Program-made: the position numbers and the translations under genes | Shown here: positions 1-64,000 of the stretch, piece by piece | How the letters are laid out: each line of letters starts with the position of its first letter | How positions within the stretch are numbered: position 1 is the first letter of the stretch | Origin: Armatimonadota bacterium | Lineage (GTDB): Bacteria; Sysuimicrobiota; Sysuimicrobiia; Sysuimicrobiales; Humicultoraceae | Length of the DNA: 64,000 bases | Direction: 5' to 3' | NCBI GenBank assembly: GCA_031459855.1 | Contig: JAVKHP010000001.1 | Location: 2,828,309-2,892,308, forward strand | Notes under the pieces: generated by a model | What the model saw: the letters and a program-made list of their open reading frames with translations, nothing else | Told to the model about the DNA's origin: nothing | The model's database searches: none

Positions 1-411
1 CCCCTCGGCGCGCCCGGCCACGCGGCGCATCAACGGCCCCATGACGCGGCCCACGTCGCGCTCGCTGCTGGCCCCCACCTCGGCGATCACCTCCTGGGCC
101 AGCCGGCGCACCTCGGCCTCGTCGAGGCCGGGCGGCAGGTAGCCCAGCAGGATCGCCAATTCCAGCTGCTCCCGCTGCACCAGGTCAGGACGCCCGCCCC
201 GCTCGAACCCTTCGATCGCCTCGCGCCGCCGCTTGACCTCGCGCTGCAGGACCTCGACGATCTCGGCCTCGGTCAGCGGCCGCCGGCGGTCGATCTCGGC
301 GTTCTGCAGCGCCGCCCGCGCCAGCCGGATCGTCGAGGTCCGGATGGCGTCCCGCGCCCGCAGCGCCTCCTTGAGATCCGCCTCCAGCCGCTCCCGCAGG
401 CCCACGCCCAT
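1..411 (-). CDS. GatB/YqeY domain protein (partial, 3' end beyond window)
   Basis: The minus-strand frame is open from an ATG at 411 to the left edge, giving 137 residues without a stop. It begins MGVGLRERLEADLKEALRA and contains the helical segments TSTIRLARAALQNAEI and ILLGYLPPGLDEAEVRRL, both typical of the YqeY family. This family resembles the tail domain of the amidotransferase subunit GatB and is usually about 148 aa, so only the last dozen or so residues are missing. It lies 27 bp downstream of rpsU on the same strand. rpsU-yqeY is a widely conserved pair, so the two are probably co-transcribed from the rpsU promoter. The precise role is unknown; a tRNA-related function is assumed from the domain. 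Confidence 0.9.
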   Translation of the reverse strand, partial: MGVGLRERLEADLKEALRARDAIRTSTIRLARAALQNAEIDRRRPLTEAEIVEVLQREVKRRREAIEGFERGGRPDLVQREQLELAILLGYLPPGLDEAEVRRLAQEVIAEVGASSERDVGRVMGPLMRRVAGRAEG

Positions 412-438
412 GCGCCCTCAGGCCGGGCCGGTCGCCGC

Positions 439-615
439 CTACTTGCGACGGCGCTTCGCCGCGCGCGCCAGCTTGCGGCGGCGCCGCTGCCCCGGCGTCT
501 CGTAGTGCTCGTGCCGCTTGACCTCGGTGAGAATTCCGGACCGCTTGACCTGCCGCTTGAACCGCTTGAGCGCCGCGTCCAGCGTCTCGTCCTTGCCCAC
601 GCGCACTTCGGCCAT
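439..615 (-). CDS. rpsU: 30S ribosomal protein S21
   Basis: The 58-aa protein starts MAEVRVGKDETLDAALKRFK and ends in a run of Arg/Lys (RRRRKLARAAKRRRK). This is the normal size and pattern of bacterial S21, a small-subunit protein near the mRNA exit that helps initiation. The ATG at 615 follows a purine-rich stretch (GGTGGGG). Longer in-frame upstream extensions exist but are arginine/proline-rich and unlike S21. The gene heads a two-gene unit with the YqeY gene and is preceded by a near-ideal sigma-70 type promoter about 190 bp upstream. Confidence 0.96.
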   Translation of the reverse strand: MAEVRVGKDETLDAALKRFKRQVKRSGILTEVKRHEHYETPGQRRRRKLARAAKRRRK

Positions 616-800
616 CGTTCCCCACCCTCTCTCGCGTCCGGACCGGGTCCGGATCGCCGGGATGCGGCCGGCCTTCCGTCCCTGACGCCCATACAACAGC
701 CGGCAGGCCCCCGACGCTGGTGCCGGAAGACCCGCCGCCATCGACCTCCGCGCGGTTGGCGCGCAGGCGCCTATCCCGTGCCGGGCCGCGCGATACATAA

Positions 801-830
801 ATTATACACCCCACGAAAAAAGGGTGTCAA
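801..830 (-). promoter_or_regulatory. Consensus sigma-70-type promoter of rpsU
   Basis: On the minus strand the sequence reads TTGACA, an 18-bp spacer, then TATAAT, matching both hexamers perfectly. The predicted transcript would start near 793 and carry a leader of about 180 nt before rpsU. The rest of the 616-1025 interval shows no other gene. The thiolase ribosome-binding site (AAGGAGGGAG) lies at its right end. Confidence 0.9.
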
Positions 831-1025
831 AACACGGGGCCCGTCAGCCTATCGGTGCTGGCACGGGGAACCCAGTCCGGGTCCGGTCGCTCCAGGCGCG
901 CGACGCGCTCGCGCAGCCCTGCCACGCGCTGTCACAGGGGCCCCCGTGCGGGTCCGGTTCCGGGGCATGGCGTGCGTGGCCGGGTGGTGCGCCCTGCGAT
1001 AGACTGAAAGCAAGGAGGGAGTCTC

Positions 1026-2198
1026 ATGGCAGCAGATGTCGTGATCGTCGGCGCTGCGCGCACCCCGATCGGGCGGTTCATGGGCGGCCTGAGCACGGTG
1101 GCCGCGCCGCGGTTGGGTGCCGTGGCCATCGCCGAGGCCGTCCGCCGCGCGGGCGTCTCGCCCGCGGCGGTCAGCGAGGTCATCATGGGCAACGTGCTGA
1201 GCGCCGGCCTGGGGCAGGCACCGGCACGGCAGGCCGCCCTCGCCGCCGGGCTGCCCGAGACGGTCCCGGCCACCACGGTCAACAAGATGTGCGGCTCGGG
1301 GCTGAAGGCGGTGATGCTCGGCGCGCAGGCCATCGCTGCCGGCGACGCCGAGGTCGTGGTGGCCGGCGGCATGGAGAACATGAGCGCCGCGCCCTTCCTG
1401 GCCGAGCGCGCTCGCACGGGGTACCGGCTGGGCGACGGTACGCTGGTCGACGTGATCCTGCGCGACGGCCTCGTCGACGCCTACCACAAGATCCACATGG
1501 GCAACTGCGCCGAACTCCTGGCCCGCACCCACAGGATCTCGCGCGAAGACCAGGACGCCTACGCCGCGGAGAGCTACCGCCGGGCGCTGGCGGCCATGGC
1601 CTCGGGCGCCGCCGGCGCCGAGATCGTGCCGGTGCCCGTCGACGGCGCCGCCCCGGTGGCCGAGGACGAGGAGCCGCGGCGCGTGCAGTTCGAGAAGATT
1701 CCGCAGCTCAAGCCGGCCTTCGAGTCCGGCGGGACCGTCACGGCGGCGAACGCCAGCAGCATCAGCGACGGAGCCGCGGCGGTCGTGCTGGCGTCGGGCG
1801 AGGCCGCCCGACGGCTGGGGCTGCGGCCCCTGGCGCGCGTGGTGGGCCAGGCCGGCGCCGCCATGGCGCCCGAGTGGTTCACCATCGCGCCGGCGCATGC
1901 CATCCGCGCGCTGCTGCGCAAGGTGGACTGGAGCCTCGAGGCGGTCGACCTGTTCGAGATCAACGAGGCGTTCGCCGCGGTGGTGCTCGGGGTGACGCGA
2001 GAGCTGGGCCTCGACCTGCAGCGCGTGAACGTGCGGGGCGGCGCCGTGGCCCTGGGCCACCCCATCGGTGCCAGCGGCGCGCGCATCCTCACCACGTTGC
2101 TGTACGCCATGGAGGAGCGGGGCGCGCGCCGCGGCGTCGCGGCGGTGTGCCTGGCCGGCGGCGAAGCGGTCGCCCTGGCGGTGGAGCGGCCGGACTAG
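1026..2198 (+). CDS. Acetyl-CoA C-acetyltransferase (thiolase II)
   Basis: The protein is 390 aa, the normal thiolase length. It would condense two acetyl-CoA to acetoacetyl-CoA, or cleave 3-ketoacyl-CoA, in the cytoplasm. The acyl-accepting cysteine is C89 in NKMCGSGLK, and the active-site histidine is H345 in ALGHPIGASG. The second cysteine is C375 in VCLAGGEAVAL, which is a slight variation on the usual CIGGG loop. GGMENMS and NASSISDGAAAV are further thiolase signatures. A strong AAGGAGGGAG precedes the ATG. It stands alone on the plus strand, convergent with the DUF881 gene. A short GC hairpin without a T-run (2235-2249) follows the stop. Biosynthetic or degradative direction cannot be told. 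Confidence 0.93.
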   Translation: MAADVVIVGAARTPIGRFMGGLSTVAAPRLGAVAIAEAVRRAGVSPAAVSEVIMGNVLSAGLGQAPARQAALAAGLPETVPATTVNKMCGSGLKAVMLGAQAIAAGDAEVVVAGGMENMSAAPFLAERARTGYRLGDGTLVDVILRDGLVDAYHKIHMGNCAELLARTHRISREDQDAYAAESYRRALAAMASGAAGAEIVPVPVDGAAPVAEDEEPRRVQFEKIPQLKPAFESGGTVTAANASSISDGAAAVVLASGEAARRLGLRPLARVVGQAGAAMAPEWFTIAPAHAIRALLRKVDWSLEAVDLFEINEAFAAVVLGVTRELGLDLQRVNVRGGAVALGHPIGASGARILTTLLYAMEERGARRGVAAVCLAGGEAVALAVERPD

Positions 2199-2444
2199 TT
2201 GACGCCAGTGTGGGGCACTGCATAGAATGAAAGCCCCGTCTCCGACGGGCGCTGCCGCACGGCCCGGTCGACTGAAGCGATGGAACGAGACCGGCGCCCA
2301 AGCGCGGCAGGCGTTCCGCGAGCGGGTGGGCGGCGCGGTCGCGACGGCCAGCGGTGCCCGGACGTGCTCCGGGTCAGCTGGCGGCGGCCGCGCTCGCGTG
2401 TCTGCGCGGTGCTCGCCCGCGCCCGGACGTCTGCGCGCGCTGCG

Positions 2445-3173
2445 CTACTGTTGGGGTGTCGACGCGGGCCGGGCGTAGCGGAACGGCTCGAGCCCCGGGC
2501 GGGCGGGCAGGCGCAGGCGCTGGTGGGCCTGCACGCCGACGCGCAGCCCCACCGCGCGCAGTCCCTCGGCGAACCCGCCGCGAATCGCCAGGGCCGCCTG
2601 CAGCGCGGCCGGATCGCCGATGGCCTCGATCACGTACGGCGCCGTCGTGCTCTTGCCATCCACCGTGATCGTCCGGTCGAGCTGGCGGATGGCGCTCCAG
2701 GCGAGGACCCGTACGCCGTTGATCGCCATCGCCTCCGCCCCGGCCGACCACAGTTCGTTGGCGAGCGCCGACAGGTCCTGGGCTTCGACCACCGCCGGGA
2801 GCACCCCCGGACCGTCCGGTGCCCCGGAGGCCAGGACCACCCGAATGCCCGGCCCTTCCACCGGCACGAGCCCAAGGATCAGACGGTACCGGGCGATCTC
2901 CTCCTGCATCGCCTGGGTGAGTTCGCGTCCCTCCACCAGGGCTGCCTGGTAGGCCTGGGCGCGGCGACGCAGGTCGTCCAGCTCGGCCTCGAGGAGACGG
3001 CGGGCCTCCTCCTGCTGGCGCACCAGCACCGCCAGCTCCTGGACGCGCCACGTCGGGAGCTGGACCTCCTGGCGGAGCGGCTGGCGGCTCCGCACATGCG
3101 CGGCCACCAGAAAGCTGATGACCAGCAGGAAGATGGCCAGCCCGACCGGCCAGCGCGAACGGGAGGATCCCAT
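2445..3173 (-). CDS. DUF881 family membrane-anchored protein
   Basis: The protein is 242 aa from an ATG at 3173. It has a basic N-terminus (MGSSRSRWPVG), one membrane segment (LAIFLLVISFLVAAHV), a coiled-coil stretch rich in Arg/Glu/Leu to about residue 100, then the conserved DUF881 core with GPGIRVVLASGAPDG, AEAMAINGVRVLAWS and APYVIEAIGDP. Family members (YlxW/YlxX relatives) sit near division and cell-wall genes in Firmicutes and Actinobacteria, but have no proven function. An in-frame start 41 codons upstream is possible but would add a non-conserved repeat-rich leader. The chosen ATG lies just 10 nt after an extended -10 element. Confidence 0.88.
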   Translation of the reverse strand: MGSSRSRWPVGLAIFLLVISFLVAAHVRSRQPLRQEVQLPTWRVQELAVLVRQQEEARRLLEAELDDLRRRAQAYQAALVEGRELTQAMQEEIARYRLILGLVPVEGPGIRVVLASGAPDGPGVLPAVVEAQDLSALANELWSAGAEAMAINGVRVLAWSAIRQLDRTITVDGKSTTAPYVIEAIGDPAALQAALAIRGGFAEGLRAVGLRVGVQAHQRLRLPARPGLEPFRYARPASTPQQ

Positions 3174-3183
3174 GGGCAACGTC

Positions 3184-3192
3184 AGTATAGCA
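3184..3192 (-). promoter_or_regulatory. Extended -10 promoter of the DUF881 gene
   Basis: The minus strand reads TGC-TATACT, ending 10 nt before the ATG at 3173. No -35 with correct spacing and no ribosome-binding site are visible. The transcript would therefore begin within a few nucleotides of the start codon. Confidence 0.6.
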
Positions 3193-3234
3193 CTGGCATC
3201 GGTCACCCAGGGCGCCCGGTCTCGCTGCGCGCCC

Positions 3235-3331
3235 GCAGCGGGGCATCGCCCCCAGCCGGGCATTATCCGCAGCGAGGCATCCCGCCAGCCGGGCATTGCC
3301 CGCAGCGGGGCATCGCCCCCAGCGGGGCGTC
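3235..3331. repeat. Tandem imperfect repeat, about 33-34 bp unit, three copies
   Basis: Three head-to-tail copies each begin GCAGCGgGGCATC, and the first two continue into CCAGCCGGGCATT. Units run about 3235-3268, 3269-3301 and 3302-3331, the last one shortened. They lie between the divergent DUF881 and groEL promoters and are not coding. Confidence 0.8.
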
Positions 3332-3536
3332 GAGGGCGTCTGCGGGCGTCGTTATCGGCCCCACGAACGCCGCCCCGATTCCTCGTGGGGTCGGTTCACC
3401 CTGCCCACGCCCCGCTGAGCTGATACTGCACCAGCGCTCGACTGAGAGAGCGCGAGAAAATGAGCGAAATCGGGAGATCTTTGCCAAGAAATTCGCCTTT
3501 CGGCTTCCCCAATGGCGCCCATTGGCCGTCAGGGGC

Positions 3537-3565
3537 TTGATCTGGCGTGCCGGGATTTCCACAAT
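3537..3565 (+). promoter_or_regulatory. Probable groEL promoter
   Basis: TTGATC at 3537 and CACAAT at 3560 are separated by 17 bp, each matching four of six consensus bases. They lie just upstream of the CIRCE operator, so a repressor bound there would block this promoter. Confidence 0.5.
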
Positions 3566-3574
3566 AGAGGCAGA

Positions 3575-3601
3575 TTAGCACTCGACGGTCGAGAGTGCTA
3601 T
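3575..3601 (+). promoter_or_regulatory. CIRCE operator (HrcA binding site)
   Basis: TTAGCACTC, a 9-bp spacer, then GAGTGCTAt match the canonical CIRCE inverted repeat at 17 of 18 arm positions. The single change is the last base. CIRCE is the target of the heat-shock repressor HrcA. It sits 27 bp before the groEL start. No hrcA gene is in the window. Confidence 0.95.
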
Positions 3602-3628
3602 CACAATCCCCACAGGAGGAGGGAACCG

Positions 3629-5260
<1,632 letters not shown>

Positions 5261-5300
5261 GCGCTGGCCCACGCGCCCCGGCGTATCGGGCGACGACGCT

Positions 5301-5336
5301 GGCGGCCGGCGGCGAGCACCCTCGCCGCCGGCCGCG
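5301..5336 (+). terminator. Probable terminator hairpin after groEL
   Basis: A 15-16 bp GC stem (GGCGGCCGGCGGCGAG) closes over the 4-nt loop CACC about 40 bp after the groEL stop. Only a short T-run (GTTTC) follows, so termination by this element alone is likely but not certain. Confidence 0.6.
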
Positions 5337-5597
5337 CCGTTTCCCGGGTTCCGGCGGCTCCCTGACGGCACGAGCGACGGCCGGGGCTGCACGCGGCGGA
5401 CGGCCGGTCCTTATCGGGCCCCCGGAGTGTGGTCCCCGGAGCATGGGCATGGATGGGCGCCGGCGTCGGCTCCAGCACCTCGCCGCGTCGACGGGCCCGG
5501 CGTGTCCCCTACTGGGCACGGGGCACGATGATACGTTCCCGCGCCCGGGTCGCCAGTGTGGGCGTCTGCGCCGGACGCGCGAGACACCGCATCAGGG

Positions 5598-5603
5598 TAT
5601 AAT
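5598..5603 (+). promoter_or_regulatory. TATAAT -10 element upstream of nadE
   Basis: A perfect TATAAT lies 50 bp before the nadE ATG. No -35 hexamer stands at the right distance. The rest of the 5261-5653 interval holds only the groEL hairpin and no credible gene. Confidence 0.5.
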
Positions 5604-5653
5604 CGAGCGAGCAGCGGGGCCGGTGGCCCGGCAGCGGTCAACGGAGGGCCTGT

Positions 5654-7435
5654 ATGTTGCGCATCGGGCTCGCCCAGATCAACACCACCGTCGGCGACAT
5701 CGACGGCAACACCCGCCGGATCTGCGAGACCCTGGCGCGCGCGCGCGCCCTGGGGGTCGACCTGGTGGCCTTCCCCGAACTGGCCGTCACCGGCTATCCC
5801 CCCGAGGACCTGCTCCTGCGGCCCGACTTCGTGCGGGCCAACCGCGCCGCGCTCGAGCGCATCGCGCCCTGCACGCAGGGCCTGGTGGCCGTCGTGGGCT
5901 TCGTGGACGGCGCCCAGCGGCTGTTCAACGCCGCCGCGGTGTTCGCCGACGGCCGGCAGGTAGGCACCTACTACAAGCACCGGCTCCCCAACTACGGCGT
6001 CTTCGACGAGAAGCGCTACTTCCACCCGGGCGGCGACTGCCCGGTCTTCGCCCTGCCCGACGCGCCGGTCGGCGTGACCATCTGCGAGGACATCTGGCTG
6101 CCCGGAGGCCCGCCCCAGGCGGTGGCGCGGGGCGGCGCCCTGGTGGTCGTCAACATCAACGCGTCGCCCTACCACGCCGGGAAGTGGCGGGAGCGTGAGC
6201 AGATGCTGCGCACGCGCGCCCAGGACTACTGCGCCGCGATCGCCTACGTCAACCTGGTCGGCGGGCAGGACGAGCTGGTCTTCGACGGCGCCAGCGTGGT
6301 CCTGGACCACACCGGGACGGTCCGGGCCCGGGCAGCGCAGTTCGAGGAGGACCTCCTGGTCTGCGACCTCGACCTCGGAGCCGTCCGGCGGGCACGTCAG
6401 CAGCAGGCCCTCCACCGCGCCGGCGAGCCCGAGGAGACCGTGTTGCCGACGCCGGTGGTGCCCCTCGACCTGCGCGCCCCTGCGGCGCGGCCCGCGCTGC
6501 CGGCGCACCTGGTGGAGCCGCTGTCGCCCACCGAGGAGGTCTACACGGCCCTGGTGCTGGGGTTGCGGGACTACGTGCGCAAGAACGGCTTCACCGACGT
6601 GGTCGTGGGGCTCTCGGGCGGCATCGACTCGGCGCTGGTGGCCACCATCGCCGCCGATGCGCTGGGCCCGGCGCGCGTGCACGCAGCCTTCATGCCCTCC
6701 CCCTACACCTCGCAGGAGAGCCGGGTGCTGGCCGCACAGGTCGCCGCGAACCTCGGCGTGCACGTGCTCGAGATCGGGATCGGCGAGGTCTTCGGCGCGT
6801 TCCTGCGGGCGCTGGCCCCGGCGTTTGCCGGCCGGCCCGCCGACGTCGCCGAGGAGAACATCCAGGCCCGCATCCGCGGGACGCTGCTCATGGCCCTGTC
6901 CAACAAGTTCGGCTGGTTGGTGCTGGCCACCGGGAACAAGAGCGAGTACTCGTGCGGGTACGCCACGCTGTACGGCGACATGGCCGGGGGGTTCGCCCTC
7001 ATCAAGGACGTGCCCAAGACCCTGGTCTACGAGCTGGCGCGGTGGCGCAACGGGCGAGGTGCGGTGATCCCGCAGGGTATCCTCGAGCGGGCGCCCACCG
7101 CGGAACTCCGCCCCGGCCAGCGGGACACCGACAGCCTGCCGCCCTACGAGGTCCTCGACCCGATCCTGCGCCTCTACGTCGAAGAGGACACGCCGCCCGA
7201 GGAGATCGTGGCGCGGGGGTTCGACGCCGCGACCGTGGCGCACGTCGTGCGCCTGGTCGACCGCAGCGAGTACAAGCGTCGCCAGGCACCGCCCGGCGTG
7301 AAGATCACGCCCAAGGCTTTCGGCCGCGACCGGCGGCTACCGATCACCAACGCCTACCGCCCGGCGGCGGATGCGGCTGTCCCGCGCACCGCCCCGGCCG
7401 CGTCGGCGCCGCCGTCCCAGACCGGGCCAAGCTGA
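5654..7435 (+). CDS. nadE: Glutamine-dependent NAD+ synthetase
   Basis: The protein is 593 aa. It makes NAD+ from deamido-NAD+, ATP and glutamine. The N-terminal nitrilase-type glutaminase carries the triad E42 (FPELAVTGYPPED), K108 (YYKHRLPNYGVFDE) and C144 (VTICEDIWLP). The C-terminal synthetase has the ATP pyrophosphatase loop SGGIDS at 321-326, followed by NIQARIRG, LATGNKSEYSCGY and GDMAGGFALIKDV. An Ala/Pro-rich tail of about 20 residues at the end is unusual and probably disordered. ACGGAGGGCC precedes the ATG. The gene is monocistronic, with a TATAAT about 50 bp upstream. Confidence 0.96.
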   Translation: MLRIGLAQINTTVGDIDGNTRRICETLARARALGVDLVAFPELAVTGYPPEDLLLRPDFVRANRAALERIAPCTQGLVAVVGFVDGAQRLFNAAAVFADGRQVGTYYKHRLPNYGVFDEKRYFHPGGDCPVFALPDAPVGVTICEDIWLPGGPPQAVARGGALVVVNINASPYHAGKWREREQMLRTRAQDYCAAIAYVNLVGGQDELVFDGASVVLDHTGTVRARAAQFEEDLLVCDLDLGAVRRARQQQALHRAGEPEETVLPTPVVPLDLRAPAARPALPAHLVEPLSPTEEVYTALVLGLRDYVRKNGFTDVVVGLSGGIDSALVATIAADALGPARVHAAFMPSPYTSQESRVLAAQVAANLGVHVLEIGIGEVFGAFLRALAPAFAGRPADVAEENIQARIRGTLLMALSNKFGWLVLATGNKSEYSCGYATLYGDMAGGFALIKDVPKTLVYELARWRNGRGAVIPQGILERAPTAELRPGQRDTDSLPPYEVLDPILRLYVEEDTPPEEIVARGFDAATVAHVVRLVDRSEYKRRQAPPGVKITPKAFGRDRRLPITNAYRPAADAAVPRTAPAASAPPSQTGPS

Positions 7436-7707
7436 CGAGGACGCCAAACGCTCCTGCGCGCGGGCAGTAGTCCGCAGTTCCGCGTCGGCGGCGGCCACGA
7501 CTGCATGCCGACAGGAAACCCCGGGCAGGAATGCGAACTACAGTCCAGTCCGTCGGTTGGGACGCGGGGCTGGCCTACGGCTCTGGCCCACGAGAAGCGT
7601 GCGACTACGGGAGATACGTTCACCCGCGACGTCCTGAGGTCCCCGCAGCCGTCACCCCCCATCACGGTGGAGCCACGCGCCGGCTCCGGCGCAAGGAGAT
7701 GAGGCCG

Positions 7708-8994
7708 ATGCGTAACCCTGGGGGAGCATGGGCTGTCCTCGTAGTACTCCTGCTGGTCCTGGCTGGCGCCAACAGCGGGACGTCCGCGCCGCCGCCGGTG
7801 CCGGTGCCAGCGGGCGCCGGCACCTACGTCCCCGACGAGCTGTTGATCAAGTTCAGGCCCAGCGTCAGCGTGAACGCCGAGGTGTTCGCACGGTCGTTTG
7901 GCGTGCGCGCGGTGGGCCGTATCGCCGGTCTCGACGTCCACCTGCTCAAGGTCCCGCCGCAGCGGCTGGAGGCGCTGCTCCAGGTGCTGGCGCGCCATCC
8001 CGCCGTCGAACACGTGGAACGCAACGGCATCGCGACCGCCCTCGCCGAGCCGAACGATCCGTACTACAAGACCACCTGTTACGATTCGTCGCGCAACGGG
8101 TGCGTCACCCAGTGGGGGTTGGCGAGAATCCAGGCCCCGCTGGCGTGGGACATCACGAAGGGTTGGAGTACCGTGAAGATCGCGGTCGTCGACACCGGAA
8201 TCGATACCGCCCACCCCGACCTGCCTCCGATCGTCGCCCAAGTCGACTACGTCAACGACGACAGCGACGCCGAGGACGACAACGGGCACGGCACCCACGT
8301 GGCGGGGATCATCGGCGCCCTCACCAACAACGCCACGGGCGTGGCGGGCATGAACTGGGCCACCACCGGCGGCTCCGGCGATCCTGGCGTCAGCCTGCTG
8401 GCGGCGAAGGTGCTCAACGCCAGCGGCGTAGGCACCTACTTCGCCGTCATGAACGGGATCATGTGGGCGGTGCAGCAGGGGGCGCACGTGATCAACCTCA
8501 GCCTCGGGGGCAGCTCGCCGTCGCTCTTCCTCGAGTCGGCCATCGCCAACGCGTGGACGGCGGGCTCCGTGCTCGCCTGCGCCGCAGGCAACAGCGGCAC
8601 GAACGCGAAGATGTATCCGGCCGCCTACCCCCAGTGCATCGCGGTGGCCGCGACCGACCAGGACGACCGCAAGGCCGCGTTCTCCAACTGGGGCAAGGAT
8701 TGGGTCGATCTGGCCGCCCCCGGTGTTGCCATCCTGTCGACGATGCCGAATGCGCCCGTCTACCTTACGACACAGTACAACTACAAGCAGGACTACGACG
8801 CCCTGAGCGGCACCTCGATGGCCACGCCGTTCGTGGCGGGGCTCGCGGGCCTCCGGTGGACCCGGTGGGTGGCGACGGGCTGCGAGAGGAACAGCTGCAT
8901 CCGCGACAGGATCGAGCGGACCGCCGACAGGATCCGGGGCACGGGCCGCTACTGGGCCCACGGACGGATCAACGCGTACCGGGCGGTCCAGTGA
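7708..8994 (+). CDS. Secreted subtilisin-like serine protease (S8, thermitase-like)
   Basis: The protein is 428 aa. A signal peptide or anchor (AWAVLVVLLLVLAGANS) is followed by a Pro-rich linker and an I9-like propeptide (residues about 38-110, VPDELLIKFRPSVS to VEHVERNG). The subtilase domain carries catalytic D162 (AVVDTGIDTAHPD), H194 (NGHGTHVAG) and S370 (LSGTSMATPFVAG), plus the oxyanion region AAGNSGT. The order resembles fervidolysin/thermitase-type extracellular proteases. I chose the ATG at 7708 because AAGGAG lies 9 nt upstream; the ATG three codons earlier is too close to it. Four cysteines (124, 132, 291, 310) could form disulfides outside the cell. Monocistronic. Confidence 0.93.
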   Translation: MRNPGGAWAVLVVLLLVLAGANSGTSAPPPVPVPAGAGTYVPDELLIKFRPSVSVNAEVFARSFGVRAVGRIAGLDVHLLKVPPQRLEALLQVLARHPAVEHVERNGIATALAEPNDPYYKTTCYDSSRNGCVTQWGLARIQAPLAWDITKGWSTVKIAVVDTGIDTAHPDLPPIVAQVDYVNDDSDAEDDNGHGTHVAGIIGALTNNATGVAGMNWATTGGSGDPGVSLLAAKVLNASGVGTYFAVMNGIMWAVQQGAHVINLSLGGSSPSLFLESAIANAWTAGSVLACAAGNSGTNAKMYPAAYPQCIAVAATDQDDRKAAFSNWGKDWVDLAAPGVAILSTMPNAPVYLTTQYNYKQDYDALSGTSMATPFVAGLAGLRWTRWVATGCERNSCIRDRIERTADRIRGTGRYWAHGRINAYRAVQ

Positions 8995-9039
8995 CGCACC
9001 AGGCGGTCCATTGACGCACCGGCCGTCCAGCGACACCGC
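8982..9039. repeat. Short tandem repeat over the subtilase stop codon, about 19-20 bp x 3
   Basis: Three copies of a unit beginning GGCGGTCCAGTGACGCACC lie head to tail at 8982-9001, 9002-9020 and 9021-9039, the third degenerate. The first copy contains the last sense codons and stop of the protease gene. Confidence 0.75.
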
Positions 9040-9040
9040 G

Positions 9041-9307
9041 CTAGGCCGGCCGCCAGACGAACACGTTGGGCTGCTCGGTCGGCTCGATCGTGCCCTCGGA
9101 AGCGGTCACCTCGAAGGTCAGGGGCTCGCCCTCGGGATCGCGCGCCAGGATCGTGATGCGCGCCGTCTGACCTGGCAGGAGCATGGGTGGATCGATGATC
9201 ACCTGATCGATGACCGGCGGCTCGTTGACGTAGCCGGTGGCGTCCATCACGGTGACGTTGCCGACTTGATCGCGAACCGCAATGCGCAAGTGCACGGGCT
9301 TTGCCAT
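9041..9307 (-). CDS. Small Ig-like/cadherin-like fold protein
   Basis: The protein is 88 aa. Its beta-strand pattern includes GQTARITILARDPEGEPLTF, and DPEGEPL is a motif common in Ig-like, PKD and cadherin-type repeats of bacterial surface proteins. There is no signal peptide, membrane segment or further domain, so it is a single free-standing domain. AGGAGGCCGG precedes the ATG at 9307; the 25-codon upstream extension is less likely. It converges with the subtilase gene. The function is not recognisable, and it could be a fragment of a larger surface protein. Confidence 0.6.
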   Translation of the reverse strand: MAKPVHLRIAVRDQVGNVTVMDATGYVNEPPVIDQVIIDPPMLLPGQTARITILARDPEGEPLTFEVTASEGTIEPTEQPNVFVWRPA

Positions 9308-9537
9308 CTTCCGGCCTCCTGTTCGTTGGATCCACCCCTGCGGGGAAGAGGGGAAACTCACTGGATATATACCACGGACCACGCGCCGGTAGTCATCCAG
9401 GAGCCTGTCGAAGCCTTGGCACTGGCAGGTTCACCCGCGGCGATCCCTGGCGGAACCGTCAAGGCAAACTACCGAAGGGACGAGCAGCGCGGGGCCAGCC
9501 CGATGGCTGAAACCCGCGTCCTGATTAGAGTCTAGTC

Positions 9538-9616
9538 TGGGGTGGCCGAGGGGATTCGAACCCCCGACCTCCTGGGCCACAGCCAGGCGCTCTCACCAGG
9601 CTGAGCTACGGCCACC
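9538..9616 (-). tRNA. tRNA-His (GTG anticodon)
   Basis: The cloverleaf folds cleanly. Acceptor GTGGCCG pairs with CGGCCAC. Anticodon stem CCTGG/CCAGG encloses loop CTGTGGC with anticodon GTG. The T-loop is TTCGAAT. It has the histidine-specific extra 5' G (position -1) opposite discriminator C73, and CCA is encoded. Confidence 0.97.
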
Positions 9617-9628
9617 GCGCCGGGGGTC

Positions 9629-9637
9629 ATTCTAGCA
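9629..9637 (-). promoter_or_regulatory. Extended -10 of tRNA-His
   Basis: The minus strand reads TGC-TAGAAT, ending 12 nt before the tRNA 5' end. This is the same extended -10 style seen upstream of several protein genes here. A weak TGGCGA lies 17 bp further up. Confidence 0.6.
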
Positions 9638-9879
9638 CAGGCACCCGCGCTTCGCCACACACGCCGACGTGCGGAACGTGCGGACGCGTGGCACCGTCGG
9701 GCCACGGGCGACCGGGCGTGGACGTGGTGCCTGAGCGCGCAGGCCGTTGGGTACATCCTTCTCGGGTCCGACGCGGCAGCCCGGGGCGCGAGGCGTCGCG
9801 TCCGGAGAGGAACGCGCGTCCGGGGAAGACGCGTGCCTGCGGGGGCCGGAGCCCGTGGCACGCGCGGGAGGTGTGCACG

Positions 9880-10467
9880 GTGACGGTCTCGCCGGAACTC
9901 CGGCAGCGCATCTACGAGGAGGAGCGCCTCCGCCTCGAGGCGCGCGCGCGCCTCGAAGAAGAGCTCCGGCTGCGCCGGCAGGGCGTCGCATTGGGTATGC
10001 GCCTGCTGCTGGTGGTGGCGTTCTTCGCTGCTGGCTACGCGGTCTCGGACTACGTGCTCAGCAGGCCGCAGCCGGTGCCCGAAGCGGCGCCGGTCAGCGC
10101 CGTGCGCCCCACCATCGATCCAGCGGTGCTCGACGCCGTCCGGGCGGCGCTGGTCCCGGAGCAGCCTGCCGAGGTGTGCGTGCGCGCGGTGGGGACGGCG
10201 CAGCCGCAGGTGCGCGCGACGATCGAGCTCGCGGCCGACACCACCACAACCCGCGCCCGGCGGCTGGCCCTGGCGAAGGCCGAGGCCGTGGGCGCCGTGC
10301 TGCGCCGCCACGGCCTCGCGCTCCCGGCGTACGTCGAAGTCGTCGCGCCGGGGCGCTGGTACGGCATGGCGGTCTACGATCGCGACACGCTGCGCATCAC
10401 GTGGGACCCGTGCCCCGGCCGCTGTACGGCGGAAGGCACCCGCCACGTCCGACGCTGTACCCCGTAG
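9880..10467 (+). CDS. Single-pass membrane protein, unknown function
   Basis: I do not recognise this 195-aa protein. A charged amphipathic helix rich in Arg/Glu (residues about 5-40, RQRIYEEERLRLEARARL) precedes one transmembrane segment (MRLLLVVAFFAAGYAVSDYVL). A soluble C-terminal half of about 130 residues contains four cysteines. The N-terminal helix style occurs in other bacterial single-span proteins of unknown function. The GTG start at 9880 follows GGGAGG at 9867. The gene stands alone between tRNA-His and the DUF192 gene, which is convergent. Confidence 0.65.
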   Translation: MTVSPELRQRIYEEERLRLEARARLEEELRLRRQGVALGMRLLLVVAFFAAGYAVSDYVLSRPQPVPEAAPVSAVRPTIDPAVLDAVRAALVPEQPAEVCVRAVGTAQPQVRATIELAADTTTTRARRLALAKAEAVGAVLRRHGLALPAYVEVVAPGRWYGMAVYDRDTLRITWDPCPGRCTAEGTRHVRRCTP

Positions 10468-10542
10468 CCGTGTGCGCGAGGCGCGCCAGGCGTGCGGCGC
10501 ACGCGCCGGGCCGGCGGCGCGGCGCCGCACCCCGGCGGGCCT

Positions 10543-10956
10543 CTACGGTCCTTGCCGGTTCGCAGTCCCGACCGTCTCCATCTCTTTGCGCGTGCCCGCG
10601 TCGCCGGCCGGCTCGCTGACGAACTCGACGACATCACCAACTTGGGTCTCGCTGCTGTGCACCACGCCCGCCGGCAGCTCCAGGGCCGAGTGGGCGCGGG
10701 GCACCGGCCAGACGATCTGGCCCGGGCGCACACCCCGCACCACCCGGACCACCCGGCGGTCTGCGTCCAGGAACACGACGTCGATCGGGTGACGCATCCC
10801 GAACGTCTGCACGGAGTTGCACGGCACCAGCCAGACACCGTCGCCAAACCGCAGGTCGCGGTGCGCCAGTAGGCCGAGCAGGCGCGCACGAAAGGAGTTG
10901 GCGACCTGCACGTTCACCCCCAGGTACGTACCCCGCGTCCGGTTGATCACGTACAT
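10543..10956 (-). CDS. DUF192 family protein
   Basis: The protein is 137 aa. Core motifs are ARLLGLLAHRDL, GVWLVPCNSVQTFGMRHPID and VVFLDADRRVV, matching the DUF192 beta-sandwich family. The motif with a conserved Cys and the sequence xxTFGMRxPID is diagnostic. Function is unknown; many relatives are secreted, but this one has no signal peptide. It starts 23 bp after the secretin gene stop with GGGGGAGG before the ATG, so it is the last gene of the Tad pilus transcription unit. DUF192 genes near Tad loci recur in several lineages, suggesting a pilus-related job. Confidence 0.85.
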   Translation of the reverse strand: MYVINRTRGTYLGVNVQVANSFRARLLGLLAHRDLRFGDGVWLVPCNSVQTFGMRHPIDVVFLDADRRVVRVVRGVRPGQIVWPVPRAHSALELPAGVVHSSETQVGDVVEFVSEPAGDAGTRKEMETVGTANRQGP

Positions 10957-10979
10957 CCCGGGCCTCCCCCGTGGGACCC

Positions 10980-12455
10980 CTACGGCGACGACGTGGGCTC
11001 TGCCGGCACGGGTGGCGCCTCCCGGGTCGGTGTGACCACGCTGGGCGAGACGAAGACGACCAGCTCGGTTTCGCCTCGCTGGAACCGGGTGCTGCGGAAG
11101 AGCTGTCCCAGCACGGGGATGTCACCCAGCAGCGGGACTTTCTGCACGTTCTGGCTCTGCTCGCGCTGAATCAGCCCACCCAGCAGCAGGAACTCCCCTG
11201 GCCGCAGCATTACCGACGTCTGCACCTCGCGCTTACGGATGGTCGGGATCACGAAGCCGGCGGCCACGATGGCGTTGGAGAAGTCCAGCGTGCTCACCTC
11301 GGCGCGCAGGTCCATCATCAGGCCCTCGCCGCCGCTCATCGCCGGCGCGGGCAGGCACTCGAGCTGGTCACCCTGTTTGCGTAGCAGCGAGTTGACGCAG
11401 AACTCCAGCCGGATCCCGAACTCCTTGAACTGGATCGTCACCGTGCGGTCGGCCTGCACGATGGGAACGGGCAGTTCGCCGCCCACCAGCAGCTTGCCGG
11501 GCCGGCCCTGCATCACCACCGCCCGCGGGTTCGCCAGGGTGCGGGCCGCGCCCCGGGCCTCCAGGGCGCGCAGCCGGGCCACCAACAGTTGCAGCGGCGT
11601 CAGCGGCCAGCCCTGGTTCAGGTTCCCAAAGTGGAAGGCGAACGGGTCGGTGAGGAACGGGTCAGCCGCCTGGCCGCCGCCCCACTCCACCCCGATCTGC
11701 TGGAGCGCGGTACGGTCGAGCTCCACGAACGTGGTGTCCACGCGGATCTGCAGCGGCGACGTGACGCGCACCAGGAACGTGACGTTCTTGACGAACGTCC
11801 GGGCGATGCTCTCCAGGCGCCGCAAGTCTTCCTGGGTAGCAACCCCGCCCTCGACGATGGCGGTGTCCAGGTCGAGCAGGCGCACGGTCACCTGGAACCC
11901 GCGCAACGCCTCGCGTAGCTGCGCCTCGCGGGCGGCCCGGGCGGCCTCGGCGGCCTGGCGGCGCTGCTCCTCCTCCGTCGCCTTCGTCTGCTCAACGGTC
12001 AAGGCATTGGCCACGGTGCGCCCGGCGGCCAGGGCCTTGGCGATCTCCTCCGCCCGCTTCCTGTCGTCCTCGGTCTTCACCGACCCTTCCAGGACCACCA
12101 CCTGCCCGACCACCCGCACCGTCAGCCGGGGCTCGCGCAGCACCTGGGTGATGGCCTGCACGAGGTCTTCGGCCGGTCCGGGCACCACCACGATCCGGTA
12201 CGTGGTGAAGCCCCGCGCATCCCACACGCTCAGCGTCGTCTCGCCGACCTTCTTGGCGATCACCATCAGCTCGTTGCGCGTAATCAGGTTCACATCGGCG
12301 ATCTCGGGCGCCGCCACCACGATGCGCTGGGCCCCGCTGACCTTGAGCAACAGCCCGTGGTTGACCTGCACGACGACGGTCTCGCTGGCGTCGACGACCG
12401 GCGCCGCGATCGTTGCTAGGACCAGAACAAGAGCACTCGCAAGCAGCGTGCGCAT
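10980..12455 (-). CDS. rcpA: Tad pilus secretin RcpA/CpaC
   Basis: The protein is 491 aa with a signal peptide (MRTLLASALVLVLATIAAPVVDA). An N-terminal pilus-assembly domain carries VNHGLLLKVSGAQRIVVAAP. A BON-like segment (LTVRVVGQVVVLEGSV) follows, then the C-terminal secretin domain with ANPRAVVMQGRPGKLLVGGE and LLLGGLIQREQS. Secretins form the outer-membrane channel through which the Flp pilus exits, so its presence implies an outer membrane. GAGGAGGCTC precedes the ATG at 12455; the 19-codon longer form lacks this. It is the ninth gene in the operon, whereas in many Tad loci rcpA lies near flp. No rcpB or tadD is in the window. Confidence 0.93.
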   Translation of the reverse strand: MRTLLASALVLVLATIAAPVVDASETVVVQVNHGLLLKVSGAQRIVVAAPEIADVNLITRNELMVIAKKVGETTLSVWDARGFTTYRIVVVPGPAEDLVQAITQVLREPRLTVRVVGQVVVLEGSVKTEDDRKRAEEIAKALAAGRTVANALTVEQTKATEEEQRRQAAEAARAAREAQLREALRGFQVTVRLLDLDTAIVEGGVATQEDLRRLESIARTFVKNVTFLVRVTSPLQIRVDTTFVELDRTALQQIGVEWGGGQAADPFLTDPFAFHFGNLNQGWPLTPLQLLVARLRALEARGAARTLANPRAVVMQGRPGKLLVGGELPVPIVQADRTVTIQFKEFGIRLEFCVNSLLRKQGDQLECLPAPAMSGGEGLMMDLRAEVSTLDFSNAIVAAGFVIPTIRKREVQTSVMLRPGEFLLLGGLIQREQSQNVQKVPLLGDIPVLGQLFRSTRFQRGETELVVFVSPSVVTPTREAPPVPAEPTSSP

Positions 12456-12537
12456 AGGAACTGAGCCTCCTCGCCGTGCAGTGTCGAAACGCCGCCGTCG
12501 GTACGCCTGCATCTGCTCCCCCGTAGCCCGCTCGGGG

Positions 12538-13494
12538 TTAGCGGATCACACGCGGAGGTCCGAACGTCCCCGAGGGGCCACCGGGCCTGATGAACTCGGC
12601 ATAGGCCCGGATCAACCCGGGCCCGGCCACCACCACGAACAGCGCCGGCAGGATCAGGAAGATCAGCGGGAAGAGCATCTTCACCGGCGCCTTCATCGCC
12701 CGCTCCTCGATGCGCTGGCGCCGGCGGGTGCGCACCTCGTCGGCCTGGACGCGCAGGACCGTGGCGATGCTCACCCCGTACTCCATGGCCTGCACGAGGG
12801 TGGCGGTCAGCGAGATCAGGTCCTCGACACCGGTGCGGGCCCCCAGGGCTTTGAGGGCCTCGTGCCGGTCACGCCCCAGGCGGATCTCGTCGAGGTAGGC
12901 GCGGATCTCGTCGGACAGCGGGCCGTGCCGGCGCATCGCCACGGTCTCCAGCGCCTGGTCGAGGCCGAGCCCGGCTTCCACCGAGATCGTGAGCAGGTCC
13001 AGCGTCTCGGGCAACTCCCGCACGATGCGCGCCTGTCGGTCGAGGATGGCCCGGCGCAGCGTCAGCTCGGGCCACAGGTACCCCAGGCCTCCCGCCGCGA
13101 GCGTGAAGACGAACTGCTGGGCGACCGGCCACCGCGCGTACCGGGCCAGCACGAACGCCAGGACCGCGGCGGCTGCGGTGAGCACGTACTTGCGGAGCAC
13201 CCACACCACCGGGTCGGCCCGCCGCCGCCCCGCCATGACGAGGTTCTTCTCGACCTCCGCCAGCGACCGGGGCGGCAGGAACCGGGTGGCGGCCTGTACG
13301 ACCTGCTGGGCCGCCGGGAGGAGCACCCGCTTGTGGAACGGCAGCGCCAGCACCGCGGCACGCGGCGACCGCTGCTGCTCCAGCGCCAGCAGCCGATCGG
13401 CCACCGCCTGCTGCTCGGGCCGGCGCAGCAACAGCGCCATGCCGCCCGTGAAGGCCGAGGCGAACACCAGGACCGCTATGAGGGCCACATCCAT
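12538..13494 (-). CDS. tadC: Tad pilus inner-membrane platform protein TadC
   Basis: The protein is 318 aa with a T2SSF domain (about residues 150-280, ELPETLDLLTISVEAGLGLD to RRRQRIEERAMKAPVKMLFP). Membrane helices lie at the N-terminus, mid-protein and C-terminus. TadC pairs with TadB as the polytopic platform on which the ATPase pushes pilin subunits. The ATG follows GGGAGGACC. It begins 13 bp after the tadB stop and is followed 82 bp later by rcpA. Confidence 0.93.
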   Translation of the reverse strand: MDVALIAVLVFASAFTGGMALLLRRPEQQAVADRLLALEQQRSPRAAVLALPFHKRVLLPAAQQVVQAATRFLPPRSLAEVEKNLVMAGRRRADPVVWVLRKYVLTAAAAVLAFVLARYARWPVAQQFVFTLAAGGLGYLWPELTLRRAILDRQARIVRELPETLDLLTISVEAGLGLDQALETVAMRRHGPLSDEIRAYLDEIRLGRDRHEALKALGARTGVEDLISLTATLVQAMEYGVSIATVLRVQADEVRTRRRQRIEERAMKAPVKMLFPLIFLILPALFVVVAGPGLIRAYAEFIRPGGPSGTFGPPRVIR

Positions 13495-13507
13495 CGCCAG
13501 GTCCTCC

Positions 13508-14446
13508 CTACACCTCGATGGCCACGATGCGCCGGATGATGTAGATGCCGGCGGCCTGCATCAGGGCGGCCAGGACCAGCATCGCCTGGCCCACCCGGGT
13601 GAACAGCAGGTACGACATGTACTCCCGCCAGGCGACGAGGAGGATCACCGCCAGCAGCGGCGGCACGCCCATGACCACGATCGCCGACAGCCGCTGCTCG
13701 GCGGTGAGCACACGGATGAAATTCTGCAACTTGACCCGCTCGCGGATGGTCGTGCTGACCTGGTCGAGCAGCTCGGCGAGGTTGCCGCCCACCTGGCGGT
13801 TGATCAAGATGCCCGAGACCGCCAGGTCGAAGTCGGGGCTCTGCATGCGCCGGGCTATGTTCTGGAGGACCTCCTCCACCGTCAGGCCCAGGTTCATCTC
13901 GCGCAGGCCGCGCGCGAACTCGACCGAGATCGGCGCCGGCAGGTCGGTGGCGACCACCTGCATGCCCTGGCTGAACCCGTAGCCCGCCCGCAGCGTGTTG
14001 CTCACGGTCTGCAGCGCGTCGGGCAGCTGCCGGTTGAACGCGTCGCGGCGGCGCAGGCGGCGCAGGTGCACCCACAGGAACGGGAGCACCAGCCCGGCCA
14101 TCCCCAGCACGACACTCAGCACCAGGTCCCGCCGGAACACCATGCCCGCCAGCGCACATGCCAGCCCGCTCACCGCCGACAGCAGCACGAGCTCAAAGGG
14201 CTTCAAGGGCAGGTCGGCCTGGTCCAGCAGCTGCTCGAGGCGCGGCGCCATGCTGAACCGGTCCATCAACCGGTCCGCGGCTGGCAGGTCGCTCCACCGG
14301 CCGGTCGGCGGCGCCGGCCGGCGGCTGTGCCCGCGCAGCGTCTCCAGACGCTCGGCCACCGCGACACGCGGGGCCAGCAGCCGGCCCACCACCAGGTAGG
14401 CCACCCACAGGCTCGCTGCGAAGACCACCGCGATCAGCATGCCCAC
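13508..14446 (-). CDS. tadB: Tad pilus inner-membrane platform protein TadB
   Basis: The protein is 312 aa with an N-terminal helix (MLIAVVFAASLWVAYLVVG), two central helices around residue 100, and a T2SSF domain with LPDALQTVSNTLRAGYGFSQ and NRQVGGNLAELLDQVSTTIRE. It is the partner of TadC in the pilus base. The start is GTG at 14446, spaced 5 nt from GGAGGGAG. The ATG two codons downstream is a possible alternative. It is separated by 13 bp from the cpaF stop, so tightly coupled. Confidence 0.93.
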   Translation of the reverse strand: MGMLIAVVFAASLWVAYLVVGRLLAPRVAVAERLETLRGHSRRPAPPTGRWSDLPAADRLMDRFSMAPRLEQLLDQADLPLKPFELVLLSAVSGLACALAGMVFRRDLVLSVVLGMAGLVLPFLWVHLRRLRRRDAFNRQLPDALQTVSNTLRAGYGFSQGMQVVATDLPAPISVEFARGLREMNLGLTVEEVLQNIARRMQSPDFDLAVSGILINRQVGGNLAELLDQVSTTIRERVKLQNFIRVLTAEQRLSAIVVMGVPPLLAVILLVAWREYMSYLLFTRVGQAMLVLAALMQAAGIYIIRRIVAIEV

Positions 14447-14459
14447 GGCGACTCCCTCC

Positions 14460-15741
<1,282 letters not shown>

Positions 15742-15755
<14 letters not shown>

Positions 15756-16878
15756 GGTCGACCCTCCCGATCTGCGCGCGCAGCGTCCGCGCCAGCGCCA
15801 CGACCCGCTGCGAGAACGGCGCGCCCGGCTCCGACAGCAGCAGCGGGACGCCCCGGTTGGCCGCCGCGACGACGCGGTCGTCGCGCGGCAGCACCATGGT
15901 GAACGGCCGGCCCAGGGCGCGCTCGGCGTCCTTTTGCGCCACCGAGATGCGCTCATCGTAGCGGTTGCCGACCATCAGGATGTTGTGCGCGGGGAACCGC
16001 AGCTTCGCCAGCATCTCGAGCAGCTGCGCGACGTCCTTCAAGCAGACCACGTCGAGCGTGGAGACGGCCAGCACCACGTCGGCCACGTCCAGGGTGGCCA
16101 GCATGGTCTCCAGCGACGAGACGGTGGCGTCGACGACCACGAACTCGTAGAGGTCCTGCAGCACCCCCAGGATACTGCGGAACCGTTCCGGGCCGATCTC
16201 CTCGGCCTGCTCCGTCCGCACGGGTGCCGCCAGGACCTCGACGCCCGACGCGTGGGGCAGCAGGAACCGGTCGGCCACCTCGGCGTCGAGGGCCGCGTTG
16301 AGCTCGTAGATCGTCCGCTCCGGCTTGAGGTTGAGCAGCAGGGCGATGTCGCCGAAGTAGAGGTCGCCGTCGACCAGCGCCACCCGCCCGCTGTCGAGCT
16401 GCCGCAGGGCCACGGCCAGGTTGGCGGCGAGTGTGCTCTTCCCCACGCCGCCCTTGCTGGATATCACCGCCACCACGGCCCCCCGGCGCGCCGCCACCGC
16501 GCCGCCGAAGTCGCGCGCCTCGTCCAGCACCCGCAGGATCGCGTCCTCGCTGAGCGGCTCGAACAGGCATTCGCGCGCGCCCGCCTTCATGGCGCGCCGC
16601 AGCTCCTCGGGCCGGTTCCGGGGCGAGACCATGGCGATGTACAGCCCGGGATGCTGGCGCGAGAGACGGTCGGCCACGTCGAACCCCCGCATGTCGGCCA
16701 GGTCGGTGGAGACGAAGACGAGCTGGGGCCGCCGGTAGGTCACGGCGTCCACCAGCCGCACGTCCGTGTCCACTGTGGCCACGACCCGTGCTGCCCGGTG
16801 GTGCGCCACGACCCGGTGGATCAGGTTCGCCGTGCCCTCGTCGGGCACGGCGACGACGACGCGAATGTGGTCGGCCAC
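15742..16878 (-). CDS. cpaE: Pilus localisation ATPase TadZ/CpaE
   Basis: The protein is 378 aa. The N-terminal 125 residues form a receiver-like domain (VVVAVPDEGTANLIHRVV, PEELRRAMKAGARECLFEPL). A ParA/MinD-type ATPase follows with the deviant Walker A AVISSKGGVGKSTLAANLA and LVDGDLYFGDIALLL. In Tad systems this protein marks the pole or site of pilus assembly. The GTG at 16878 follows AGGAGCGG. Twelve bp separate it from the tadG-like stop, and its 3' end overlaps cpaF. Confidence 0.92.
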
Positions 16879-16890
16879 GCGCTCCGCTCC

Positions 16891-17973
16891 TCACTCGATG
16901 AGCTTGATGGTGTAGACGCCGGTGTCGAACTCGGTCTCGGTGCCCACAGCCTGGGCACTGACGATCGAGACGAACCCGCCGTTGATGGTGGGATTCTGCC
17001 CCGTGAGCTTCCCCTGGCTGCAGTCGAGCTGGAACGCCACGAACCCCCAGATCTCGGTGGTGTAGGTCCCCTGGCCGCCCTCGATGTACGCCGGGTTCAG
17101 CAGGGGCATCATGATGATCTGGTCCATGGGATCGGACGAACTGCACCGGTAGCCGATCCCCTGGTTGAGGGCGCCGATCTTCACACCGGTCTCGGTCTTG
17201 ACGTTTGCGCACAACGTGGGACTGCCGTCAGGATACGTGCCCCCGGTGACGCTGGCCGTCTGCCCCATGTCGTAGCAGTAGGGGGTGGGCGCGCCGAACT
17301 TGAAGTACTGCTCCCACTGTTGCGCCCCGCCGCTGGGGCAGTCGAAGCAGCCCATGCTGAGCAGGCCGGTGTTGCCCGAGCCCCACGGGTTGGTCTTGCT
17401 GCTGATGTCGACGGTAATTCCGAACGATCGGCAATGTTCGGGCCGGGCGTCGAGCAGTGTGCCGGCCGTCACGTACCCCCAGCAGTCGGACGCATGGTAG
17501 GGCTCCCACACGTCGTAGTTCAGGCCAAGCGGCACCAGGCCTTTCGTCAAGATCACCGGCGTCAGCTTGGCCGCGCAGTCCACCGCGACCTCGACGCTGT
17601 CCCGCACCAGCCGGAGGAAGAACAGCGGCACCACCGCGTGGATCTCGGCCCGCACCCGGTCGGGCCCGACCAGCGTGGGCTGCCAGGTCTTGTCGTAGGT
17701 GGCCGCCTCCAGCGAGGTCCAGGCGATGTTGTTGCGGCGCATGTCGTTCGCCGCGTACCGTTCCGTCGTGGGCACCACCGACGCGGGGTCGCGCCGGAGG
17801 TTCAGCGCGCCCGCCAGCACGCCAGCGTCGCACGCGTTCTGCATCGCGCGCCGGTAGCGCAACAGGATGCCGAAGTCCACCGCCATCCCCACGAAGAGCA
17901 GCAGCACCAGGAACGTGACGACGACGAAGACGACCGCCGCACCGTGCTGTCCCTGCCGCGCCTGCGCCCTCAT
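16891..17973 (-). CDS. TadG-like minor pilin/membrane protein
   Basis: The protein is 360 aa. The N-terminal TadE/TadG signature (QHGAAVVFVVVTFLVLLLFVGMAVDFGILLRYR) begins with QxGAxx, a single helix, followed by ACDAGVLAGALNLRRDP. The long extracytoplasmic part has about ten cysteines (including GCFDCPSGG and YRCSSSDP), suggesting disulfide bonds. It lacks the VWA domain found in many TadG proteins. The start ATG at 17973 overlaps the cpaB stop as ATGA. Probably a minor pilin or assembly factor on the cell surface. Confidence 0.85.
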   Translation of the reverse strand: MRAQARQGQHGAAVVFVVVTFLVLLLFVGMAVDFGILLRYRRAMQNACDAGVLAGALNLRRDPASVVPTTERYAANDMRRNNIAWTSLEAATYDKTWQPTLVGPDRVRAEIHAVVPLFFLRLVRDSVEVAVDCAAKLTPVILTKGLVPLGLNYDVWEPYHASDCWGYVTAGTLLDARPEHCRSFGITVDISSKTNPWGSGNTGLLSMGCFDCPSGGAQQWEQYFKFGAPTPYCYDMGQTASVTGGTYPDGSPTLCANVKTETGVKIGALNQGIGYRCSSSDPMDQIIMMPLLNPAYIEGGQGTYTTEIWGFVAFQLDCSQGKLTGQNPTINGGFVSIVSAQAVGTETEFDTGVYTIKLIE

Positions 17974-18872
17974 CGCCGTGGCTCCTCGAAACGCACCGTG
18001 GTCCGCGACGTCGAGCGCCACACGTCCACTGCGTAGACCAGTGGCGGGGCCGGTGGGGCCGCCGCCACCGTCGCCCGGGCCGCGGCCTGGCGAACTGCCC
18101 GCCGCACGCCGTCGGTGCGGGACGCGACCGTTGTCTGGGCCGCGGGCCGGGGCGTTGCTGCGACCGCCGTTCGGCCCAGCGCCGTCTGGATCGTCTTGCC
18201 CGCGGTCTGGACCTTGTCGGCCACACCGTGCGGGCGCAGCGCCAGCCGCACCCGGCCGTTGTTGTCGACCTGGGCCAGGACCTCGGCCTGGTCCGGCGTG
18301 ACCGCCAGGGTCGCCGAGGTGCTGACCTTCGGCTCCTCACCGGGCTTCTGCTCGACCTTCTGGGCGATGGCCAGGACCTCGACGTCCTGGAGCACGATCT
18401 TGGTCAGGTTCAGGTCGCCCTGGCTGACCGTGGCGACCACGTCGACGTGGTCGCCCGGGAAGACGAAGCCCGCTACGCCCACCACCTCGTTGACGGCAAT
18501 GGTCATGGCGCGCTTGTCGCGGGGCAGCACGTACGACAACCCCACGTTGACACCCGGCGGCGCCAGCTTCGAGGTCAACACCTGCTCGTCGGCGAAGAGC
18601 GGCGCGATCGCCACGCGGTTGACCACGTCCTCCACGCGGCGGGCCGCCTGCGGGTGGATGGCCGTCACCGGCACCTGACGCAGCTCCACCGCGTCGGGCA
18701 TCACGAGCTTGCGCTCGCCCACGTTGGTCCGCGCGAACACCACCGCCGCCGTCTCCACCGGCGCGACAACCGTCACCTGCTGGCGCAGCGACTGCAGGTA
18801 CCCCACCACGACACCGGTCGTCAGCAGCGCCAGCACCAGGGAAATCGCCGGCACAATCCATCTGCGCCTCAT
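17970..18872 (-). CDS. cpaB: Flp pilus assembly protein CpaB/RcpC
   Basis: The protein is 300 aa. It has an N-terminal membrane anchor (WIVPAISLVLALLTTGVVVGYL), an SAF domain (VVFARTNVGERKLVMPDAVE, VNRVAIAPLFADEQVLTSKL), and the RcpC C-domain with RAMTIAVNEVVGVAGFVFPG and DHVDVVATV. It is a periplasmic factor thought to help the secretin. An Arg/Ala-rich tail of about 80 residues is longer than usual. GAGGAGGGCGAGG precedes the ATG. Confidence 0.93.
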   Translation of the reverse strand: MRRRWIVPAISLVLALLTTGVVVGYLQSLRQQVTVVAPVETAAVVFARTNVGERKLVMPDAVELRQVPVTAIHPQAARRVEDVVNRVAIAPLFADEQVLTSKLAPPGVNVGLSYVLPRDKRAMTIAVNEVVGVAGFVFPGDHVDVVATVSQGDLNLTKIVLQDVEVLAIAQKVEQKPGEEPKVSTSATLAVTPDQAEVLAQVDNNGRVRLALRPHGVADKVQTAGKTIQTALGRTAVAATPRPAAQTTVASRTDGVRRAVRQAAARATVAAAPPAPPLVYAVDVWRSTSRTTVRFEEPRR

Positions 18873-18887
18873 GTGCCCTCGCCCTCC

Positions 18888-19316
18888 TCACTCCCACCGC
18901 ATCGTCGAGGTCCCCACGACCTCCAGGTACCCCGGGTAGTTGATCGGCCCGAGAAACGGGATGTCGCCGGTGATCGGCATCAGCGTGTACACCTTGTACC
19001 GCGCCGTCACGCTCACCAGCTTCTCGAGGCCCTCGGTCGTCCGCACGATCTCGATGCACGAGTCGTACGTACCACTGCAGGCGGCATCGTTGATGGTCAA
19101 GAACTGCGCCGTCTGCTGCACCCGCTGTTTGATGGCGGGGTCCGACGACGGATCGAACGCCTGCACGATGGCGAAGCGGGCACCTTCGCGGGCCGCGTTG
19201 GTCACGATGAGCCACGACCCGAAGACCCGCCCGAACTCGAAGATCAGGAACAGCAGCACGAGCAGCAGCGGCGTCAGCAGGACGAACTCGACCGTGGCCT
19301 GGCCGCGCTGCGTCAT
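18888..19316 (-). CDS. tadE: TadE-like pseudopilin
   Basis: The protein is 142 aa. It has the TadE signature MTQRGQATVEFVLLTPLLLV with the prepilin-type G-QATVE cleavage region, one hydrophobic helix, and FGSWLIVTNAAREGARFA. TadE proteins are processed minor pilins. The ATG at 19316 lies after GAGGGGGG; a 9-codon longer form is weaker. It lies 90 bp downstream of flp and 15 bp upstream of cpaB. Confidence 0.93.
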   Translation of the reverse strand: MTQRGQATVEFVLLTPLLLVLLFLIFEFGRVFGSWLIVTNAAREGARFAIVQAFDPSSDPAIKQRVQQTAQFLTINDAACSGTYDSCIEIVRTTEGLEKLVSVTARYKVYTLMPITGDIPFLGPINYPGYLEVVGTSTMRWE

Positions 19317-19406
19317 GGCGCCCCCCTCGCGCCCCGGGGCCATCCGGTGGGCGCCGAATGGCCCCGGGGTGTCGTGTGCACGTGCGATCGCGACGGCCGC
19401 TACCCG

Positions 19407-19616
19407 TTACGGTGTAGGAACAGGCGGCGGGTTCACGTCGCTGATCCAGTTGCCGATCGCGGTTACCGCCTCGCCCAGCACGTTGCGCAGGCCGAATGCA
19501 GCCACGATCATGAACAGGACCACGCCCAGAATGAGGAGGACGTACTCCGTCGCCGCTGCCCCTTTCTCGTCGAGGTTCAGCCGCGTGGAAATCCACGCTC
19601 GCAGGTACTCGAACAT
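19407..19616 (-). CDS. flp: Flp-family type IVb major pilin
   Basis: The protein is 69 aa. A short leader ends ...NLDEKG, followed by AAATEYVLLILGVVLFMIVA. Cleavage after the glycine would leave the mature class IVb start with Glu at position 5 and Tyr at 6. The C-terminal tail ends VNPPPVPTP, a proline-rich end. Start choice: ATG 19616 with GGGGAGGG 7 nt upstream; a TTG two codons earlier is possible. As the promoter-proximal gene it leads the ten-gene pilus unit. No prepilin peptidase (TadV) is in the window. Confidence 0.95.
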   Translation of the reverse strand: MFEYLRAWISTRLNLDEKGAAATEYVLLILGVVLFMIVAAFGLRNVLGEAVTAIGNWISDVNPPPVPTP

Positions 19617-19712
19617 ACGCAATCCCTCCCCTGGAGTTTCTGCCGCCGGGGCCTCCGGTGCCCTGCGCCAGTAGCCACACGGTATCCCGCGGCGGGGCCA
19701 GAGGTCTACTAC

Positions 19713-19798
19713 CCCCGCAGGTAGAGTTCGCGTAGCCTTCGAGAGCCGTCCCTCCGGACGGGCTGGGCGGCAGCCTCGATGATCCCCGCAGGTAGAGT
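19713..19798 (-). repeat. Direct repeat pair in the flp upstream region
   Basis: CCCCGCAGGTAGAGT occurs at 19713-19727 and again at 19784-19798, 71 bp apart. A small CCGTCC/GGACGG hairpin (19746-19761) lies between them. They lie about 100-180 bp upstream of flp in a non-coding interval (19617-19880) and may be a regulator's binding sites. I see no convincing -35/-10 pair. Confidence 0.7.
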
Positions 19799-19880
19799 CG
19801 GGTGGCCTTTCTCAAGGAGCGGGTCGGCGGGTACGACGGAGCCTTTCCCGTGCGCTGGTCGAGGTTGCGGAAAGTCGAGT

Positions 19881-20213
19881 TTAGGCGAATAGCACGATAC
19901 TGAGGTTGTTGACGACCGTGACGGCGTACAGTCCCAGCACGATCCACCCGAGAACGGCGAGGCGCCGGGGGCTTGGGCGGCCATACCGTTGGCTACGGAC
20001 GATCAGCGCCGCCAGGAAGACCAGCGCGAAGGCTTTGACGATGGGGGCCATGGGCGTCAGGATGACCTCGCGCATGAGCGGATTGCCCTCGCGCCCTCCC
20101 GCCTCGAGCAGCCGGTAGGTTGTCCAGAGGTCAGCGGCTTGAAACAGGGCAATGGTCCAGAACTGACACCACAGCACGGTAACGGACCCCAGCGCGATCC
20201 TCCCCTTCCCCAT
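19881..20213 (-). CDS. DUF5658-like small membrane protein
   Basis: The protein is 110 aa with three to four hydrophobic helices. ALFQAADLWTTYRLLEAGGR followed by EGNPLMREV fits the DUF5658-type pattern (ADxxTTxxxxxxGxxExNPxM) found in small membrane proteins of unknown role. GGGAGC lies 4 nt before the ATG at 20213. The longer frame to 20453 is rejected as composition-driven. It is divergent from the PMT gene. Confidence 0.75.
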   Translation of the reverse strand: MGKGRIALGSVTVLWCQFWTIALFQAADLWTTYRLLEAGGREGNPLMREVILTPMAPIVKAFALVFLAALIVRSQRYGRPSPRRLAVLGWIVLGLYAVTVVNNLSIVLFA

Positions 20214-20400
20214 TGACGCTCCCGGTATCGCCTCCCACGGCCAGAGAGGCCGCACCGGACCTGGCAACCGCCGACGGTCCCGGCACGGAACCCACTGGTG
20301 GCCGCCGGGCACTCCCTCCCACAAAGTCCACCCTCTCGGGTGGCAGCAGCGAGCCCGCATCCCCGCTACACTCTGGTTATCGGCCCAAGGCGGGAGCACA

Positions 20401-21930
20401 ATGCCCCGGATCTTGCCCGCCCACAGTGTTCGACAGGACGACGAGGAGGTCATGCCGGCGCAGCCACGGGCACAGGGGGCTCACCGGTTCCACCCGGTCC
20501 CCCGCGCTGGAGCGCAACCTGTCACGGTGTCGACCTGGTCTCGCGCAGACTGGGTCGCGCTGGCTGCCGTGGTGGGCGTGGCGGCCCTGCTGCGGCTCGC
20601 CGGCCTGGGGCACCCCGCAGCCTTCGTGTTCGACGAGACCTTCTACGTGCCGGCGGCGTGCCGGCTCGCCCTGGGTCCCCAGCCGGAGTGCGGCGGACCG
20701 TCGCCTGCCGATGTCCACCCACCCCTGGGCAAGTGGCTAATCGCCCTGGGTATCGCAGTCTTTGGGTTCAATCCGGTCGGCTGGCGGATTTCAGCGGCGG
20801 TGGCCGGGACGTTGACGGTGGGCTTGCTCTTCGTCACGGCACGATGGCTCCTGCGTTCCACCCTCAGCGCGACCATCGCCGCGAGCCTGCTGGCGTTGGA
20901 CTTCCTGCATTTCGTCCACTCGCGGATCGGCATGCTGGACGCCTTCCTGGTGCTCTTCACTGTGGCGGTCCTGGCGTGCTGGAGCCTGGATCGCGAAGAC
21001 AGCGACCCGGATCACCGCACGGTCCGCACCAGGTTCTGGCACCTGGTTCGCCCTTGGCGTATGGGCGCAGGGTTGGCCACCGGCGCCGCAATCGCCACGA
21101 AGTGGTCCGGCGCGTTCGTGGCAGCGACGGCGATCGTCCTGACGCTGCTGGTCGAGTTGCCCCGGATCCGCCGATCGCCCGACGGTCGTGCTGGTCGCCA
21201 GGCGCCTACCGTCGCCAGCGTCGCGCTCTGGCTCGTGGCGGTACCACTGCTCGTCTACACCCTCACCCATATAGGAACGGTAGGGGGTCGATGGCTCGCC
21301 TGGCCGTGGGCCGAGGACGCATGGCTACGAGCCATCGTGGACGAGCAGGTCCGGCTCGCTCGCCTCCATCCCGCCGTGGGCAAGACCCATCCCTTGCGAT
21401 CCGCCCCCTGGCAATGGCTCTTCTCGCCCCCTCCTCTGCCCTACTTCGTGCAGCGCGTCGGGGAGACGACGTTTGCAACGATCCAGGCCCTGGGCACCCC
21501 TGCGTGGGGCCCTGGGGTCATCGCGCTGGCGGTGGTGGCCGGTAGGGCCGTCCGTCACACCCGCGCGGCGTCCCTGCATGCCGCGCTGCTGGTCGCCTTC
21601 GGGCTCACGTATTTGCCCTGGTTCGGGGTCGCCCGCATCCGAACGGTCTTCTTGTTTCACTTCCTGCCGACCGTCCCGATCCTGTACCTGCTGATGGCCG
21701 CGGCCCTTACGCCTGTTCCTCGGCGACCAGCAACGCGTGCCGGGCTCGTCGCCCTCGCGGCAGCGATGCCGTTGGCGTTCGGGATGTTTCGTCCGGTGCT
21801 GACAGCCGCGCCCCTCGCCTACACCGCGTGCTGCCGGTCAGTGGCTACCTTCGTCATACGCAGCCTGCCTGACTGCGCGCTCGTGAGCGCGCAGCCACTC
21901 CCCCTGCGCGACCGCGCAGATCCTTGCTAG
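20401..21930 (+). CDS. PMT-family protein O-mannosyltransferase
   Basis: The protein is 509 aa from the ATG at 20401 (GGGAG 4 nt upstream). Later starts at 20452, or a GTG near the first helix, remain possible. It is polytopic. The first extracytoplasmic loop contains the paired acids D78-E79 in AFVFDETFYVPAA and VHPPLGKWLIALGIAVFGFN, signatures of PMT/dolichyl-phosphate-mannose protein mannosyltransferases. LDFLHFVHSRIGMLDAFLV also matches. It would transfer mannose from a polyprenyl carrier to secreted proteins outside the membrane. It lies between the Tad pilus locus and a Wzy/PglL-like gene. Confidence 0.88.
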   Translation: MPRILPAHSVRQDDEEVMPAQPRAQGAHRFHPVPRAGAQPVTVSTWSRADWVALAAVVGVAALLRLAGLGHPAAFVFDETFYVPAACRLALGPQPECGGPSPADVHPPLGKWLIALGIAVFGFNPVGWRISAAVAGTLTVGLLFVTARWLLRSTLSATIAASLLALDFLHFVHSRIGMLDAFLVLFTVAVLACWSLDREDSDPDHRTVRTRFWHLVRPWRMGAGLATGAAIATKWSGAFVAATAIVLTLLVELPRIRRSPDGRAGRQAPTVASVALWLVAVPLLVYTLTHIGTVGGRWLAWPWAEDAWLRAIVDEQVRLARLHPAVGKTHPLRSAPWQWLFSPPPLPYFVQRVGETTFATIQALGTPAWGPGVIALAVVAGRAVRHTRAASLHAALLVAFGLTYLPWFGVARIRTVFLFHFLPTVPILYLLMAAALTPVPRRPATRAGLVALAAAMPLAFGMFRPVLTAAPLAYTACCRSVATFVIRSLPDCALVSAQPLPLRDRADPC

Positions 21931-21950
21931 GGGACTGCCCGACCCCATTG

Positions 21951-23438
21951 TCATATCGGGCGGAGGCAGTTGGCAGCCTCAAACACCGTTGGTGATGCTC
22001 GAGTCGTGATGCTCCAGCCATGACGCACGCGCTGGCGGGCCTGCCGTCCCTCGCGATCCGCATGCCATGGGCCCGACGTCGCGACCGCGTACCCGCACCC
22101 CAGGAGCGCCCACAGCACGAAGTTGGTACCGATGACCGATGGCTCGACCTGCACCTGGAAGAGCCATGCGATAGGCCCCGCGGCCAGCGCGGCCAACGCG
22201 GGCTCGCGGCGCGCAAGCGCCTGTCGGACCGCAGGGCCCAGCAGCGCCACGAGCGTCCACCCAAACCCGACTACGCCGAGCACACCCGTCGCGACGCCGA
22301 GGTCGAGCACCCAGTTGTGCGCGCGGTCGTAGAACGCCTCCCCGGGGCGCCACCCCGTGGGATAGTGCCGGAACGTGTCGAGCCCCTGCCCCAGCCACGG
22401 CCGCTGCAGCCAGTCGTGGAGCGCCGCGCGCCAAATCATCATGCGGACCGACAGGCCGCCTTCCGCTGCCAGGGTGCCGATCATCCGGGCGGCGAGCGGC
22501 TTGACGTCGCTGGGATCGCGGAGAGCGCCGGCGGCCTGCACACGTTCCAGCGTCGCCTCGTCGAACGTTCGGGCGAACGGTCCCCATGGCATCAGGTAGA
22601 CAACGGTCAGCAGCGTCAGTGCTGCGCCGGTGCCGACGAGCCATCGCCGGTCCGTCCGTCGCAGCCCCGGCCACACCGCCAGTCCCCACAGGCCCGCGGC
22701 CAGCCAGAAACCCACCCAGCCCACGCGAGACGCGGTCATCAGCACCCCAAGATAGAGGAGTAGCACGGGGAGCAGGCCGACCAGCCGCCCCGGCACGGAC
22801 CGCAGTTCCACGGCCAGCGCAAGCGCGACCGGCGCGGCCATCGTGAGGTGCATCGCCAGGTACACCGCATGCGACTGAAACCCAAAGGGCCGCAGCAGCG
22901 CGCGATACCGCCAGATCGGGTCTTGCCCCGTGTACTGCAGCATGGCGTAGCCGGCACTGAGCATGGCGCCCACGACCAGAGCCGCCATCCAGCGCCGCTG
23001 CAGTCGGGCATCGTTCCGAACCTCGTGCGCGGTCAACAACGCCACCACCAGGTACGCGAGCCAGACCAGAAGACCCTCATGGCGGTAGATCGATCCCCAC
23101 AGAGCCACTGGGACGCTCACGGCGTGCGCCGTCGACCACGCCAGGACGCCTGCAAACGCCACGACAGGCAGTGTCACACCGGGTCTCAAGGTCTGTTCTC
23201 GGCTCCGTTGCGCCAGTGCACGGCCAGCCCACAACACCACGGCGGGCACGGCCACGGCCCAGACGACGAGGCGCTTCGCCAGATGCACGTCTGGTCCAAA
23301 GGCCAGCGGCACGAGCAGGACCCCGGCCACGAGCAGCCAGCGCATGAGCGTGGTTGCCGTCCTGGCCACAGCCATCGGAACGGCGTCGCCTACCTGCGAT
23401 GCGACAATGGGCTGGGCCAGGACTCGACGCTGAGCCAC
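21951..23438 (-). CDS. O-antigen ligase/polymerase family membrane protein (Wzy_C)
   Basis: The protein is up to 495 aa with about eleven predicted membrane helices. The Wzy_C-type loop contains QRPWLGQGLDTFRHYPTGWR and the hallmark YDRAHNWVLDLGVATG. Members are O-antigen ligases, O-antigen polymerases or PglL-type protein O-oligosaccharyltransferases, and motif reading alone cannot choose. The start is uncertain: GTG at 23438 gives the full length, while ATG at 23375 (MAVARTATTLMRW) is equally plausible, and neither has a strong ribosome-binding site. It converges with the PMT gene, 20 bp apart, pointing to shared glycan work. Confidence 0.85.
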   Translation of the reverse strand: MAQRRVLAQPIVASQVGDAVPMAVARTATTLMRWLLVAGVLLVPLAFGPDVHLAKRLVVWAVAVPAVVLWAGRALAQRSREQTLRPGVTLPVVAFAGVLAWSTAHAVSVPVALWGSIYRHEGLLVWLAYLVVALLTAHEVRNDARLQRRWMAALVVGAMLSAGYAMLQYTGQDPIWRYRALLRPFGFQSHAVYLAMHLTMAAPVALALAVELRSVPGRLVGLLPVLLLYLGVLMTASRVGWVGFWLAAGLWGLAVWPGLRRTDRRWLVGTGAALTLLTVVYLMPWGPFARTFDEATLERVQAAGALRDPSDVKPLAARMIGTLAAEGGLSVRMMIWRAALHDWLQRPWLGQGLDTFRHYPTGWRPGEAFYDRAHNWVLDLGVATGVLGVVGFGWTLVALLGPAVRQALARREPALAALAAGPIAWLFQVQVEPSVIGTNFVLWALLGCGYAVATSGPWHADREGRQARQRVRHGWSITTRASPTVFEAANCLRPI

Positions 23439-23494
23439 GTCGCGACCGCGTTTCGCTCAGTCACGTCGACGGTCTGGCGTGCGCAGGGACGCAG

Positions 23495-23908
23495 CTACGA
23501 CCTCGACGGCGGTGAGGTGCGCTCCAACCGTCGCTGGATCGCGCGGGCGAGCATCATCGCCTGGCCGCGGTCGCGGACGCCGAGCTTCCGGAAGATGTTC
23601 TTCATGTGGAACTTCACGGTGTTCTCCGAGATCCAGCAGAGGCGGGCGATCTCGGCGTTGCTGCGGCCCTCGGCCAAGTGGCTCAGCAACTCGAGCTCGC
23701 GCGGCGTCAGGTGCAGGTCCTGCGGGATCCCCTGAGGATTAACGAGTTCGATGAGCTGTCGCAGGATCTCCACCGCTTGCTCGATCCGCGCGGCCAGGTC
23801 CTCGAGCGCGCGGCCGAACTCCGCGCTCTCCTCGACGCTGAGCTCACCGGCGCGACTGGCCAGCGTCGATGCCAGTCGTTCGATGACGTCGGCGTAGGCT
23901 TGTGCCAT
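23495..23908 (-). CDS. LuxR-type HTH response regulator-like protein
   Basis: The protein is 137 aa. An N-terminal helical region (VIERLASTLASRAGELSVEE...) contains no receiver-domain aspartate motif. A C-terminal GerE/LuxR HTH reads LTPRELELLSHLAEGRSNAE, IARLCWISENTVKFHMKNIF and RKLGV. It is therefore a transcription factor without a phosphoacceptor domain, perhaps sensing through its helical N-half. AAGGGGGG precedes the ATG at 23908. It lies 56 bp upstream of the Wzy-like gene on the same strand, so it may be co-transcribed with it or control the glycosylation genes. Confidence 0.87.
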   Translation of the reverse strand: MAQAYADVIERLASTLASRAGELSVEESAEFGRALEDLAARIEQAVEILRQLIELVNPQGIPQDLHLTPRELELLSHLAEGRSNAEIARLCWISENTVKFHMKNIFRKLGVRDRGQAMMLARAIQRRLERTSPPSRS

Positions 23909-24501
23909 CCCGCCCCCCTTGTGCTGGCGATGGACCGGCACGGTTCACCGGCCGCGCCGTCTTGCCGGAGCCCCTGACAAAGACGACGGCCATCCCACTC
24001 GTCGTGAATGAGATGGCCGGTTGCGCCACTCGCTCACCCGTCCCGAGGCGCCCACCTGTTACCGGGACGAGGTCATTGCGTCCATCCGCGCCTGCGCGCT
24101 ATGCGAGACACCACCATCCCGCCCGTGGCGTGTAACCGACGCGCATCCCCGGGTGTGACGATGGTGTCCAGCGTCTGTATTCTCGATGTGCGCTGCTACT
24201 CTCTACTACTACCCAACCGGGTGGTTTTTAGACATGGAGAGTGCCGTCAAGATCTTCGCAGGTTCCCACGCTACACCGCCGGTCATCAGACAACTGCGCC
24301 ATACGATGGATCTCACTTATCCCCCGGGAGCGGTACGGTGCGACGCGCCCCAGCCCTACGACCTAGCTGTGAATCGCACCAGGGGCATGCGCGCTGCGGG
24401 ACGCGGCCCGGCCACCGCCTTGGCTACTGCGGCCTGTGGACACCGAACGCCGGGCGGCGTCACCGCACGCAGCCACCGCGCACCGGCCCGCCGCGTGTGC
24501 C
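23909..24501. other. Intergenic region without a recognisable gene
   Basis: About 590 bp separate the LuxR-type gene from the M19 dipeptidase stop. Base composition falls noticeably at 24170-24330. Reading frames present are short and lack ribosome-binding sites. I see no RNA fold or promoter that I can support, apart from a weak AACC/GGTT hairpin followed by T's near 24220. Confidence 0.5.
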
Positions 24502-25584
24502 TCACGCCCCCCAGGTCTCGCGCAGCACCCGCACCCAGTTCCCGTGGGCGATGCGGCGCAAGTCCTCGGGGCCGTAGCCGCGGTCGGCGAGGGCCTGCAG
24601 CAGCCGCGGCAGCCCGGCGGCGTCGCGCAGGTCGGCGGGCATCACCGCGCCGTCGAAGTCGGACCCCAGCGCCACGCAGTCGATGCCCATGCGGTCGACC
24701 AGGTAGTCGATGTGCTCGACCAGGCGCGCGATGGGGACGGCGGGGTCGCGGGCGCCATCGGCGCGCAGGAAGCCGACGTGGAAGTTCACCCCCACCACGC
24801 CGCGGCGCTCGCGGATGGCGTCCAGCTGGCGGTCGGTCAGGTTTCGCGGTGAGGGGCACAGCGCGTGCGCGTTGGAATGGGTGGCCACCAGGGGCGCGTC
24901 GCTGAGGGCGGCCACGTCCCAGAACCCGCGCTCGGTGATGTGGGACAGGTCGATGACGATGCGTCGCTCGTTCAGCTGGCGCACCAGGGCCTTGCCCGCG
25001 TCGGTCAACCCCGGCCCCGTGTCGGGCGAGTGCGGGAACTTGAACGGAACGCCCTGCGCGTAGCGGTTGCGCCGGCTGTGGGTCAGCCCCACCGAGCGCA
25101 GTCCCGCCGCGTGGAAGACCTCGAGGGCCCGTCCGTCGGGATCCAGGGGTTCGGCGCCCTCGAAGTGGATGAGCACGGCGAAGACGCCGGCGTCCAGGCA
25201 GGCCTGCAGTTCCGCGGCGGCGCGCACGATGCGGACGGCCCCATCGGACTCCCGCTCCAGCCGCAGCAGCCGCCCGAAGAGGTCCAGGGCGGCCGACTGC
25301 GCGTAGTCGAGCGCCATCGGCTCGGGCCAGCTGGCCTCGTCGCTGTAGGTGCGCAGCGCGCGCTCGAGCACGGCGGCGTCTGTGGCGGCCGCGTCAGCGA
25401 CCGATGGATCGCGCAGGTAGATGGCGAAGAACCCACCGCCCAGGCCGCCCGCCCGGGCGCGCGGCAGGTCGATGTGCCCAACGTCCGACCGCTCGAAGAA
25501 CGACCGGCCGGTGCGGACCAGGCTGAGGACGGTGTCGTTGTGCCCGTCGAAGATCGGGGGGAATGCGGACGATCCTGCGCTCAC
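24502..25584 (-). CDS. Membrane dipeptidase (peptidase M19)
   Basis: The protein is 360 aa, the usual size of renal-dipeptidase-like M19 enzymes, which hydrolyse dipeptides using two zinc ions. The metal ligands of the first motif are visible (PPIFDGHNDT, H15 and D17). The bridging Glu is in LIHFEGAEPL. Further histidines are in VIDLSHITERGFWDVA and PLVATHSNAHALCPSPRNLT, and the late Asp is in VALGSDFDGAVMP. No signal peptide, so probably cytoplasmic. The GTG start at 25584 lies 12 nt from AAGGAGG. Monocistronic as far as visible. Confidence 0.93.
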   Translation of the reverse strand: MSAGSSAFPPIFDGHNDTVLSLVRTGRSFFERSDVGHIDLPRARAGGLGGGFFAIYLRDPSVADAAATDAAVLERALRTYSDEASWPEPMALDYAQSAALDLFGRLLRLERESDGAVRIVRAAAELQACLDAGVFAVLIHFEGAEPLDPDGRALEVFHAAGLRSVGLTHSRRNRYAQGVPFKFPHSPDTGPGLTDAGKALVRQLNERRIVIDLSHITERGFWDVAALSDAPLVATHSNAHALCPSPRNLTDRQLDAIRERRGVVGVNFHVGFLRADGARDPAVPIARLVEHIDYLVDRMGIDCVALGSDFDGAVMPADLRDAAGLPRLLQALADRGYGPEDLRRIAHGNWVRVLRETWGA

Positions 25585-25722
25585 CGTGACGCGTACCCTC
25601 CTTCCTGATGCTATAACGCGATGCTATGACCGTGCTATGACCGCGGACCCACCACGCGTGTCGGCACAGATGACGGCACGGCCCTTACGCGGGCTTCCGG
25701 CGCTACACGGCGCTACCCGGCC

Positions 25723-26562
25723 CTACCCGGTGCCCTGGCGCGACGAGGCGAAGCGCGCCACGAACCGCGCGGCTCGCGGGCTGCTCCGCACCGGCCGGGC
25801 ATACGCCCTGGCCAGGATGGCCGCCCCCGCGGTGGGTGGGAAGGACAGGATGACCAGCCCGGACGCACGCGCCGGCTCGAGGCGCCCGGTCCCCACCCCG
25901 CAGGCGCCCAGCACGCGGCGCAGGCTGTCTGCAAGGGGCAGCGGCCCGACCATGGCCAGGCCCGTGGTGCGCCCGGGCGGTGATGGCAGGACGCGGAGGC
26001 CGCCAAACGGCGGCGCACGGCGGCTGCCCTCGAGGTACCCGCGGACGAAGTCGAACGCCAGGGCGGCGGGTACGTAGTCGAGGGTCACCGAGGCCGCCGC
26101 CAGCGTGCCGGTCAGCCCCCACTGCGAGAGCACCTCGGCCAGGGCGGGGTCGCGCACGTAGGCCTGCCGGCCCTCCAGGCTGCTGTCGGCGAACTCCACC
26201 CGCGGGTGGCCCCGCACCAGGTCGGCGACCATGGCCTGCACGTGCGGCTCGTCGTGCGGATGGATGGCCAGGACCACGGTCGCCGCGTTCCCCTGCCCGA
26301 CCACCCGCCCGCAGGCTGTCACGTAGCCCAGCCAGTAGATCTGCACGGGCGCGTCGTCGGGCGGCGGCGCCGTGCGGTAGTCGTAGGGCCGCCGCAACCC
26401 GCATGGCTGGTGCAGGGACCGCAGGTACCGGTACACGGTCGGGGCGGGCAGGTTGTGCTTGGCCGCGATCTCTTCCGCCGAGAGCCCGGCGGCGCGGTCA
26501 GCGTAGAGCGCGACGATGGTGCGGGGGTCGCGCGCCAAGACGGCCTCGTGCGCCACTTTCAC
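25723..26562 (-). CDS. HTH plus degenerate LAGLIDADG-type domain protein
   Basis: The protein is 279 aa. Residues about 15-50 form an HTH (TIVALYADRAAGLSAEEIAA, KHNLPAPTVYRYLRSLHQ). The rest reads as two LAGLIDADG-like halves: IYWLGYVTACGRVVG corresponds to YWLGxxxADG, and FDFVRGYLEGSRRAP corresponds to FxRGxxDGDG. The first catalytic acid is replaced by Cys in TACG, and the second half has Glu. It is therefore likely a DNA-binding regulator derived from a homing endonuclease, in the way WhiA is, not an active nuclease. The GTG at 26562 sits exactly 6 nt after an extended -10, implying a leaderless mRNA. It is not WhiA itself, which has the opposite domain order. Confidence 0.7.
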   Translation of the reverse strand: MKVAHEAVLARDPRTIVALYADRAAGLSAEEIAAKHNLPAPTVYRYLRSLHQPCGLRRPYDYRTAPPPDDAPVQIYWLGYVTACGRVVGQGNAATVVLAIHPHDEPHVQAMVADLVRGHPRVEFADSSLEGRQAYVRDPALAEVLSQWGLTGTLAAASVTLDYVPAALAFDFVRGYLEGSRRAPPFGGLRVLPSPPGRTTGLAMVGPLPLADSLRRVLGACGVGTGRLEPARASGLVILSFPPTAGAAILARAYARPVRSSPRAARFVARFASSRQGTG

Positions 26563-26568
26563 CTGCTC

Positions 26569-26577
26569 AGTATAGCA
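26569..26577 (-). promoter_or_regulatory. Extended -10 giving a leaderless transcript
   Basis: The minus strand reads TGC-TATACT-GAGCAG-GTG, with 6 nt between the -10 hexamer and the GTG start codon. No Shine-Dalgarno sequence fits in that gap, so the mRNA should begin at or within a base or two of the start codon. Confidence 0.7.
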
Positions 26578-26767
26578 CGTATGGCACGGGCGCCGCGCGC
26601 AGGGAGCCATGGTCCGTGGGCGAATCAACGCCTACGCCGTACCGCCACGGGCGCGTGTGGCCACGTGACGCCGGCTGCGGGTGTCGCGTCGGCGACAGAC
26701 GTCGTAGGCGCCTTCCGATGGGCGCGCGTCGCCACGTGGCGCTCGCCATACGAAAGGAGCGACCACC

Positions 26768-28168
26768 GTGTCCGACGATCTGGCCTTCGCCTCCATCACC
26801 GATCTGGCACGCGCGCTACGCGCACGGCGCCTCTCCGCGGTGGAGCTTGCGCAGGTCGTGCTCGACCGACTCGCCCGCCACGGGCCCACCTACAATGCGC
26901 TCGCGGAGCTGACCCCGGAGCTGGCGCTCGCGCAGGCGCGCCGCGCCGACCGCTGGTTCCGCCAGGGCCGCGACGTGTCCGTCCTCCAGGGCATTCCCTA
27001 CGGGGCCAAGGACCTGCTGGCGACGCGGGGCATCCCGACGCGCTGGGGGTCACCGGCCCACCGCCGGCAAGTCTTCGACTACGACGCCACGGTCATCCGC
27101 GCGCTCGCCCGGGCGGGCGCAGTGCTGGCCGGCAAGCTGGCCATGGTCGAGCTGGCCGGCGGCGGTGGCTACGCCTATGCGAGCGCCTCGCTCCACGGCC
27201 CTGGCCTAAACCCCTGGAACCTCCGGCACTGGTCGGGCGGGTCGTCGTCGGGCTCGGGCAGCGCCGTGGCCGCTGGGCTCGTGCCGTGGGCGCTGGGCTC
27301 GGAGACCTGGGGCAGCATCGTGACGCCGTCGGCCTACTGCGGCATCACCGGCCTGCGCCCCACCTGGGGATTGGTGAGCCGCTTCGGTGCCATGGAACTG
27401 GCGTGGACGATGGACAAGATCGGGCCCATGGCCCGGACCGCGGAAGACTGCGGCTGCGTGCTGGCGGCCATCGCCGGCCCCGACCCGCAGGACCCCACCA
27501 CAGGGCAACGGTTCCACTTCACACCGCGCATCGTGCGGCGGCCGTGGCGCCTGGGCCTCCTGCCCGCCGACTTCACGGGCGCGCCGGCGCTGGCCCGCAC
27601 GTTCGAGGAGGCCGTGCGCGTGCTGCGCCGCGCGGGGATGCGGGTGGCCCCGGCGCCGCTGCCCGAGCACCCGTACGAGCAGGTGGCCCGCACACTGCTC
27701 AACGGCGAGATCGCCGCAGCCCACCGCGAGTTCATCGCCAGCCGGCGGCTGGAGGCCCTCGTGGACCGGGCGCAGAAAGCCGGCCTGCGGGCGTCGCTGC
27801 GCCTGCGGGCGTCCGACCAGGTGCGGGCCGAGCAGGCCCGATGGCGCATCCGGCGAGACGTGCTGGCCCTGTTCGAACGGTTCGACGCGCTGCTCTCGCC
27901 CGCGCTCATGACCGAGGCTCCCCCGCTCGAGACGAACCTGCGGACGATGCCCCGTCCCCGCGGCAACTGGAGCGTGCTGGGCGCCCTGTGCGGCGTGCCG
28001 GCCCTCAGCCTGCCCATGGGTTTCGGGCCGCGCGGGCTGCCGCTGGGACTGGCGGTGACGGGTCCGCTCTTCGGGGAGGCGACGATCCTGCAGATCGGGA
28101 TGGTCTTCCAGCGCGAGACCGACTGGCACCGCCGACGGCCGCCGATGCCGGCCGATGGCAGGTCGTAG
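26768..28168 (+). CDS. Amidase-signature family amidohydrolase
   Basis: The protein is 466 aa. The Ser-cisSer-Lys triad is visible as K81 (GIPYGAKDLLAT), S159 (WSGGSSSGSGSAVAAG) and nucleophile S183 (GSETWGSIVTPSA). Relatives hydrolyse many carboxamides; GatA is one branch. No gatB or gatC is nearby, and the usual TGGS is changed to TWGS, which argues against a GatA role. AAGGAGCG lies 8 nt before the GTG start. It is divergent from the LAGLIDADG-type gene. Substrate unknown. Confidence 0.9.
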   Translation: MSDDLAFASITDLARALRARRLSAVELAQVVLDRLARHGPTYNALAELTPELALAQARRADRWFRQGRDVSVLQGIPYGAKDLLATRGIPTRWGSPAHRRQVFDYDATVIRALARAGAVLAGKLAMVELAGGGGYAYASASLHGPGLNPWNLRHWSGGSSSGSGSAVAAGLVPWALGSETWGSIVTPSAYCGITGLRPTWGLVSRFGAMELAWTMDKIGPMARTAEDCGCVLAAIAGPDPQDPTTGQRFHFTPRIVRRPWRLGLLPADFTGAPALARTFEEAVRVLRRAGMRVAPAPLPEHPYEQVARTLLNGEIAAAHREFIASRRLEALVDRAQKAGLRASLRLRASDQVRAEQARWRIRRDVLALFERFDALLSPALMTEAPPLETNLRTMPRPRGNWSVLGALCGVPALSLPMGFGPRGLPLGLAVTGPLFGEATILQIGMVFQRETDWHRRRPPMPADGRS

Positions 28169-28337
28169 CGCCACGACGGCCGCCGGTGCCGACCGATGGC
28201 AGCTCATGGCGCGCCGCCGGCTGTCGGGGGCGCACCGCCGGCGGTGGGCTGCCGGTGCACCGCGGGCTGCCATCCGGTCGACCCTGGCGGGCGCCTCGTG
28301 ACCAAGTGTGCGCACGGGCACTACATGAGAGGCGTGT

Positions 28338-28415
28338 TGGCGGGCCCGGAGGGAATCGAACCCTCAACCTAGGGATTAGAAGTCCCTCGCTCTACTCCAA
28401 TTGAGCTACGGGCCC
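28338..28415 (-). tRNA. tRNA-Arg (TCT anticodon)
   Basis: Acceptor GGGCCCG pairs with CGGGCCC. Anticodon stem AGGGA/TCCCT encloses loop CTTCTAA with anticodon TCT, reading AGA codons. The T-loop is TTCGATT. Discriminator G and an encoded CCA are present. AGA is a rare codon in this very GC-rich genome. Confidence 0.96.
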
Positions 28416-28541
28416 CTGCTGCCGTCGGCCTGAGCCGGTGTCGTCACCGTTGGCCGTCGTGCCACGCGCCACGTGCCCTGCGCCACCTGGGTTCCAGGCC
28501 CCCGCTGACGTTGGCCTCGCCCCAGGCCGTCGGCACCCTCC

Positions 28542-28547
28542 AGTATA
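28542..28547 (-). promoter_or_regulatory. Possible -10 (TATACT) upstream of tRNA-Arg
   Basis: A minus-strand TATACT lies about 125 bp before the tRNA-Arg 5' end, in an interval otherwise without features. It lacks the TGn extension and a -35. Confidence 0.35.
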
Positions 28548-28639
28548 CCGCACTGCGTATGCCGCACCACGGCGTGCGCGCCGGCACGCGAAGGCCATGG
28601 ACACCGCCCGGACCGTTGTCGCGTGGTCAGGACGCTGCA

Positions 28640-29920
28640 CTACTTGCCGCCGCCCACAGCGGCCGCCTGGGCGGGCTCGCGCACGACCACCGGCCCGGCC
28701 CGCAGCAGCGCCAGCAGGGGCAGCGAGCCGAGCGCCGCGGCCGCGGTGCCGACCGCCAGCTCGCCGCCGCGCGCGAGCAGCACACCGCCCGCCACCGCCG
28801 CGGTCATCGCCGCAAGGTTGGTGAAGACATCGCCCAGGCCCATCACCCGCGCACGGGTGGTCGCGCTCGACAGGTCACCGAGCAGGGCCGCTCCCGCCAC
28901 GAACGCCAGGCACCAGCCGAGGCCCACCAGGAAGAACGCGGCCGCGGCCACGAGCGCAGACGCGGCACCGATCGTGAAGACCAGACCGCTCGCCGCCGAC
29001 AGCAGTGCACCGCCCGCCAGCACCGGTCGCCGGCCCACGCGGTCGGCCAGGCGGCCGACGGGCGTGGCGAACGCGAACATGCCCACGACGTGCGCCATCA
29101 GCGCCAGCGAGATGGTGGACATCGCGTGGCCGTGGAACGCGAGCATGACCGACGACGTGGCCATGAGGATCACCATCGTGGCCTGCGCGCACGCCAGGCC
29201 CACCATGGCCGCCTGCGCAAGACGGTCGCCGACGACCTGCCGCACCGACGGCGGCGGTGCGCCCGCGGGCTCCTGCGAGGCTGCGCTGGCGGCCTGCGGG
29301 AAGAAGTCGCGCAACCGCCGGCTGATCTCCCTGGGATCGGGACGCAGGCGCGCCACCACCGCCGCGGCGGCCGCGTAGGCCAGCGCGACGAAGCCCCAGG
29401 GCACGGCCAGGGGATCGGCGCCCAGGACCGGGGCCAGGCGATCGCCTGCGGCCACGAGCGCCGGGCCGGCGATCCCCCCGACCAGACCACCGGTCACCAC
29501 CCGTCCCACGCCTGCCGCCCGATACTCGACGGGGTACATGTCCGCGGCGGCGGCGCGCGTCAGCATGCCCACGCCGACGCCGAGGCTGAACACCACCATG
29601 CCCAGCAGGAAGCCCGTGAAGGTGCGCAGCGACACCTCGAACGCGATCAGGCCCGCGCCCACCGCCCCCACGGCGAACCCCACCACCAGGCCCGGCCGCC
29701 GCCCGTAGCGGTCCATGACGCGCCCCGCAGGGTACCCGACGGCAGCCAGGGCCAGCGCGTAGATCGCGGTGGGCACCCCCGCCAGCGCCGTCGAGTGCGT
29801 GAGGCGGTAGATGATGAGACTGCCCAGCTGCGCCGAGGTGGAGAGCCCGATCGACAGCATCACCTGGGCTGCGAGCAGCAACCAGGTGTTGCGGCGCACC
29901 GCGGCGGGGATCGCGGCCAC
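28640..29920 (-). CDS. Major facilitator superfamily transporter
   Basis: The protein is 426 aa with about twelve membrane helices. The MFS loop motif appears twice, as GYPAGRVMDRYGRRPGLVVG between helices 2 and 3 and VGRLADRVGRRPVLAGGALL in the second half. A basic central loop (RLRPDPREISRRLRDFFP) separates the two six-helix bundles. The substrate cannot be inferred. The GTG at 29920 is chosen because it starts just after the upstream VWA gene stop at 29935; longer extensions overlap that gene. Probably the last gene of the MoxR operon, or a neighbour that reads through. Confidence 0.87.
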   Translation of the reverse strand: MAAIPAAVRRNTWLLLAAQVMLSIGLSTSAQLGSLIIYRLTHSTALAGVPTAIYALALAAVGYPAGRVMDRYGRRPGLVVGFAVGAVGAGLIAFEVSLRTFTGFLLGMVVFSLGVGVGMLTRAAAADMYPVEYRAAGVGRVVTGGLVGGIAGPALVAAGDRLAPVLGADPLAVPWGFVALAYAAAAAVVARLRPDPREISRRLRDFFPQAASAASQEPAGAPPPSVRQVVGDRLAQAAMVGLACAQATMVILMATSSVMLAFHGHAMSTISLALMAHVVGMFAFATPVGRLADRVGRRPVLAGGALLSAASGLVFTIGAASALVAAAAFFLVGLGWCLAFVAGAALLGDLSSATTRARVMGLGDVFTNLAAMTAAVAGGVLLARGGELAVGTAAAALGSLPLLALLRAGPVVVREPAQAAAVGGGK

Positions 29921-29934
29921 CGGACGGCCTGGCC

Positions 29935-30969
29935 CTACACCACGCGGTAGACGGCGAGCGTGGACAGCGTGACCGCCGCCACCAGCAGCACCAGCGCGGC
30001 ACCGGCGGCGACAGCGGTGACCTCGGTGGGACGCCGCTCCCACCCGATCTCACGGCCCAGGTGCCGGTAGACCCGCCGCAGCTCGCCCAGGTTGGTCGTG
30101 CGGTAGTACTCGCCGCCGGTGGCCTCGGCCATGCCGCGCAGGGTCTCCTCGTCGAGGCGTACCCAGATGCTGCGGCCGCCGATGTTCAGGAACGTGCCCT
30201 CGGGGGTACCGATGCCGACCGTGTAGACTTTCACCTGCTGTTCGCGCGCGATCCGTGCCGCCTCCATGGGCAGGACGCCGCGGTTGCTCTGGCCGTCGGA
30301 GAGCAACACGACGACCCCTGGGGGTAGCGGTCCCGTCGGGGGCGGCACAGACGGCGCCGCACCGGGTGGTACGCCCGGCCCCCCGAACCCGAACGGCCCG
30401 CCTGGCGCGCTGCCGGCACCGCTGGGGCGCACGCGGCCCGGCAGGTTCCAGACGGCCTCGAGCAGCCCGTCGCCGATGGCGGTGGCGAACTCGGTCTGCA
30501 GCAGGTCGATGGCGTCGAGCACCCGCGCCCGGTCGGCGGTGGGCGGCACGACCGTGGTCGCGTAGGAACTGAAGGTCACCAGCCCCACGCGAAAGCCGCG
30601 GGGCAGCGTCTGGACGAACTCGCGCGCGGCGAGCTTGGCGGCCTCCATGCGGTTGGGGGGCAGATCCTCGGCCAGCATGCTGCGGCTGACGTCGATCGAC
30701 AGCACCACCACGCCCTGGCTCGCCGGGACGGGCAGCGGCGCGACCGGGCGCGCGAGCCCGAGCACGGCCGCGGCCAGTGCCAGCAGGAAGAGCCCGGCTG
30801 GCGCGTGGCGGCGCCACCGGCTGTGCGCGGCCGCCGCGGCAGCCAGCAGCGCGACGTCGGGTACGAGCACGGTGCGGCGGGCCCGACGTCCCAGCGCCCA
30901 CAGGTAGCCGAGCACCAGCGCTGGCAGCGCCGCCAGCGTCCAGAGCAGATTGGGCCACTCGAACGTCAC
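29935..30969 (-). CDS. VWA-domain membrane protein (BatA-like, second copy)
   Basis: The protein is 344 aa. Two N-terminal helices precede a von Willebrand A domain with MIDAS motif SIDVSRSM and a later LLSDGQSN, then a C-terminal membrane helix (AAGAALVLLVAAVTLSTLAV). A Gly/Pro-rich insert (about residues 180-220) lies between strands. The GTG start overlaps the upstream gene's stop as GTGA. It belongs to the MoxR-DUF58-VWA-VWA type of operon, in which a MoxR AAA+ ATPase acts with metal-binding VWA proteins, probably as an envelope chaperone or stress system. Confidence 0.9.
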   Translation of the reverse strand: MTFEWPNLLWTLAALPALVLGYLWALGRRARRTVLVPDVALLAAAAAAHSRWRRHAPAGLFLLALAAAVLGLARPVAPLPVPASQGVVVLSIDVSRSMLAEDLPPNRMEAAKLAAREFVQTLPRGFRVGLVTFSSYATTVVPPTADRARVLDAIDLLQTEFATAIGDGLLEAVWNLPGRVRPSGAGSAPGGPFGFGGPGVPPGAAPSVPPPTGPLPPGVVVLLSDGQSNRGVLPMEAARIAREQQVKVYTVGIGTPEGTFLNIGGRSIWVRLDEETLRGMAEATGGEYYRTTNLGELRRVYRHLGREIGWERRPTEVTAVAAGAALVLLVAAVTLSTLAVYRVV

Positions 30970-31994
30970 GGCAGGCGCCGGAACCACGCCAGCGACAGCC
31001 CGCCGCCGGCCAGCATCGTCACCGCCGCGAGCCCCACCAGCAGGAACGACACCTCCATGCGCGTGCGCTCCCAGCCGATGACGCGTCCCAGTTCGCGCGC
31101 GATGGCGCGCAGGTCCTCGGCGCGGGCCGAGGCGAAGTGCTTGCCGTCGGTCATCTGGGCGATGCGCTCCAGGCCCGAGGGATCGAACGGCACGAGGACG
31201 AGCTGGTTGTCCAGGCGCATGACCGTCCCGCCGCGCGTCCCCAGCGCGATGGTGTAGATGCGGACCTTGCCCTCACGGGCGAGTTGCGCCGCCTCGAAGG
31301 GGTTGGGCCCGAAGTTGTTCACCCCGTCGGAGAACATCACGATCGCCGCCGGCGCGAGCTCGTCGAGCGAGGGCGCGGGGCCCGTCGGGGGCGGCAGGGG
31401 CGGCCGGGGGCTGCCCGGCTGCAGCAGGCGCTCAAGGCGCTCGCCGAGCACCTGCGCGCGACCGGGGAGTACGCGCAACGCTTCGAGGATGCCACCGCCG
31501 ACCGAGGTGGCCGACTGGAGCTGGATGCGCTCGAGCGCCTCAACCAGCGCCTGGCGGTCGGTCGTGGGCGGGAGCAGCACCTGTCCGTACTCGCTGAAGA
31601 CCACCAGGCCGATCTTGGTCGAGCGCGGCACCAGGGCCGCGAACTCCCGGGCCGCCTGCCGGGCGGCGTCGAGGCGCGAGGGAGGGACGTCGGTGGCGAC
31701 CATGCTCCGGCTGGTGTCGATGGCCAGCATCACCGCGGCGCGGTTGACCGGCAGGGGGATCGCGGCCACGGGCCGGGCCAGCGCTACCGCCAGCAGGGCG
31801 ATGGCGACCAGGTAGCAGCCCAGGGGCAGGGCGCGTTGCCAGCGCGGGGGACGCACGACCAGGCGGTCGAACAGCCGCGGGTCGGCGAACTGAGCGGCGA
31901 CACGCTGCTGGCGCCGGGCCAGCCACCGCTGCCCTGCCAGCAGCAGCGGCACCAGGCCCAGGGCCCACAGCATCACCGGCCAGGTGAACTCCAT
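30966..31994 (-). CDS. VWA-domain membrane protein (BatA-like, first copy)
   Basis: The protein is 342 aa with the same layout as its downstream neighbour: N-terminal helices, VWA domain with MIDAS LAIDTSRSM and IVMFSDGVNNFG, and a C-terminal helix (VSFLLVGLAAVTMLAGGGLS). Both copies end similarly (GRVIGWERTRMEV against GREIGWERRPTEV), so they look like a tandem duplication. The ATG at 31994 follows GGAGGCGCC and overlaps the DUF58 gene by 22 bp. Confidence 0.9.
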   Translation of the reverse strand: MEFTWPVMLWALGLVPLLLAGQRWLARRQQRVAAQFADPRLFDRLVVRPPRWQRALPLGCYLVAIALLAVALARPVAAIPLPVNRAAVMLAIDTSRSMVATDVPPSRLDAARQAAREFAALVPRSTKIGLVVFSEYGQVLLPPTTDRQALVEALERIQLQSATSVGGGILEALRVLPGRAQVLGERLERLLQPGSPRPPLPPPTGPAPSLDELAPAAIVMFSDGVNNFGPNPFEAAQLAREGKVRIYTIALGTRGGTVMRLDNQLVLVPFDPSGLERIAQMTDGKHFASARAEDLRAIARELGRVIGWERTRMEVSFLLVGLAAVTMLAGGGLSLAWFRRLP

Positions 31995-32911
31995 TGGCGC
32001 CTCCGCCGCCGGACGAACCGCACCAGCGGCTCGACCAGCGACTCTGCCGTCGACAGGTCCAGCACGTCGGCCCGCGCCTGCCGGAACGCTGCCGCAATCC
32101 GCGCGCGGCGCTCGGCCACCAGGCGGTCGAACGCGGCCCGCACGCGCCGGTCGGAGGTGTCGATCCAGCAGTGCTCGCCCGTCTCGGGGTCGCGCACCGG
32201 GAGCACGCCCACGTCGGGCAAGGCCTCTTCGGCCGGGTCGCGGATCCACACGGCGATGACGTCGTGCCGCCGGCCCAGGTCGCGCAGCGCGCGCGCCCAC
32301 CCCTCGGGCGCCAGGAAGTCGGACACCACGAAGACCAGGTGACGACGGCGCAGCATGCTGGCCGCCAGCCGCAGGGCGCCGGCCAGGTCGGTGAGGCCGC
32401 CGGTGCCCTCACCCGCCCGATCCAGCAGGTGCAGGATGCGCAGCGCGTGCCGGCGGCCGGTGCGCGGCGGCACCACCGGGAGGTGGCGCCCCGGGAACGC
32501 GATGGCGCCCACCTTGTCGCCGTGCCGCGTGATGATGTACGCGGCCACGCCGGCGAACTCCACCGCCAGCTCGCGCTTCAGACACCGGCGGGTGCCGAAC
32601 GCCATGGACGGCGACAGGTCCACCAGCAGCCACGCGGTGATCTCGCGCTCCTCGAGGTACTGGCGGACGAACAGCCGGTTCATCCGGGCGGTGACGTTCC
32701 AGTCGATGCGGCGAATCTCGTCGCCGGGCTGGTACTCGCGGACCTCGGCCAGGTCGAGGCTGGGGCCGTAGAACACGCCGCGGTAGTCGCCGAACAGGAA
32801 CCCGTCCAGCCGCCGGACGACCGTGAACTCCAGGCGTCGCAGCAGGCGCTCTGGGGCTTCGCGCGGCGTGGCCGCGACGGTAGCCTCTGGTGGCGTGCCG
32901 GCGCCCCTCAT
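31973..32911 (-). CDS. DUF58 domain protein
   Basis: The protein is 312 aa. DUF58 core motifs are FYGPSLDLAEVREYQPGDEI, RRIDWNVTARMNRLFVRQYL and WLLVDLSPSMAFG. The last of these is a VWA-like MIDAS (DLSPS). It is usually the second gene after moxR and a partner of the MoxR ATPase. The ATG at 32911 has only a weak ribosome-binding site. It starts 40 bp after the moxR stop. Confidence 0.92.
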   Translation of the reverse strand: MRGAGTPPEATVAATPREAPERLLRRLEFTVVRRLDGFLFGDYRGVFYGPSLDLAEVREYQPGDEIRRIDWNVTARMNRLFVRQYLEEREITAWLLVDLSPSMAFGTRRCLKRELAVEFAGVAAYIITRHGDKVGAIAFPGRHLPVVPPRTGRRHALRILHLLDRAGEGTGGLTDLAGALRLAASMLRRRHLVFVVSDFLAPEGWARALRDLGRRHDVIAVWIRDPAEEALPDVGVLPVRDPETGEHCWIDTSDRRVRAAFDRLVAERRARIAAAFRQARADVLDLSTAESLVEPLVRFVRRRRRQWSSPGR

Positions 32912-32951
32912 ACCAGGACCTGCGACGCCCCGGGCATGGCGGCCGCCCCGC

Positions 32952-34001
32952 TCAGGCGTCCGCGGGCAGCGGGGCCACCGCGCGCTCCCGCTCGTAGGGA
33001 TCGCCCAGGGCCACCCGCGGCGGCTGCACCACGCCGATCACCTGCTCGACGATGCTGTCGGCGGTCACCTCGTCGGCGAGTGCCTCGTACGAGAGCACCA
33101 GGCGGTGGCGCAGGACGTCGGGGGCCAGGTCGCGCACGTCTTCGGGCATGACGTACTCGCGGCCCCGCAGCAACGCCAGCGCCCGCGCCCCCAGCACCAT
33201 GTTGAGCGAGGCCCGCGGGCTCGCGCCGTAGGCCACGTACTTGCGCAGCGTCTGGAGGCCGAACTCCTCCGGGCGGCGCGTCGCCGTCGCCAGCGTCACC
33301 GCGTACTCGCGCACCTTGGGGTCGACGTACACGGCGTCGGCCACCGCCTGCAGCCCGTGGAGGTCGCCGGCGCTGATCACCGGCGTGACGTCGGCCAGCG
33401 GCCCGCTCATCCGCTCGACGATCGTCACTTCCTCATGGTAGGACGGGTACCCGATGACCACCTTGAACATGAACCGGTCGACCTGCGCCTCGGGCAGCGG
33501 GTAGGTCCCTTCGCTCTCGATGGGGTTCTGGGTGGCCATGACGAGAAACGGATCGGGCAGCGGGAAGGTCTGCTTGCCGATGGTCACCTGCCGTTCCTGC
33601 ATGGCCTCCAGCAGGGCCGACTGCACCTTGGCCGGCGCCCGGTTGATCTCGTCGGCCAGCACGAAGTTGGCGAACAGCGGCCCCAGTTCGGTCTCGAACG
33701 TGCCGGTGTGCTGGTTGTAGAGCCGGGTCCCGACCAGGTCGGCAGGCACCAGGTCGGGCGTGAACTGGATGCGCTTGAACTGGCAGTCGATGGCGCGGGC
33801 CGTCGTCTTGATGGCCAGGGTCTTGGCCAGGCCGGGCACACCCTCGATGAGCACGTGCCCGCGCGCCAGCAGGGCCACCAGGATGCGCTCGAGCATGATG
33901 TCCTGCCCGACGATGATCTGCTTGACCTCGCGGAGCACCTTGCGCATCGTCGCGGAGGCCTGCTGGAACGTCTCGAGGGGGAGGGTCGCGGGCGTGGTCA
34001 C
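32952..34001 (-). CDS. MoxR-type AAA+ ATPase
   Basis: The protein is 349 aa. It has Walker A (GVPGLAKT), Walker B (LADEIN), a sensor region (VMATQNPIESEGTYPLPEAQ), the arginine finger context DRFMFKV, and the C-terminal lid. MoxR ATPases act as chaperones for metal-dependent or VWA proteins. The GTG start at 34001 follows AGAGGTGA. It is the first gene of a minus-strand operon continuing through DUF58 and two VWA genes. Confidence 0.94.
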   Translation of the reverse strand: MTTPATLPLETFQQASATMRKVLREVKQIIVGQDIMLERILVALLARGHVLIEGVPGLAKTLAIKTTARAIDCQFKRIQFTPDLVPADLVGTRLYNQHTGTFETELGPLFANFVLADEINRAPAKVQSALLEAMQERQVTIGKQTFPLPDPFLVMATQNPIESEGTYPLPEAQVDRFMFKVVIGYPSYHEEVTIVERMSGPLADVTPVISAGDLHGLQAVADAVYVDPKVREYAVTLATATRRPEEFGLQTLRKYVAYGASPRASLNMVLGARALALLRGREYVMPEDVRDLAPDVLRHRLVLSYEALADEVTADSIVEQVIGVVQPPRVALGDPYERERAVAPLPADA

Positions 34002-34237
34002 GGGTCACCTCTCGTGGTGGACAACGACGCCGCAGCCGAACCTATGCCCCGCGGCGCCGCCATGCACGGCCAGGTTTTGGTTTCACGTTAGCACCGGCCC
34101 TGCAGGGGGTCAAGGCGAGGGGCGGAACGTGCGGCGCACAGCGGGCGCAGCGCACGGGCGCAGCGCGCTTGCGGGCGCGCGCGGCGGGGCCGCCGGTCGC
34201 GGCGCCGCCCGCTGGCGCGACGCGCAGGCGCCGGTCG

Positions 34238-35647
34238 TTACCGGGGCGCGCGTGGGGGCGCCCCGGCGGTGACCCGCGGGACCTCGCCGCGCGCACCGGC
34301 CTCGGCCAGGGCCGCGAACACCTGCGCGCTCACGTGGATACCGTCGAAGAAGCGCTCCAGGCTCAGGTTCTCGTTGGGCCCGTGGTTGTTCTCGTCGGCG
34401 TTGGCGTAGGGCACCGTCAGGTGCGGCACGCCCAGCACGTCGGGCCAGACCGCGTTGGGCAGGCTGCCCCCGCTGGAGAGCACGATCCGAGGGCTGACCC
34501 CGCGCCACGCAGCCACCGCTCGGGCGACCACGCCGACCGCCGGGTGGTCGGGCGGGGTGCGCGTCGGCTCCATGGCGCCGAAGCCGCGAGGCAGGACCTG
34601 CACCCGGGGGTCGACCCGTGCGACGTGCGCTTTGACCTTCTCGAAGATGTCGGCGGTGCGCTGGTCCACGACCAGCCGGATGTCCACGCGGCACTCGGCC
34701 CGCGAGGGGATGATCGTCTTGGCGCCGGGGCCCACGTACCCGCTGGCGAACCCGCTGAGGTTGAAGTAGGGCTCGAGCATGATGCGCCGCCAGTACGTCG
34801 GCCCGTCCATGGGCAGGTCGGGCAGGCCCATGGTGGCGGCGAAGGCCTTCGAGTCGAAGTCCATGGCGGCCAGCAGCTGCTCCTCGACGGGCCCGATGGG
34901 GCGCACGTCGTCGTAGAAGCCGTCGATCGTCACCCGCCCCGTGGGGTCGACCATGCTGGCCAGCACGTGTACCAGCATCCAGATGGGGTTGGGCGCGACC
35001 CCGCCCTTGTTGCCCGAGTGGTTGTCGCGGTCGGCGCCCTGGGCGACCAGGGTGAGGCCCACGATGCCGCGGTTGCCCAGGGAGAGCACCGGTGCGCCCG
35101 ACGGGTGCAGCCCGCCGTCGGAGATGTAGACGAGGTCGGCCGCGAGCCGCTCGCGGTGGGCCCGCACGAACGCGGCCAGCCCGGGTGAGCCCGACTCCTC
35201 CTCGCCCTCGAAAATGAACTTCACCTGCAGGGGCAGCCCGCCCGCTGCGGCCAGCCATGCCCGCGCGGCCAGTACGTGGGCGATGAGCTGGCCTTTGTTG
35301 TCGCCGGTGCCGCGCCCGTAGAGGCGGCCGTCGCGCACGGTGGGTTCGAACGGCGGGCTCGCCCAGGCCTCCAGCGGATCGGGCGGCTGCACGTCGTAGT
35401 GCCCGTAGCACAGCAACGTGAACGGGCCGGGGGCACCCGCCTCGCCCACCACCACAGGCTGGGTCGGGGTGTCGATCACCTCGGCGGCCACGCCCAGGTC
35501 GTGCATGATCCCGGCCAGCAGCCGGGCGCACTCCTTCACGCCGTGATCGTGGGCGCTGATGCTGGGTTGCCGCACGAGGGTCTTGAGGATCTCCAGGGCC
35601 TCGTCGCGGTGCGCGTCGATGTAGCGGTGCACGGCGTCGATGCTCAC
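34238..35647 (-). CDS. M20-family metallopeptidase (dipeptidase)
   Basis: The protein is 469 aa. Zinc-site residues are visible as H83 and D85 (CYGHYDVQPPDP), D116 (GRGTGDNKGQ), and catalytic/ligand E149-E150 (FEGEEESGSPG). A later histidine sits in NADENNHGPNENLSLERF. The long form with an inserted lid resembles the ArgE/CNDP dipeptidase branch, acting on dipeptides or acylated amino acids in the cytoplasm. The GTG start at 35647 follows GGGAGGAAA. Longer in-frame starts run into repeat sequence and are rejected. Confidence 0.93.
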   Translation of the reverse strand: MSIDAVHRYIDAHRDEALEILKTLVRQPSISAHDHGVKECARLLAGIMHDLGVAAEVIDTPTQPVVVGEAGAPGPFTLLCYGHYDVQPPDPLEAWASPPFEPTVRDGRLYGRGTGDNKGQLIAHVLAARAWLAAAGGLPLQVKFIFEGEEESGSPGLAAFVRAHRERLAADLVYISDGGLHPSGAPVLSLGNRGIVGLTLVAQGADRDNHSGNKGGVAPNPIWMLVHVLASMVDPTGRVTIDGFYDDVRPIGPVEEQLLAAMDFDSKAFAATMGLPDLPMDGPTYWRRIMLEPYFNLSGFASGYVGPGAKTIIPSRAECRVDIRLVVDQRTADIFEKVKAHVARVDPRVQVLPRGFGAMEPTRTPPDHPAVGVVARAVAAWRGVSPRIVLSSGGSLPNAVWPDVLGVPHLTVPYANADENNHGPNENLSLERFFDGIHVSAQVFAALAEAGARGEVPRVTAGAPPRAPR

Positions 35648-35732
35648 GGTTTCCTCCCGGTGGCGGGTTTGCGGGCACGACCGACCGCGCCCCGCGGGAT
35701 GTGTGCGCACATACAGACGCCCGCATCTGTCG

Positions 35733-35974
35733 ATTCCACGCCCGCGCGGGGCCGTCGGCGTGGGGTATCGAGTAGCGCCCCGTCTAGCAGACAATTCCAC
35801 GCCAGCGCGGGGCCGTCCTCCGCATCCGCGCGTTCCTGGCAGCCATTTCGCGACGCGGGCGCTTATCGCCGCGCGCCGGGCCAGCCCTGTCGATCGCAGT
35901 ACCGCTCGTGACATGAACCGACGGCATGCAGGTTCCCGTCCCAACCGCCAGCGGGTGCTGTCGGTCGCAGTACC
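35733..35974. repeat. Two pairs of direct repeats in a gene-free interval
   Basis: The interval 35648-36091 holds no supported gene. It contains a 24-bp direct repeat at 35733-35756 and 35794-35817 (starting ATTCCACGCC, one mismatch). A 17-bp repeat lies at 35887-35903 and 35958-35974 (CTGTCGRTCGCAGTACC, one mismatch). The copies are 61 and 71 bp apart. They may be relics of a decayed repeat array; I cannot assign a role. Confidence 0.75.
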
Positions 35975-36091
35975 ACCCGCAATGCAACCGTACGTCGTCA
36001 GGGTGATCGTCGTCCTGGGACATGCGGTCCGTGCGCGGCAGCGCCGGCCCGCGATAGGACCGCACCGTCTGCGCTGCGAACTTCACGGCTC

Positions 36092-36583
36092 ATGTACCAC
36101 GTCGTCGTGTTCCTGCACATCCTGGCCGCCGTCGTGTGGGTCGGCGGCACCGTGTTCCTCTCACTGGTCCTGGTGCCGGTGGCGCGTCGCCTGCCGCCAG
36201 CGGAGCGGGCATCGTTGATCACTCAGGTCGGCGTCCGGTTCCGCACCGTGGGCTGGATCGCCCTCGCGGTGCTGGTGCTCACCGGCCTGGCGAACGCGGC
36301 GTTCCGAGGGGTCACCTGGGAGAGCGTGGTCACCGGGCGCGTGCTGGCGAGTACCTGGGGCCAGACGCTGGGCCTGAAGGTCGCCCTGGTCGCCGTGATC
36401 CTCGGCCTGAGCGCCCTGCACGACTTCGTGGTCGGTCCTGCCGCCAGCCGCGTGGCGACAGGCCAGGCCACCCCCGAGGCGCTGCGCCGGCGTCGCCAGG
36501 CGGCCTGGCTGGGACGCATCAACCTGGTGCTCGCGCTGGTCGTGCTGCTGCTGGCGGTGTTCCTGGTGCGGGGGATTCCCTAA
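36092..36583 (+). CDS. CopD/DUF4149-like four-helix membrane protein
   Basis: The protein is 163 aa with four membrane helices. It opens MYHVVVFLHILAAVVWVGGT, the His-containing first helix typical of CopD/HemJ-like proteins that bind copper or haem at the membrane. LGLKVALVAVILGLSALHDF is the third helix with another histidine. No strong ribosome-binding site precedes the ATG. It stands alone ahead of a toxin-antitoxin pair. Function inferred only at family level. Confidence 0.75.
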   Translation: MYHVVVFLHILAAVVWVGGTVFLSLVLVPVARRLPPAERASLITQVGVRFRTVGWIALAVLVLTGLANAAFRGVTWESVVTGRVLASTWGQTLGLKVALVAVILGLSALHDFVVGPAASRVATGQATPEALRRRRQAAWLGRINLVLALVVLLLAVFLVRGIP

Positions 36584-36753
36584 GCCCCGCACGCGGCGCC
36601 GCCGCCGTCGATGCGCTCTGCCTGCGCAGGCTCGGTACGCCTGCCCGCAGGCCGCAGAGTCCGTGGCGCCGGCTGGGTTGCCCGCAATCGCCAGTAGGAG
36701 CACCGGGAACAGGGGCCGGGCACGGACCCCAAGAATCACCACCCGGGACAACC

Positions 36754-37179
36754 ATGAGGATGACCATCACGCCAGAGCAACACCAGCACCTCGCCCGGAT
36801 CGCCGCCCAGCACCGCCTGCGCATGGTGGTGGCCTTCGGCTCTGCCGTCACTGGCAAGGTCCATGCGACGAGCGATCTGGACCTGGCGGTCCTGCCCGAG
36901 GAGTCGGCCGACCTGGCGCTGCAGGACCTCGCTGCGCTCCTGGACGCCCTCGACCGGGCCTTCGCGCCCCTCAAAGTCGACCTGGTGGTCCTGCCGCGCG
37001 CAGACCCGCTGCTCCTGAAGAAGATCTTCGAGACGGGAGTCCTCCTGCACGGCGACGAGCGGGACTTCCGCTGGTACCGCGTCTACGCCCACCGGCGGTT
37101 TAGCGAGTACCAGCCCTACTTCCGCCTGGAGGCCCAGGCCACACGTGCCCTAGTGCGCCGGATGCGCCATGCCCGTTGA
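36754..37179 (+). CDS. mntA: MNT-type nucleotidyltransferase antitoxin
   Basis: The protein is 141 aa. The minimal nucleotidyltransferase motif GS-x10-DxD is perfect (VAFGSAVTGKVHATSDLDLA). In characterised pairs MntA AMPylates the HEPN toxin HepT on a tyrosine and so silences it. A second ATG two codons in is possible. It overlaps the next gene by 11 bp, the usual coupling of MntA-HepT modules. Confidence 0.9.
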   Translation: MRMTITPEQHQHLARIAAQHRLRMVVAFGSAVTGKVHATSDLDLAVLPEESADLALQDLAALLDALDRAFAPLKVDLVVLPRADPLLLKKIFETGVLLHGDERDFRWYRVYAHRRFSEYQPYFRLEAQATRALVRRMRHAR

Positions 37180-37594
37180 CCGGGAGGTCGTGCAACGGAA
37201 GATCACGCTGATCGCCGAGGACCTCGTGCGCCTTCGCCCGCTCGCGCGCCTGGCCCGCGACGACTACCTCGCGCGGGTGGAGGCGCAGCTGGCGACGGAG
37301 CGCCTCCTCGAGCGCATGATCGGACGCATGCTCGACGTCAACTACCATCTCTCTATTGAAGTCTTGGGCCTGGCTCCCCGAGACTTCCACGATTCCTTCC
37401 TGAAGATGGCAGAACTGGGGGTCCTGCCCCCGGAGTTTGCGCGGCGTATCGCTGCGGCTGCAGGGCTGCGCAACCGTCTGGCGCACGAATACAACGCCCT
37501 CGATCCCAACAAAGTGCACCAGGCGGCGGAGGCTCTTGACGACATCCCACGCTACCTGGAGTCCGTCCAGCAGTTCCTAAACCGGGAAGCCTGA
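37169..37594 (+). CDS. hepT: HEPN-domain toxin (DUF86)
   Basis: The protein is 141 aa, mostly helical. The HEPN ribonuclease motif R-x4-H-x-Y is intact as RNRLAHEY, which holds both the RNase active site and the tyrosine that MntA modifies. It is co-translated with mntA through an 11-bp overlap. Its stop lies 35 bp from the 3' end of tRNA-Pro, a typical neighbourhood for acquired modules. Confidence 0.9.
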   Translation: MPVDREVVQRKITLIAEDLVRLRPLARLARDDYLARVEAQLATERLLERMIGRMLDVNYHLSIEVLGLAPRDFHDSFLKMAELGVLPPEFARRIAAAAGLRNRLAHEYNALDPNKVHQAAEALDDIPRYLESVQQFLNREA

Positions 37595-37628
37595 ACGGGT
37601 AGCCGAGCCGACGCGTCCTGCCATTGAC

Positions 37629-37706
37629 TGGTCGGGGCGGGCGGATTCGAACCGCCGACCTTCTGCTCCCAAAGCAGACGCGCTCACCAGGCTGCGCTAC
37701 GCCCCG
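37629..37706 (-). tRNA. tRNA-Pro (TGG anticodon)
   Basis: Acceptor CGGGGCG pairs with CGCCCCG. Anticodon stem TCTGC/GCAGA encloses loop TTTGGGA with anticodon TGG. The T-loop is TTCGAAT, discriminator A73, CCA encoded. Confidence 0.97.
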
Positions 37707-37838
37707 CATCCCGCATCGTATCAGCGCCCCGCGCGCAGGGTCAACACGCGCGCGGTCCGCCGCACTGGTGAGCGGCGCGGGCCGGGAGTCACGCTACGCA
37801 GTATCCCGGCCAGGGCGACGCCGACTCCCAGCGGTCTA

Positions 37839-38210
37839 CTACCGCCGCTGCCGACCGGCGGCCACGCGGCGCAATATCTCGGCCAGGGCGACGGCGTTGT
37901 TGTGGCGGATGTCCTTCGCGGCGAAGAGCAGCGTGACGGTCTGGCGGCGCGCCTGGGCCGCCAGAGCGCGCACCTGTTCCCAGCGGCCTGCGGCCACCAG
38001 CTCCTCCCGGTACCGGCGCCGGAACTCGTCCCACCGGGCGGGATCGTGCCCGAACCACCGACGCAGCGCGTCGCTGGGGGCCAGGTCACGGTACCAGTGG
38101 TCGATGCGCGCCCGCGCCTTCGACAGCCCGCGTGGCCAGAGGCGGTCCACCAGCACGCGGACGCCGTCTGCGGGCTCGGGCGGGTCATACACGCGTCGCA
38201 CCCGGATCAT
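37839..38210 (-). CDS. DUF488 family protein
   Basis: The protein is 123 aa. Family motifs are MIRVRRVYDPPEP, GVRVLVDRLWPRGLSKARA, WYRDLAPSDALRRWFGHDPA and VTLLFAAKDIRHNNAVAL. The usual YeaO-like size is 115-125 aa. The function of this family is not established. The ATG at 38210 fits the family start; the much longer upstream frame is rejected. Monocistronic, between tRNA-Pro and the gene at 38487. Confidence 0.88.
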   Translation of the reverse strand: MIRVRRVYDPPEPADGVRVLVDRLWPRGLSKARARIDHWYRDLAPSDALRRWFGHDPARWDEFRRRYREELVAAGRWEQVRALAAQARRQTVTLLFAAKDIRHNNAVALAEILRRVAAGRQRR

Positions 38211-38486
38211 GGACGGGCCTTCACACGGACGCAGCGCCCGATGGACGTGGCAGCCCACCTCCCTTTCCACGTTCCACGTGCCCCCGCCGGCGTCCCTGCG
38301 CGGACGGCAGCCCGCAGAACGTACGGTGCGCGGCGCCGGCATCACCCGGTCGCCGCCATTGCAGCCCCCGATCGAACAGGCGGGACCGCGCCGGCGCGGA
38401 CGCCCGCCCAGCACCGGACGGCCGGGGGCCGCAGCCAACGGTCCGTATGACGGCCGCAGCCCCCGGCGCCGGCGGGGTCCTTGAAA

Positions 38487-39113
38487 TCAGAACCGATCCG
38501 GGAACTGCTTGACGATCCCGTCGGTCAGCGCATCAGCGATCTTGTAGAGGTGCTTGACCATCATGTCCCACACCTCGGCCTCTCGTGCCCAGTCCCGGCG
38601 ACGCGTCGCATCGATGGCGGCCACGTGATGGGCAGCATGGGCCCCCAACAGCGAGAGCACGGCGTCCTTGGGGAGATTGGGATTCGCGCCGTTGAGAAAC
38701 GCGGCGATCTCCCCGGCGTTCTTGGTCATCCGATCCACGGCGGCCTTCCTGCGCGTCTCGTTTCCTTCCAGGGTCGCGTCGAGGAACGCCTTCACCGCAC
38801 GATAGTGGCCAGTGAAAAGGTTGCCAAACGCCGTCGCGGCGTCCTGGCCATACAACGGTGCCAGCGCCTGCCCGATGGCGCGCGCGTTCTCCACCGCCTT
38901 CCGGTCGGCGACGCGTGCCGCCTCCCGGTCGCCCAGCCGTGTCGCAACGACCACGGTCCGCACCCACACGGCGTGCCCCACCAGCAGATCCCGCAGAGCA
39001 GCCTGCAGCTCGGTAGCCTTGCCAGCGGCAGCCTCGACTCGTACCGCCGGCACCACCGCTGCCAGTATCGCCAACGTGGCCACCCAGACGTACCACTTGT
39101 CCGCTCGCACCAT
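38487..39113 (-). CDS. Exported helical protein, unknown function
   Basis: The protein is 208 aa with a signal peptide (WYVWVATLAILAAVVPAVRV). Two similar helical halves follow, each with an LLxGHAVWxR/LLGAHAAHH pattern: AALRDLLVGHAVWVRTVVV and DAVLSLLGAHAAHHVAAID. Another conserved-looking segment is ALAPLYGQDAATAFGNLFTG, and the end is ALTDGIVKQFPDRF. Similar exported four-helix proteins occur in Bacillus-like genomes, often under unhelpful names. Repeated histidines suggest metal or ligand binding, but this is inference. It has a good promoter (TTGACA-N18-TAGTGT) in the divergent region it shares with an HTH regulator. Confidence 0.75.
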   Translation of the reverse strand: MVRADKWYVWVATLAILAAVVPAVRVEAAAGKATELQAALRDLLVGHAVWVRTVVVATRLGDREAARVADRKAVENARAIGQALAPLYGQDAATAFGNLFTGHYRAVKAFLDATLEGNETRRKAAVDRMTKNAGEIAAFLNGANPNLPKDAVLSLLGAHAAHHVAAIDATRRRDWAREAEVWDMMVKHLYKIADALTDGIVKQFPDRF

Positions 39114-39213
39114 GCGCGCCTCCTTGCCATGGACTCCCCCGCCGGCGATCCGGGCCGCGCCCGCGCTCCTCCGTGCGACGCACCACCTCCCCGGCGCGGC
39201 GCGCTTGCCAATG

Positions 39214-39243
39214 ACACTAGCACGGCAGGTTCATTTGTGTCAA
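39214..39243 (-). promoter_or_regulatory. Promoter of the exported helical protein
   Basis: The minus strand reads TTGACA, 18-bp spacer, TAGTGT, with TGC directly before the -10. The predicted start is about 100 bp before the ATG at 39113. Confidence 0.75.
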
Positions 39244-39258
39244 TAACAACTGATGTTT

Positions 39259-39272
39259 ATGATGAAAATCAT
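39259..39272. promoter_or_regulatory. Inverted repeat between divergent promoters, possible operator
   Basis: ATGAT-GAAA-ATCAT is a perfect inverted repeat in an AT-rich island (39230-39300), placed between the -35 boxes of two divergent promoters. It is well located for autoregulation by the HTH protein encoded at 39317. Confidence 0.55.
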
Positions 39273-39281
39273 GCATACAAT

Positions 39282-39310
39282 TTGACCGGCGGGCAGGTTT
39301 TTGGTACGCT
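39282..39310 (+). promoter_or_regulatory. Promoter of the HTH regulator, leaderless
   Basis: TTGACC, 17-bp spacer, TACGCT, then 6 nt (CAGAGC) to the ATG at 39317. No ribosome-binding site fits, so the transcript should start at about the start codon. Confidence 0.7.
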
Positions 39311-39316
39311 CAGAGC

Positions 39317-39991
39317 ATGCGCGAGACGCGAGCGCGCATCGTCGACCTGCTGCGCCGCCGAGGGCCTCTGACGGTCGAGGACCTTGCCCGCGCCCTGCAT
39401 GTCACCCGCACGGCCGTTATCGGTCACCTGGCCGCGCTGCAGGCGGACGGGTTCGTGACGCGGCGGGGACTACGGCCTGGCATTCGGCGCCCCGCCGTGC
39501 TCTACGGGCTGACGCCGGCTGCTGACGCCCTCTTCCCCAAGGCGTACGAGGAGTTCGCCGCACTGGTCCTCGCGGACCTCAAGCGACGCAGCCCCGGCCA
39601 CCTTCGTCGCCTCCTCCGGCGCATTGCCGATGCCTGGATCGCCCGCGACCTGCCGCGGGTCGCGCCGTTGCGTGGCCGGGAGCGCCTGACCCGCGCTACG
39701 GAGATCCTGGCCGAGCGTGGCTTCATGCCAACCCTCGAACGAACTCGCACTGGCTACGTGCTGCGGGAGCACAACTGCCCCCTGATGCGCCTGGCTGTCG
39801 ACCACGTCGAGGTGTGCGACATGGTGCACCGGTGGTTAGAGGCCCTGGTGGGCGCGCAGCTGATCCGGGTGCGCTGCCTGCGGCAGGGAGATCCGTACTC
39901 GGCATACGCGCTGGGCCCGCCGGCTGAGGGCGGCCGCACGAGGAGGACACCCGCCCGGCACCCCGGCGGCCGCCCACGGCGGGCGCGATAA
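39317..39991 (+). CDS. SufR/ArsR-like winged-helix transcriptional regulator
   Basis: The protein is 224 aa. The N-terminal winged HTH reads RARIVDLLRRRGPLTVEDLA, RALHVTRTAVIGHLAALQ and ADGFVTRRG. The C-terminal half has the NCP...C...C pattern of the COG2345/SufR group: C-x12-C (HNCPLMRLAVDHVEVC), then C 19 residues on. The later cysteines that complete an Fe-S site in SufR are missing (DPYSAYAL replaces the usual Cys-containing end). It may therefore bind a cluster poorly or sense something else. A 20-residue Arg/Pro-rich tail is unusual. Leaderless start from its own promoter. Confidence 0.82.
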   Translation: MRETRARIVDLLRRRGPLTVEDLARALHVTRTAVIGHLAALQADGFVTRRGLRPGIRRPAVLYGLTPAADALFPKAYEEFAALVLADLKRRSPGHLRRLLRRIADAWIARDLPRVAPLRGRERLTRATEILAERGFMPTLERTRTGYVLREHNCPLMRLAVDHVEVCDMVHRWLEALVGAQLIRVRCLRQGDPYSAYALGPPAEGGRTRRTPARHPGGRPRRAR

Positions 39992-40104
39992 GGCACCACC
40001 GGCCCCTCTCGTGGACGAGGAGGTCCGCGCCAAGACGTCACAGGAGCCGACGAGGGGAAACCAGAACTGGTCGTCTACCGATCACGCGGAAAGGACAGCA
40101 CGCG

Positions 40105-41751
40105 ATGACGACCACGTCTGCCTTCAACGACCTCGTCCGCAGCTTCGTCGCCGACTACCTGGAGTTCTACCCAACGCTGGGGAGCCGGTTGGGCTTGCAC
40201 CTCTACGACGGCCGCACCGAGGACTACACGCGCCCGGCCATCGACCACTGGCTGCGCACGCTGACGCGCTGGGAGCGCCGCCTGGCGGGGCTGCCCCGCG
40301 AGAGCCTGTCCCCCGCTGAACAACACGACGCAGCGCTGCTGGAGGCCGCCATCGCGCACGAGCGGTTCGCCTGGGAGCACCTGCGCGACCACGAGCGCAA
40401 CCCGCTGTGGGGGAACGACGCCCTGGACGTCACGCCCTACCTCAAGCGCAACTACGCGCCGCTCCACGAGCGGCTCCGCGCCCTGGCGAGCCACCTGGAG
40501 CACGTGCCCGGGTACCTGGAGCAGCTCCGCGGCCACCTCCAGCCGCCCCTGGCGCGTCCGCTCCTGACCACCACCCTGGAGGTCTACCAGGGCTACCTGG
40601 CGTTCCTGACCGACACCCTGCCGGCCGAGATCGCCCGTACCGACGACGCGGCCGTCCGCGCCCGCGCGGCCGAGGCGGCCGAGCGCGCCGTCCAGGCGCT
40701 CCGGGACCACCTCGCCTACCTGGACGCCGCCCGCGCCCGCACCACCGACGCCTTTGCCATCGGCGAGGAGCTGTTCCGCGAGATGCTGCGGACCGGCGAG
40801 CTGGTCGACGTGCCGCTGGATCGGCTGCTGGCACTGGGCGAGGAGGAGCTGGCGCGCCTGCACGACGACGTGCGCGCCACCGCCGCGCGTCTGGCGCCGG
40901 GGGCCGATCCCCGCCAGGTCGTCGCCCAGCTCGGGCAGGACCACCCGCCGGCCGAGCGGCTGCTGGACGAGACCCGCGCGCTGCTGGAGGACCTGCGCCG
41001 TTTCCTGCTCGACCGGGCCATCGTCACGCTCCCCGACGAGGAGCGGCCCCGGGTCGACCAGACGCCGCCGTTTGCCCGGTGGGCCTTCGCCATGATGGAC
41101 ACCGCCGGGCCCTTCGAGACGACGGCGACGGAGTCGTACTACTACGTCACGCTGCCCGATCCGGCCTGGACGCCCGAGCAGCGCGCGCAATGGCTGACGA
41201 AGTTCGACTACGCCACGCTGAAGGCGGTCAGCATCCACGAGGCGTACCCCGGGCACTTCGTCCACTTCCTCTACGGGGTGAACCGGGCACCTTCCATGGC
41301 CGCCCGGGTCTTCACCGCGTACTCGTTCGTCGAGGGCTGGGCCCACTACTGCGAGGAGATGATGCTGGAGGCGGGGGTGGACCCCAGCCCGCGGTTCCGG
41401 CTGGCCTGCCTGAGCGAGGCCTTGGTGCGCGTCGTGCGCTACCTGGCGGCGATCCGCATGCACGCTGGCGGGATGCCGCTGGACGAGGCCGCGCGCATGT
41501 TCCGCGAGCACGCGTTCATGGAGCCCATCACCGCCGAGAAGGAAGCGGTACGGGGCACCTTCGATCCGGGCTACCTCAACTACACCCTGGGCAAGTTCCT
41601 GCTGCGGCGGCTGCGCGACGACTACCGGACCGAGCTGGGGCCGGCCTTTTCGCTGCGGGCGTTCCACGACCGGCTGATCGCCCTGGGCGCGCCGCCATTC
41701 CCTCTGGCCCGCCGCCTCCTGCTGACCAAGCCCGGCGGCCCGCTCCTGTAG
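40105..41751 (+). CDS. DUF885 family zinc peptidase-like protein
   Basis: The protein is 548 aa. The metal site is H378-E379-x3-G-H384 (SIHEAYPGHFVHF) with a downstream glutamate E410 in FVEGWAHYCEEMMLE, the pattern of DUF885/M32-like metallopeptidases. Helical throughout, no signal peptide. GGAAAGGAC precedes the ATG. Substrate unknown; several relatives act as carboxypeptidases. It follows the HTH regulator by 113 bp on the same strand and might be under its control. Confidence 0.85.
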   Translation: MTTTSAFNDLVRSFVADYLEFYPTLGSRLGLHLYDGRTEDYTRPAIDHWLRTLTRWERRLAGLPRESLSPAEQHDAALLEAAIAHERFAWEHLRDHERNPLWGNDALDVTPYLKRNYAPLHERLRALASHLEHVPGYLEQLRGHLQPPLARPLLTTTLEVYQGYLAFLTDTLPAEIARTDDAAVRARAAEAAERAVQALRDHLAYLDAARARTTDAFAIGEELFREMLRTGELVDVPLDRLLALGEEELARLHDDVRATAARLAPGADPRQVVAQLGQDHPPAERLLDETRALLEDLRRFLLDRAIVTLPDEERPRVDQTPPFARWAFAMMDTAGPFETTATESYYYVTLPDPAWTPEQRAQWLTKFDYATLKAVSIHEAYPGHFVHFLYGVNRAPSMAARVFTAYSFVEGWAHYCEEMMLEAGVDPSPRFRLACLSEALVRVVRYLAAIRMHAGGMPLDEAARMFREHAFMEPITAEKEAVRGTFDPGYLNYTLGKFLLRRLRDDYRTELGPAFSLRAFHDRLIALGAPPFPLARRLLLTKPGGPLL

Positions 41752-41863
41752 GCACCCCTACCCGCCCCCAGCCGCCAGGATAGCGAATCGCTGCGGACGG
41801 GGTCGGGGAGACCCCCTCACCACCGGACGAGCGGCCGGTTCCCCAGCGACGCGCAACGGCGGG

Positions 41864-42670
41864 CTATTGGGCTGGCTCCTCGGGCGGATCCGCCGGCTGA
41901 TCCGCAGGCCGTTCGGCCTGCTGCCCCTGCGCGAGGCGCTGCCGGCGCAGCTCTTCGGCCTTGGCCCTCGCGGCGGCCAGCCGTTCCTCACGGCTCATCT
42001 GCTCGGCGGGCCTGGCTGCTGTCGCCGGTGGCGGGGCAGAGGCGGGTGCGGGCTGGGTGGCCGCGGCGGTGGCCTGCGGCGCCGGCGCGGGAGCATCGCC
42101 CGGACTCCGCGGCGCGCCTGCAGCGGCCCTGGGCGCAGCAGCCGGCGCCTTGGACGCGGCCTCGCGCGCGAGCTCGGTGGTGCGCGGCGGACGCTCGTCC
42201 TCGCGTCCGAGGAAGTCGGCACGCAGATGCCGCGCCAGGTAGTCGGCGACCTCCTGCACCTTCGAGGCGTCGCCGTTCATGGCGGCGTCCACGAGCGTCC
42301 GGTCGACCCGGTAGCTTTGAACCGTCTTGCCGTCGCTGAAGTGGACCAGCGGATGGCCCTTGGAGTCCTCGAGGACCAGGACGTCGACCTGCACGCCGGC
42401 GCGGCTGAGCACGTCGCGGGCCAGGGCGGCCACCCACTGCCGCCGCCCCTCCAGCTGCTGGCCCGGTCCGGGCAACAGGGTCGCCGCCACCGTGCGCGTG
42501 GCCAGGGGGTTGGGGTCGAGCGCCGGGCCGCGGGCGGCCGCGCGCTTCTTCCGGCTCGCCTCACCCAGCTCGGCCAGCAGGTCCATGGCCGCCACCAGAA
42601 AGGCGAACAGGTAGAACACGAACACGGCCAGCGTCAGCGACCAGTAGCGCAGGAACGCGTTGAGATCCAT
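41864..42670 (-). CDS. Single-pass membrane protein with Ala/Pro-rich tail, unknown
   Basis: The protein is 268 aa. An N-terminal membrane helix (YWSLTLAVFVFYLFAFLVAA) is followed by a small globular region of about 110 residues (LARDVLSRAGVQVDVLVLED, KVQEVADYLARHLRADFLGR). A low-complexity Ala/Pro tail and a charged helix (SREERLAAARAKAEELRRQR) complete it. I do not recognise the family. GAGGGAG precedes the ATG. It lies 42 bp after rdgB on the same strand, so it is likely the third gene of an rph-rdgB unit. Confidence 0.65.
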   Translation of the reverse strand: MDLNAFLRYWSLTLAVFVFYLFAFLVAAMDLLAELGEASRKKRAAARGPALDPNPLATRTVAATLLPGPGQQLEGRRQWVAALARDVLSRAGVQVDVLVLEDSKGHPLVHFSDGKTVQSYRVDRTLVDAAMNGDASKVQEVADYLARHLRADFLGREDERPPRTTELAREAASKAPAAAPRAAAGAPRSPGDAPAPAPQATAAATQPAPASAPPPATAARPAEQMSREERLAAARAKAEELRRQRLAQGQQAERPADQPADPPEEPAQ

Positions 42671-42712
42671 CGACTCCCTCGTGCGCGTCGGCGTGGTCCG
42701 ATGCCGGCTGTT

Positions 42713-43369
42713 CTAATTGCCCGCGTCCGTCCGGTCTTCCTGCCGTCCCGCCAGCGCTTGCAGGCACGCCCGGGCGGCGGCCAGCGCCTGCGCCCGGTGG
42801 CTGTGACGGTTCTTCTCCTCCAACGACAGCTCGGCCACCGTCTTGCCCACCTCGGGTAGCAGGAAGATGGGATCGTAGCCAAACCCCCCGGTGCCGCGCG
42901 GGGCGTCCGCGATGCGCCCCTCCCAGCGCCCCTCGAACGTGCACACGTCGCCCTGGGGCGTCGCCACGGCCACCACGGCGCGGTACCGCGCACTGCGGCG
43001 CTCGGCGGGCACGTCGCGCAGTCGCTCGAGCACCCAGGCGTTCCGGTCGGCATCGGTCGCGCGCGGCCCCAGGAACGTGGCCGAACGCACCCCGGGCGCG
43101 CCGCCCAGCGCGTCGATCTCGAGCCCCGAGTCGTCGGCGAGCGCGACCTCGCCCGTGAGCCGCGCGACCAGCGCCGCCTTGAGGACGGCGTTGTCCTCGA
43201 ACGTCTCCCCGGGCTCCTCCAGCGGGGGAATGTCGGGAAAGTCGTCGAGGGTGCGCACCTGCAACGGCAGGTCGCCCAGTAGCATCAGCAGCTCGCGCAC
43301 CTTGCCGGGGTTGCGCGTGGCCAGGACGAGCACGCGCGCTGAGCCCCCAGGGCGTTGCGACCGCGCCAT
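42713..43369 (-). CDS. rdgB: dITP/XTP pyrophosphatase
   Basis: The protein is 218 aa. It removes non-canonical purine nucleotides (dITP, XTP) from the pool. Family motifs are LVLATRNPGKVREL, EEPGETFEDNAVLKA, ALADDSGLEIDALGGAPGVR and GTGGFGYDPIFLLPEVGKT. The ATG at 43369 is chosen. A GTG seven codons earlier overlaps a possible extended -10 (TGC-TAGGCT). It follows rph closely, a common pairing. Confidence 0.95.
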   Translation of the reverse strand: MARSQRPGGSARVLVLATRNPGKVRELLMLLGDLPLQVRTLDDFPDIPPLEEPGETFEDNAVLKAALVARLTGEVALADDSGLEIDALGGAPGVRSATFLGPRATDADRNAWVLERLRDVPAERRSARYRAVVAVATPQGDVCTFEGRWEGRIADAPRGTGGFGYDPIFLLPEVGKTVAELSLEEKNRHSHRAQALAAARACLQALAGRQEDRTDAGN

Positions 43370-43429
43370 CTCCCGGCCCGAGCCTAGCACACTCCTGACT
43401 GCATCGACGGCGAGTGCACGGATGGTTGG

Positions 43430-44164
43430 CTAGCGCGGCAGCGTGGCCAGCAGGTCGGCCAGCGCCGCCTTCTGGGCCTCGATCAGCGTGCGCACGCCCT
43501 TCTCGCCGAGGGTGAGCAACGTCAGCAGCTCCTGCCGGGTGAAGGGGAGCCCTTCGGCCGTCCCCTGCACCTCGACGATGCGCCCCGACTCGGTCAGCAC
43601 CAGGTTCAGGTCGACCCGGGCGCGGGAATCCTCCTGGAACGTCAGGTCCAGCAGCATCTCGTCGCCCACGATGCCGACGCTGGTCGCCGCCACGAACTCC
43701 CGCAGCGGCCACCACGGCAGGGCGCCGCTGCGCCGCAGTCCGGCCAGGGCGTCGACCAGGGCCACGAACGCGCCGGTGATGGCCGCCGTGCGGGTCCCGC
43801 CGTCGGCCTGCAGGACGTCGCAGTCGATGGTGATCATGCGCTCACCCAGCCGGTCGAGCGCGACCGCCGCCCGCAGCGCCCGGCCGATCAGCCGCTGGAT
43901 CTCCTGCGTGCGCCCGCCCTGGCGGCTCTGGTCTCGCGGCGTCCGCTCCACCGTCGACCGGGGCAGCATGCCGTACTCGGCCGTGATCCATCCCTGGCCT
44001 GCGCCGCGCAGCCAGGGGGGCACCCGCTCCTCGACCGTAGCGGTGCACACCACCCGGGTCTGCCCCAGGGTGATCAGCACCGACCCCTCGGCGTGCGGGA
44101 TGAAGTGCCGGACGATCTGGACCGGCCGCAGCGCGTCCGGTGCCCGGCCATCGGCTCTGGGCAT
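43430..44164 (-). CDS. rph: Ribonuclease PH
   Basis: The protein is 244 aa, the standard size. It is a phosphorolytic 3'-5' exoribonuclease that trims tRNA 3' ends. Motifs are [73 protein letters not shown] and [25 protein letters not shown] precedes the ATG. First gene of a likely rph-rdgB-membrane protein unit. Confidence 0.97.
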
Positions 44165-44386
44165 CGCGATCCCACCTTACTCGTGTGCCCTGCAGGCTGC
44201 GTCAGTGTTCGCCGACACCGGCCCGACTCCTGGGGGGGACCCCGACGGCCGGGTCGTGCCGCAACCCACGCACCCCGCGGAACCCGGCACAGTGGCGCAG
44301 CGCCCGACCAGCGTCCTCGCCGGCGATCATCCCACGGGCGTTGGAGACAGGGGCCGCCGAGGACGCCTCGCCCTCGGCGTGCACGG

Positions 44387-46189
44387 TCACCCCGCGGGCG
44401 CGGGGGACGTGATCAGGAAGCGCAGCACGCCCCGCGCGATGGCGTCCGCCAGTTGCTGTCGAAACGCGGGCGTGCGCAGCCGCGCCTCCTCGTCGGGGTT
44501 GGAGATGTAGGCGACCTCGACGAGCACCGCGGGAATCTCGGCCTCGCGCAGCACGAGGAAGTTCGCGGTCTTGATCCCGCGATCGGCGAGGCCCGGGATG
44601 CGTGCCAGCTCGTCCTGGATCATCTTCGCCAGGGCCTGGCTCTGGGGCGCCAGGTAGTAGGTTTCGGCGCCGCTGGCGGTGGCGCGCACCGAGGCGTTGG
44701 CGTGGATGCTGACGAACACCGTGGCGCCCTGCCGCCGCGCCAACCGTGCCCGCTCGGAGAGGTCGACGAAGACGTCGGTCTCCCGCGTCATGACGACACG
44801 CACGCCCGCCCGCACCAGCGCCTCCCGCGCCCGCAGGGAGATGTCGAGCACCACGTCCTTCTCCAGCAGGCCCGTGGGGCCGATCGCGCCCGTGTCGCGG
44901 CCACCGTGACCGGCGTCGATGGCCACCACGTGGCCGCGCACCGTCGGCTCGGGGATCTCGACGACGAGCGTGCTGCCGTCGCCGGCCGCCGTCACGGTGT
45001 ACGGTGCCTTGCGCCGGAAGACGACCACGACCCGGGTGATGTCGGGGTCGGCCTGAAACTGCGCGGCGCGCACCTCGGCCACCACCGGGCCGGCCACCGG
45101 GATCTCCTGCTTGACCGGCACGAACACCGCGCCGGTGATGTCGATGACGAGGCGGTCGGGCTCGGGGAGCTCGTGGGTCGTGTGCTCGAACGGACGGGTC
45201 CCCTCGATCAGCAGGCGGAAGCGCCCGTCGCTCTGCTCGATCCGCACCTGCTGGATCCGCAGCACGCCGTCGTCGGGCAGGGGAGCAGGGTCGGGGGGTG
45301 CGGGCAGCCCGTGGGGATCGTCCCATGGCACCGGCGCAGACAGCGGGGGCGGGCCGCCGGCCGGCGGTGTCGCGGGCGGCCCGCCCGACGAGGGCACCGG
45401 TGCGCCGGCCGGCGGTGCCGCAGGCGCACCTGGCCCGGAGGGCGCCGCCAGGACCCCGCGAGGCCGCGCTTCGATCACGAGCCCAAACGCTGCATCGGGG
45501 ACCACGCGGACGTCTGTCGCCTCGCTCACCTCGAGGACGACCCGCGTGATGTAGGGCTTGACCTGGAACTGGGCAGCGCGCACGCGCACGACGCCGGCCC
45601 AGCCCGCGACGAGCTCCTGATCGGGCAGGCGGAACGCGCCACCGTGCAGATCGACGACGACCCGGTCGGGGCGGGCCAGCAGTCTGGTCTCGACGCGCAG
45701 CGGACCGGTGGCCTGCACCACGACGCGCAGGCGGTCAGGCTCCCGTACCAGCTCCAGCGCGGTGATCTGTGAGGCGACGTGGAGCGTGCGAGTGCTGTCG
45801 TCGTAGCGCACCCATGCGCCCAGCGCCGCGAAGACGAACGCGGCGGGCACGTAGGGCTGGTCGCCGATGACGACGGGGGCCGCCGGCAGCGGCCGCGCCT
45901 GGCCGTTGACCAGCACGACGGGCTCGCCGATGCGGAAGAGCAACTGCACGCCGCCGCGCTGGCTCAACCGGACCATGCGCTCGGCGGGCGTCCACGTGGC
46001 TGTCGCGCCGAACGCCTCGAAGCTGCGCGCCGCCGGCACCATCACCTGGCCGGCCTGCACCACCGGCGGGCCGGCCAGCAGCAACGGCGTGTTGTGCACC
46101 AGGACCTGCGCCGCCGCCTGCGCCGCGGCGGGCGCAGGACACGCCGCGGCGAGGACGGCGACGAGCCCCCAGACGATATGCGGTCGCAT
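44387..46189 (-). CDS. N-acetylmuramoyl-L-alanine amidase with stalk and AMIN domains
   Basis: The protein is 600 aa. A signal peptide (VWGLVAVLAAACPAPAAA) leads to a copper-amine-oxidase-like N-terminal domain (about 26-115, VLVNGQARPLPAAPVVIGDQ). Two AMIN domains follow (about 120-225 and 295-400), separated by a Pro-rich linker. The C-terminal Amidase_3 catalytic domain has zinc ligands H428 (AIDAGHGGRD), E443 and H496 (FVSIHANAS) and catalytic E558 (VLVEVAYISN). It cleaves the amide bond between muramic acid and the stem peptide, in cell-wall turnover or daughter-cell separation. The start at 46189 is fixed by the signal peptide; the frame continues open far upstream, but only as a shadow. 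Confidence 0.95.
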   Translation of the reverse strand: MRPHIVWGLVAVLAAACPAPAAAQAAAQVLVHNTPLLLAGPPVVQAGQVMVPAARSFEAFGATATWTPAERMVRLSQRGGVQLLFRIGEPVVLVNGQARPLPAAPVVIGDQPYVPAAFVFAALGAWVRYDDSTRTLHVASQITALELVREPDRLRVVVQATGPLRVETRLLARPDRVVVDLHGGAFRLPDQELVAGWAGVVRVRAAQFQVKPYITRVVLEVSEATDVRVVPDAAFGLVIEARPRGVLAAPSGPGAPAAPPAGAPVPSSGGPPATPPAGGPPPLSAPVPWDDPHGLPAPPDPAPLPDDGVLRIQQVRIEQSDGRFRLLIEGTRPFEHTTHELPEPDRLVIDITGAVFVPVKQEIPVAGPVVAEVRAAQFQADPDITRVVVVFRRKAPYTVTAAGDGSTLVVEIPEPTVRGHVVAIDAGHGGRDTGAIGPTGLLEKDVVLDISLRAREALVRAGVRVVMTRETDVFVDLSERARLARRQGATVFVSIHANASVRATASGAETYYLAPQSQALAKMIQDELARIPGLADRGIKTANFLVLREAEIPAVLVEVAYISNPDEEARLRTPAFRQQLADAIARGVLRFLITSPAPAG

Positions 46190-46327
46190 GCACCGTCCCC
46201 GGTGCGCCGACCACCCTCCCCTCCACCTACCAGTACACTTCCCTCCGGCCGCTCCCGTAAGACGCGGTGGTGTTCGGCGATGGCAGGGGAACTCCTGCCG
46301 CGGTGGAATCGAGGGGCGGTGATCCCT

Positions 46328-47338
46328 ATGCAGATCGACGCACGCCTGGCGGTGCGCACGCTGCGCGAGGTACCGGCAGTGGCGCACGCCGCGGAACGGC
46401 TGGGCTTCGACGGCCTGTGGGCCAACGAGGTCGACCACGACCCGTTCCTCGCCGTGGCCCTGGCGGCCGAGCATTCCCGACGGCTCGTGGTGGGCACGGC
46501 GGTCGCCCTGGCCTTCACCCGCAGCCCAACGACGCTGGCCTACACCGCGTGGGACCTGGGGCACCTCTCCGGCGGCCGCTTCGTGCTGGGGCTTGGCACC
46601 CAGGTCAAAGCGCACGTGACCCGCCGCTTCGGCCAGCCCTGGGGGCCGCCCGTGGCGCGGCTGCGTGACGTGATCGGCGCGCTGCGCGCGGTGTGGGCCA
46701 CGTGGACCGACGGGCGCCCGCTCGCCTACCGCGGCCGATACGTGCGGCTCTCGTTGATGACGCCGTTCTTCGTGCCCCCGGGTCCCGCGGTGCCCCTGAA
46801 GGTGGCGGTGGCCGGCGTCGGCGCGCGCATGTGTCGTCTTGCGGGCGAGGTCGCCGACGGGTTCCACGCCCACCCGTTCCACACGCGGCGGTACCTGCGC
46901 GAGGTGGTGCTGCCCGCGATCGGCGAAGGGCTCGGGCGCGCCGGGCGGGCGCGGACCGAGATCGCCATCGCAGCGTCGGTGTTCGTCGCCGTCGGCAATG
47001 CGGCGGAGGTGGCCGAGGGCCTGCAGGAGGTGCGCCGCGCGCTGGCCTTCTACGCGTCGACGCCCGCGTACCGGTCCGTGCTGGCGCTGCACGGCTGGGA
47101 GGATCTTGGCGTCCGGCTCAGCCACCACGCGGCGCAGGGCGACTGGGACGCGCTGCCGCGACTCGTGCCCGACGCCCTGCTGGAGGCGGCAGCCGTGTGG
47201 GGGCCGCCCGACGAGGTCGCCGCGCGCCTGCGCGCCGAGTACGGCGGCCTGGTCGACCGCTTGGGGATCTACGAGCCCCTGATCCCGGGCAAGCGGGAGG
47301 CGGTCTGGCGGGCGCTGCTCGACGGCCTGCGGGGGTGA
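46328..47338 (+). CDS. LLM-class (F420-dependent-type) oxidoreductase
   Basis: The protein is 336 aa with a luciferase-like TIM barrel. Motifs are AERLGFDGLWANEVDHDPFL, VGTAVALAFTRSPTTLAYTA, GGRFVLGLGTQVKAH and VAVAGVGARMCRLAGEVADG. Such enzymes use F420 or FMN; the substrate is unknown. The ATG at 46328 is used, with GAGGGG 11 nt upstream; a GTG three codons earlier is an alternative. Divergent from the amidase gene and convergent with pepF. Confidence 0.88.
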   Translation: MQIDARLAVRTLREVPAVAHAAERLGFDGLWANEVDHDPFLAVALAAEHSRRLVVGTAVALAFTRSPTTLAYTAWDLGHLSGGRFVLGLGTQVKAHVTRRFGQPWGPPVARLRDVIGALRAVWATWTDGRPLAYRGRYVRLSLMTPFFVPPGPAVPLKVAVAGVGARMCRLAGEVADGFHAHPFHTRRYLREVVLPAIGEGLGRAGRARTEIAIAASVFVAVGNAAEVAEGLQEVRRALAFYASTPAYRSVLALHGWEDLGVRLSHHAAQGDWDALPRLVPDALLEAAAVWGPPDEVAARLRAEYGGLVDRLGIYEPLIPGKREAVWRALLDGLRG

Positions 47339-47378
47339 ACCGCGCGCCTGCTGCGCGCGGGGACCACAGGGGCTGCGC

Positions 47379-49091
47379 CTACAGCTCCAGGACCTCGGCC
47401 AGCGCCGTTGCCAGCGGCCGCAGCCCCTCGGCGGACAGGTCGAACCGCGCGCCGGCGGCGGCGAACAGCTCCGGGAGCGGCCGCGTCCCGGCCAGGGCCA
47501 GGGCCTCGCGGTACCGGCGCACGGCGCCGGCGGGATCGGTGCGCGCCTGGAGCCACACCGCGAGCGCGCCCATCTGCGCGATGGCGTACTCGATGTAGTA
47601 GAAGGGGTACAGGAAGACGTGCAGCTGGCGGTGCCAGGCCGTCGCCAGCGCGTCCTCGTAGCCGCTGAACTCCACGTCCGGGTGGAACCGCCGGTAGAGC
47701 GCCGTCCAGACGGCCTCGCGGTCGGCGCGGGTGTGCTCGGGGTGGGTGTACACCCAGTGCTGGAACGCGTCCACCGTGGCGACCCACGGGAAGAGCAGCA
47801 GCACCCGCTCGTACTGCTGGCGCTGCGCCCGCGCGGCGTCGGCCGGCTCGGGGTAGAAGACGTGCAGGTGAGGCGTGGCCAGCAGCTCCATGCCCATCGA
47901 CGCCACCTCGGCGAACTCGATGGGCGGCTCGCGCAGGTCGAGTACCGGTTCGGTCCGGCTCGCCAGGAAGTGGAACGCGTGGCCCCCCTCGTGCAGGAGC
48001 GTGCGGACGTCGGCATCCACGCCCACGGCGTTCATGAAGATGAAGGGCACCCGCTGCTCGGCGAACTCGGCCTGGTAGCCGCCGGGAGCCTTCCCGACGC
48101 GGCTCTCCAGGTCCAGCAGCCCCCGCGCGCGCAGGAACCGAAACTGGGCGGCGAGCTCGGGGTCGATGCGCTGGAAGACGGCCTCGACGCCGTCCAGCAG
48201 CTCCTCGACGCGCTGAAACGGCCGCAGGGGCGGGCGTCCCTGCGGGTCCACGTCCAGGTCCCAGGGCCGGAGCGTCTCGACGCCCAACGCCGCCCGCCGC
48301 TGCGCGTGGAGGCGCCGGACGAGGGGCACCACCACGTCCGCCACGGCGTCGTGGAAGCGCAGGCAGTCGTCGGGGGTGTAGTCGAAGCGCTCGCGCAGGC
48401 GAAAGGCGTAGGCGCGGTAGTCGGAGAACCCGGCGTTGCGCGCGATCTGTCCGCGCAGCGCCAGGAGCCGGTCGAACAGGTCGTCGAGGGTGGCGCGGTC
48501 CTGCAGGCGGCGGCGCGCGACCAGCTCCCAGGCCTCCTGGCGGACGGCGCGGTCGGGCTCCTCGAGGTAGCGCGCCATCTGCGGCAGCGTGTGCTCGCGG
48601 CCGCGGTAGGTCACCGTCATGGCGCCGGTGACCTTCTGGTACTGCTGCTTCAGACGCGCCTCCTCGGTCTCCAGCGGCACGTTCTCGGGGCGGAAGAGCG
48701 CCACCCGGTTCTCCACCCGCCGGTCGAGCATCGCGTAGCGCGCGGGCAGTGCCCGGCGGTGCGGGTTGCGGAGGTAGGCCAGGTCCAGGGCGTGCACCAG
48801 CGGCTTCAGCCGGGGCTGGATCTCCTCGATGAAGGCCCGGTAGGCGCGTTCGCGCTCCGGGTCGTCGGTCTGCACCGTGTAGGCCACGTAGCGGCGGGCG
48901 CGCACCTCGTCCACGGCGGCCAGGACCTCGCTGACGTCCTCGAGCCAGCGCGCCAGGGCCTCGGGCCCCTCCGGCGTCGTCTGCAGCAGGCGCTGCAGCA
49001 GGGGCTCGATCTGCGCCCAGTCGCCGAGATCGGCATCGGGCGGCACGAAGCGGCGCGGGAACTGCGCGGTCAGGTCGGCGGCGATCGCCAT
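47379..49091 (-). CDS. Oligoendopeptidase F-type M3 metallopeptidase
   Basis: The protein is 570 aa. The M3 zinc motif H367-E-G-G-H371 is in RTLLHEGGHAFHF, with the third ligand in IEFAEVASMGMELLA. It degrades short peptides in the cytoplasm. AAGGAGGTC precedes the ATG at 49091, an excellent ribosome-binding site that fixes the start against the longer frame. It begins 22 bp after the pyk stop, so the two share a transcript. Confidence 0.93.
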   Translation of the reverse strand: MAIAADLTAQFPRRFVPPDADLGDWAQIEPLLQRLLQTTPEGPEALARWLEDVSEVLAAVDEVRARRYVAYTVQTDDPERERAYRAFIEEIQPRLKPLVHALDLAYLRNPHRRALPARYAMLDRRVENRVALFRPENVPLETEEARLKQQYQKVTGAMTVTYRGREHTLPQMARYLEEPDRAVRQEAWELVARRRLQDRATLDDLFDRLLALRGQIARNAGFSDYRAYAFRLRERFDYTPDDCLRFHDAVADVVVPLVRRLHAQRRAALGVETLRPWDLDVDPQGRPPLRPFQRVEELLDGVEAVFQRIDPELAAQFRFLRARGLLDLESRVGKAPGGYQAEFAEQRVPFIFMNAVGVDADVRTLLHEGGHAFHFLASRTEPVLDLREPPIEFAEVASMGMELLATPHLHVFYPEPADAARAQRQQYERVLLLFPWVATVDAFQHWVYTHPEHTRADREAVWTALYRRFHPDVEFSGYEDALATAWHRQLHVFLYPFYYIEYAIAQMGALAVWLQARTDPAGAVRRYREALALAGTRPLPELFAAAGARFDLSAEGLRPLATALAEVLEL

Positions 49092-49113
49092 CGCGACCTC
49101 CTTCCAGCCAGGA

Positions 49114-50553
49114 TCAGGACAGCGCCTGGTCGACCTGCACCACCTTGAGGAAGTTGGTGGTGCCCGATCGCCCCAGCGGAAAGCCGGCCGTGACCACCAC
49201 CTGGTCGCCCGGACCGGCCACGCCCAGTTCCACCGCCGCGCGCACGCCGCGGGCGACGAGCTCGTCGAGGTCGCGCACGGGCTCCACCAGGGCGGGGCGG
49301 ACGCCCCAGGCCAGGGCCAGCATCCGCGAGGTCGCCGGGTTGTGGGTGACCGCCACGATGGGCCGTCGGGGACGGTACCGCGAAACGCGCAGCGCGGTCG
49401 CCCCCGACTCGGTGGCGGCGACGATGGCGGCGGCGCCCACGGCCTCGGCGGCTTCGCACGCCGCCAGCGCGATCGCCTCGCTGGTCTGGCCCGCGCGCTC
49501 GCGGCGCCGCTCGCGCAGCATGAGGTCGTAGGGCAGCGCCGCCTCGGCCCGCCGCGCGATCGTCGCCATGGTGGCGACCGCCGCCACGGGATACGCGCCC
49601 AGCGCGGTCTCCCCGGAGAGCATGAGGGCGTCGGTGCCGTCGAAGACCGCGTTGGCCACATCGGCGGCTTCGGCGCGCGTGGGCCGCGGGTGGGTGATCA
49701 TGCTCTCCAGCATCTGCGTCGCCGTGATCACCGGCCTCCCCAGGCGGTTGCACAGGGCGATGATGCTCTTCTGCACCACCGGGACTTCCTCGATGGCGGT
49801 CTCCACGGCCAGGTCGCCGCGGGCCACCATCACGGCGTCGGCGGCCGCGACGATCTCCTCGATACGGTCCAGCGCCCGCCGGCGCTCGATCTTGGCCACC
49901 AGCCGGGCGCGTCCGCCCCGTGCGGCCACCAGGCGCCGCGCGCGCTCGAGGTCCTCGGCCGCCTCGACGAAGGAGAGCCCGAGGAAGTCCACGTCGTGGG
50001 CCAGACCCCATTCGAGCGCCCGCAGGTCGTCGTCGGTCATCGCCGGGATCCCCGACAGGCGCACGCCCGGCACGTTGACGCCCGCGTGCTGGCGGAGCAC
50101 GCCGCCCGCCTCGACGGTGCAGCGCACGCAGGACGCCTCGACGGCCCGGACGACCAGCGCCAGGTCGCCGTCCTGCAGGAAGATCCGGTGCCCGGGCCGG
50201 ACGTCGTCCGCCAGGTGCGCGTAGGCCAGCGGGATCACGTCGCCGCCGTGTGCCGCGCCGTTGGCGGCGAGCAGGACCTCCTGCCCCTCCCGCAGCGTGA
50301 TGGCCTCCTCGGGCAGCGGGCCGATGCGCAGCTTGGGACCGGGCAGGTCCTGGAGCACGGCCAGCGGAAGGCCCAGGGCCCGCGCCGCCTCGCGGGCGGT
50401 CTCCAGCCGGCGCAGGTGGTCGTCGGGCGTCCCGTGGGAGAAGTTCAGGCGCACGACGCTGGCGCCAGCTTCCAGCATGCCCCGGATGACCTCGGGCGAC
50501 GCCGACGCCGGACCGAGTGTCACAACGATCTTGGTTCGCGACGGTGTGGACAT
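49114..50553 (-). CDS. pyk: Pyruvate kinase
   Basis: The protein is 479 aa. It converts phosphoenolpyruvate and ADP to pyruvate and ATP. Motifs are TKIVVTLGPASASPEVIRGM, SVVRLNFSHG, AKIERRRALDRIEEI (catalytic Lys), MVARGDLAVE, ATQMLESMITHPRPTRAE and DGTDALMLSGETALGAYP. The C-terminal domain ends GTTNFLKVVQV. The ATG at 50553 has CGGAG 6 nt upstream and a TGG-TATACT element 18 nt upstream. First gene of a pyk-pepF unit. Confidence 0.97.
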   Translation of the reverse strand: MSTPSRTKIVVTLGPASASPEVIRGMLEAGASVVRLNFSHGTPDDHLRRLETAREAARALGLPLAVLQDLPGPKLRIGPLPEEAITLREGQEVLLAANGAAHGGDVIPLAYAHLADDVRPGHRIFLQDGDLALVVRAVEASCVRCTVEAGGVLRQHAGVNVPGVRLSGIPAMTDDDLRALEWGLAHDVDFLGLSFVEAAEDLERARRLVAARGGRARLVAKIERRRALDRIEEIVAAADAVMVARGDLAVETAIEEVPVVQKSIIALCNRLGRPVITATQMLESMITHPRPTRAEAADVANAVFDGTDALMLSGETALGAYPVAAVATMATIARRAEAALPYDLMLRERRRERAGQTSEAIALAACEAAEAVGAAAIVAATESGATALRVSRYRPRRPIVAVTHNPATSRMLALAWGVRPALVEPVRDLDELVARGVRAAVELGVAGPGDQVVVTAGFPLGRSGTTNFLKVVQVDQALS

Positions 50554-50571
50554 CGACAACTCCGACGGTAG

Positions 50572-50580
50572 AGTATACCA
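50572..50580 (-). promoter_or_regulatory. Extended -10 of pyk
   Basis: The minus strand reads TGG-TATACT, 18 nt before the pyk ATG. It leaves a leader of about a dozen nucleotides carrying a CGGAG ribosome-binding site. Confidence 0.65.
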
Positions 50581-50662
50581 CGTCGGCTGGAGCAGGCACC
50601 GCGCGCGCCGAACACGAATCGTCTGGGGGCAGGCGCGGGGTGGACAGCGACGATTGCGAGGG

Positions 50663-52201
50663 ATGGTCGTGGTCCTGCGGGTCGTGGTGTTCGGCAGTGG
50701 CGCGATCCTCATGGGGCTCGAGATCGTCGGGAGCCGGCTCATCGCGCCGTTCTTCGGCAGCTCAGTCTACGTGTGGGGCGGCCTGATCAGCATCTTCCTG
50801 GCCGCGCTGAGCCTGGGGTACTACCTGGGCGGCACCATGGCCGATCGCTGGCCGCGCGCCACGGTCCTGGCCGGACTGCTGCTGCTGGCCGGCGTGACGG
50901 TGCTCCTCCTGCCGGTCGTCGCCCGCCCGGTGCTGGCGGCCTTCGACGCGTGGAACCTGGGCCCGCGGCTGAACCCGCTGCTGGCGTCGGTGACGCTCTT
51001 CGCGCTGCCCAGCCTGCTCATGGGCACGACGTCGCCGTTTGCGATCAAGCTCCAGGCACGGGACCTGGCCACGGTGGGGAGCAGCGCCGGGGTGCTGTAC
51101 GCGCTGTCCACCGCCGGGAGCATCGCCGGCACGCTGGGCACGGCCTTCTTCCTGGTACCGACGCTGGGCGTGCGCGCGATCCTCTACCTGCTGGGCGGCG
51201 GGTTGCTGGCCCTCGCGGGCCTGCTGCTGCTGGAGGAGGTGCGCAGTCCCCGGGCGCGGCGGGCGGCCGCCGCCGCCGCAAGCCTGGCGCTGCTGGTGGC
51301 CTGGCCGGCCGGCGCAGCGCCCCGGGCGCTGCCCACCAGCCGCGTGATCTACGAGAAGGACAGCGCGTACCACCAGATCAGCGTGCTCGAGGACGGCCTG
51401 AACCGGTACCTGCGGTTCAACCGGTCGTTCCAGGGCGGCATGGTGCTGCGCGATCCCTACGAGAGCCCGTTCCTGTACACGTCCTACGCCCACCTCGCCC
51501 GGGTCTTCCACCCCACGTGGCGCCGGGCGCTGGTGGTCGGGCTGGGCGCCGGGTCGATCCCCAAGCGCTTCCTGCGGGACTACGCCGACGCGACCGTGGA
51601 GAGCGTGGAGCTGGATCCGGCGGTGGTGGACGTGGCCCGCCGGTTCTTCGAGGTGCGGGACCACCCGCGGCATCGCATCGTCGTGCAGGATGGCCGGGTG
51701 CACCTGCGCCGCACCGAGGCCCGCTACGACGTGATCGTGCTCGACGCCTACTTCGCCGAAGGGATCCCGTTCCACCTGGCGACACGCGAGTTCCTCGAGC
51801 TGGTGCGGGAACGCCTGACGCCGGGCGGGGTGGTCGTGGCGAACATCATCGGCGCCCTGGAGGGACAGAACAGCTACCTCTTCCGCGCGCTCTACAAGAC
51901 CTACGCGGCCGTGTTCCCCGGCCTCTACCCGTTCCCCACCGCCTACGGCATCGGCCGCAGCACGACGGAGACGCGCACCATCATCCTGATCGCGACCGGA
52001 AGGGCGGGGATCCGGGCGGAAGAGATCGCCGCGACGGCCCGACGCCTGCGGGCCGACGGCCGGGTGCGGATGGCGCTGGACCGGTACGCCACCGACTACT
52101 ACGACCGCCGCGTGGCCACCGACGACGTGCCGCTGCTCACCGACAACTACGCGCCGGTGGACATCCTGCCCGTCTACGGCTGGGAGCCCGAGCGGCGGTG
52201 A
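50663..52201 (+). CDS. Membrane-bound spermidine synthase-like protein
   Basis: The protein is 512 aa. The N-terminal 210 residues form about seven membrane helices (FGSGAILMGLEIVGSRLIAP, FLAALSLGYYLGGTMADRWP, LPSLLMGTTSPFAIKL). The C-terminal aminopropyltransferase/methyltransferase-like fold has ALVVGLGAGSIPKRFLRDY, VESVELDPAVVDVARRFF and VIVLDAYFAEGIPFHL. Such fused proteins are widespread and probably make polyamines or related compounds, but substrates are not proven. GAGGG directly abuts the ATG at 50663, so the GTG at 50669 may be the true start. Divergent from pyk. Confidence 0.87.
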   Translation: MVVVLRVVVFGSGAILMGLEIVGSRLIAPFFGSSVYVWGGLISIFLAALSLGYYLGGTMADRWPRATVLAGLLLLAGVTVLLLPVVARPVLAAFDAWNLGPRLNPLLASVTLFALPSLLMGTTSPFAIKLQARDLATVGSSAGVLYALSTAGSIAGTLGTAFFLVPTLGVRAILYLLGGGLLALAGLLLLEEVRSPRARRAAAAAASLALLVAWPAGAAPRALPTSRVIYEKDSAYHQISVLEDGLNRYLRFNRSFQGGMVLRDPYESPFLYTSYAHLARVFHPTWRRALVVGLGAGSIPKRFLRDYADATVESVELDPAVVDVARRFFEVRDHPRHRIVVQDGRVHLRRTEARYDVIVLDAYFAEGIPFHLATREFLELVRERLTPGGVVVANIIGALEGQNSYLFRALYKTYAAVFPGLYPFPTAYGIGRSTTETRTIILIATGRAGIRAEEIAATARRLRADGRVRMALDRYATDYYDRRVATDDVPLLTDNYAPVDILPVYGWEPERR

Positions 52202-52321
52202 GCCGCGTCCGCGCCCTGGAGAGAAAGCCGCGGCGGCGCGAGCACTGCTCGCGCCGCCGCGGTGCGATCGCGGGCCGCGGGGCCGACCCGCGATCGACGT
52301 GGCGGGGCGACGGGGCAAGCG

Positions 52322-52756
52322 TTACGCCCGCGCCATCTCCACGGGGACCTTGCGGGGCATGAGCGCCTGGGACACGGGGACCGTGATCTCCAGGATCCCA
52401 TCCTGCCACCGGGCCCGCACGCGATCAGCCTCCAGGCCCTCGGGCAGCGTGATGGTGCGCTCAAAGGTCCCGTAGGAGATCTCCCCAAAGAGCCGGTCGT
52501 CCGCGGGCACCTGCGGAGCCTTCCGCTCGCCCTTGATGGTCAGCGTCTGCCCCGCGACGGCGACGTCGACGGTCTTCGGGTCGACCCCCGCAAGCTCGGC
52601 CCGAACCACGAAGTGGCCGTCCTTGTAGTAGGCCTCGCAGTTGGGCACGAAGCCCGTCGGAGCCGCGAACGCACTCCCAAACGCCCGATCAAACAGGTTG
52701 ATCAGGTCGCGCTGAAGCGCGTACAGCTCCTGGAAAGGCGTCCACCTCGCCAGCAT
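52322..52756 (-). CDS. Small heat-shock protein Hsp20
   Basis: The protein is 144 aa. The alpha-crystallin domain covers about residues 35-130 (GHFVVRAELAGVDPKTVDVA, GQTLTIKGERKAP, FERTITLPEGLEADRVRARW, DGILEITVPVSQA). The C-terminus ends with KVPVEMARA, a variant of the I-x-I tail. It is an ATP-independent holdase. AAGGAGGTGA, 7 nt before the ATG at 52756, is a perfect ribosome-binding site. Transcribed from a TTGACA promoter overlapped by a palindrome. Confidence 0.95.
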   Translation of the reverse strand: MLARWTPFQELYALQRDLINLFDRAFGSAFAAPTGFVPNCEAYYKDGHFVVRAELAGVDPKTVDVAVAGQTLTIKGERKAPQVPADDRLFGEISYGTFERTITLPEGLEADRVRARWQDGILEITVPVSQALMPRKVPVEMARA

Positions 52757-52857
52757 CGTCGTCACCTCCTTCCATCTCGGGTGTGCTCCCGCGGGCTCTG
52801 CCGGCGCCCGGTAAGGCTCGCCGGGGAGCCGCGGACGTCTGCCGCTTCCACCCATAG

Positions 52858-52886
52858 GACATACGCAGGCGTTGCGGGTTTGTCAA
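52858..52886 (-). promoter_or_regulatory. Promoter of hsp20
   Basis: The minus strand reads TTGACA, 17-bp spacer, TATGTC, about 100 bp before the hsp20 ATG. Confidence 0.8.
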
Positions 52887-52902
52887 GGGGTTTCCCTTGA
52901 CA
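52881..52902. promoter_or_regulatory. Perfect palindrome over the hsp20 -35 box
   Basis: TGTCAAGGG-GTTT-CCCTTGACA is a 9+9 bp perfect inverted repeat whose left arm contains the hsp20 -35 hexamer. It differs from CIRCE and from the HspR (HAIR) consensus. A repressor bound here would block RNA polymerase directly. Confidence 0.75.
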
Positions 52903-52964
52903 TATACGGCACCACGGCGGGCGCACCACCGACCCTGCCACGACGGCCGATGGGGGCCTGCGCG

Positions 52965-53080
52965 TTCGGGATGCCCGGGCCGACGGGGCCTGCACCTTCG
53001 GGACGCACGAGCCGACGGTGTGCTTTCCGGGACGTACGAACAGGCGGTGCGCCTTCCGCGACGCCCGAGCCGCCTGGGCC
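52965..53080. repeat. Degenerate tandem repeat, about 28-32 bp x 4
   Basis: Four diverged copies of a unit resembling TTCGGGACGCaCGAGCCGac start near 52965, 52997, 53025 and 53053. They fill part of the non-coding interval between the hsp20 promoter and the ACT-domain gene. Non-coding, role unknown. Confidence 0.65.
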
Positions 53081-53312
53081 CTGGGTGTGCCGCGCGCCGC
53101 AGGACCCTGCGGTTGCGAACATATGTTCGATTACCCGGCCGTCGCCTCACGGCAGGGGGCCACAGGGGCCACGGAGCCCACAGGGGATCGCGCCGGAGGG
53201 GACGCCGCCGGCGGGCGGCGGCTACCATGCGGGCAGGCCAAGGAACTTTGCGCCATGAGCGCTAACATCATCTATGCACCGCACACACATCACGCAGACA
53301 GGAGGCCAGGCG

Positions 53313-53720
53313 ATGGACACGATCCGTGTGGCCGACTACTACTACGTGACGGTCGCCGATCGACCCGGCGAAGGCGCGCGCGTCGTGCAGACGCTGAAGG
53401 ACGCGGGCGTCAACCTCGTGGCGCTGCATGCGTTCCCCGAGGGTCGTCGGGCGCAGATCGACTTCTTCCCCAGCAATGCCGCCGCGCTCAAGGCCGCGGC
53501 GCGCAAGGCCGGCTGGAAGCTCGTCGGGCCGCGCCGGGCGTTCGTGATCGAAGGAGAGGACCGCGTCGGCGCGCTGGTCGACATGTTCACGAAGCTGGCC
53601 GAGGCCAAGATCAACATCACCGCCACCGACGCGATCGCCACCGGCGGTCGGTATGCCGCGATCGTCTGGGTGAAGCCGCGCGACCTGAACAAGGCCAAGA
53701 AGGTGCTCGGCGCGGCCTGA
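53313..53720 (+). CDS. ACT-domain protein
   Basis: The protein is 135 aa with two ACT-like halves: DYYYVTVADRPGEGARVVQT with LKDAGVNLVALHAFPEG, then RAFVIEGEDRVGALVDMFTK with LAEAKINITATDAIATGG. ACT domains bind amino acids or other small ligands, and free-standing pairs are usually regulators. GGAGG precedes the ATG at 53313. It lies 150 bp before the enoyl-CoA hydratase gene on the same strand. Confidence 0.85.
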   Translation: MDTIRVADYYYVTVADRPGEGARVVQTLKDAGVNLVALHAFPEGRRAQIDFFPSNAAALKAAARKAGWKLVGPRRAFVIEGEDRVGALVDMFTKLAEAKINITATDAIATGGRYAAIVWVKPRDLNKAKKVLGAA

Positions 53721-53870
53721 GCGCAGGGCAGGGTCTGCCTCCGCGCCACCCCATCGTCGGCGGTGTCGGGGCGCACCACCCCTGCGTGGTGCGCCCTGAC
53801 GCAGCATGCGCGTGCCCGTGTCTGCCACCCGCGGGCGCGCCCGACCCGAGCGCCGAGGAGGGATCGGCTC

Positions 53871-54638
53871 GTGACCATCGCCGTCGACGTCACCGGCCAG
53901 ACCGCCTGGATCACCGTGGCGCGCCCCGAGGCGCGCAATGCCATGACCTTCGCCATGTACGATGCGTTCCTGGCCGCCGTCGACGCTCTGGACGCCCGTA
54001 CAGAGGTGCGCACCGTGGTCATCCGCGGGGCCGGCGGCACGTTCGTGGCGGGGACGGACATCGCCGAGTTCCGCACCCTGCAGACCGAGGCGCAGGCCCT
54101 GGCTTACGAGCGGCGGATCGACGCCGTGGTGGGACGGGTGGAGCAGATGCGCAAGGTCACCATCGCCATGATCGAGGGCTTCGCCACCGGCGGCGGGCTC
54201 ACGCTGGCGCTGGCCTGCGACCTGCGCTACGCAGCGTCTACCGCCCGTCTGGGCGTCCCCATCGCGCGGACGCTGGGCAACTGCCTGTCGATGGCCAACT
54301 ACGCGCGCCTGGTCGACACCGTGGGACCCACGCGCGCCAAAGACCTGCTCCTGACCGCACGGCTGCTGTCGGCGGAGGAGGCGCTCGCTGCCGGCCTGGT
54401 GACCGACGTCGTTGCGCCAGAGGCCTTAGAGGCCCACGTCCGACAGGTGGCGGAGGCCGTCGGCAGCCACGCGCCGCTGACGCTGGAGGTCTCCAAGGAG
54501 GCGATCCGCCGGATCCTCGCCCGCCGGCGCCAGGTCGAGGGCGACGACCTGATCCTGCGCTGCTACCTGAGCGCGGACTTCCGCGAGGGGGTGCGTGCCT
54601 TCCTGGAGAAGCGCCCTCCGGCGTGGGAGGGGCGCTAG
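53871..54638 (+). CDS. Enoyl-CoA hydratase/isomerase family protein
   Basis: The protein is 255 aa with a crotonase fold. Motifs are RNAMTFAMYDAFLAAV and VVIRGAGGTFVAGTDIAEF (oxyanion hole, first part), and MIEGFATGGGLTLALACDLR (second part). The first catalytic Glu of true hydratases would lie near NYARLVDTVG, but I cannot confirm it, so the exact reaction (hydration, isomerisation or hydrolysis) is open. GAGGAGGGA lies 7 nt before the GTG. It is the last chromosomal-type gene before the ssrA remnant. Confidence 0.88.
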   Translation: MTIAVDVTGQTAWITVARPEARNAMTFAMYDAFLAAVDALDARTEVRTVVIRGAGGTFVAGTDIAEFRTLQTEAQALAYERRIDAVVGRVEQMRKVTIAMIEGFATGGGLTLALACDLRYAASTARLGVPIARTLGNCLSMANYARLVDTVGPTRAKDLLLTARLLSAEEALAAGLVTDVVAPEALEAHVRQVAEAVGSHAPLTLEVSKEAIRRILARRRQVEGDDLILRCYLSADFREGVRAFLEKRPPAWEGR

Positions 54639-54716
54639 TCGGATCTACCTTCCACCACCGACCGCCACATTGCTGAGAGGAGCAACGCGCTCAGAAGCAG
54701 GTCGTAATCGCTGCGC

Positions 54717-54741
54717 TGGTGGAGGCGGCGGGAATCGAACC
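54717..54741 (-). other. 3'-terminal fragment of a tmRNA (ssrA) gene, probable att site
   Basis: The minus strand ends in T-loop TTCGATT, CCCGC, acceptor strand CGCCTCC, A, CCA, the form of a tmRNA 3' end. The sequence just upstream (GGCGG) does not complete the T-stem: two of five pairs fail. There is also no tmRNA 5' domain or tag frame within the next 500 bp. Similarity therefore stops abruptly at 54741. This is what remains at one edge when an element integrates into ssrA. A tRNA-gene 3' remnant is the alternative; no matching D or anticodon arm is present. Confidence 0.65.
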
Positions 54742-55358
54742 GCCTGCCCCCGATCCCCCGCCTACCCCTACCTAGGCCCGAAAGGCCCGCTGTGCTTGGC
54801 TTCTAGGCGATAGATCGAACGCTTGTTCACCCATCAGTTCCTGCCTATTCCCGTGGGGTCTGGACACAATTTGGACACACCACCTGAGTGCGCCACGGCT
54901 CGCGGGGCGTTAGCGTTTCCTAGCCGGGAAGTGCTGAGTCATTCGCTACCAGTTTCCGGAGAAGTGGCTGGTACGCAGACCTCGCGTGGCTGGCTGCGGG
55001 TGAACCTAACGACTGCGGCCAGTGGCCCGGTGCATCGCATGGTTGGGCGCCGAAGGCCACTCGTCACAGCTCGCTGGGGATGGTGCCCTGCACCCGTTCC
55101 ACGAAGCCATTGGCCCACGCATGCCGGGGGTTTGGTCCGGCGGTGCTCGATCCCCAGTGCTCCCACCACTTCCCGGGACACGACCTCTCTTCCCACCACT
55201 TCCCGAGACGCGGCCTCCGCATACGCCAGCAAAGTCAAAGTACGGAACTACCCGCAGCGGGGAAGAGAGTACCGCGACTGCAACATGCTCTCGCTGCCAT
55301 GCCCTTGACGCCTGGGGAGCCATCTTAGATAGATACGGCTCAGCCTGCTGCTTAGAGG
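54742..55358. other. Decayed interval inside the proposed island edge
   Basis: No intact gene is visible in this 617-bp stretch. It holds a short direct repeat TGGACACA-ATT-TGGACACA near 54870 and an integrase-like remnant (55043-55135). It also holds a 27-bp unit repeated at 55161-55187 and 55191-55217 (TCCCACCACTTCCCG..., period 30). Composition is less GC-rich than the chromosome to the left. Confidence 0.6.
55043..55135 (-). pseudogene. Fragment of an IS481/integrase-core transposase
   Basis: One minus-strand frame reads RHAWANGFVERVQGTIPSEL, stop, RVAFGAQ. This closely resembles the conserved C-terminal motif of IS481-type integrases (xRHAWTNGFVERLQxTIL followed by WRVAF), with the tryptophan position now a stop. 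No more of the gene is recognisable on either side. Confidence 0.45.
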
Positions 55359-55904
55359 TCATAGGGCACGGTATCGCCAATTTACGTGTAATTCTCGCAG
55401 ACGACCACGGCTGTCCCAATACCGGACGTAGCCATTGCGGCGCCCGAACTCGTATAGATTCCAGGTGAGCTCCACATCTTTCCGGCAGTACTCCACCACC
55501 CGGTCTACCTGTCCCTGCCGCCACCAGCGCACCATCTGCCACCACTCCGCTGACTTACCCCGGCCCAGCGTTGCTACCGAGAGCTGGTGCAGTCCTACCT
55601 TCCTGTGCAACCGCGCCCGTACTTCCTCCAGGATATCCAGTGTGGCGACTGTTCGCAGGGAAGCGCCGCCGTAGCGCTCCAGCACCGCGTAGTCGAAGGA
55701 CTGCACAGCGAAACCCACCACTAGGTCTGCGCGGCGTAACACCGCTACGAGGTCCGCCGCCTCCGCTTCGGAGTACGCGCGAAAGCATCCCGTGACTTCG
55801 TGGAAAGTGACTGCGATTGCCAGTCGCGGCGCCCTCCAGCCGCCGTGGGATTCCGCGTCCCAGTCCTGCGTCTCTACGTCCACGACGACAACTCCGTCAC
55901 CCAT
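55359..55904 (-). CDS. DEDDy-type 3'-5' exonuclease-like protein (YprB/RNase H-like)
   Basis: The protein is 181 aa. All four DEDD acids and the ExoIII tyrosine are in place: D9-E11 (VVVVDVETQDW), D71 (VVGFAVQSFDYAVLERYGG), and Y139-x3-D143 (VVEYCRKDVELTWNLYEF). This matches the YprB-like RNase_H-type branch of 3'-5' exonucleases, without any helicase domain. GGTGG precedes the ATG at 55904. It lies 88 bp beyond the leader-distal end of the CRISPR array, same strand as the cas operon. It might be island cargo or an accessory nuclease; DEDD exonucleases trim prespacers in some type I-E systems, but linkage here is only positional. Confidence 0.8.
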   Translation of the reverse strand: MGDGVVVVDVETQDWDAESHGGWRAPRLAIAVTFHEVTGCFRAYSEAEAADLVAVLRRADLVVGFAVQSFDYAVLERYGGASLRTVATLDILEEVRARLHRKVGLHQLSVATLGRGKSAEWWQMVRWWRQGQVDRVVEYCRKDVELTWNLYEFGRRNGYVRYWDSRGRLRELHVNWRYRAL

Positions 55905-55992
55905 AAGCCACCGTCAGAATAGCTCAGAATACATGCGTTTCATCGCCCGGCCTGTTAACGCGCCCGTACTGAGCCTACTCAGGAGGTCAGCC

Positions 55993-58900
55993 GGCTCATG
56001 CCGCGCATCCGGGGAGCAACACTGCGCCGTTACGACGACCCTCAAGGCAGCCCGGTTTATCCCCGCGCTTGCGAGGACAACACAGGCACCGATCTGGAGA
56101 GCGCCGCGCGCATCGCTTCATCCCCGCGCGTGCGGGGACAACGCAGTCTCGGGCTCACGGCGTCCACCAGCCTGCGGTTCATCCCCGCGCGTGCGGGGAC
56201 AACCGTGACAACGAAGTCATCGCCCTCGATGTACTCGGTTCATCCCCGCGCGTGCGGGGACAACGTATTATGGTCACACAGGTAGAGCCGCCCGTCCGGT
56301 TCATCCCCGCGCGTGCGGGGACAACCAAGTGGTTCCTCCTGCATGGGCTCCTCCTCCCGGTTCATCCCCGCGCGTGCGGGGACAACGGTTATCGAACCTC
56401 GGCTGGCGTCGCTATGATCGGTTCATCCCCGCGCGTGCGGGGACAACGGGCGCCGTATTGCAGAACTTGCCGATACCATCGGTTCATCCCCGCGCGTGCG
56501 GGGACAACTCCCAGTCTCGGTCTCGCACGGTCTGTTCCTCCCGGTTCATCCCCGCGCGTGCGGGGACAACGAGCGCGACGTAGTGGCCGTGGCGCTTGCA
56601 CACGGTTCATCCCCGCGCGTGCGGGGACAACGCGTACCGAGACCTGCTGCACCAGGACCTGTACGGTTCATCCCCGCGCGTGCGGGGACAACTGTATAGG
56701 ATGCGGGTTCACTCGTGCCTGCAACGGTTCATCCCCGCGCGTGCGGGGACAACGGCGTGGTCGCACGTTTCGCGTTGCGTTTCATCGGTTCATCCCCGCG
56801 CGTGCGGGGACAACCGGGCAAGGTGCTTGCGCTTGCGCGCATTTTACGGTTCATCCCCGCGCGTGCGGGGACAACGGAGCCCCTGCCAGGCCGTGCTCCC
56901 TACGTGTCGGTTCATCCCCGCGCGTGCGGGGACAACGTTCTCGACGTCGAACTCTGCCAGGTCCTCGAGCGGTTCATCCCCGCGCGTGCGGGGACAACCC
57001 CTATTGACAGACCGAACGTCTGTCACCTATCGGTTCATCCCCGCGCGTGCGGGGACAACGCGCTCGCCTGCTGCACCTGCTCGGCAACGAGCGGTTCATC
57101 CCCGCGCGTGCGGGGACAACAGGTGGCTGCCTGCGCCCTCGCTCGCCGCCAGCGGTTCATCCCCGCGCGTGCGGGGACAACATCAGGCCGGCACGGTTAC
57201 GGGCCGCCTCAGCCAGGTTCATCCCCGCGCGTGCGGGGACAACCCCCGGCAACGTCGGCCTGATCGCGCGCAAGACCGGTTCATCCCCGCGCGTGCGGGG
57301 ACAACGTTCTGCAGGAGCGACATGATTTTCTGCAACTCGGTTCATCCCCGCGCGTGCGGGGACAACGTAGGCATGCGCCCGGTCGAAGTGCTCTTGGACG
57401 GTTCATCCCCGCGCGTGCGGGGACAACGGACCCAACGGGTGCCACGAACGGGCCCCAACACGGTTCATCCCCGCGCGTGCGGGGACAACGGATGGGGCGC
57501 AATGTCACGCAATGACAACGGCCGGTTCATCCCCGCGCGTGCGGGGACAACGTGGACGGAATTAGCGTTTCGGCCACTCGGGACGGTTCATCCCCGCGCG
57601 TGCGGGGACAACGAGGTCGCGCTGCTGTACGCCGATCCGTTCGTCGGTTCATCCCCGCGCGTGCGGGGACAACCCCGGGTAGGGCACGCGCACCGGCCCC
57701 GCGTTCGGTTCATCCCCGCGCGTGCGGGGACAACATGCTGGCGATGCGACTGGCGATGCGCGCGAACGGTTCATCCCCGCGCGTGCGGGGACAACTTCCC
57801 CTTGGCCAGCCAGATTGCGAGTGACGGCGGTTCATCCCCGCGCGTGCGGGGACAACGACGCACGAGGTGCTGCACCCCGGCGCGCAGGACGGTTCATCCC
57901 CGCGCGTGCGGGGACAACGCTCTGCGCTTCGGCGGCCGCTTGGTGCTCCAGCGGTTCATCCCCGCGCGTGCGGGGACAACGCATCCATCGTTTCCGTGAA
58001 CGCCGGCGTCATCGGTTCATCCCCGCGCGTGCGGGGACAACATCAGCCGGCTCTCCGTCCGCTGGCAGTGGGTCGGTTCATCCCCGCGCGTGCGGGGACA
58101 ACTACGATGAGGACATCTGCGGCCGCTGCCCGTTCGGTTCATCCCCGCGCGTGCGGGGACAACGGTGGTATATGTGCCCCAGCACAGGAAGCCTATCGGT
58201 TCATCCCCGCGCGTGCGGGGACAACCGCTACCGACGCACGCAGACGCGCTAACGCGGCGGTTCATCCCCGCGCGTGCGGGGACAACGATGTGTCCCTGAG
58301 CAGAGAACGCGAAGTACACCGGTTCATCCCCGCGCGTGCGGGGACAACTCAGGCGGTCACGAGCTTGAGGCCGCGGTAGACGGTTCATCCCCGCGCGTGC
58401 GGGGACAACGAGCGTCGCATGCCGAAACGACTGCGGCTCCAACGGTTCATCCCCGCGCGTGCGGGGACAACTTGGAAAGTGCGTCATGCCCACTGTCTCT
58501 CACCGGTTCATCCCCGCGCGTGCGGGGACAACGTGACCAAACTTGTTCTCCATCGGCAGCACATGCGGTTCATCCCCGCGCGTGCGGGGACAACTTTAGC
58601 GGTCGTCGGCGTGCGCTCAACGGTTGCTCGGTTCATCCCCGCGCGTGCGGGGACAACGACACCGCCCAGCGACGCGGCCTCCCTGCAGACCGGTTCATCC
58701 CCGCGCGTGCGGGGACAACACAAAGAGTATGTCGCGAAACGTCACCGGGGACGGTTCATCCCCGCGCGTGCGGGGACAACGTTCGATTGCGTTGTGTATA
58801 TCGTTGTCCCGTTCGGTTCATCCCCGCGCGTGCGGGGACAACGCACACCCCGACGGGGTTCGTGCGCGCCGAGGACGGTTCATCCCCGCGCGTGCGGGGA

Positions 58901-59148
58901 CAACGGTTTGACTGGGCGACGGGGGCCTACGTATATCGGTTCATCCCCGCGCGTGCGGGGACAACGCCGTGGCCACCCGGCGGTTCGTTGGTAGTAACGG
59001 TTCATCCCCGCGCGTGCGGGGACAACAGCCACCGCTCGGCCTCGCGCTTCCAGTTGAGCGGTTCATCCCCGCGCGTGCGGGGACAACGTGCGCGAACACG
59101 ACGGTTTTGCACCCCTCGTCGGTTCATCCCCGCGCGTGCGGGGACAAC
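55993..59148 (-). CRISPR. Type I-E CRISPR array, 52 repeats and 51 spacers
   Basis: A 28-bp repeat (plus strand GGTTCATCCCCGCGCG..., ending GGGGACAAC) recurs every 61-63 bp. On the minus strand it begins GTTGTCCCCGCAC and ends GGGGATGAACC, the type I-E orientation with a hairpin and an ATGAACC(G) 5' handle. I count 49 identical copies. Three more lie at the left end in register: 56115 (one mismatch), 56054 (three mismatches) and 55993 (heavily diverged). Spacers are 33-35 nt counting the base before the repeat, all visibly different. Decay at the left marks the old, leader-distal end, so transcription runs leftward from the cas2 side. Confidence 0.98.
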
Positions 59149-59189
59149 ACCACACAGACGTACGATCCCAGCCCCGAACGTCTGTTCGG
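59149..59189 (-). promoter_or_regulatory. Very short CRISPR leader with inverted repeat
   Basis: Only 41 bp separate the newest repeat from the cas2 stop codon. They contain ACAGACGT (59154-59161) and its exact complement ACGTCTGT (59178-59185), plus a nested CCGAAC/GTTCGG hairpin. No -35/-10 pair is visible, so the array promoter is either inside cas2 or upstream in the cas operon. Confidence 0.65.
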
Positions 59190-59546
59190 CTACCCGACCT
59201 CGCTCCGCCTCGCTATTTGTTTTTCAAGGTACTTGCGGCGCTTGATGGCCTCGCCCTTCCGAACCGCCTCGGCGTTCCGTACGGTTACGAGCTGTAGACC
59301 GTCGAAGTCTCTCACGAAGCGATCCTCATACCCTGCGACGCGCACCGAGAAGCCCTGCTCGGTGTTCGTCCGGTGGACAAGGCAGCAGCGACCGCCCTTC
59401 GCCTTCTCCAAACACTTGACCCACAACAGCTCCCGCACCGTGGCGCTCAGCTTCCCGACGAACATCCCGGTGTCTACCTCGACCATCCAACGGGTCAACT
59501 CACCCCGCAGGCTCTTCGGTACTCTCTCCAGGATCAGCACCACCAT
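59190..59546 (-). CDS. cas2: CRISPR-associated endonuclease Cas2, subtype I-E
   Basis: The protein is 118 aa. It begins MVVLILERVPKSLRGELTRW, the I-E Cas2 signature, and continues VDTGMFVGKLSATVRELLW and NTEQGFSVRVAGYEDRFVRD. It forms the central dimer of the Cas1-Cas2 integrase that inserts new spacers. The start ATG at 59546 lies 47 bp inside the cas1 3' end, a long overlap implying coupled translation. GGTGG precedes the ATG. The C-terminal tail after residue 95 is basic (KRRKYLEKQIARR); some I-E Cas2 proteins instead carry a fused exonuclease here. Confidence 0.96.
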   Translation of the reverse strand: MVVLILERVPKSLRGELTRWMVEVDTGMFVGKLSATVRELLWVKCLEKAKGGRCCLVHRTNTEQGFSVRVAGYEDRFVRDFDGLQLVTVRNAEAVRKGEAIKRRKYLEKQIARRSEVG

Positions 59547-60477
59547 AGGCCACCCCACCCGGTACGGGCCCCTCCGGATCCCACAGCCAGCCTGGCTTCG
59601 CGGCATCCACGTCGTAGTCGTTCTCCGCCTCCTCAGGTACCAGACCCTCGAACAGCCGGTGCAAATCGTCCACCGCCCGTTCGAGTAGCCGGACCTCGCG
59701 GATGCGTTCGCGCAGGACGCGTCGGATACGGGATTCCACGTCGTCCGGCGATTCCGCCACCGTGGTGAAAGCTGCGGGAACCAGCAACTCGGTCTTGTAC
59801 AGGTCTGCCACGTCGTAGATGAAGGACAGCTGCTTACCCACGTGGATGAACCCCAAGGCCGGGCTATACCCGGCGGACACAACGGCCGCGTGGCACAGTC
59901 CATACAGAAACGCCGCGCCGGCCGACAGCGCCCGGTTTATCGGATCGGCCGTGGCCCACCTGCCCCGGTCGTAGTGCCGTCCTGACCACGGAACTCCTGT
60001 CCGATGGCTCCACGACTCGTAATAGCTTCTTACCCGGGCTCCCTCCAGCCCTCGCAGCTGCGCGAGTCCCAAGTCGTCCGGTAGCGGGGTGGTAAACCGG
60101 AACCGGTAAAGCCGCTTCACTACCTCAAGATGAGAGGCGGGGTCAGCCCACGCTCGAGCCTGACGGAGCAACCGCGAAGCGCTGCGGGTCTCACCCACGC
60201 CGCAGGCGTAGAACCGAGCAAAGTCCTCTCCGACCCACAACACTGTGCAGCCATTTTCAGCGAGAGCGCGAATCGCGGCATGGGTAATCCGTGTACCGGG
60301 CCCCAATGCCAGCACGCCGAGAGCCGCCACCGGTACGAGAGTGACCCCTTGCTCTTCATAGAGAGCGATCCCCTTCGCCTCCTGTTCGATGACCGCGTGC
60401 TCCACGTAAAGGTAGGACAACCCGTCCCGGAACCGCGGGAGCTCGTTCAGGTTGCGCGAGGAACGGACCGACGGCAC
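59500..60477 (-). CDS. cas1: CRISPR-associated integrase Cas1, subtype I-E
   Basis: The protein is 325 aa. Metal-binding residues fit Cas1e: E145 (LAQLRGLEGARVRSYYESW), H212 (ALGFIHVGKQLSF) and D222/D225 (FIYDVADLYKTELL). The N-terminal beta domain contains SYLYVEHAVIEQEAKGIALY. It carries out spacer integration with Cas2. A 30-residue Gly/Glu-rich tail is encoded in the region shared with cas2. The GTG start at 60477 lies 2 bp after the cas6e stop. Confidence 0.97.
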   Translation of the reverse strand: MPSVRSSRNLNELPRFRDGLSYLYVEHAVIEQEAKGIALYEEQGVTLVPVAALGVLALGPGTRITHAAIRALAENGCTVLWVGEDFARFYACGVGETRSASRLLRQARAWADPASHLEVVKRLYRFRFTTPLPDDLGLAQLRGLEGARVRSYYESWSHRTGVPWSGRHYDRGRWATADPINRALSAGAAFLYGLCHAAVVSAGYSPALGFIHVGKQLSFIYDVADLYKTELLVPAAFTTVAESPDDVESRIRRVLRERIREVRLLERAVDDLHRLFEGLVPEEAENDYDVDAAKPGWLWDPEGPVPGGVAYGGADPGESTEEPAG

Positions 60478-60479
60478 GG

Positions 60480-61091
60480 CTACCTCATCAGTGCAACAGA
60501 GAGTAGGCCCAGCCCCAGGGCCTTCCCGTGCCCGATGCCCTCCTGGATTGCATTACGGAGCTTCCCCGGATCCCGGACCTGCAGGACTCCGTCAAACCGG
60601 GCAACCCACAGGACGATTGCTTGCTCCTGACCACGCTTTGGAAAGCTCCGCCGCTCGGTCCGGGTCACGTTGGCTCCCAACACGGCGAACCCCGCCTTTT
60701 CTGCCTGTCGGTGCAGCCACAGAAGTTGCTCCTCTATTCTGCGCAGGCCGTGGCGCTTGCCACCCCGGGTTACTGTCGGATTGGCTTCCAGGCGAAACCG
60801 CAACACCTGGCCTTCACGGAGGCGCACCGCCAGCTCCTGAGGCTTCGTCTCAGGGGCCTGGGCGAAGTAGCCTGCGAATCCGTCGCGCGTGTCCAGGCGC
60901 GAAAAGTCCGGCCGCATGAGACTCTGTAGCAAGACCGTAGGCGGCCGGGTGGACTCCAGACGCCAAAGGGGGCGTGCGGCTTTAGGGTCCTCGAATAGCC
61001 ACGACAGAGTCGCGTGCATGGCGTAAGGGTTGCTGAAGTCGCGCCTAGCAAGCGGATGCCGAGGGTTGAGTACCAGCCTAGAAAGGTACAT
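60480..61091 (-). CDS. cas6e: crRNA-processing endoribonuclease Cas6e (CasE/Cse3)
   Basis: The protein is 203 aa. Catalytic H26 is in FSNPYAMHATLSWLFED, the Cse3 signature. The C-terminal glycine-rich RNA-binding loop is GIGHGKALGLGLLSVAL. It cuts the pre-crRNA at the base of the repeat hairpin, leaving the 8-nt handle. The ATG at 61091 is supported by the family start MYLSRLVLN; the 16-residue longer frame lies inside cas5e. It overlaps the cas5e end by 14 bp. Confidence 0.96.
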   Translation of the reverse strand: MYLSRLVLNPRHPLARRDFSNPYAMHATLSWLFEDPKAARPLWRLESTRPPTVLLQSLMRPDFSRLDTRDGFAGYFAQAPETKPQELAVRLREGQVLRFRLEANPTVTRGGKRHGLRRIEEQLLWLHRQAEKAGFAVLGANVTRTERRSFPKRGQEQAIVLWVARFDGVLQVRDPGKLRNAIQEGIGHGKALGLGLLSVALMR

Positions 61092-61773
61092 GGGGTATCT
61101 CACCCGCCGGTGCGGTAACGATCCACACATACCGCTCACCGAACCGCCGCTCCCGTAAGGGAGCGATGGGCAGGTCGGTTCGGCGCACTCGGCTCACGAC
61201 TTCTCTCTGCACCCTAGCGCCAGGGCGTTCCTCCAAGGCGTACCGGTAGCTTTCCGGGGGCGGCTCGACGAGTGGCCGATATCTGGCCAGGGCTTCCTCA
61301 AGAGCAGCGTCCACAATCCCGTCCGGGATCCACACGGGCGGACTTGGCAGATAGCTCTTGCGCCCGAGGTACAAGGGCCAGCGGGGGTTCTGAACGGCCT
61401 CGTACAGCTGTCTCAGGAACCGCCAATCGCCAGACTCAAGACCCACTAAGAAGGCGGCGTCCGCCAGGTAGTAGCGCCTGCTCTGCACGGTGCCCTTGGG
61501 GTCGCCCGGACGGGGAACGGTCCCGTCAGCGCGCATGACCCTCATGGCCGTTTGATAGTCGTACTGAAGCACGCCCTGCCGGTCTACCCGCACTCCCATT
61601 CGCAGGGCACACAGATCATCCAGCGCGTCGGTCCTCGCCCGCCCGAGGGCTGCGCAGAGCAGCCCGATGACCCCGCTTTTGGACGGCTCGAGTCCTGTGT
61701 CCCGCCGGTCGAACCGACTCGCCGTCCCCCACGACTGCATGGGACCCTGCAACCGAAGCAAGAGCGTGTTCAT
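61078..61773 (-). CDS. cas5e: Cascade subunit Cas5e (CasD)
   Basis: The protein is 231 aa. The N-terminus MNTLLLRLQGPMQSWGTASR and RFDRRDTGLEPSKSGVIGLL is the classic Cas5e/CasD opening (PMQSWG, T.P.KSGVIGLLCAALG). It caps the 5' handle of the crRNA in Cascade. The start ATG overlaps the cas7e stop as ATGA. Confidence 0.96.
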   Translation of the reverse strand: MNTLLLRLQGPMQSWGTASRFDRRDTGLEPSKSGVIGLLCAALGRARTDALDDLCALRMGVRVDRQGVLQYDYQTAMRVMRADGTVPRPGDPKGTVQSRRYYLADAAFLVGLESGDWRFLRQLYEAVQNPRWPLYLGRKSYLPSPPVWIPDGIVDAALEEALARYRPLVEPPPESYRYALEERPGARVQREVVSRVRRTDLPIAPLRERRFGERYVWIVTAPAGEIPHVPF

Positions 61774-62939
61774 GCCGTTGTGCCAAGCAGAGCCCGCACC
61801 CCTGACATGGCGGCCTGGATGACGTCCTCGATCGTATTCTTTCGCGCCTCGGGGTAGTACGCGAGTTCACCGTCTGAGAGGTTGACCAAGGCGACCCACT
61901 CCTTTGCGGGTTTACCATACACTCGGTCTAGCTCCGCCCAGTAGCGAGTCAGCACCTCTACGGAAACTCCGGTCAGACTCTTTCCGTCGGTTGGACGCAC
62001 GGGCCTCTCGAATGCTGCCGCGAGGTTGCGCGGCATCCCGTTCTCGCGGACGATCAGGCCTACGAACTTCGGGGGACTGTGGGCCGCGAAGGTGTTCTGC
62101 TTACCCGATGGCAAGGTGAGGATGAACGCGCGCAGGAAAGCCTCCACGCCCCGGGCGGCTAGGTCGCGATCCCCCCGCAGGTTCTGGGCCAGGAGTTCCA
62201 GGTCCACGTTTGCGTACCGATAGAACGTTGCCGTGTAGTACTCCACGTCCCCCATCATGCCCGCCCCGGTCTCTTCCCGCGGTGCGAGGTCGTCCACTGC
62301 GGTATAGAAGTCGAACTCCCGGTCCACCCGGTGTGTGCTGATGGCATGCGCGACCTGACATGCCGCCTCGACGCCCCATTCGGGCCTGTCTGCCAGCATG
62401 CGACCGAAGAGCGCGACGTCGACCGCGCGACCACCGTCGAGAATAGCATTAAGGGCGTTCCGCACCGTTTCCGGCGCGCCTTGCCGCGCCGTATTCTTCT
62501 TGTCCTTCTTGCTTTGCGGCCCCAGCGTAGCGCTCGCGGTCAGCAGTGCCTCCCAGTGCTCCTTGAGTGCCCTGGCCAGCGTATCAATCTCCCTATTCCC
62601 CAGGAAGAGTAGGTACTGCGTACGGTAGGTCGCTTCGTCGGCAACCAAGCCGATGGCACGCAGCGCTGCAGCGGCCACGCGTCTCACCTGCTCCGGAGGA
62701 CGATCTTGGAACCGTGTCACCAACTCGTCGACCAACAGCCGCGTCCGCACCGCACGATCCTCTGGACTCAACAGCTCCCGGTTGGAGAAGTACTGGCGGA
62801 CCGCCCGTTTCTGCGCCTGGCTGCTGATTCGCGCTCGACGGAAGCCGCCAAACAAGGTGTCTTTCGGGCTTCCCGTGTCGTCGCGGTTCAGGTTGGCCGG
62901 AGGGACCGGCTGAAGGATGTGAACTTCCACCAGGTTCAT
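61770..62939 (-). CDS. cas7e: Cascade backbone subunit Cas7e (CasC/Cse4)
   Basis: The protein is 389 aa. It begins MNLVEVHILQPVPPANLNRD with DTGSPKDTLFGGFRRARISS and QAQKRAVRQYF, the strongly conserved N-terminus of Cse4. Others are DVALFGRMLADRPEWGVEAA, ISTHRVDREFDFYTAVDDL and GAGMMGDVEYYTATFYRYA. Six copies coat the spacer in the complex. GGAGGTGC lies 5 nt before the ATG. Start overlaps the cse2 stop as ATGA. Confidence 0.97.
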   Translation of the reverse strand: MNLVEVHILQPVPPANLNRDDTGSPKDTLFGGFRRARISSQAQKRAVRQYFSNRELLSPEDRAVRTRLLVDELVTRFQDRPPEQVRRVAAAALRAIGLVADEATYRTQYLLFLGNREIDTLARALKEHWEALLTASATLGPQSKKDKKNTARQGAPETVRNALNAILDGGRAVDVALFGRMLADRPEWGVEAACQVAHAISTHRVDREFDFYTAVDDLAPREETGAGMMGDVEYYTATFYRYANVDLELLAQNLRGDRDLAARGVEAFLRAFILTLPSGKQNTFAAHSPPKFVGLIVRENGMPRNLAAAFERPVRPTDGKSLTGVSVEVLTRYWAELDRVYGKPAKEWVALVNLSDGELAYYPEARKNTIEDVIQAAMSGVRALLGTTA

Positions 62940-63460
62940 GATTGCACCTCCACCTGGGTCTCTTCTGATTCTGCCGGCGCTATCTCCGCGGACCGGTAGA
63001 ACTCCCGAGCCCACCGGCGCTGGACCCGTCGGTCCGGACTGAACCATCCCAGGAGGTCTTCAAGTAGACGCTGGTAGTTCACGCCTTTACGCTTTGACTT
63101 GAGATAAGCTACGACCCGTCGCAGCCGATCAGGCAACTGGTCGGAATCGGCGTCCAGCAATGCAAGAAACCGTCCCTCCAGGCTTGGGGGGCGATCTTCC
63201 TCCTGCCAGACCTGGGAGACTGCTTCGGCGAGGCTAGGCTTCTCGCCGTCGGGGTGAAGAGCGTACAGCCCGGCAACAAGGTAATAGGCCTGCCAGCGCC
63301 ACCCGTCCTCGTCCTGCACGAACGGCTCTACATAGCGGTAAGCGCGCGCGTCCCCCCACTCGCCCGGATTGAAAGCCAGGATACGTCGGAGGGCGGCCAT
63401 GGCGCCTCGGTCCTTCCGAAGATCTTCCAGGTACGCCACAAAGCGCTCGGACTTCTTCAC
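62936..63460 (-). CDS. cse2: Cascade small subunit Cse2 (CasB)
   Basis: The protein is 174 aa, helical. Family features include GAMAALRRILAFNPGEWGDA, WQAYYLVAGLYALHP and LPDRLRRVVAYLKSKRKGVN followed by YQRLLEDLLGW. As a dimer it stabilises the R-loop in Cascade. The ATG at 63460 overlaps the cas8e stop as ATGA. Confidence 0.94.
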   Translation of the reverse strand: MKKSERFVAYLEDLRKDRGAMAALRRILAFNPGEWGDARAYRYVEPFVQDEDGWRWQAYYLVAGLYALHPDGEKPSLAEAVSQVWQEEDRPPSLEGRFLALLDADSDQLPDRLRRVVAYLKSKRKGVNYQRLLEDLLGWFSPDRRVQRRWAREFYRSAEIAPAESEETQVEVQS

Positions 63461-64000
63461 AGGAGAAGCCTCCTCAGCTCAGTTTGCAGCCATCGCTCTG
63501 CCTCGGAAATCGCCCGTAGGTGGCGTGCCCCAGCCCCAATAGCGCGCACCGTCAGGCCCCAGGCTTGATGCACGGCCTCCGAAACCGCGTCCTTCCACCT
63601 CTGGAGGGCAACCCTCGCGCCGTCCAGCGTAAGCTGCCGTAGGAAGCGGGGAAACTCCACCTCCAACTCAGACCAATACGTGCTCTGGAGGGGCAGGCTA
63701 CGCGTGACCTCGAAAACCTCCCCCGGGGCGGCTAGGCCAGCGGCTAGGATACGGCCCGTCCTGCCGAGCACATTTCCAATCTCCGCAGCCAGCTTGAGGG
63801 CCTCCTGGATGCGCGCCGCCTCGTCGGGTTCCAGGGCACGGGCCGAGAGTGGATAGGCCTCGCGGCGGACGTCCTCGACCTTGGCCTGCCTCGTGATCTG
63901 CCCTACCACGGTCAGGGGGAAGAGCAGCGCCGCCCTATCCGTCTGCCGGAGGAACCGTCGGGCATGATCGACGGTGGCAGGTTGCCGCCAGGTGGCGTGA
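63457..64000 (-). CDS. cas8e: Cascade large subunit Cas8e (CasA/Cse1), C-terminal part only
   Basis: The frame is open from the stop at 63457 to the right edge, about 180 codons with no start needed. It contains the C-terminal four-helix bundle: ALEPDEAARIQEALKLAAEI, STYWSELEVEFPRFLRQL and AWGLTVRAIGAGARHLRAIS. Cse1 recognises the PAM and recruits Cas3. The N-terminal two thirds, and any cas3, lie beyond 64000. An internal GTG at 63909 is not the true start. First visible gene of the overlapping cas operon. Confidence 0.9.
   Translation of the reverse strand, partial: HATWRQPATVDHARRFLRQTDRAALLFPLTVVGQITRQAKVEDVRREAYPLSARALEPDEAARIQEALKLAAEIGNVLGRTGRILAAGLAAPGEVFEVTRSLPLQSTYWSELEVEFPRFLRQLTLDGARVALQRWKDAVSEAVHQAWGLTVRAIGAGARHLRAISEAERWLQTELRRLLL

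Follow-up and report, generated by a model that had tools for sequence, protein, structure and literature searches.

A putative domesticated homing endonuclease of phage type, carrying an N-terminal helix-turn-helix, in the phylum Sysuimicrobiota

Introduction

Among bacteria, the known instance of a homing endonuclease fold turned regulator is WhiA (DUF199/COG1481). It joins a LAGLIDADG fold without catalytic residues to a helix-turn-helix (HTH) and is maintained as a host gene (PMC3781837). The HTH of WhiA can bind DNA alone, and affinity appears to be raised by the dead domain, whose role is still open (PMC3781837).

A second set of relevant proteins is found in phages. The homing endonucleases grouped as phrog_4645 include those of Yersinia phage phiR1-37 and Lysinibacillus phage LC76P1, and a similar protein is encoded by Alicyclobacillus phage KKP_3916. 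Several phrog_4645 enzymes sit inside split phage genes (gyrA, topoisomerase II, MRE11, and DNA polymerase). They share with the family described here an N-terminal HTH followed by two LAGLIDADG halves, and a YWLG motif. In the phage enzymes the ADG and DGDG motifs are intact, whereas the family has lost these acids; it also differs in being chromosomal, with a tree that follows host families.

Here we analyze the member of this family encoded in a 64,000-nucleotide stretch of an Armatimonadota bacterium genome (“the window”, to which positions refer unless stated otherwise). We found no published description of the family in the literature searched, which may not cover all papers.

Results

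The gene and its predicted leaderless promoter

The minus-strand frame is open from a TTG at 26628 down to 25723, and the supported start of the HTH-LAGLIDADG gene is the GTG at 26562, giving a protein of 279 aa. The features are as follows.

25723-26562, minus strand: whole gene, GTG start, 279 aa, HTH and two degenerate LAGLIDADG halves (open reading frame; homologues in 32 of 43 phylum genomes; dN/dS 0.06-0.30)
26569-26577, minus strand: extended -10 TGcTATACT, 6 nt 5' of the GTG, predicting a leaderless mRNA (homologue comparison; 0 of 90 other conserved genes)
26422-26526, minus strand: N-terminal HTH, residues 13-47 (Pfam HTH_IclR above gathering score; three model helices)
26122-26352, minus strand: LAGLIDADG half 1, residues 71-147 (model secondary structure; phrog_4645 match at 74-179)
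26308-26337, minus strand: motif 1, YWLGYVTACG, residues 76-85, Cys84 at the catalytic Asp position (acid in 0 of 29 homologues; Asp in intact relatives)
25804-26067, minus strand: LAGLIDADG half 2, residues 166-253 (model secondary structure; the first strand of this half is unformed)
26020-26049, minus strand: motif 2, FVRGYLEGSR, residues 172-181, Ser180 at the catalytic Asp position (Asp in 4 of 29; DGDG in intact relatives)
25738-25779, minus strand: C-terminal basic helix, residues 262-275 (model; tail net charge at least 0 in all 29 aligned members)

An earlier note on this DNA had placed the gene at 25723-26577. The gene stands, but 26577 is not its start: there is no start codon there, and this base is the first of TGcTATACT (26577-26569). 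The same note had called the gene leaderless, and comparison of homologues agrees. Sixteen homologues, drawn from the main clade of host family f1 and from f2 and f6, have a TGnTAnnnT sequence ending exactly 6 or 7 nt 5' of a GTG or ATG; in one of the 16 (L113) the hexamer is weak. For three members the position of the extended -10 implies a GTG start six bases 5' of the ATG chosen initially. None of 90 further conserved genes from these loci was positive in this test; they are partly orthologues and hence do not amount to 90 independent trials. Of 19,907 ATG or GTG triplets at any position, 15 had the element at this spacing, a count that takes in the starts of the family itself. Because the element lies at 6-7 nt in 16 members and in none of the 90 other genes, leaderless expression, as predicted from promoter position, is a conserved trait of the f1 main clade, f2, and f6. 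The feature is missing from the f7 members and from the smaller f1 clade, of which three complete members were examined.

A 10-bp tandem repeat, CCGGCGCTAC, spans the 3' end of the gene in 3.4 copies (25697-25730). Three direct repeats of YATAGCAY, spaced 11-13 bp apart, lie in the promoter region of an M19 dipeptidase gene (25608-25640, minus strand), and this is the only place in the whole genome where the paired form occurs. A fourth copy (26571-26578) overlaps the -10 element of the LAGLIDADG gene. These repeats are possibly an operator, and we regard them as a lead only. No inverted-repeat operator conserved upstream among the homologues was found; a TTCAGGC/GCCTGAA pair upstream of the gene in Segetimicrobium (G029) was discarded, as it is absent from the related genome G017.

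An HTH joined to a LAGLIDADG fold

Residues 13-52, approximately, matched Pfam HTH_IclR with 24.2 bits, where the gathering score is 22, and an AlphaFold2 model placed three helices there (13-24, 29-35, and 40-47). The likeness to IclR regulators is confined to the HTH; there was no match to the C-terminal IclR effector domain. Residues 74-179 matched phrog_4645, annotated “endonuclease”, at 8.8e-6, and this profile also matched 28 of the 29 relatives. The Pfam LAGLIDADG models gave no match at E 0.01.

The model, built without templates, had a mean pLDDT of 88.7 and a pTM of 0.89. Its order is the HTH, then helix-strand-strand-helix-strand-strand-helix, then a second such half, and finally a short C-terminal helix; of the two alpha-beta-beta-alpha-beta-beta halves, the second lacks its first strand. 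Foldseek against the PDB returned I-Tsp061I, I-DmoI, and VMA inteins at the top, with WhiA at ranks 5 and 6. A distant member from host family f7 was predicted by AlphaFold2 to have the same fold (pLDDT 87.6, pTM 0.86) and again matched LAGLIDADG proteins, WhiA included. TM-scores were moderate, 0.4-0.5 by query, which may be expected given the extra domain and identities of 8-20%. A sequence search of the PDB gave essentially HTH-type and designed-protein matches only, so the evidence for the fold rests on the models. As modeled, the window protein is a LAGLIDADG-fold protein with an N-terminal HTH. The structure prediction that the earlier note had proposed as a check thus returned the LAGLIDADG fold, and both the two halves and the preceding HTH that it had read from the sequence were recovered, the former by model, Foldseek, and phrog_4645 match and the latter by Pfam score and model helices.

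Loss of the catalytic acids

LAGLIDADG cleavage requires an acid from each half. In the window protein both are lost (Cys84 and Ser180); the replacement at motif 1 (TACG) had been noticed earlier, while the loss at motif 2 had been missed. Across the family alignment the motif-1 position is occupied by A (14), S (7), C (5), or T (3), with an acid in 0 of 29 members, and the motif-2 Asp is kept in 4 of 29. The earlier note had named close homologues with intact acids and endonuclease activity as a refutation; no homologue found has both acids. From these substitutions we infer that the LAGLIDADG fold is catalytically dead in this family and that cleavage has been lost. It is very improbable that the protein is a nuclease still active through other residues: the motif-2 Asp of the four members and a Glu or Asp conserved at position 178 could be cited for this, but an acid is needed from each half, and all 29 members lack that of motif 1.

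Intact relatives occur in the same phylum. Two of them (L089 and L091) have the same motifs in the same half order, with ATDG or TTDG at motif 1 and DGDG at motif 2; they were recovered by phrog_4645 and weakly by the family profile. They differ from the family in that the acids are intact, no HTH was seen before the LAGLIDADG part of the open frame, and their occurrence is sporadic. Other LAGLIDADG proteins were seen alongside. Two ATPase subunit B-like frames (L092 and L096; 730 and 1006 aa) carry an apparent intein bearing a LAGLIDADG part. One genome outside the phylum has an intact LAGLIDADG frame (L116; YWWADG, FVDGDG) with an rpoB-like frame on one side and an rpoC-like frame on the other. 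In Alicyclobacillus phage KKP_3916 (L130, 856-1863 of that sequence), a protein annotated as hypothetical has an HTH before the LAGLIDADG part and a second (HTH_24) after it.

Phage endonucleases are closer than WhiA

In a profile-profile comparison (hhalign), the family matched the phrog_4645 HTH-LAGLIDADG endonucleases with a probability of 98.8% and E 1e-16, collinearly over the HTH and both halves. The phage protein L121 has HTH_7 in front of its LAGLIDADG part at 1.5e-4, and an HTH can be seen by eye in front in L120 and L130. Likeness of the HTH alone is weak evidence; it is the collinear, whole-length match that counts.

The earlier note had suggested a WhiA-like protein with reversed domain order, perhaps a separate regulator family. 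Of these ideas, the data favor a family separate from WhiA. A relative of WhiA with swapped domains might explain why WhiA stands at Foldseek ranks 5 and 6. However, comparison with a WhiA profile (six sequences, some partial) was not significant (probability 1%, E 0.057) while the phage family matched at E 1e-16; WhiA (TIGR00647) was found in none of the 43 phylum genomes, that of the window included, while positive controls were detected; and the HTH is of another type and in another position. We consider such a swap scarcely credible. Since the phage enzymes are already HTH-first, the domain order is simply theirs and no reversal of WhiA is needed. Dead acids are common to WhiA and the family, and these can arise by convergence. 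To judge from the profiles, the domestication appears to be independent of WhiA.

Distribution and inheritance

Homologues were found in 32 of the 43 genomes of the phylum Sysuimicrobiota (CSP1-3), and no full-length homologue was found among 343 genomes outside it. Among the genomes searched, then, the full-length family is specific to one phylum. The other 11 phylum genomes, including all seven of host family f4, are without the gene, and it is therefore not essential to the phylum. A scan of genome contigs with an eight-sequence alignment yielded nine named loci, while a single sequence gave no match and the full family alignment was too diverse for such a scan. No family member was found on a phage, plasmid, or viral contig in the collections searched; a single phage protein matched the family query weakly (E 0.04).

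In the tree, members group by host family, and f2 and f7 are each monophyletic with full support. Pairwise dN/dS was 0.06-0.30, and some residues are invariant across the whole phylum. The gene is real and under purifying selection. A decaying homing endonuclease gene, heading for loss and without host function, might be suspected from its absence in 11 of 43 genomes, and most present-day homing endonuclease genes bear inactivating mutations before they are lost (PMC13405050). The dN/dS values largely refute this idea, and the phylum-wide invariant residues, the conserved promoter, and the host-like phylogeny argue in the same direction, so that decay is very unlikely.

Gene order differs between host families. 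In f2 it is stable across genera, with an FAD oxidoreductase gene upstream and genes for an RRM protein and a DEAD-box helicase downstream; in the genera examined these last two adjoin the family gene (for example L066, 10543-12279 of that locus, and relatives). In f1 and f7 the neighbors vary and the loci are diverse, and hence it is the gene in its own right that is kept. No neighbor conserved across host families was found. Some f7 genomes have two copies; in one of them (G022, L101-L104) the two are 96-98% identical in DNA sequence, and all four pieces break off within the gene at a contig end, which is what a recent duplication should give. Mobile endonuclease genes lie in or beside their target gene. 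We saw no such arrangement here: synteny in f2 is conserved, the tree is host-like, and there is no phage or plasmid copy.

Maturases can arise from LAGLIDADG proteins, and the f2 surroundings (RRM protein, DEAD-box helicase, and DSHCT helicase, in the genera examined) together with the bI3 maturase among the Foldseek matches could speak for an RNA-binding protein with a maturase-like role in RNA metabolism. The RRM and helicase neighbors are missing in f1 and f7, though, and the N-terminal HTH points to DNA; we judge an RNA role quite unlikely.

Discussion

Our preferred reading is that the family is a domesticated phage-type endonuclease that now acts as a non-cutting, DNA-binding transcription regulator. 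DNA binding, loss of cleavage, and regulation are all inferred, and we put the probability of this reading at roughly 55%. The ancestor would have been a free-standing homing endonuclease of the phage type, its two LAGLIDADG halves preceded by an HTH. Within the Sysuimicrobiota (CSP1-3) it may have lost the motif-1 acid while keeping the fold, most members then losing the motif-2 acid as well, and it would have been inherited vertically as a host gene since. The present protein would bind specific DNA sites without cutting, through the HTH and possibly also the LAGLIDADG saddle, and would regulate transcription much as WhiA does, from a separate origin. In f1 (main clade), f2, and f6 its mRNA would be leaderless, transcribed from a promoter with an extended -10.

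The net charge of the LAGLIDADG part ranges from -5 to +9 and is near neutral in many members; of four intact enzymes, three have +10 to +12. Being near neutral, this part may bind DNA only weakly by itself, which suggests that specific binding is in large part the work of the HTH. The recognition helix differs between host families, and we found no target site or regulon. Several observations count against a regulator: no target, operator, or common neighbor was found, the recognition helix is variable, 4 of 29 members keep the motif-2 Asp, and 11 of 43 genomes are without the gene.

One alternative would make the protein an immunity factor and no gene regulator, a dead endonuclease that still recognizes an old homing site and shields it from active relatives. 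Inteins and active LAGLIDADG endonucleases are in circulation within the phylum, and loss of the acids with retention of the fold would give a pure binder. On the other hand, no target site was found, the gene's location in f1 and f7 is diverse, it persists where no active relative was detected (as in G000), and the recognition helix varies. On balance a blocking role is unlikely.

If the family is indeed a regulator, it would be the second independent bacterial domestication of a LAGLIDADG protein to this end, derived from the phage HTH-LAGLIDADG lineage, specific to a single phylum without WhiA, and leaderless by design; we give this broader claim even odds. Another testable trait, and one from an uncultured phylum, is the conserved leaderless start. 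The link with WhiA is one of likeness only. Both are LAGLIDADG folds without catalytic residues, joined to an HTH and kept as host genes; in WhiA the LAGLIDADG domain comes first and the HTH last, whereas here the HTH comes first and one short helix follows half 2. A separate domestication, whose intact relatives are found both in phages and within the phylum, would offer a natural comparison with WhiA, to ask why a dead LAGLIDADG domain is kept and which steps repeat.

What the first reader, a model, noticed from the sequence alone, without database searches (positions are those of the whole stretch)
54717..64000. CRISPR-Cas region bounded on the left by an ssrA 3'-end remnant
A 25-bp tmRNA-like 3' terminus (T-loop to CCA) sits between ordinary chromosome genes and the exonuclease/CRISPR/cas segment. 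Its T-stem is broken exactly at 54741 and no tmRNA body follows. Integrative elements commonly use the ssrA 3' end, leaving such a fragment at one boundary and an intact ssrA at the other. Base composition also drops to the right, and a transposase fragment lies just inside. I infer that the type I-E system travels on an ssrA-targeting island, or was assembled next to one.
Basis: partly seen in the sequence, partly recalled or inferred. Interest (0 to 1): 0.8.

Follow-up and report, generated by a model that had tools for sequence, protein, structure and literature searches.

The report
CRISPR-Cas genomic island in tmRNA gene
A complete bacterial CRISPR immune system sits inside a 14.25-kb DNA island that inserted into the 3' end of the tmRNA (ssrA) gene, leaving a 29-base copy of that end at the far edge and a broken integrase beside the intact gene; such islands are already known from a few other bacteria.

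Summary
The 25-bp ssrA-like fragment at 54717-54741 (minus strand) has exactly one other copy in the 3.19-Mb genome: the 3' end of the single intact ssrA, same strand, 14,251 bp to the right. The exact repeat is 29 bp. A second 21-bp repeat lies inside both ends, as integrase arm sites would. A tyrosine-recombinase gene runs into the intact ssrA, but only its catalytic half remains. Between the repeats are a whole type I-E operon (cas3-cse1-cse2-cas7-cas5-cas6-cas1-cas2), 51 repeats with 50 unique spacers and a small exonuclease gene, at 65% GC against 72-75% outside. Cse1 occurs in only 2 of 43 genomes of the order, so the block is not ancestral. Other genomes of the order carry ssrA elements of the same architecture with unrelated cargo. 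One refinement: the integrase stub has host-like GC3 (0.93) but the cas genes do not (0.70-0.82), so the island looks composite and is now probably fixed. No held genome shows the empty site. CRISPR modules on such islands are already reported (Dehalococcoides ssrA islands; V. cholerae GIVchS12 at the VPI-1 site), so this is a new member of a known kind.

The parts
54713..54741 (-). Left attachment repeat: 29-bp copy of the ssrA 3' end (T-loop to CCA plus 4 bp); the other copy is at C1:2897272-2897300 (L011 14964-14992), part of the intact ssrA (L011 14968-15316, minus, outside the window)
   Evidence: exact repeat, only two copies of its 25-mer in the genome; shuffles 0/100
54861..54881 (+). 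21-bp repeat TGGACACAATTTGGACACACC, candidate integrase arm-type site; second copy at L011 14901-14921, 47 bp before the ssrA 3' end
   Evidence: a genome search with the left 617 bp finds only these two copies; role inferred
55065..55124 (-). Short transposase-like C-terminal motif (HAWANGFVERVQGTIPSEL*), relic at most
   Evidence: read from the sequence; no Pfam support in the ORFs tested
55359..55904 (-). Small RNase H-like 3'-5' exonuclease gene (181 aa)
   Evidence: PF13482 E=3e-5, PF01612 E=6e-5
56054..59148 (-). CRISPR array: 51 repeats (29 nt, GTTGTCCCCGCACGCGCGGGGATGAACCG on the minus strand), 50 unique spacers; the two repeats farthest from cas2 are degenerate
59190..59546 (-). cas2e
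   Evidence: TIGR01873; start
59500..60477 (-). cas1e
   Evidence: TIGR03638 E=1.6e-106
60480..61139 (-). cas6e (casE)
   Evidence: TIGR01907
61078..61773 (-). cas5e (casD)
   Evidence: TIGR01868
61770..62939 (-). cas7e (casC)
   Evidence: TIGR01869 E=8e-99
62936..63460 (-). cse2 (casB)
   Evidence: TIGR02548
63457..64000 (-). cse1 (casA), cut by the window end (L011 9457-10938); further right, outside the window: cas3 (L011 10957-13647, minus), truncated tyrosine integrase (L011 14157-15002, plus) and intact ssrA
   Evidence: TIGR02547 E=2e-72, Cas3 families, PF00589

Best explanation
This is an integrative genomic island that entered by site-specific recombination at the 3' end of ssrA. A tyrosine integrase recombined an element-borne copy of the ssrA T-loop-to-CCA segment with the chromosomal copy. 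The gene stayed intact on the integrase side (right), and a 29-bp copy of its end was left at the far side (54713-54741). The cargo is essentially one complete type I-E CRISPR-Cas system. The integrase gene has since lost its N-terminal half, so the island can probably no longer excise by itself, while the immune system appears intact. Shown: both repeats, both arm-like repeats, the intact ssrA, the truncated integrase, the full cas set, the composition shift and the sporadic distribution. Inferred: the recombination event itself, the arm-site role, loss of mobility, and CRISPR-Cas activity.
For: Exactly two genome copies of the 25-mer, one being the 3' end of the only intact ssrA on the same strand 14,251 bp away; 29-bp direct repeat and a second 21-bp repeat inside both ends; integrase catalytic domain abutting and reading into ssrA; low-GC interior 0.652 against 0.717 and 0.747 outside, with no 14.2-kb stretch of the left flank below 0.695; Cse1 in 2 of 43 genomes of the order; same architecture with other cargo in G031 and G040, partly in G019.
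Against: No empty site could be shown in a close relative. The integrase stub has host-like GC3 (0.929) while the cas genes have 0.70-0.82, and the right-hand GC step lies between cas3 and the integrase, not at ssrA, so integrase and cargo may not share one history.
Confidence: 0.8

Rival explanations
1. Composite island: an older ssrA element resident in the high-GC host lineage left its integrase stub and att ends, and the low-GC CRISPR-Cas block later entered or replaced its interior by another route (homologous recombination, IS-mediated capture, or a second ssrA element).
For: GC3 of the integrase equals host genes, cas genes do not; GC step at L011 about 13850, between cas3 and integrase; a transposase-like motif just inside the left end; tandem ssrA repeats in G019 show that elements stack at this site.
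Against: The low-GC DNA begins directly at the left repeat and includes the left copy of the 21-bp repeat, so one element end belongs to the low-GC part; no insertion scar was identified between cas3 and the integrase.
Confidence: 0.15
2. The CRISPR-Cas region is ancestral chromosome and the 29-bp repeat arose by a local duplication of the ssrA end, without an integrase.
For: G007 has a 123-bp partial copy of its ssrA (93% identical) 9.7 kb away with no integrase homologue of the panel found there, so ssrA ends can be duplicated otherwise.
Against: Integrase beside ssrA, 21-bp repeats at both ends, composition break and absence of Cse1 from 41 of 43 genomes.
Confidence: 0.03
3. Chance similarity of a 25-bp stretch to a tmRNA end.
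For: Only 25-29 bp are shared.
Against: 0 of 100 shuffles match even with 3 mismatches; the genome holds exactly two copies, at the two ends of an anomalous segment; the same repeat geometry recurs in G031 and G040.
Confidence: 0.01

Closest known systems
Dehalococcoides ssrA genomic islands (PMC3146451)
   Same: Inserted at the ssrA 3' end, intact ssrA on one side and a short direct repeat of its end on the other; 31 islands listed, among them two putative complete CRISPR modules with arrays
   Different: Moved by serine recombinases (DsiB/DsiA) with a 20-bp repeat, mostly reductive dehalogenase cargo; here a tyrosine integrase relic, a 29-bp repeat and type I-E as nearly the only cargo
Vibrio cholerae GIVchS12, at the VPI-1 site (PMC5109276)
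   Same: Island with tyrosine-type integrase, att sites and CRISPR-Cas; that VPI-1 uses ssrA is my own knowledge, not stated in the passages read
   Different: About 28 kb, also carries type VI secretion genes, full integrase, excision shown by PCR
Vibrio GI-24 (PMC6360697)
   Same: Type I-E CRISPR-Cas on an att-bounded island with integrase
   Different: Inserted between VC0289 and VC0290 homologues; excision assayed; integrase intact
Other ssrA elements of the same order (G031, G040, G019; L183-L185)
   Same: 28-29-bp copy of the ssrA 3' end, and a tyrosine integrase running into the intact ssrA in G031 and G040
   Different: Other cargo: methyltransferase; CheB-CheR-PAS-kinase and HSP20; molybdopterin oxidoreductase and transporter; in G019 integrase fragments lie inside the interval

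Membership tests
ssrA (tmRNA)-targeting integrative island | Intact ssrA at one boundary and a direct repeat of its 3' end at the other, same orientation | tested here: met
   29-bp exact repeat, 14,251 bp apart
ssrA (tmRNA)-targeting integrative island | Site-specific recombinase gene next to the intact ssrA | tested here: met
   PF00589 domain abutting ssrA; N-terminal half missing
ssrA (tmRNA)-targeting integrative island | Variable presence: empty site in close relatives | tested here: inconclusive
   no same-genus genome among those searched; left flank not syntenic in the nearest relatives
ssrA (tmRNA)-targeting integrative island | Excision as a circle (attP/attB products) | not testable with these tools
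   needs reads or PCR; the broken integrase predicts none without help
Integrative conjugative element or prophage | Transfer (relaxase, type IV secretion) or phage structural genes inside | tested here: not met
   main ORFs between the repeats are cas genes, exonuclease, array and integrase stub; scanned ORFs match no transfer or structural family
Type I-E CRISPR-Cas | cas3, cse1, cse2, cas7, cas5, cas6e, cas1, cas2e and an array of about 61-bp periodicity | tested here: met
   Pfam and NCBIfam I-E models; 51 repeats, 50 spacers
Type I-E CRISPR-Cas | Active interference and spacer acquisition | not testable with these tools
   genes intact in sequence only

The most novel reading that the evidence does not exclude
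The ssrA 3' end in this order is a shared docking site whose tyrosine-integrase elements swap cargo; here a foreign CRISPR-Cas system replaced the cargo, became fixed by integrase decay, and acts partly to exclude rival elements from the same site.
Probability: 0.06. Interest if true: 0.6.

Novelty: new member of a known kind. Interest (0 to 1): 0.35.

Why it matters
It is a clear example of how a whole adaptive immune system can be delivered to a chromosome through the tmRNA gene and then settle there, in a poorly known uncultured lineage. The island is almost nothing but CRISPR-Cas, and a decayed host-like integrase beside an intact foreign cas operon suggests domestication of an immune island. 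The principle is already published, so the gain is a new lineage, a compact and well-bounded case, and evidence that ssrA is a recurrent docking site in this order.

Tried and rejected
An attC-like structure at 54996-55060: folding no better than shuffles (z=0.38). N-terminal integrase relics upstream of the stub or at the left end: nothing convincing. Whole-locus tblastx for synteny was swamped by high-GC chance hits and not used. Enoyl-CoA hydratase orthologues in L093 and L094 gave no empty site, as their neighbours differ. The exonuclease as a CRISPR partner: homologues in three genomes have no cas genes beside them. Spacer targets: no match for three spacers in viral contigs or the first fourteen in phages; the remaining spacers were only compared with loci held here, where matches were 23 bp or shorter apart from the array itself. 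Donor of the integrase: phage and plasmid homologues all below 60% identity and incomplete.

Full report
The observation. The sequence GGTTCGATTCCCGCCGCCTCCACCA stands at 54717-54741 on the minus strand and is not a chance match: none of 100 dinucleotide-preserving shuffles of the window has it even with three mismatches. Infernal places it as the extreme 3' end of the tmRNA model, at 14.5 bits, far below the family's threshold of 47, so no gene body is present; ARAGORN finds no tmRNA in the window. GC falls from about 0.71 to 0.62 at the same place. The reported transposase fragment is no more than a 19-residue C-terminal motif, and the ORFs tested there have no transposase Pfam match.

The prediction. 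In the whole genome (3.19 Mb, four contigs; the window is C1:2828309-2892308) the 25-mer occurs exactly twice: at the remnant and at the 3' end of the only intact ssrA, C1:2897276-2897624, minus strand, 14,251 bp to the right. The exact direct repeat is 29 bp (GCGCTGGTGGAGGCGGCGGGAATCGAACC) and ends in the T arm, where left and right copies diverge at once. A second exact repeat of 21 bp, TGGACACAATTTGGACACACC, lies inside both ends: it starts 144 bp after the ssrA-end start on the left and 67 bp before it on the right. A genome search with the left 617 bp finds only these two places. Direct-repeat sites flanking the core in a circular form are the arrangement expected of arm-type integrase sites; that role is inferred.

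The integrase. An open frame at L011 14157-15002 (plus) runs into the ssrA 3' end and matches the tyrosine recombinase catalytic domain (PF00589, E=7e-13), with the R, HxxRH and Y motifs in place in the alignment. Relatives match only from the start of the catalytic domain, and their N-terminal domains give no convincing match upstream (best E=0.012, on the other strand). The gene has therefore lost its DNA-binding half, and the island is probably no longer self-mobile. Partial relatives with 54-60% identity occur in the same order.

The cargo. From right to left, all on the minus strand: cas3, cse1, cse2, cas7, cas5, cas6e, cas1, cas2, then 51 repeats with 50 unique spacers. Only the two repeats farthest from cas2 are degenerate, which fits an array that grew at the cas2 side. 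An RNase H-like exonuclease gene lies past the array. Its 65-67% identical relatives in three other genomes have no cas genes beside them, so it need not belong to the CRISPR system.

Foreignness and distribution. The island has GC 0.652; the left flank has 0.717, with no 14.2-kb stretch below 0.695, and the right flank 0.747. Cse1 is found in only 2 of 43 genomes of the order, and the second one (G009, 43% identical) lies on a contig with other neighbours and no ssrA end. The composition is not uniform: the integrase stub has GC3 0.929, as host genes do, whereas the cas genes and the exonuclease have 0.70-0.82, and the GC step on the right falls between cas3 and the integrase. I read this as a sign that the recombinase belongs to elements long resident in the lineage while the CRISPR-Cas DNA came from a lower-GC donor, either as their cargo or by later replacement of the interior.

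A recurrent docking site. Other genomes of the order show the same architecture with different cargo. G031 has a 29-bp copy, a methyltransferase gene and an integrase split over two frames, with ssrA 3.1 kb away. G040 has a 28-bp copy, a CheB-CheR-PAS-kinase protein, HSP20 and an integrase, with ssrA 9.3 kb away. G019 has two left copies, 10.6 and 14.1 kb from ssrA, with integrase fragments inside. The other side of ssrA (sua5-purK-purE) is conserved in three members of the family. An empty site could not be shown: no other genome of the same genus was among those searched, and the enoyl-CoA hydratase on the left has other neighbours elsewhere.

What is known. [quoted passage not shown] V. cholerae GIVchS12 carries CRISPR-Cas on an island with the VPI-1 integrase and att sites and excises as a circle (PMC5109276). 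Type I-E on an att-bounded island is known from GI-24 (PMC6360697). The present case combines these features in a new lineage, with a tyrosine integrase relic and hardly any cargo besides CRISPR-Cas. The kind is known; the member is new. The nearest relatives by the enoyl-CoA hydratase are named Armatimonadetes or unclassified bacteria in public records; the genome itself is unnamed here.

Noticed in passing
L044 (G007:C52) 1035-1302 and 10745-11092: A relative has a second, partial ssrA: 123 bp of its 3' part, 93% identical, 9.7 kb from the intact gene; none of the integrase panel matches between them.
   Followed up: partly
L185 (G019:C1) 3332, 6851 and 17450: Two successive ssrA-end copies left of one intact ssrA, with broken integrase pieces between: probable stacked elements at the same site.
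   Followed up: partly
L183 (G031:C5) 15179-18592: A 3-kb ssrA element holding little more than a methyltransferase gene and an integrase split over two overlapping frames.
   Followed up: partly
L182 (G009:C326) 799-10324: The only other type I-E locus found in the order; gene order cas3 to cas2 as here, Cas1 63% identical, preceded by a possible transcription-regulator gene; the contig shows no ssrA end.
   Followed up: partly
L011 13821-14030 (minus): A short high-GC reading frame (MEAIGVSGAAACVVREGRWWLVRSGYQVPGLRLCLRETDELEGEV) lies at the GC step between cas3 and the integrase stub; no relative among the loci held.
   Followed up: partly
window 24006-24092 (minus): Cyclic di-GMP-II riboswitch, 57.2 bits.
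   Followed up: no
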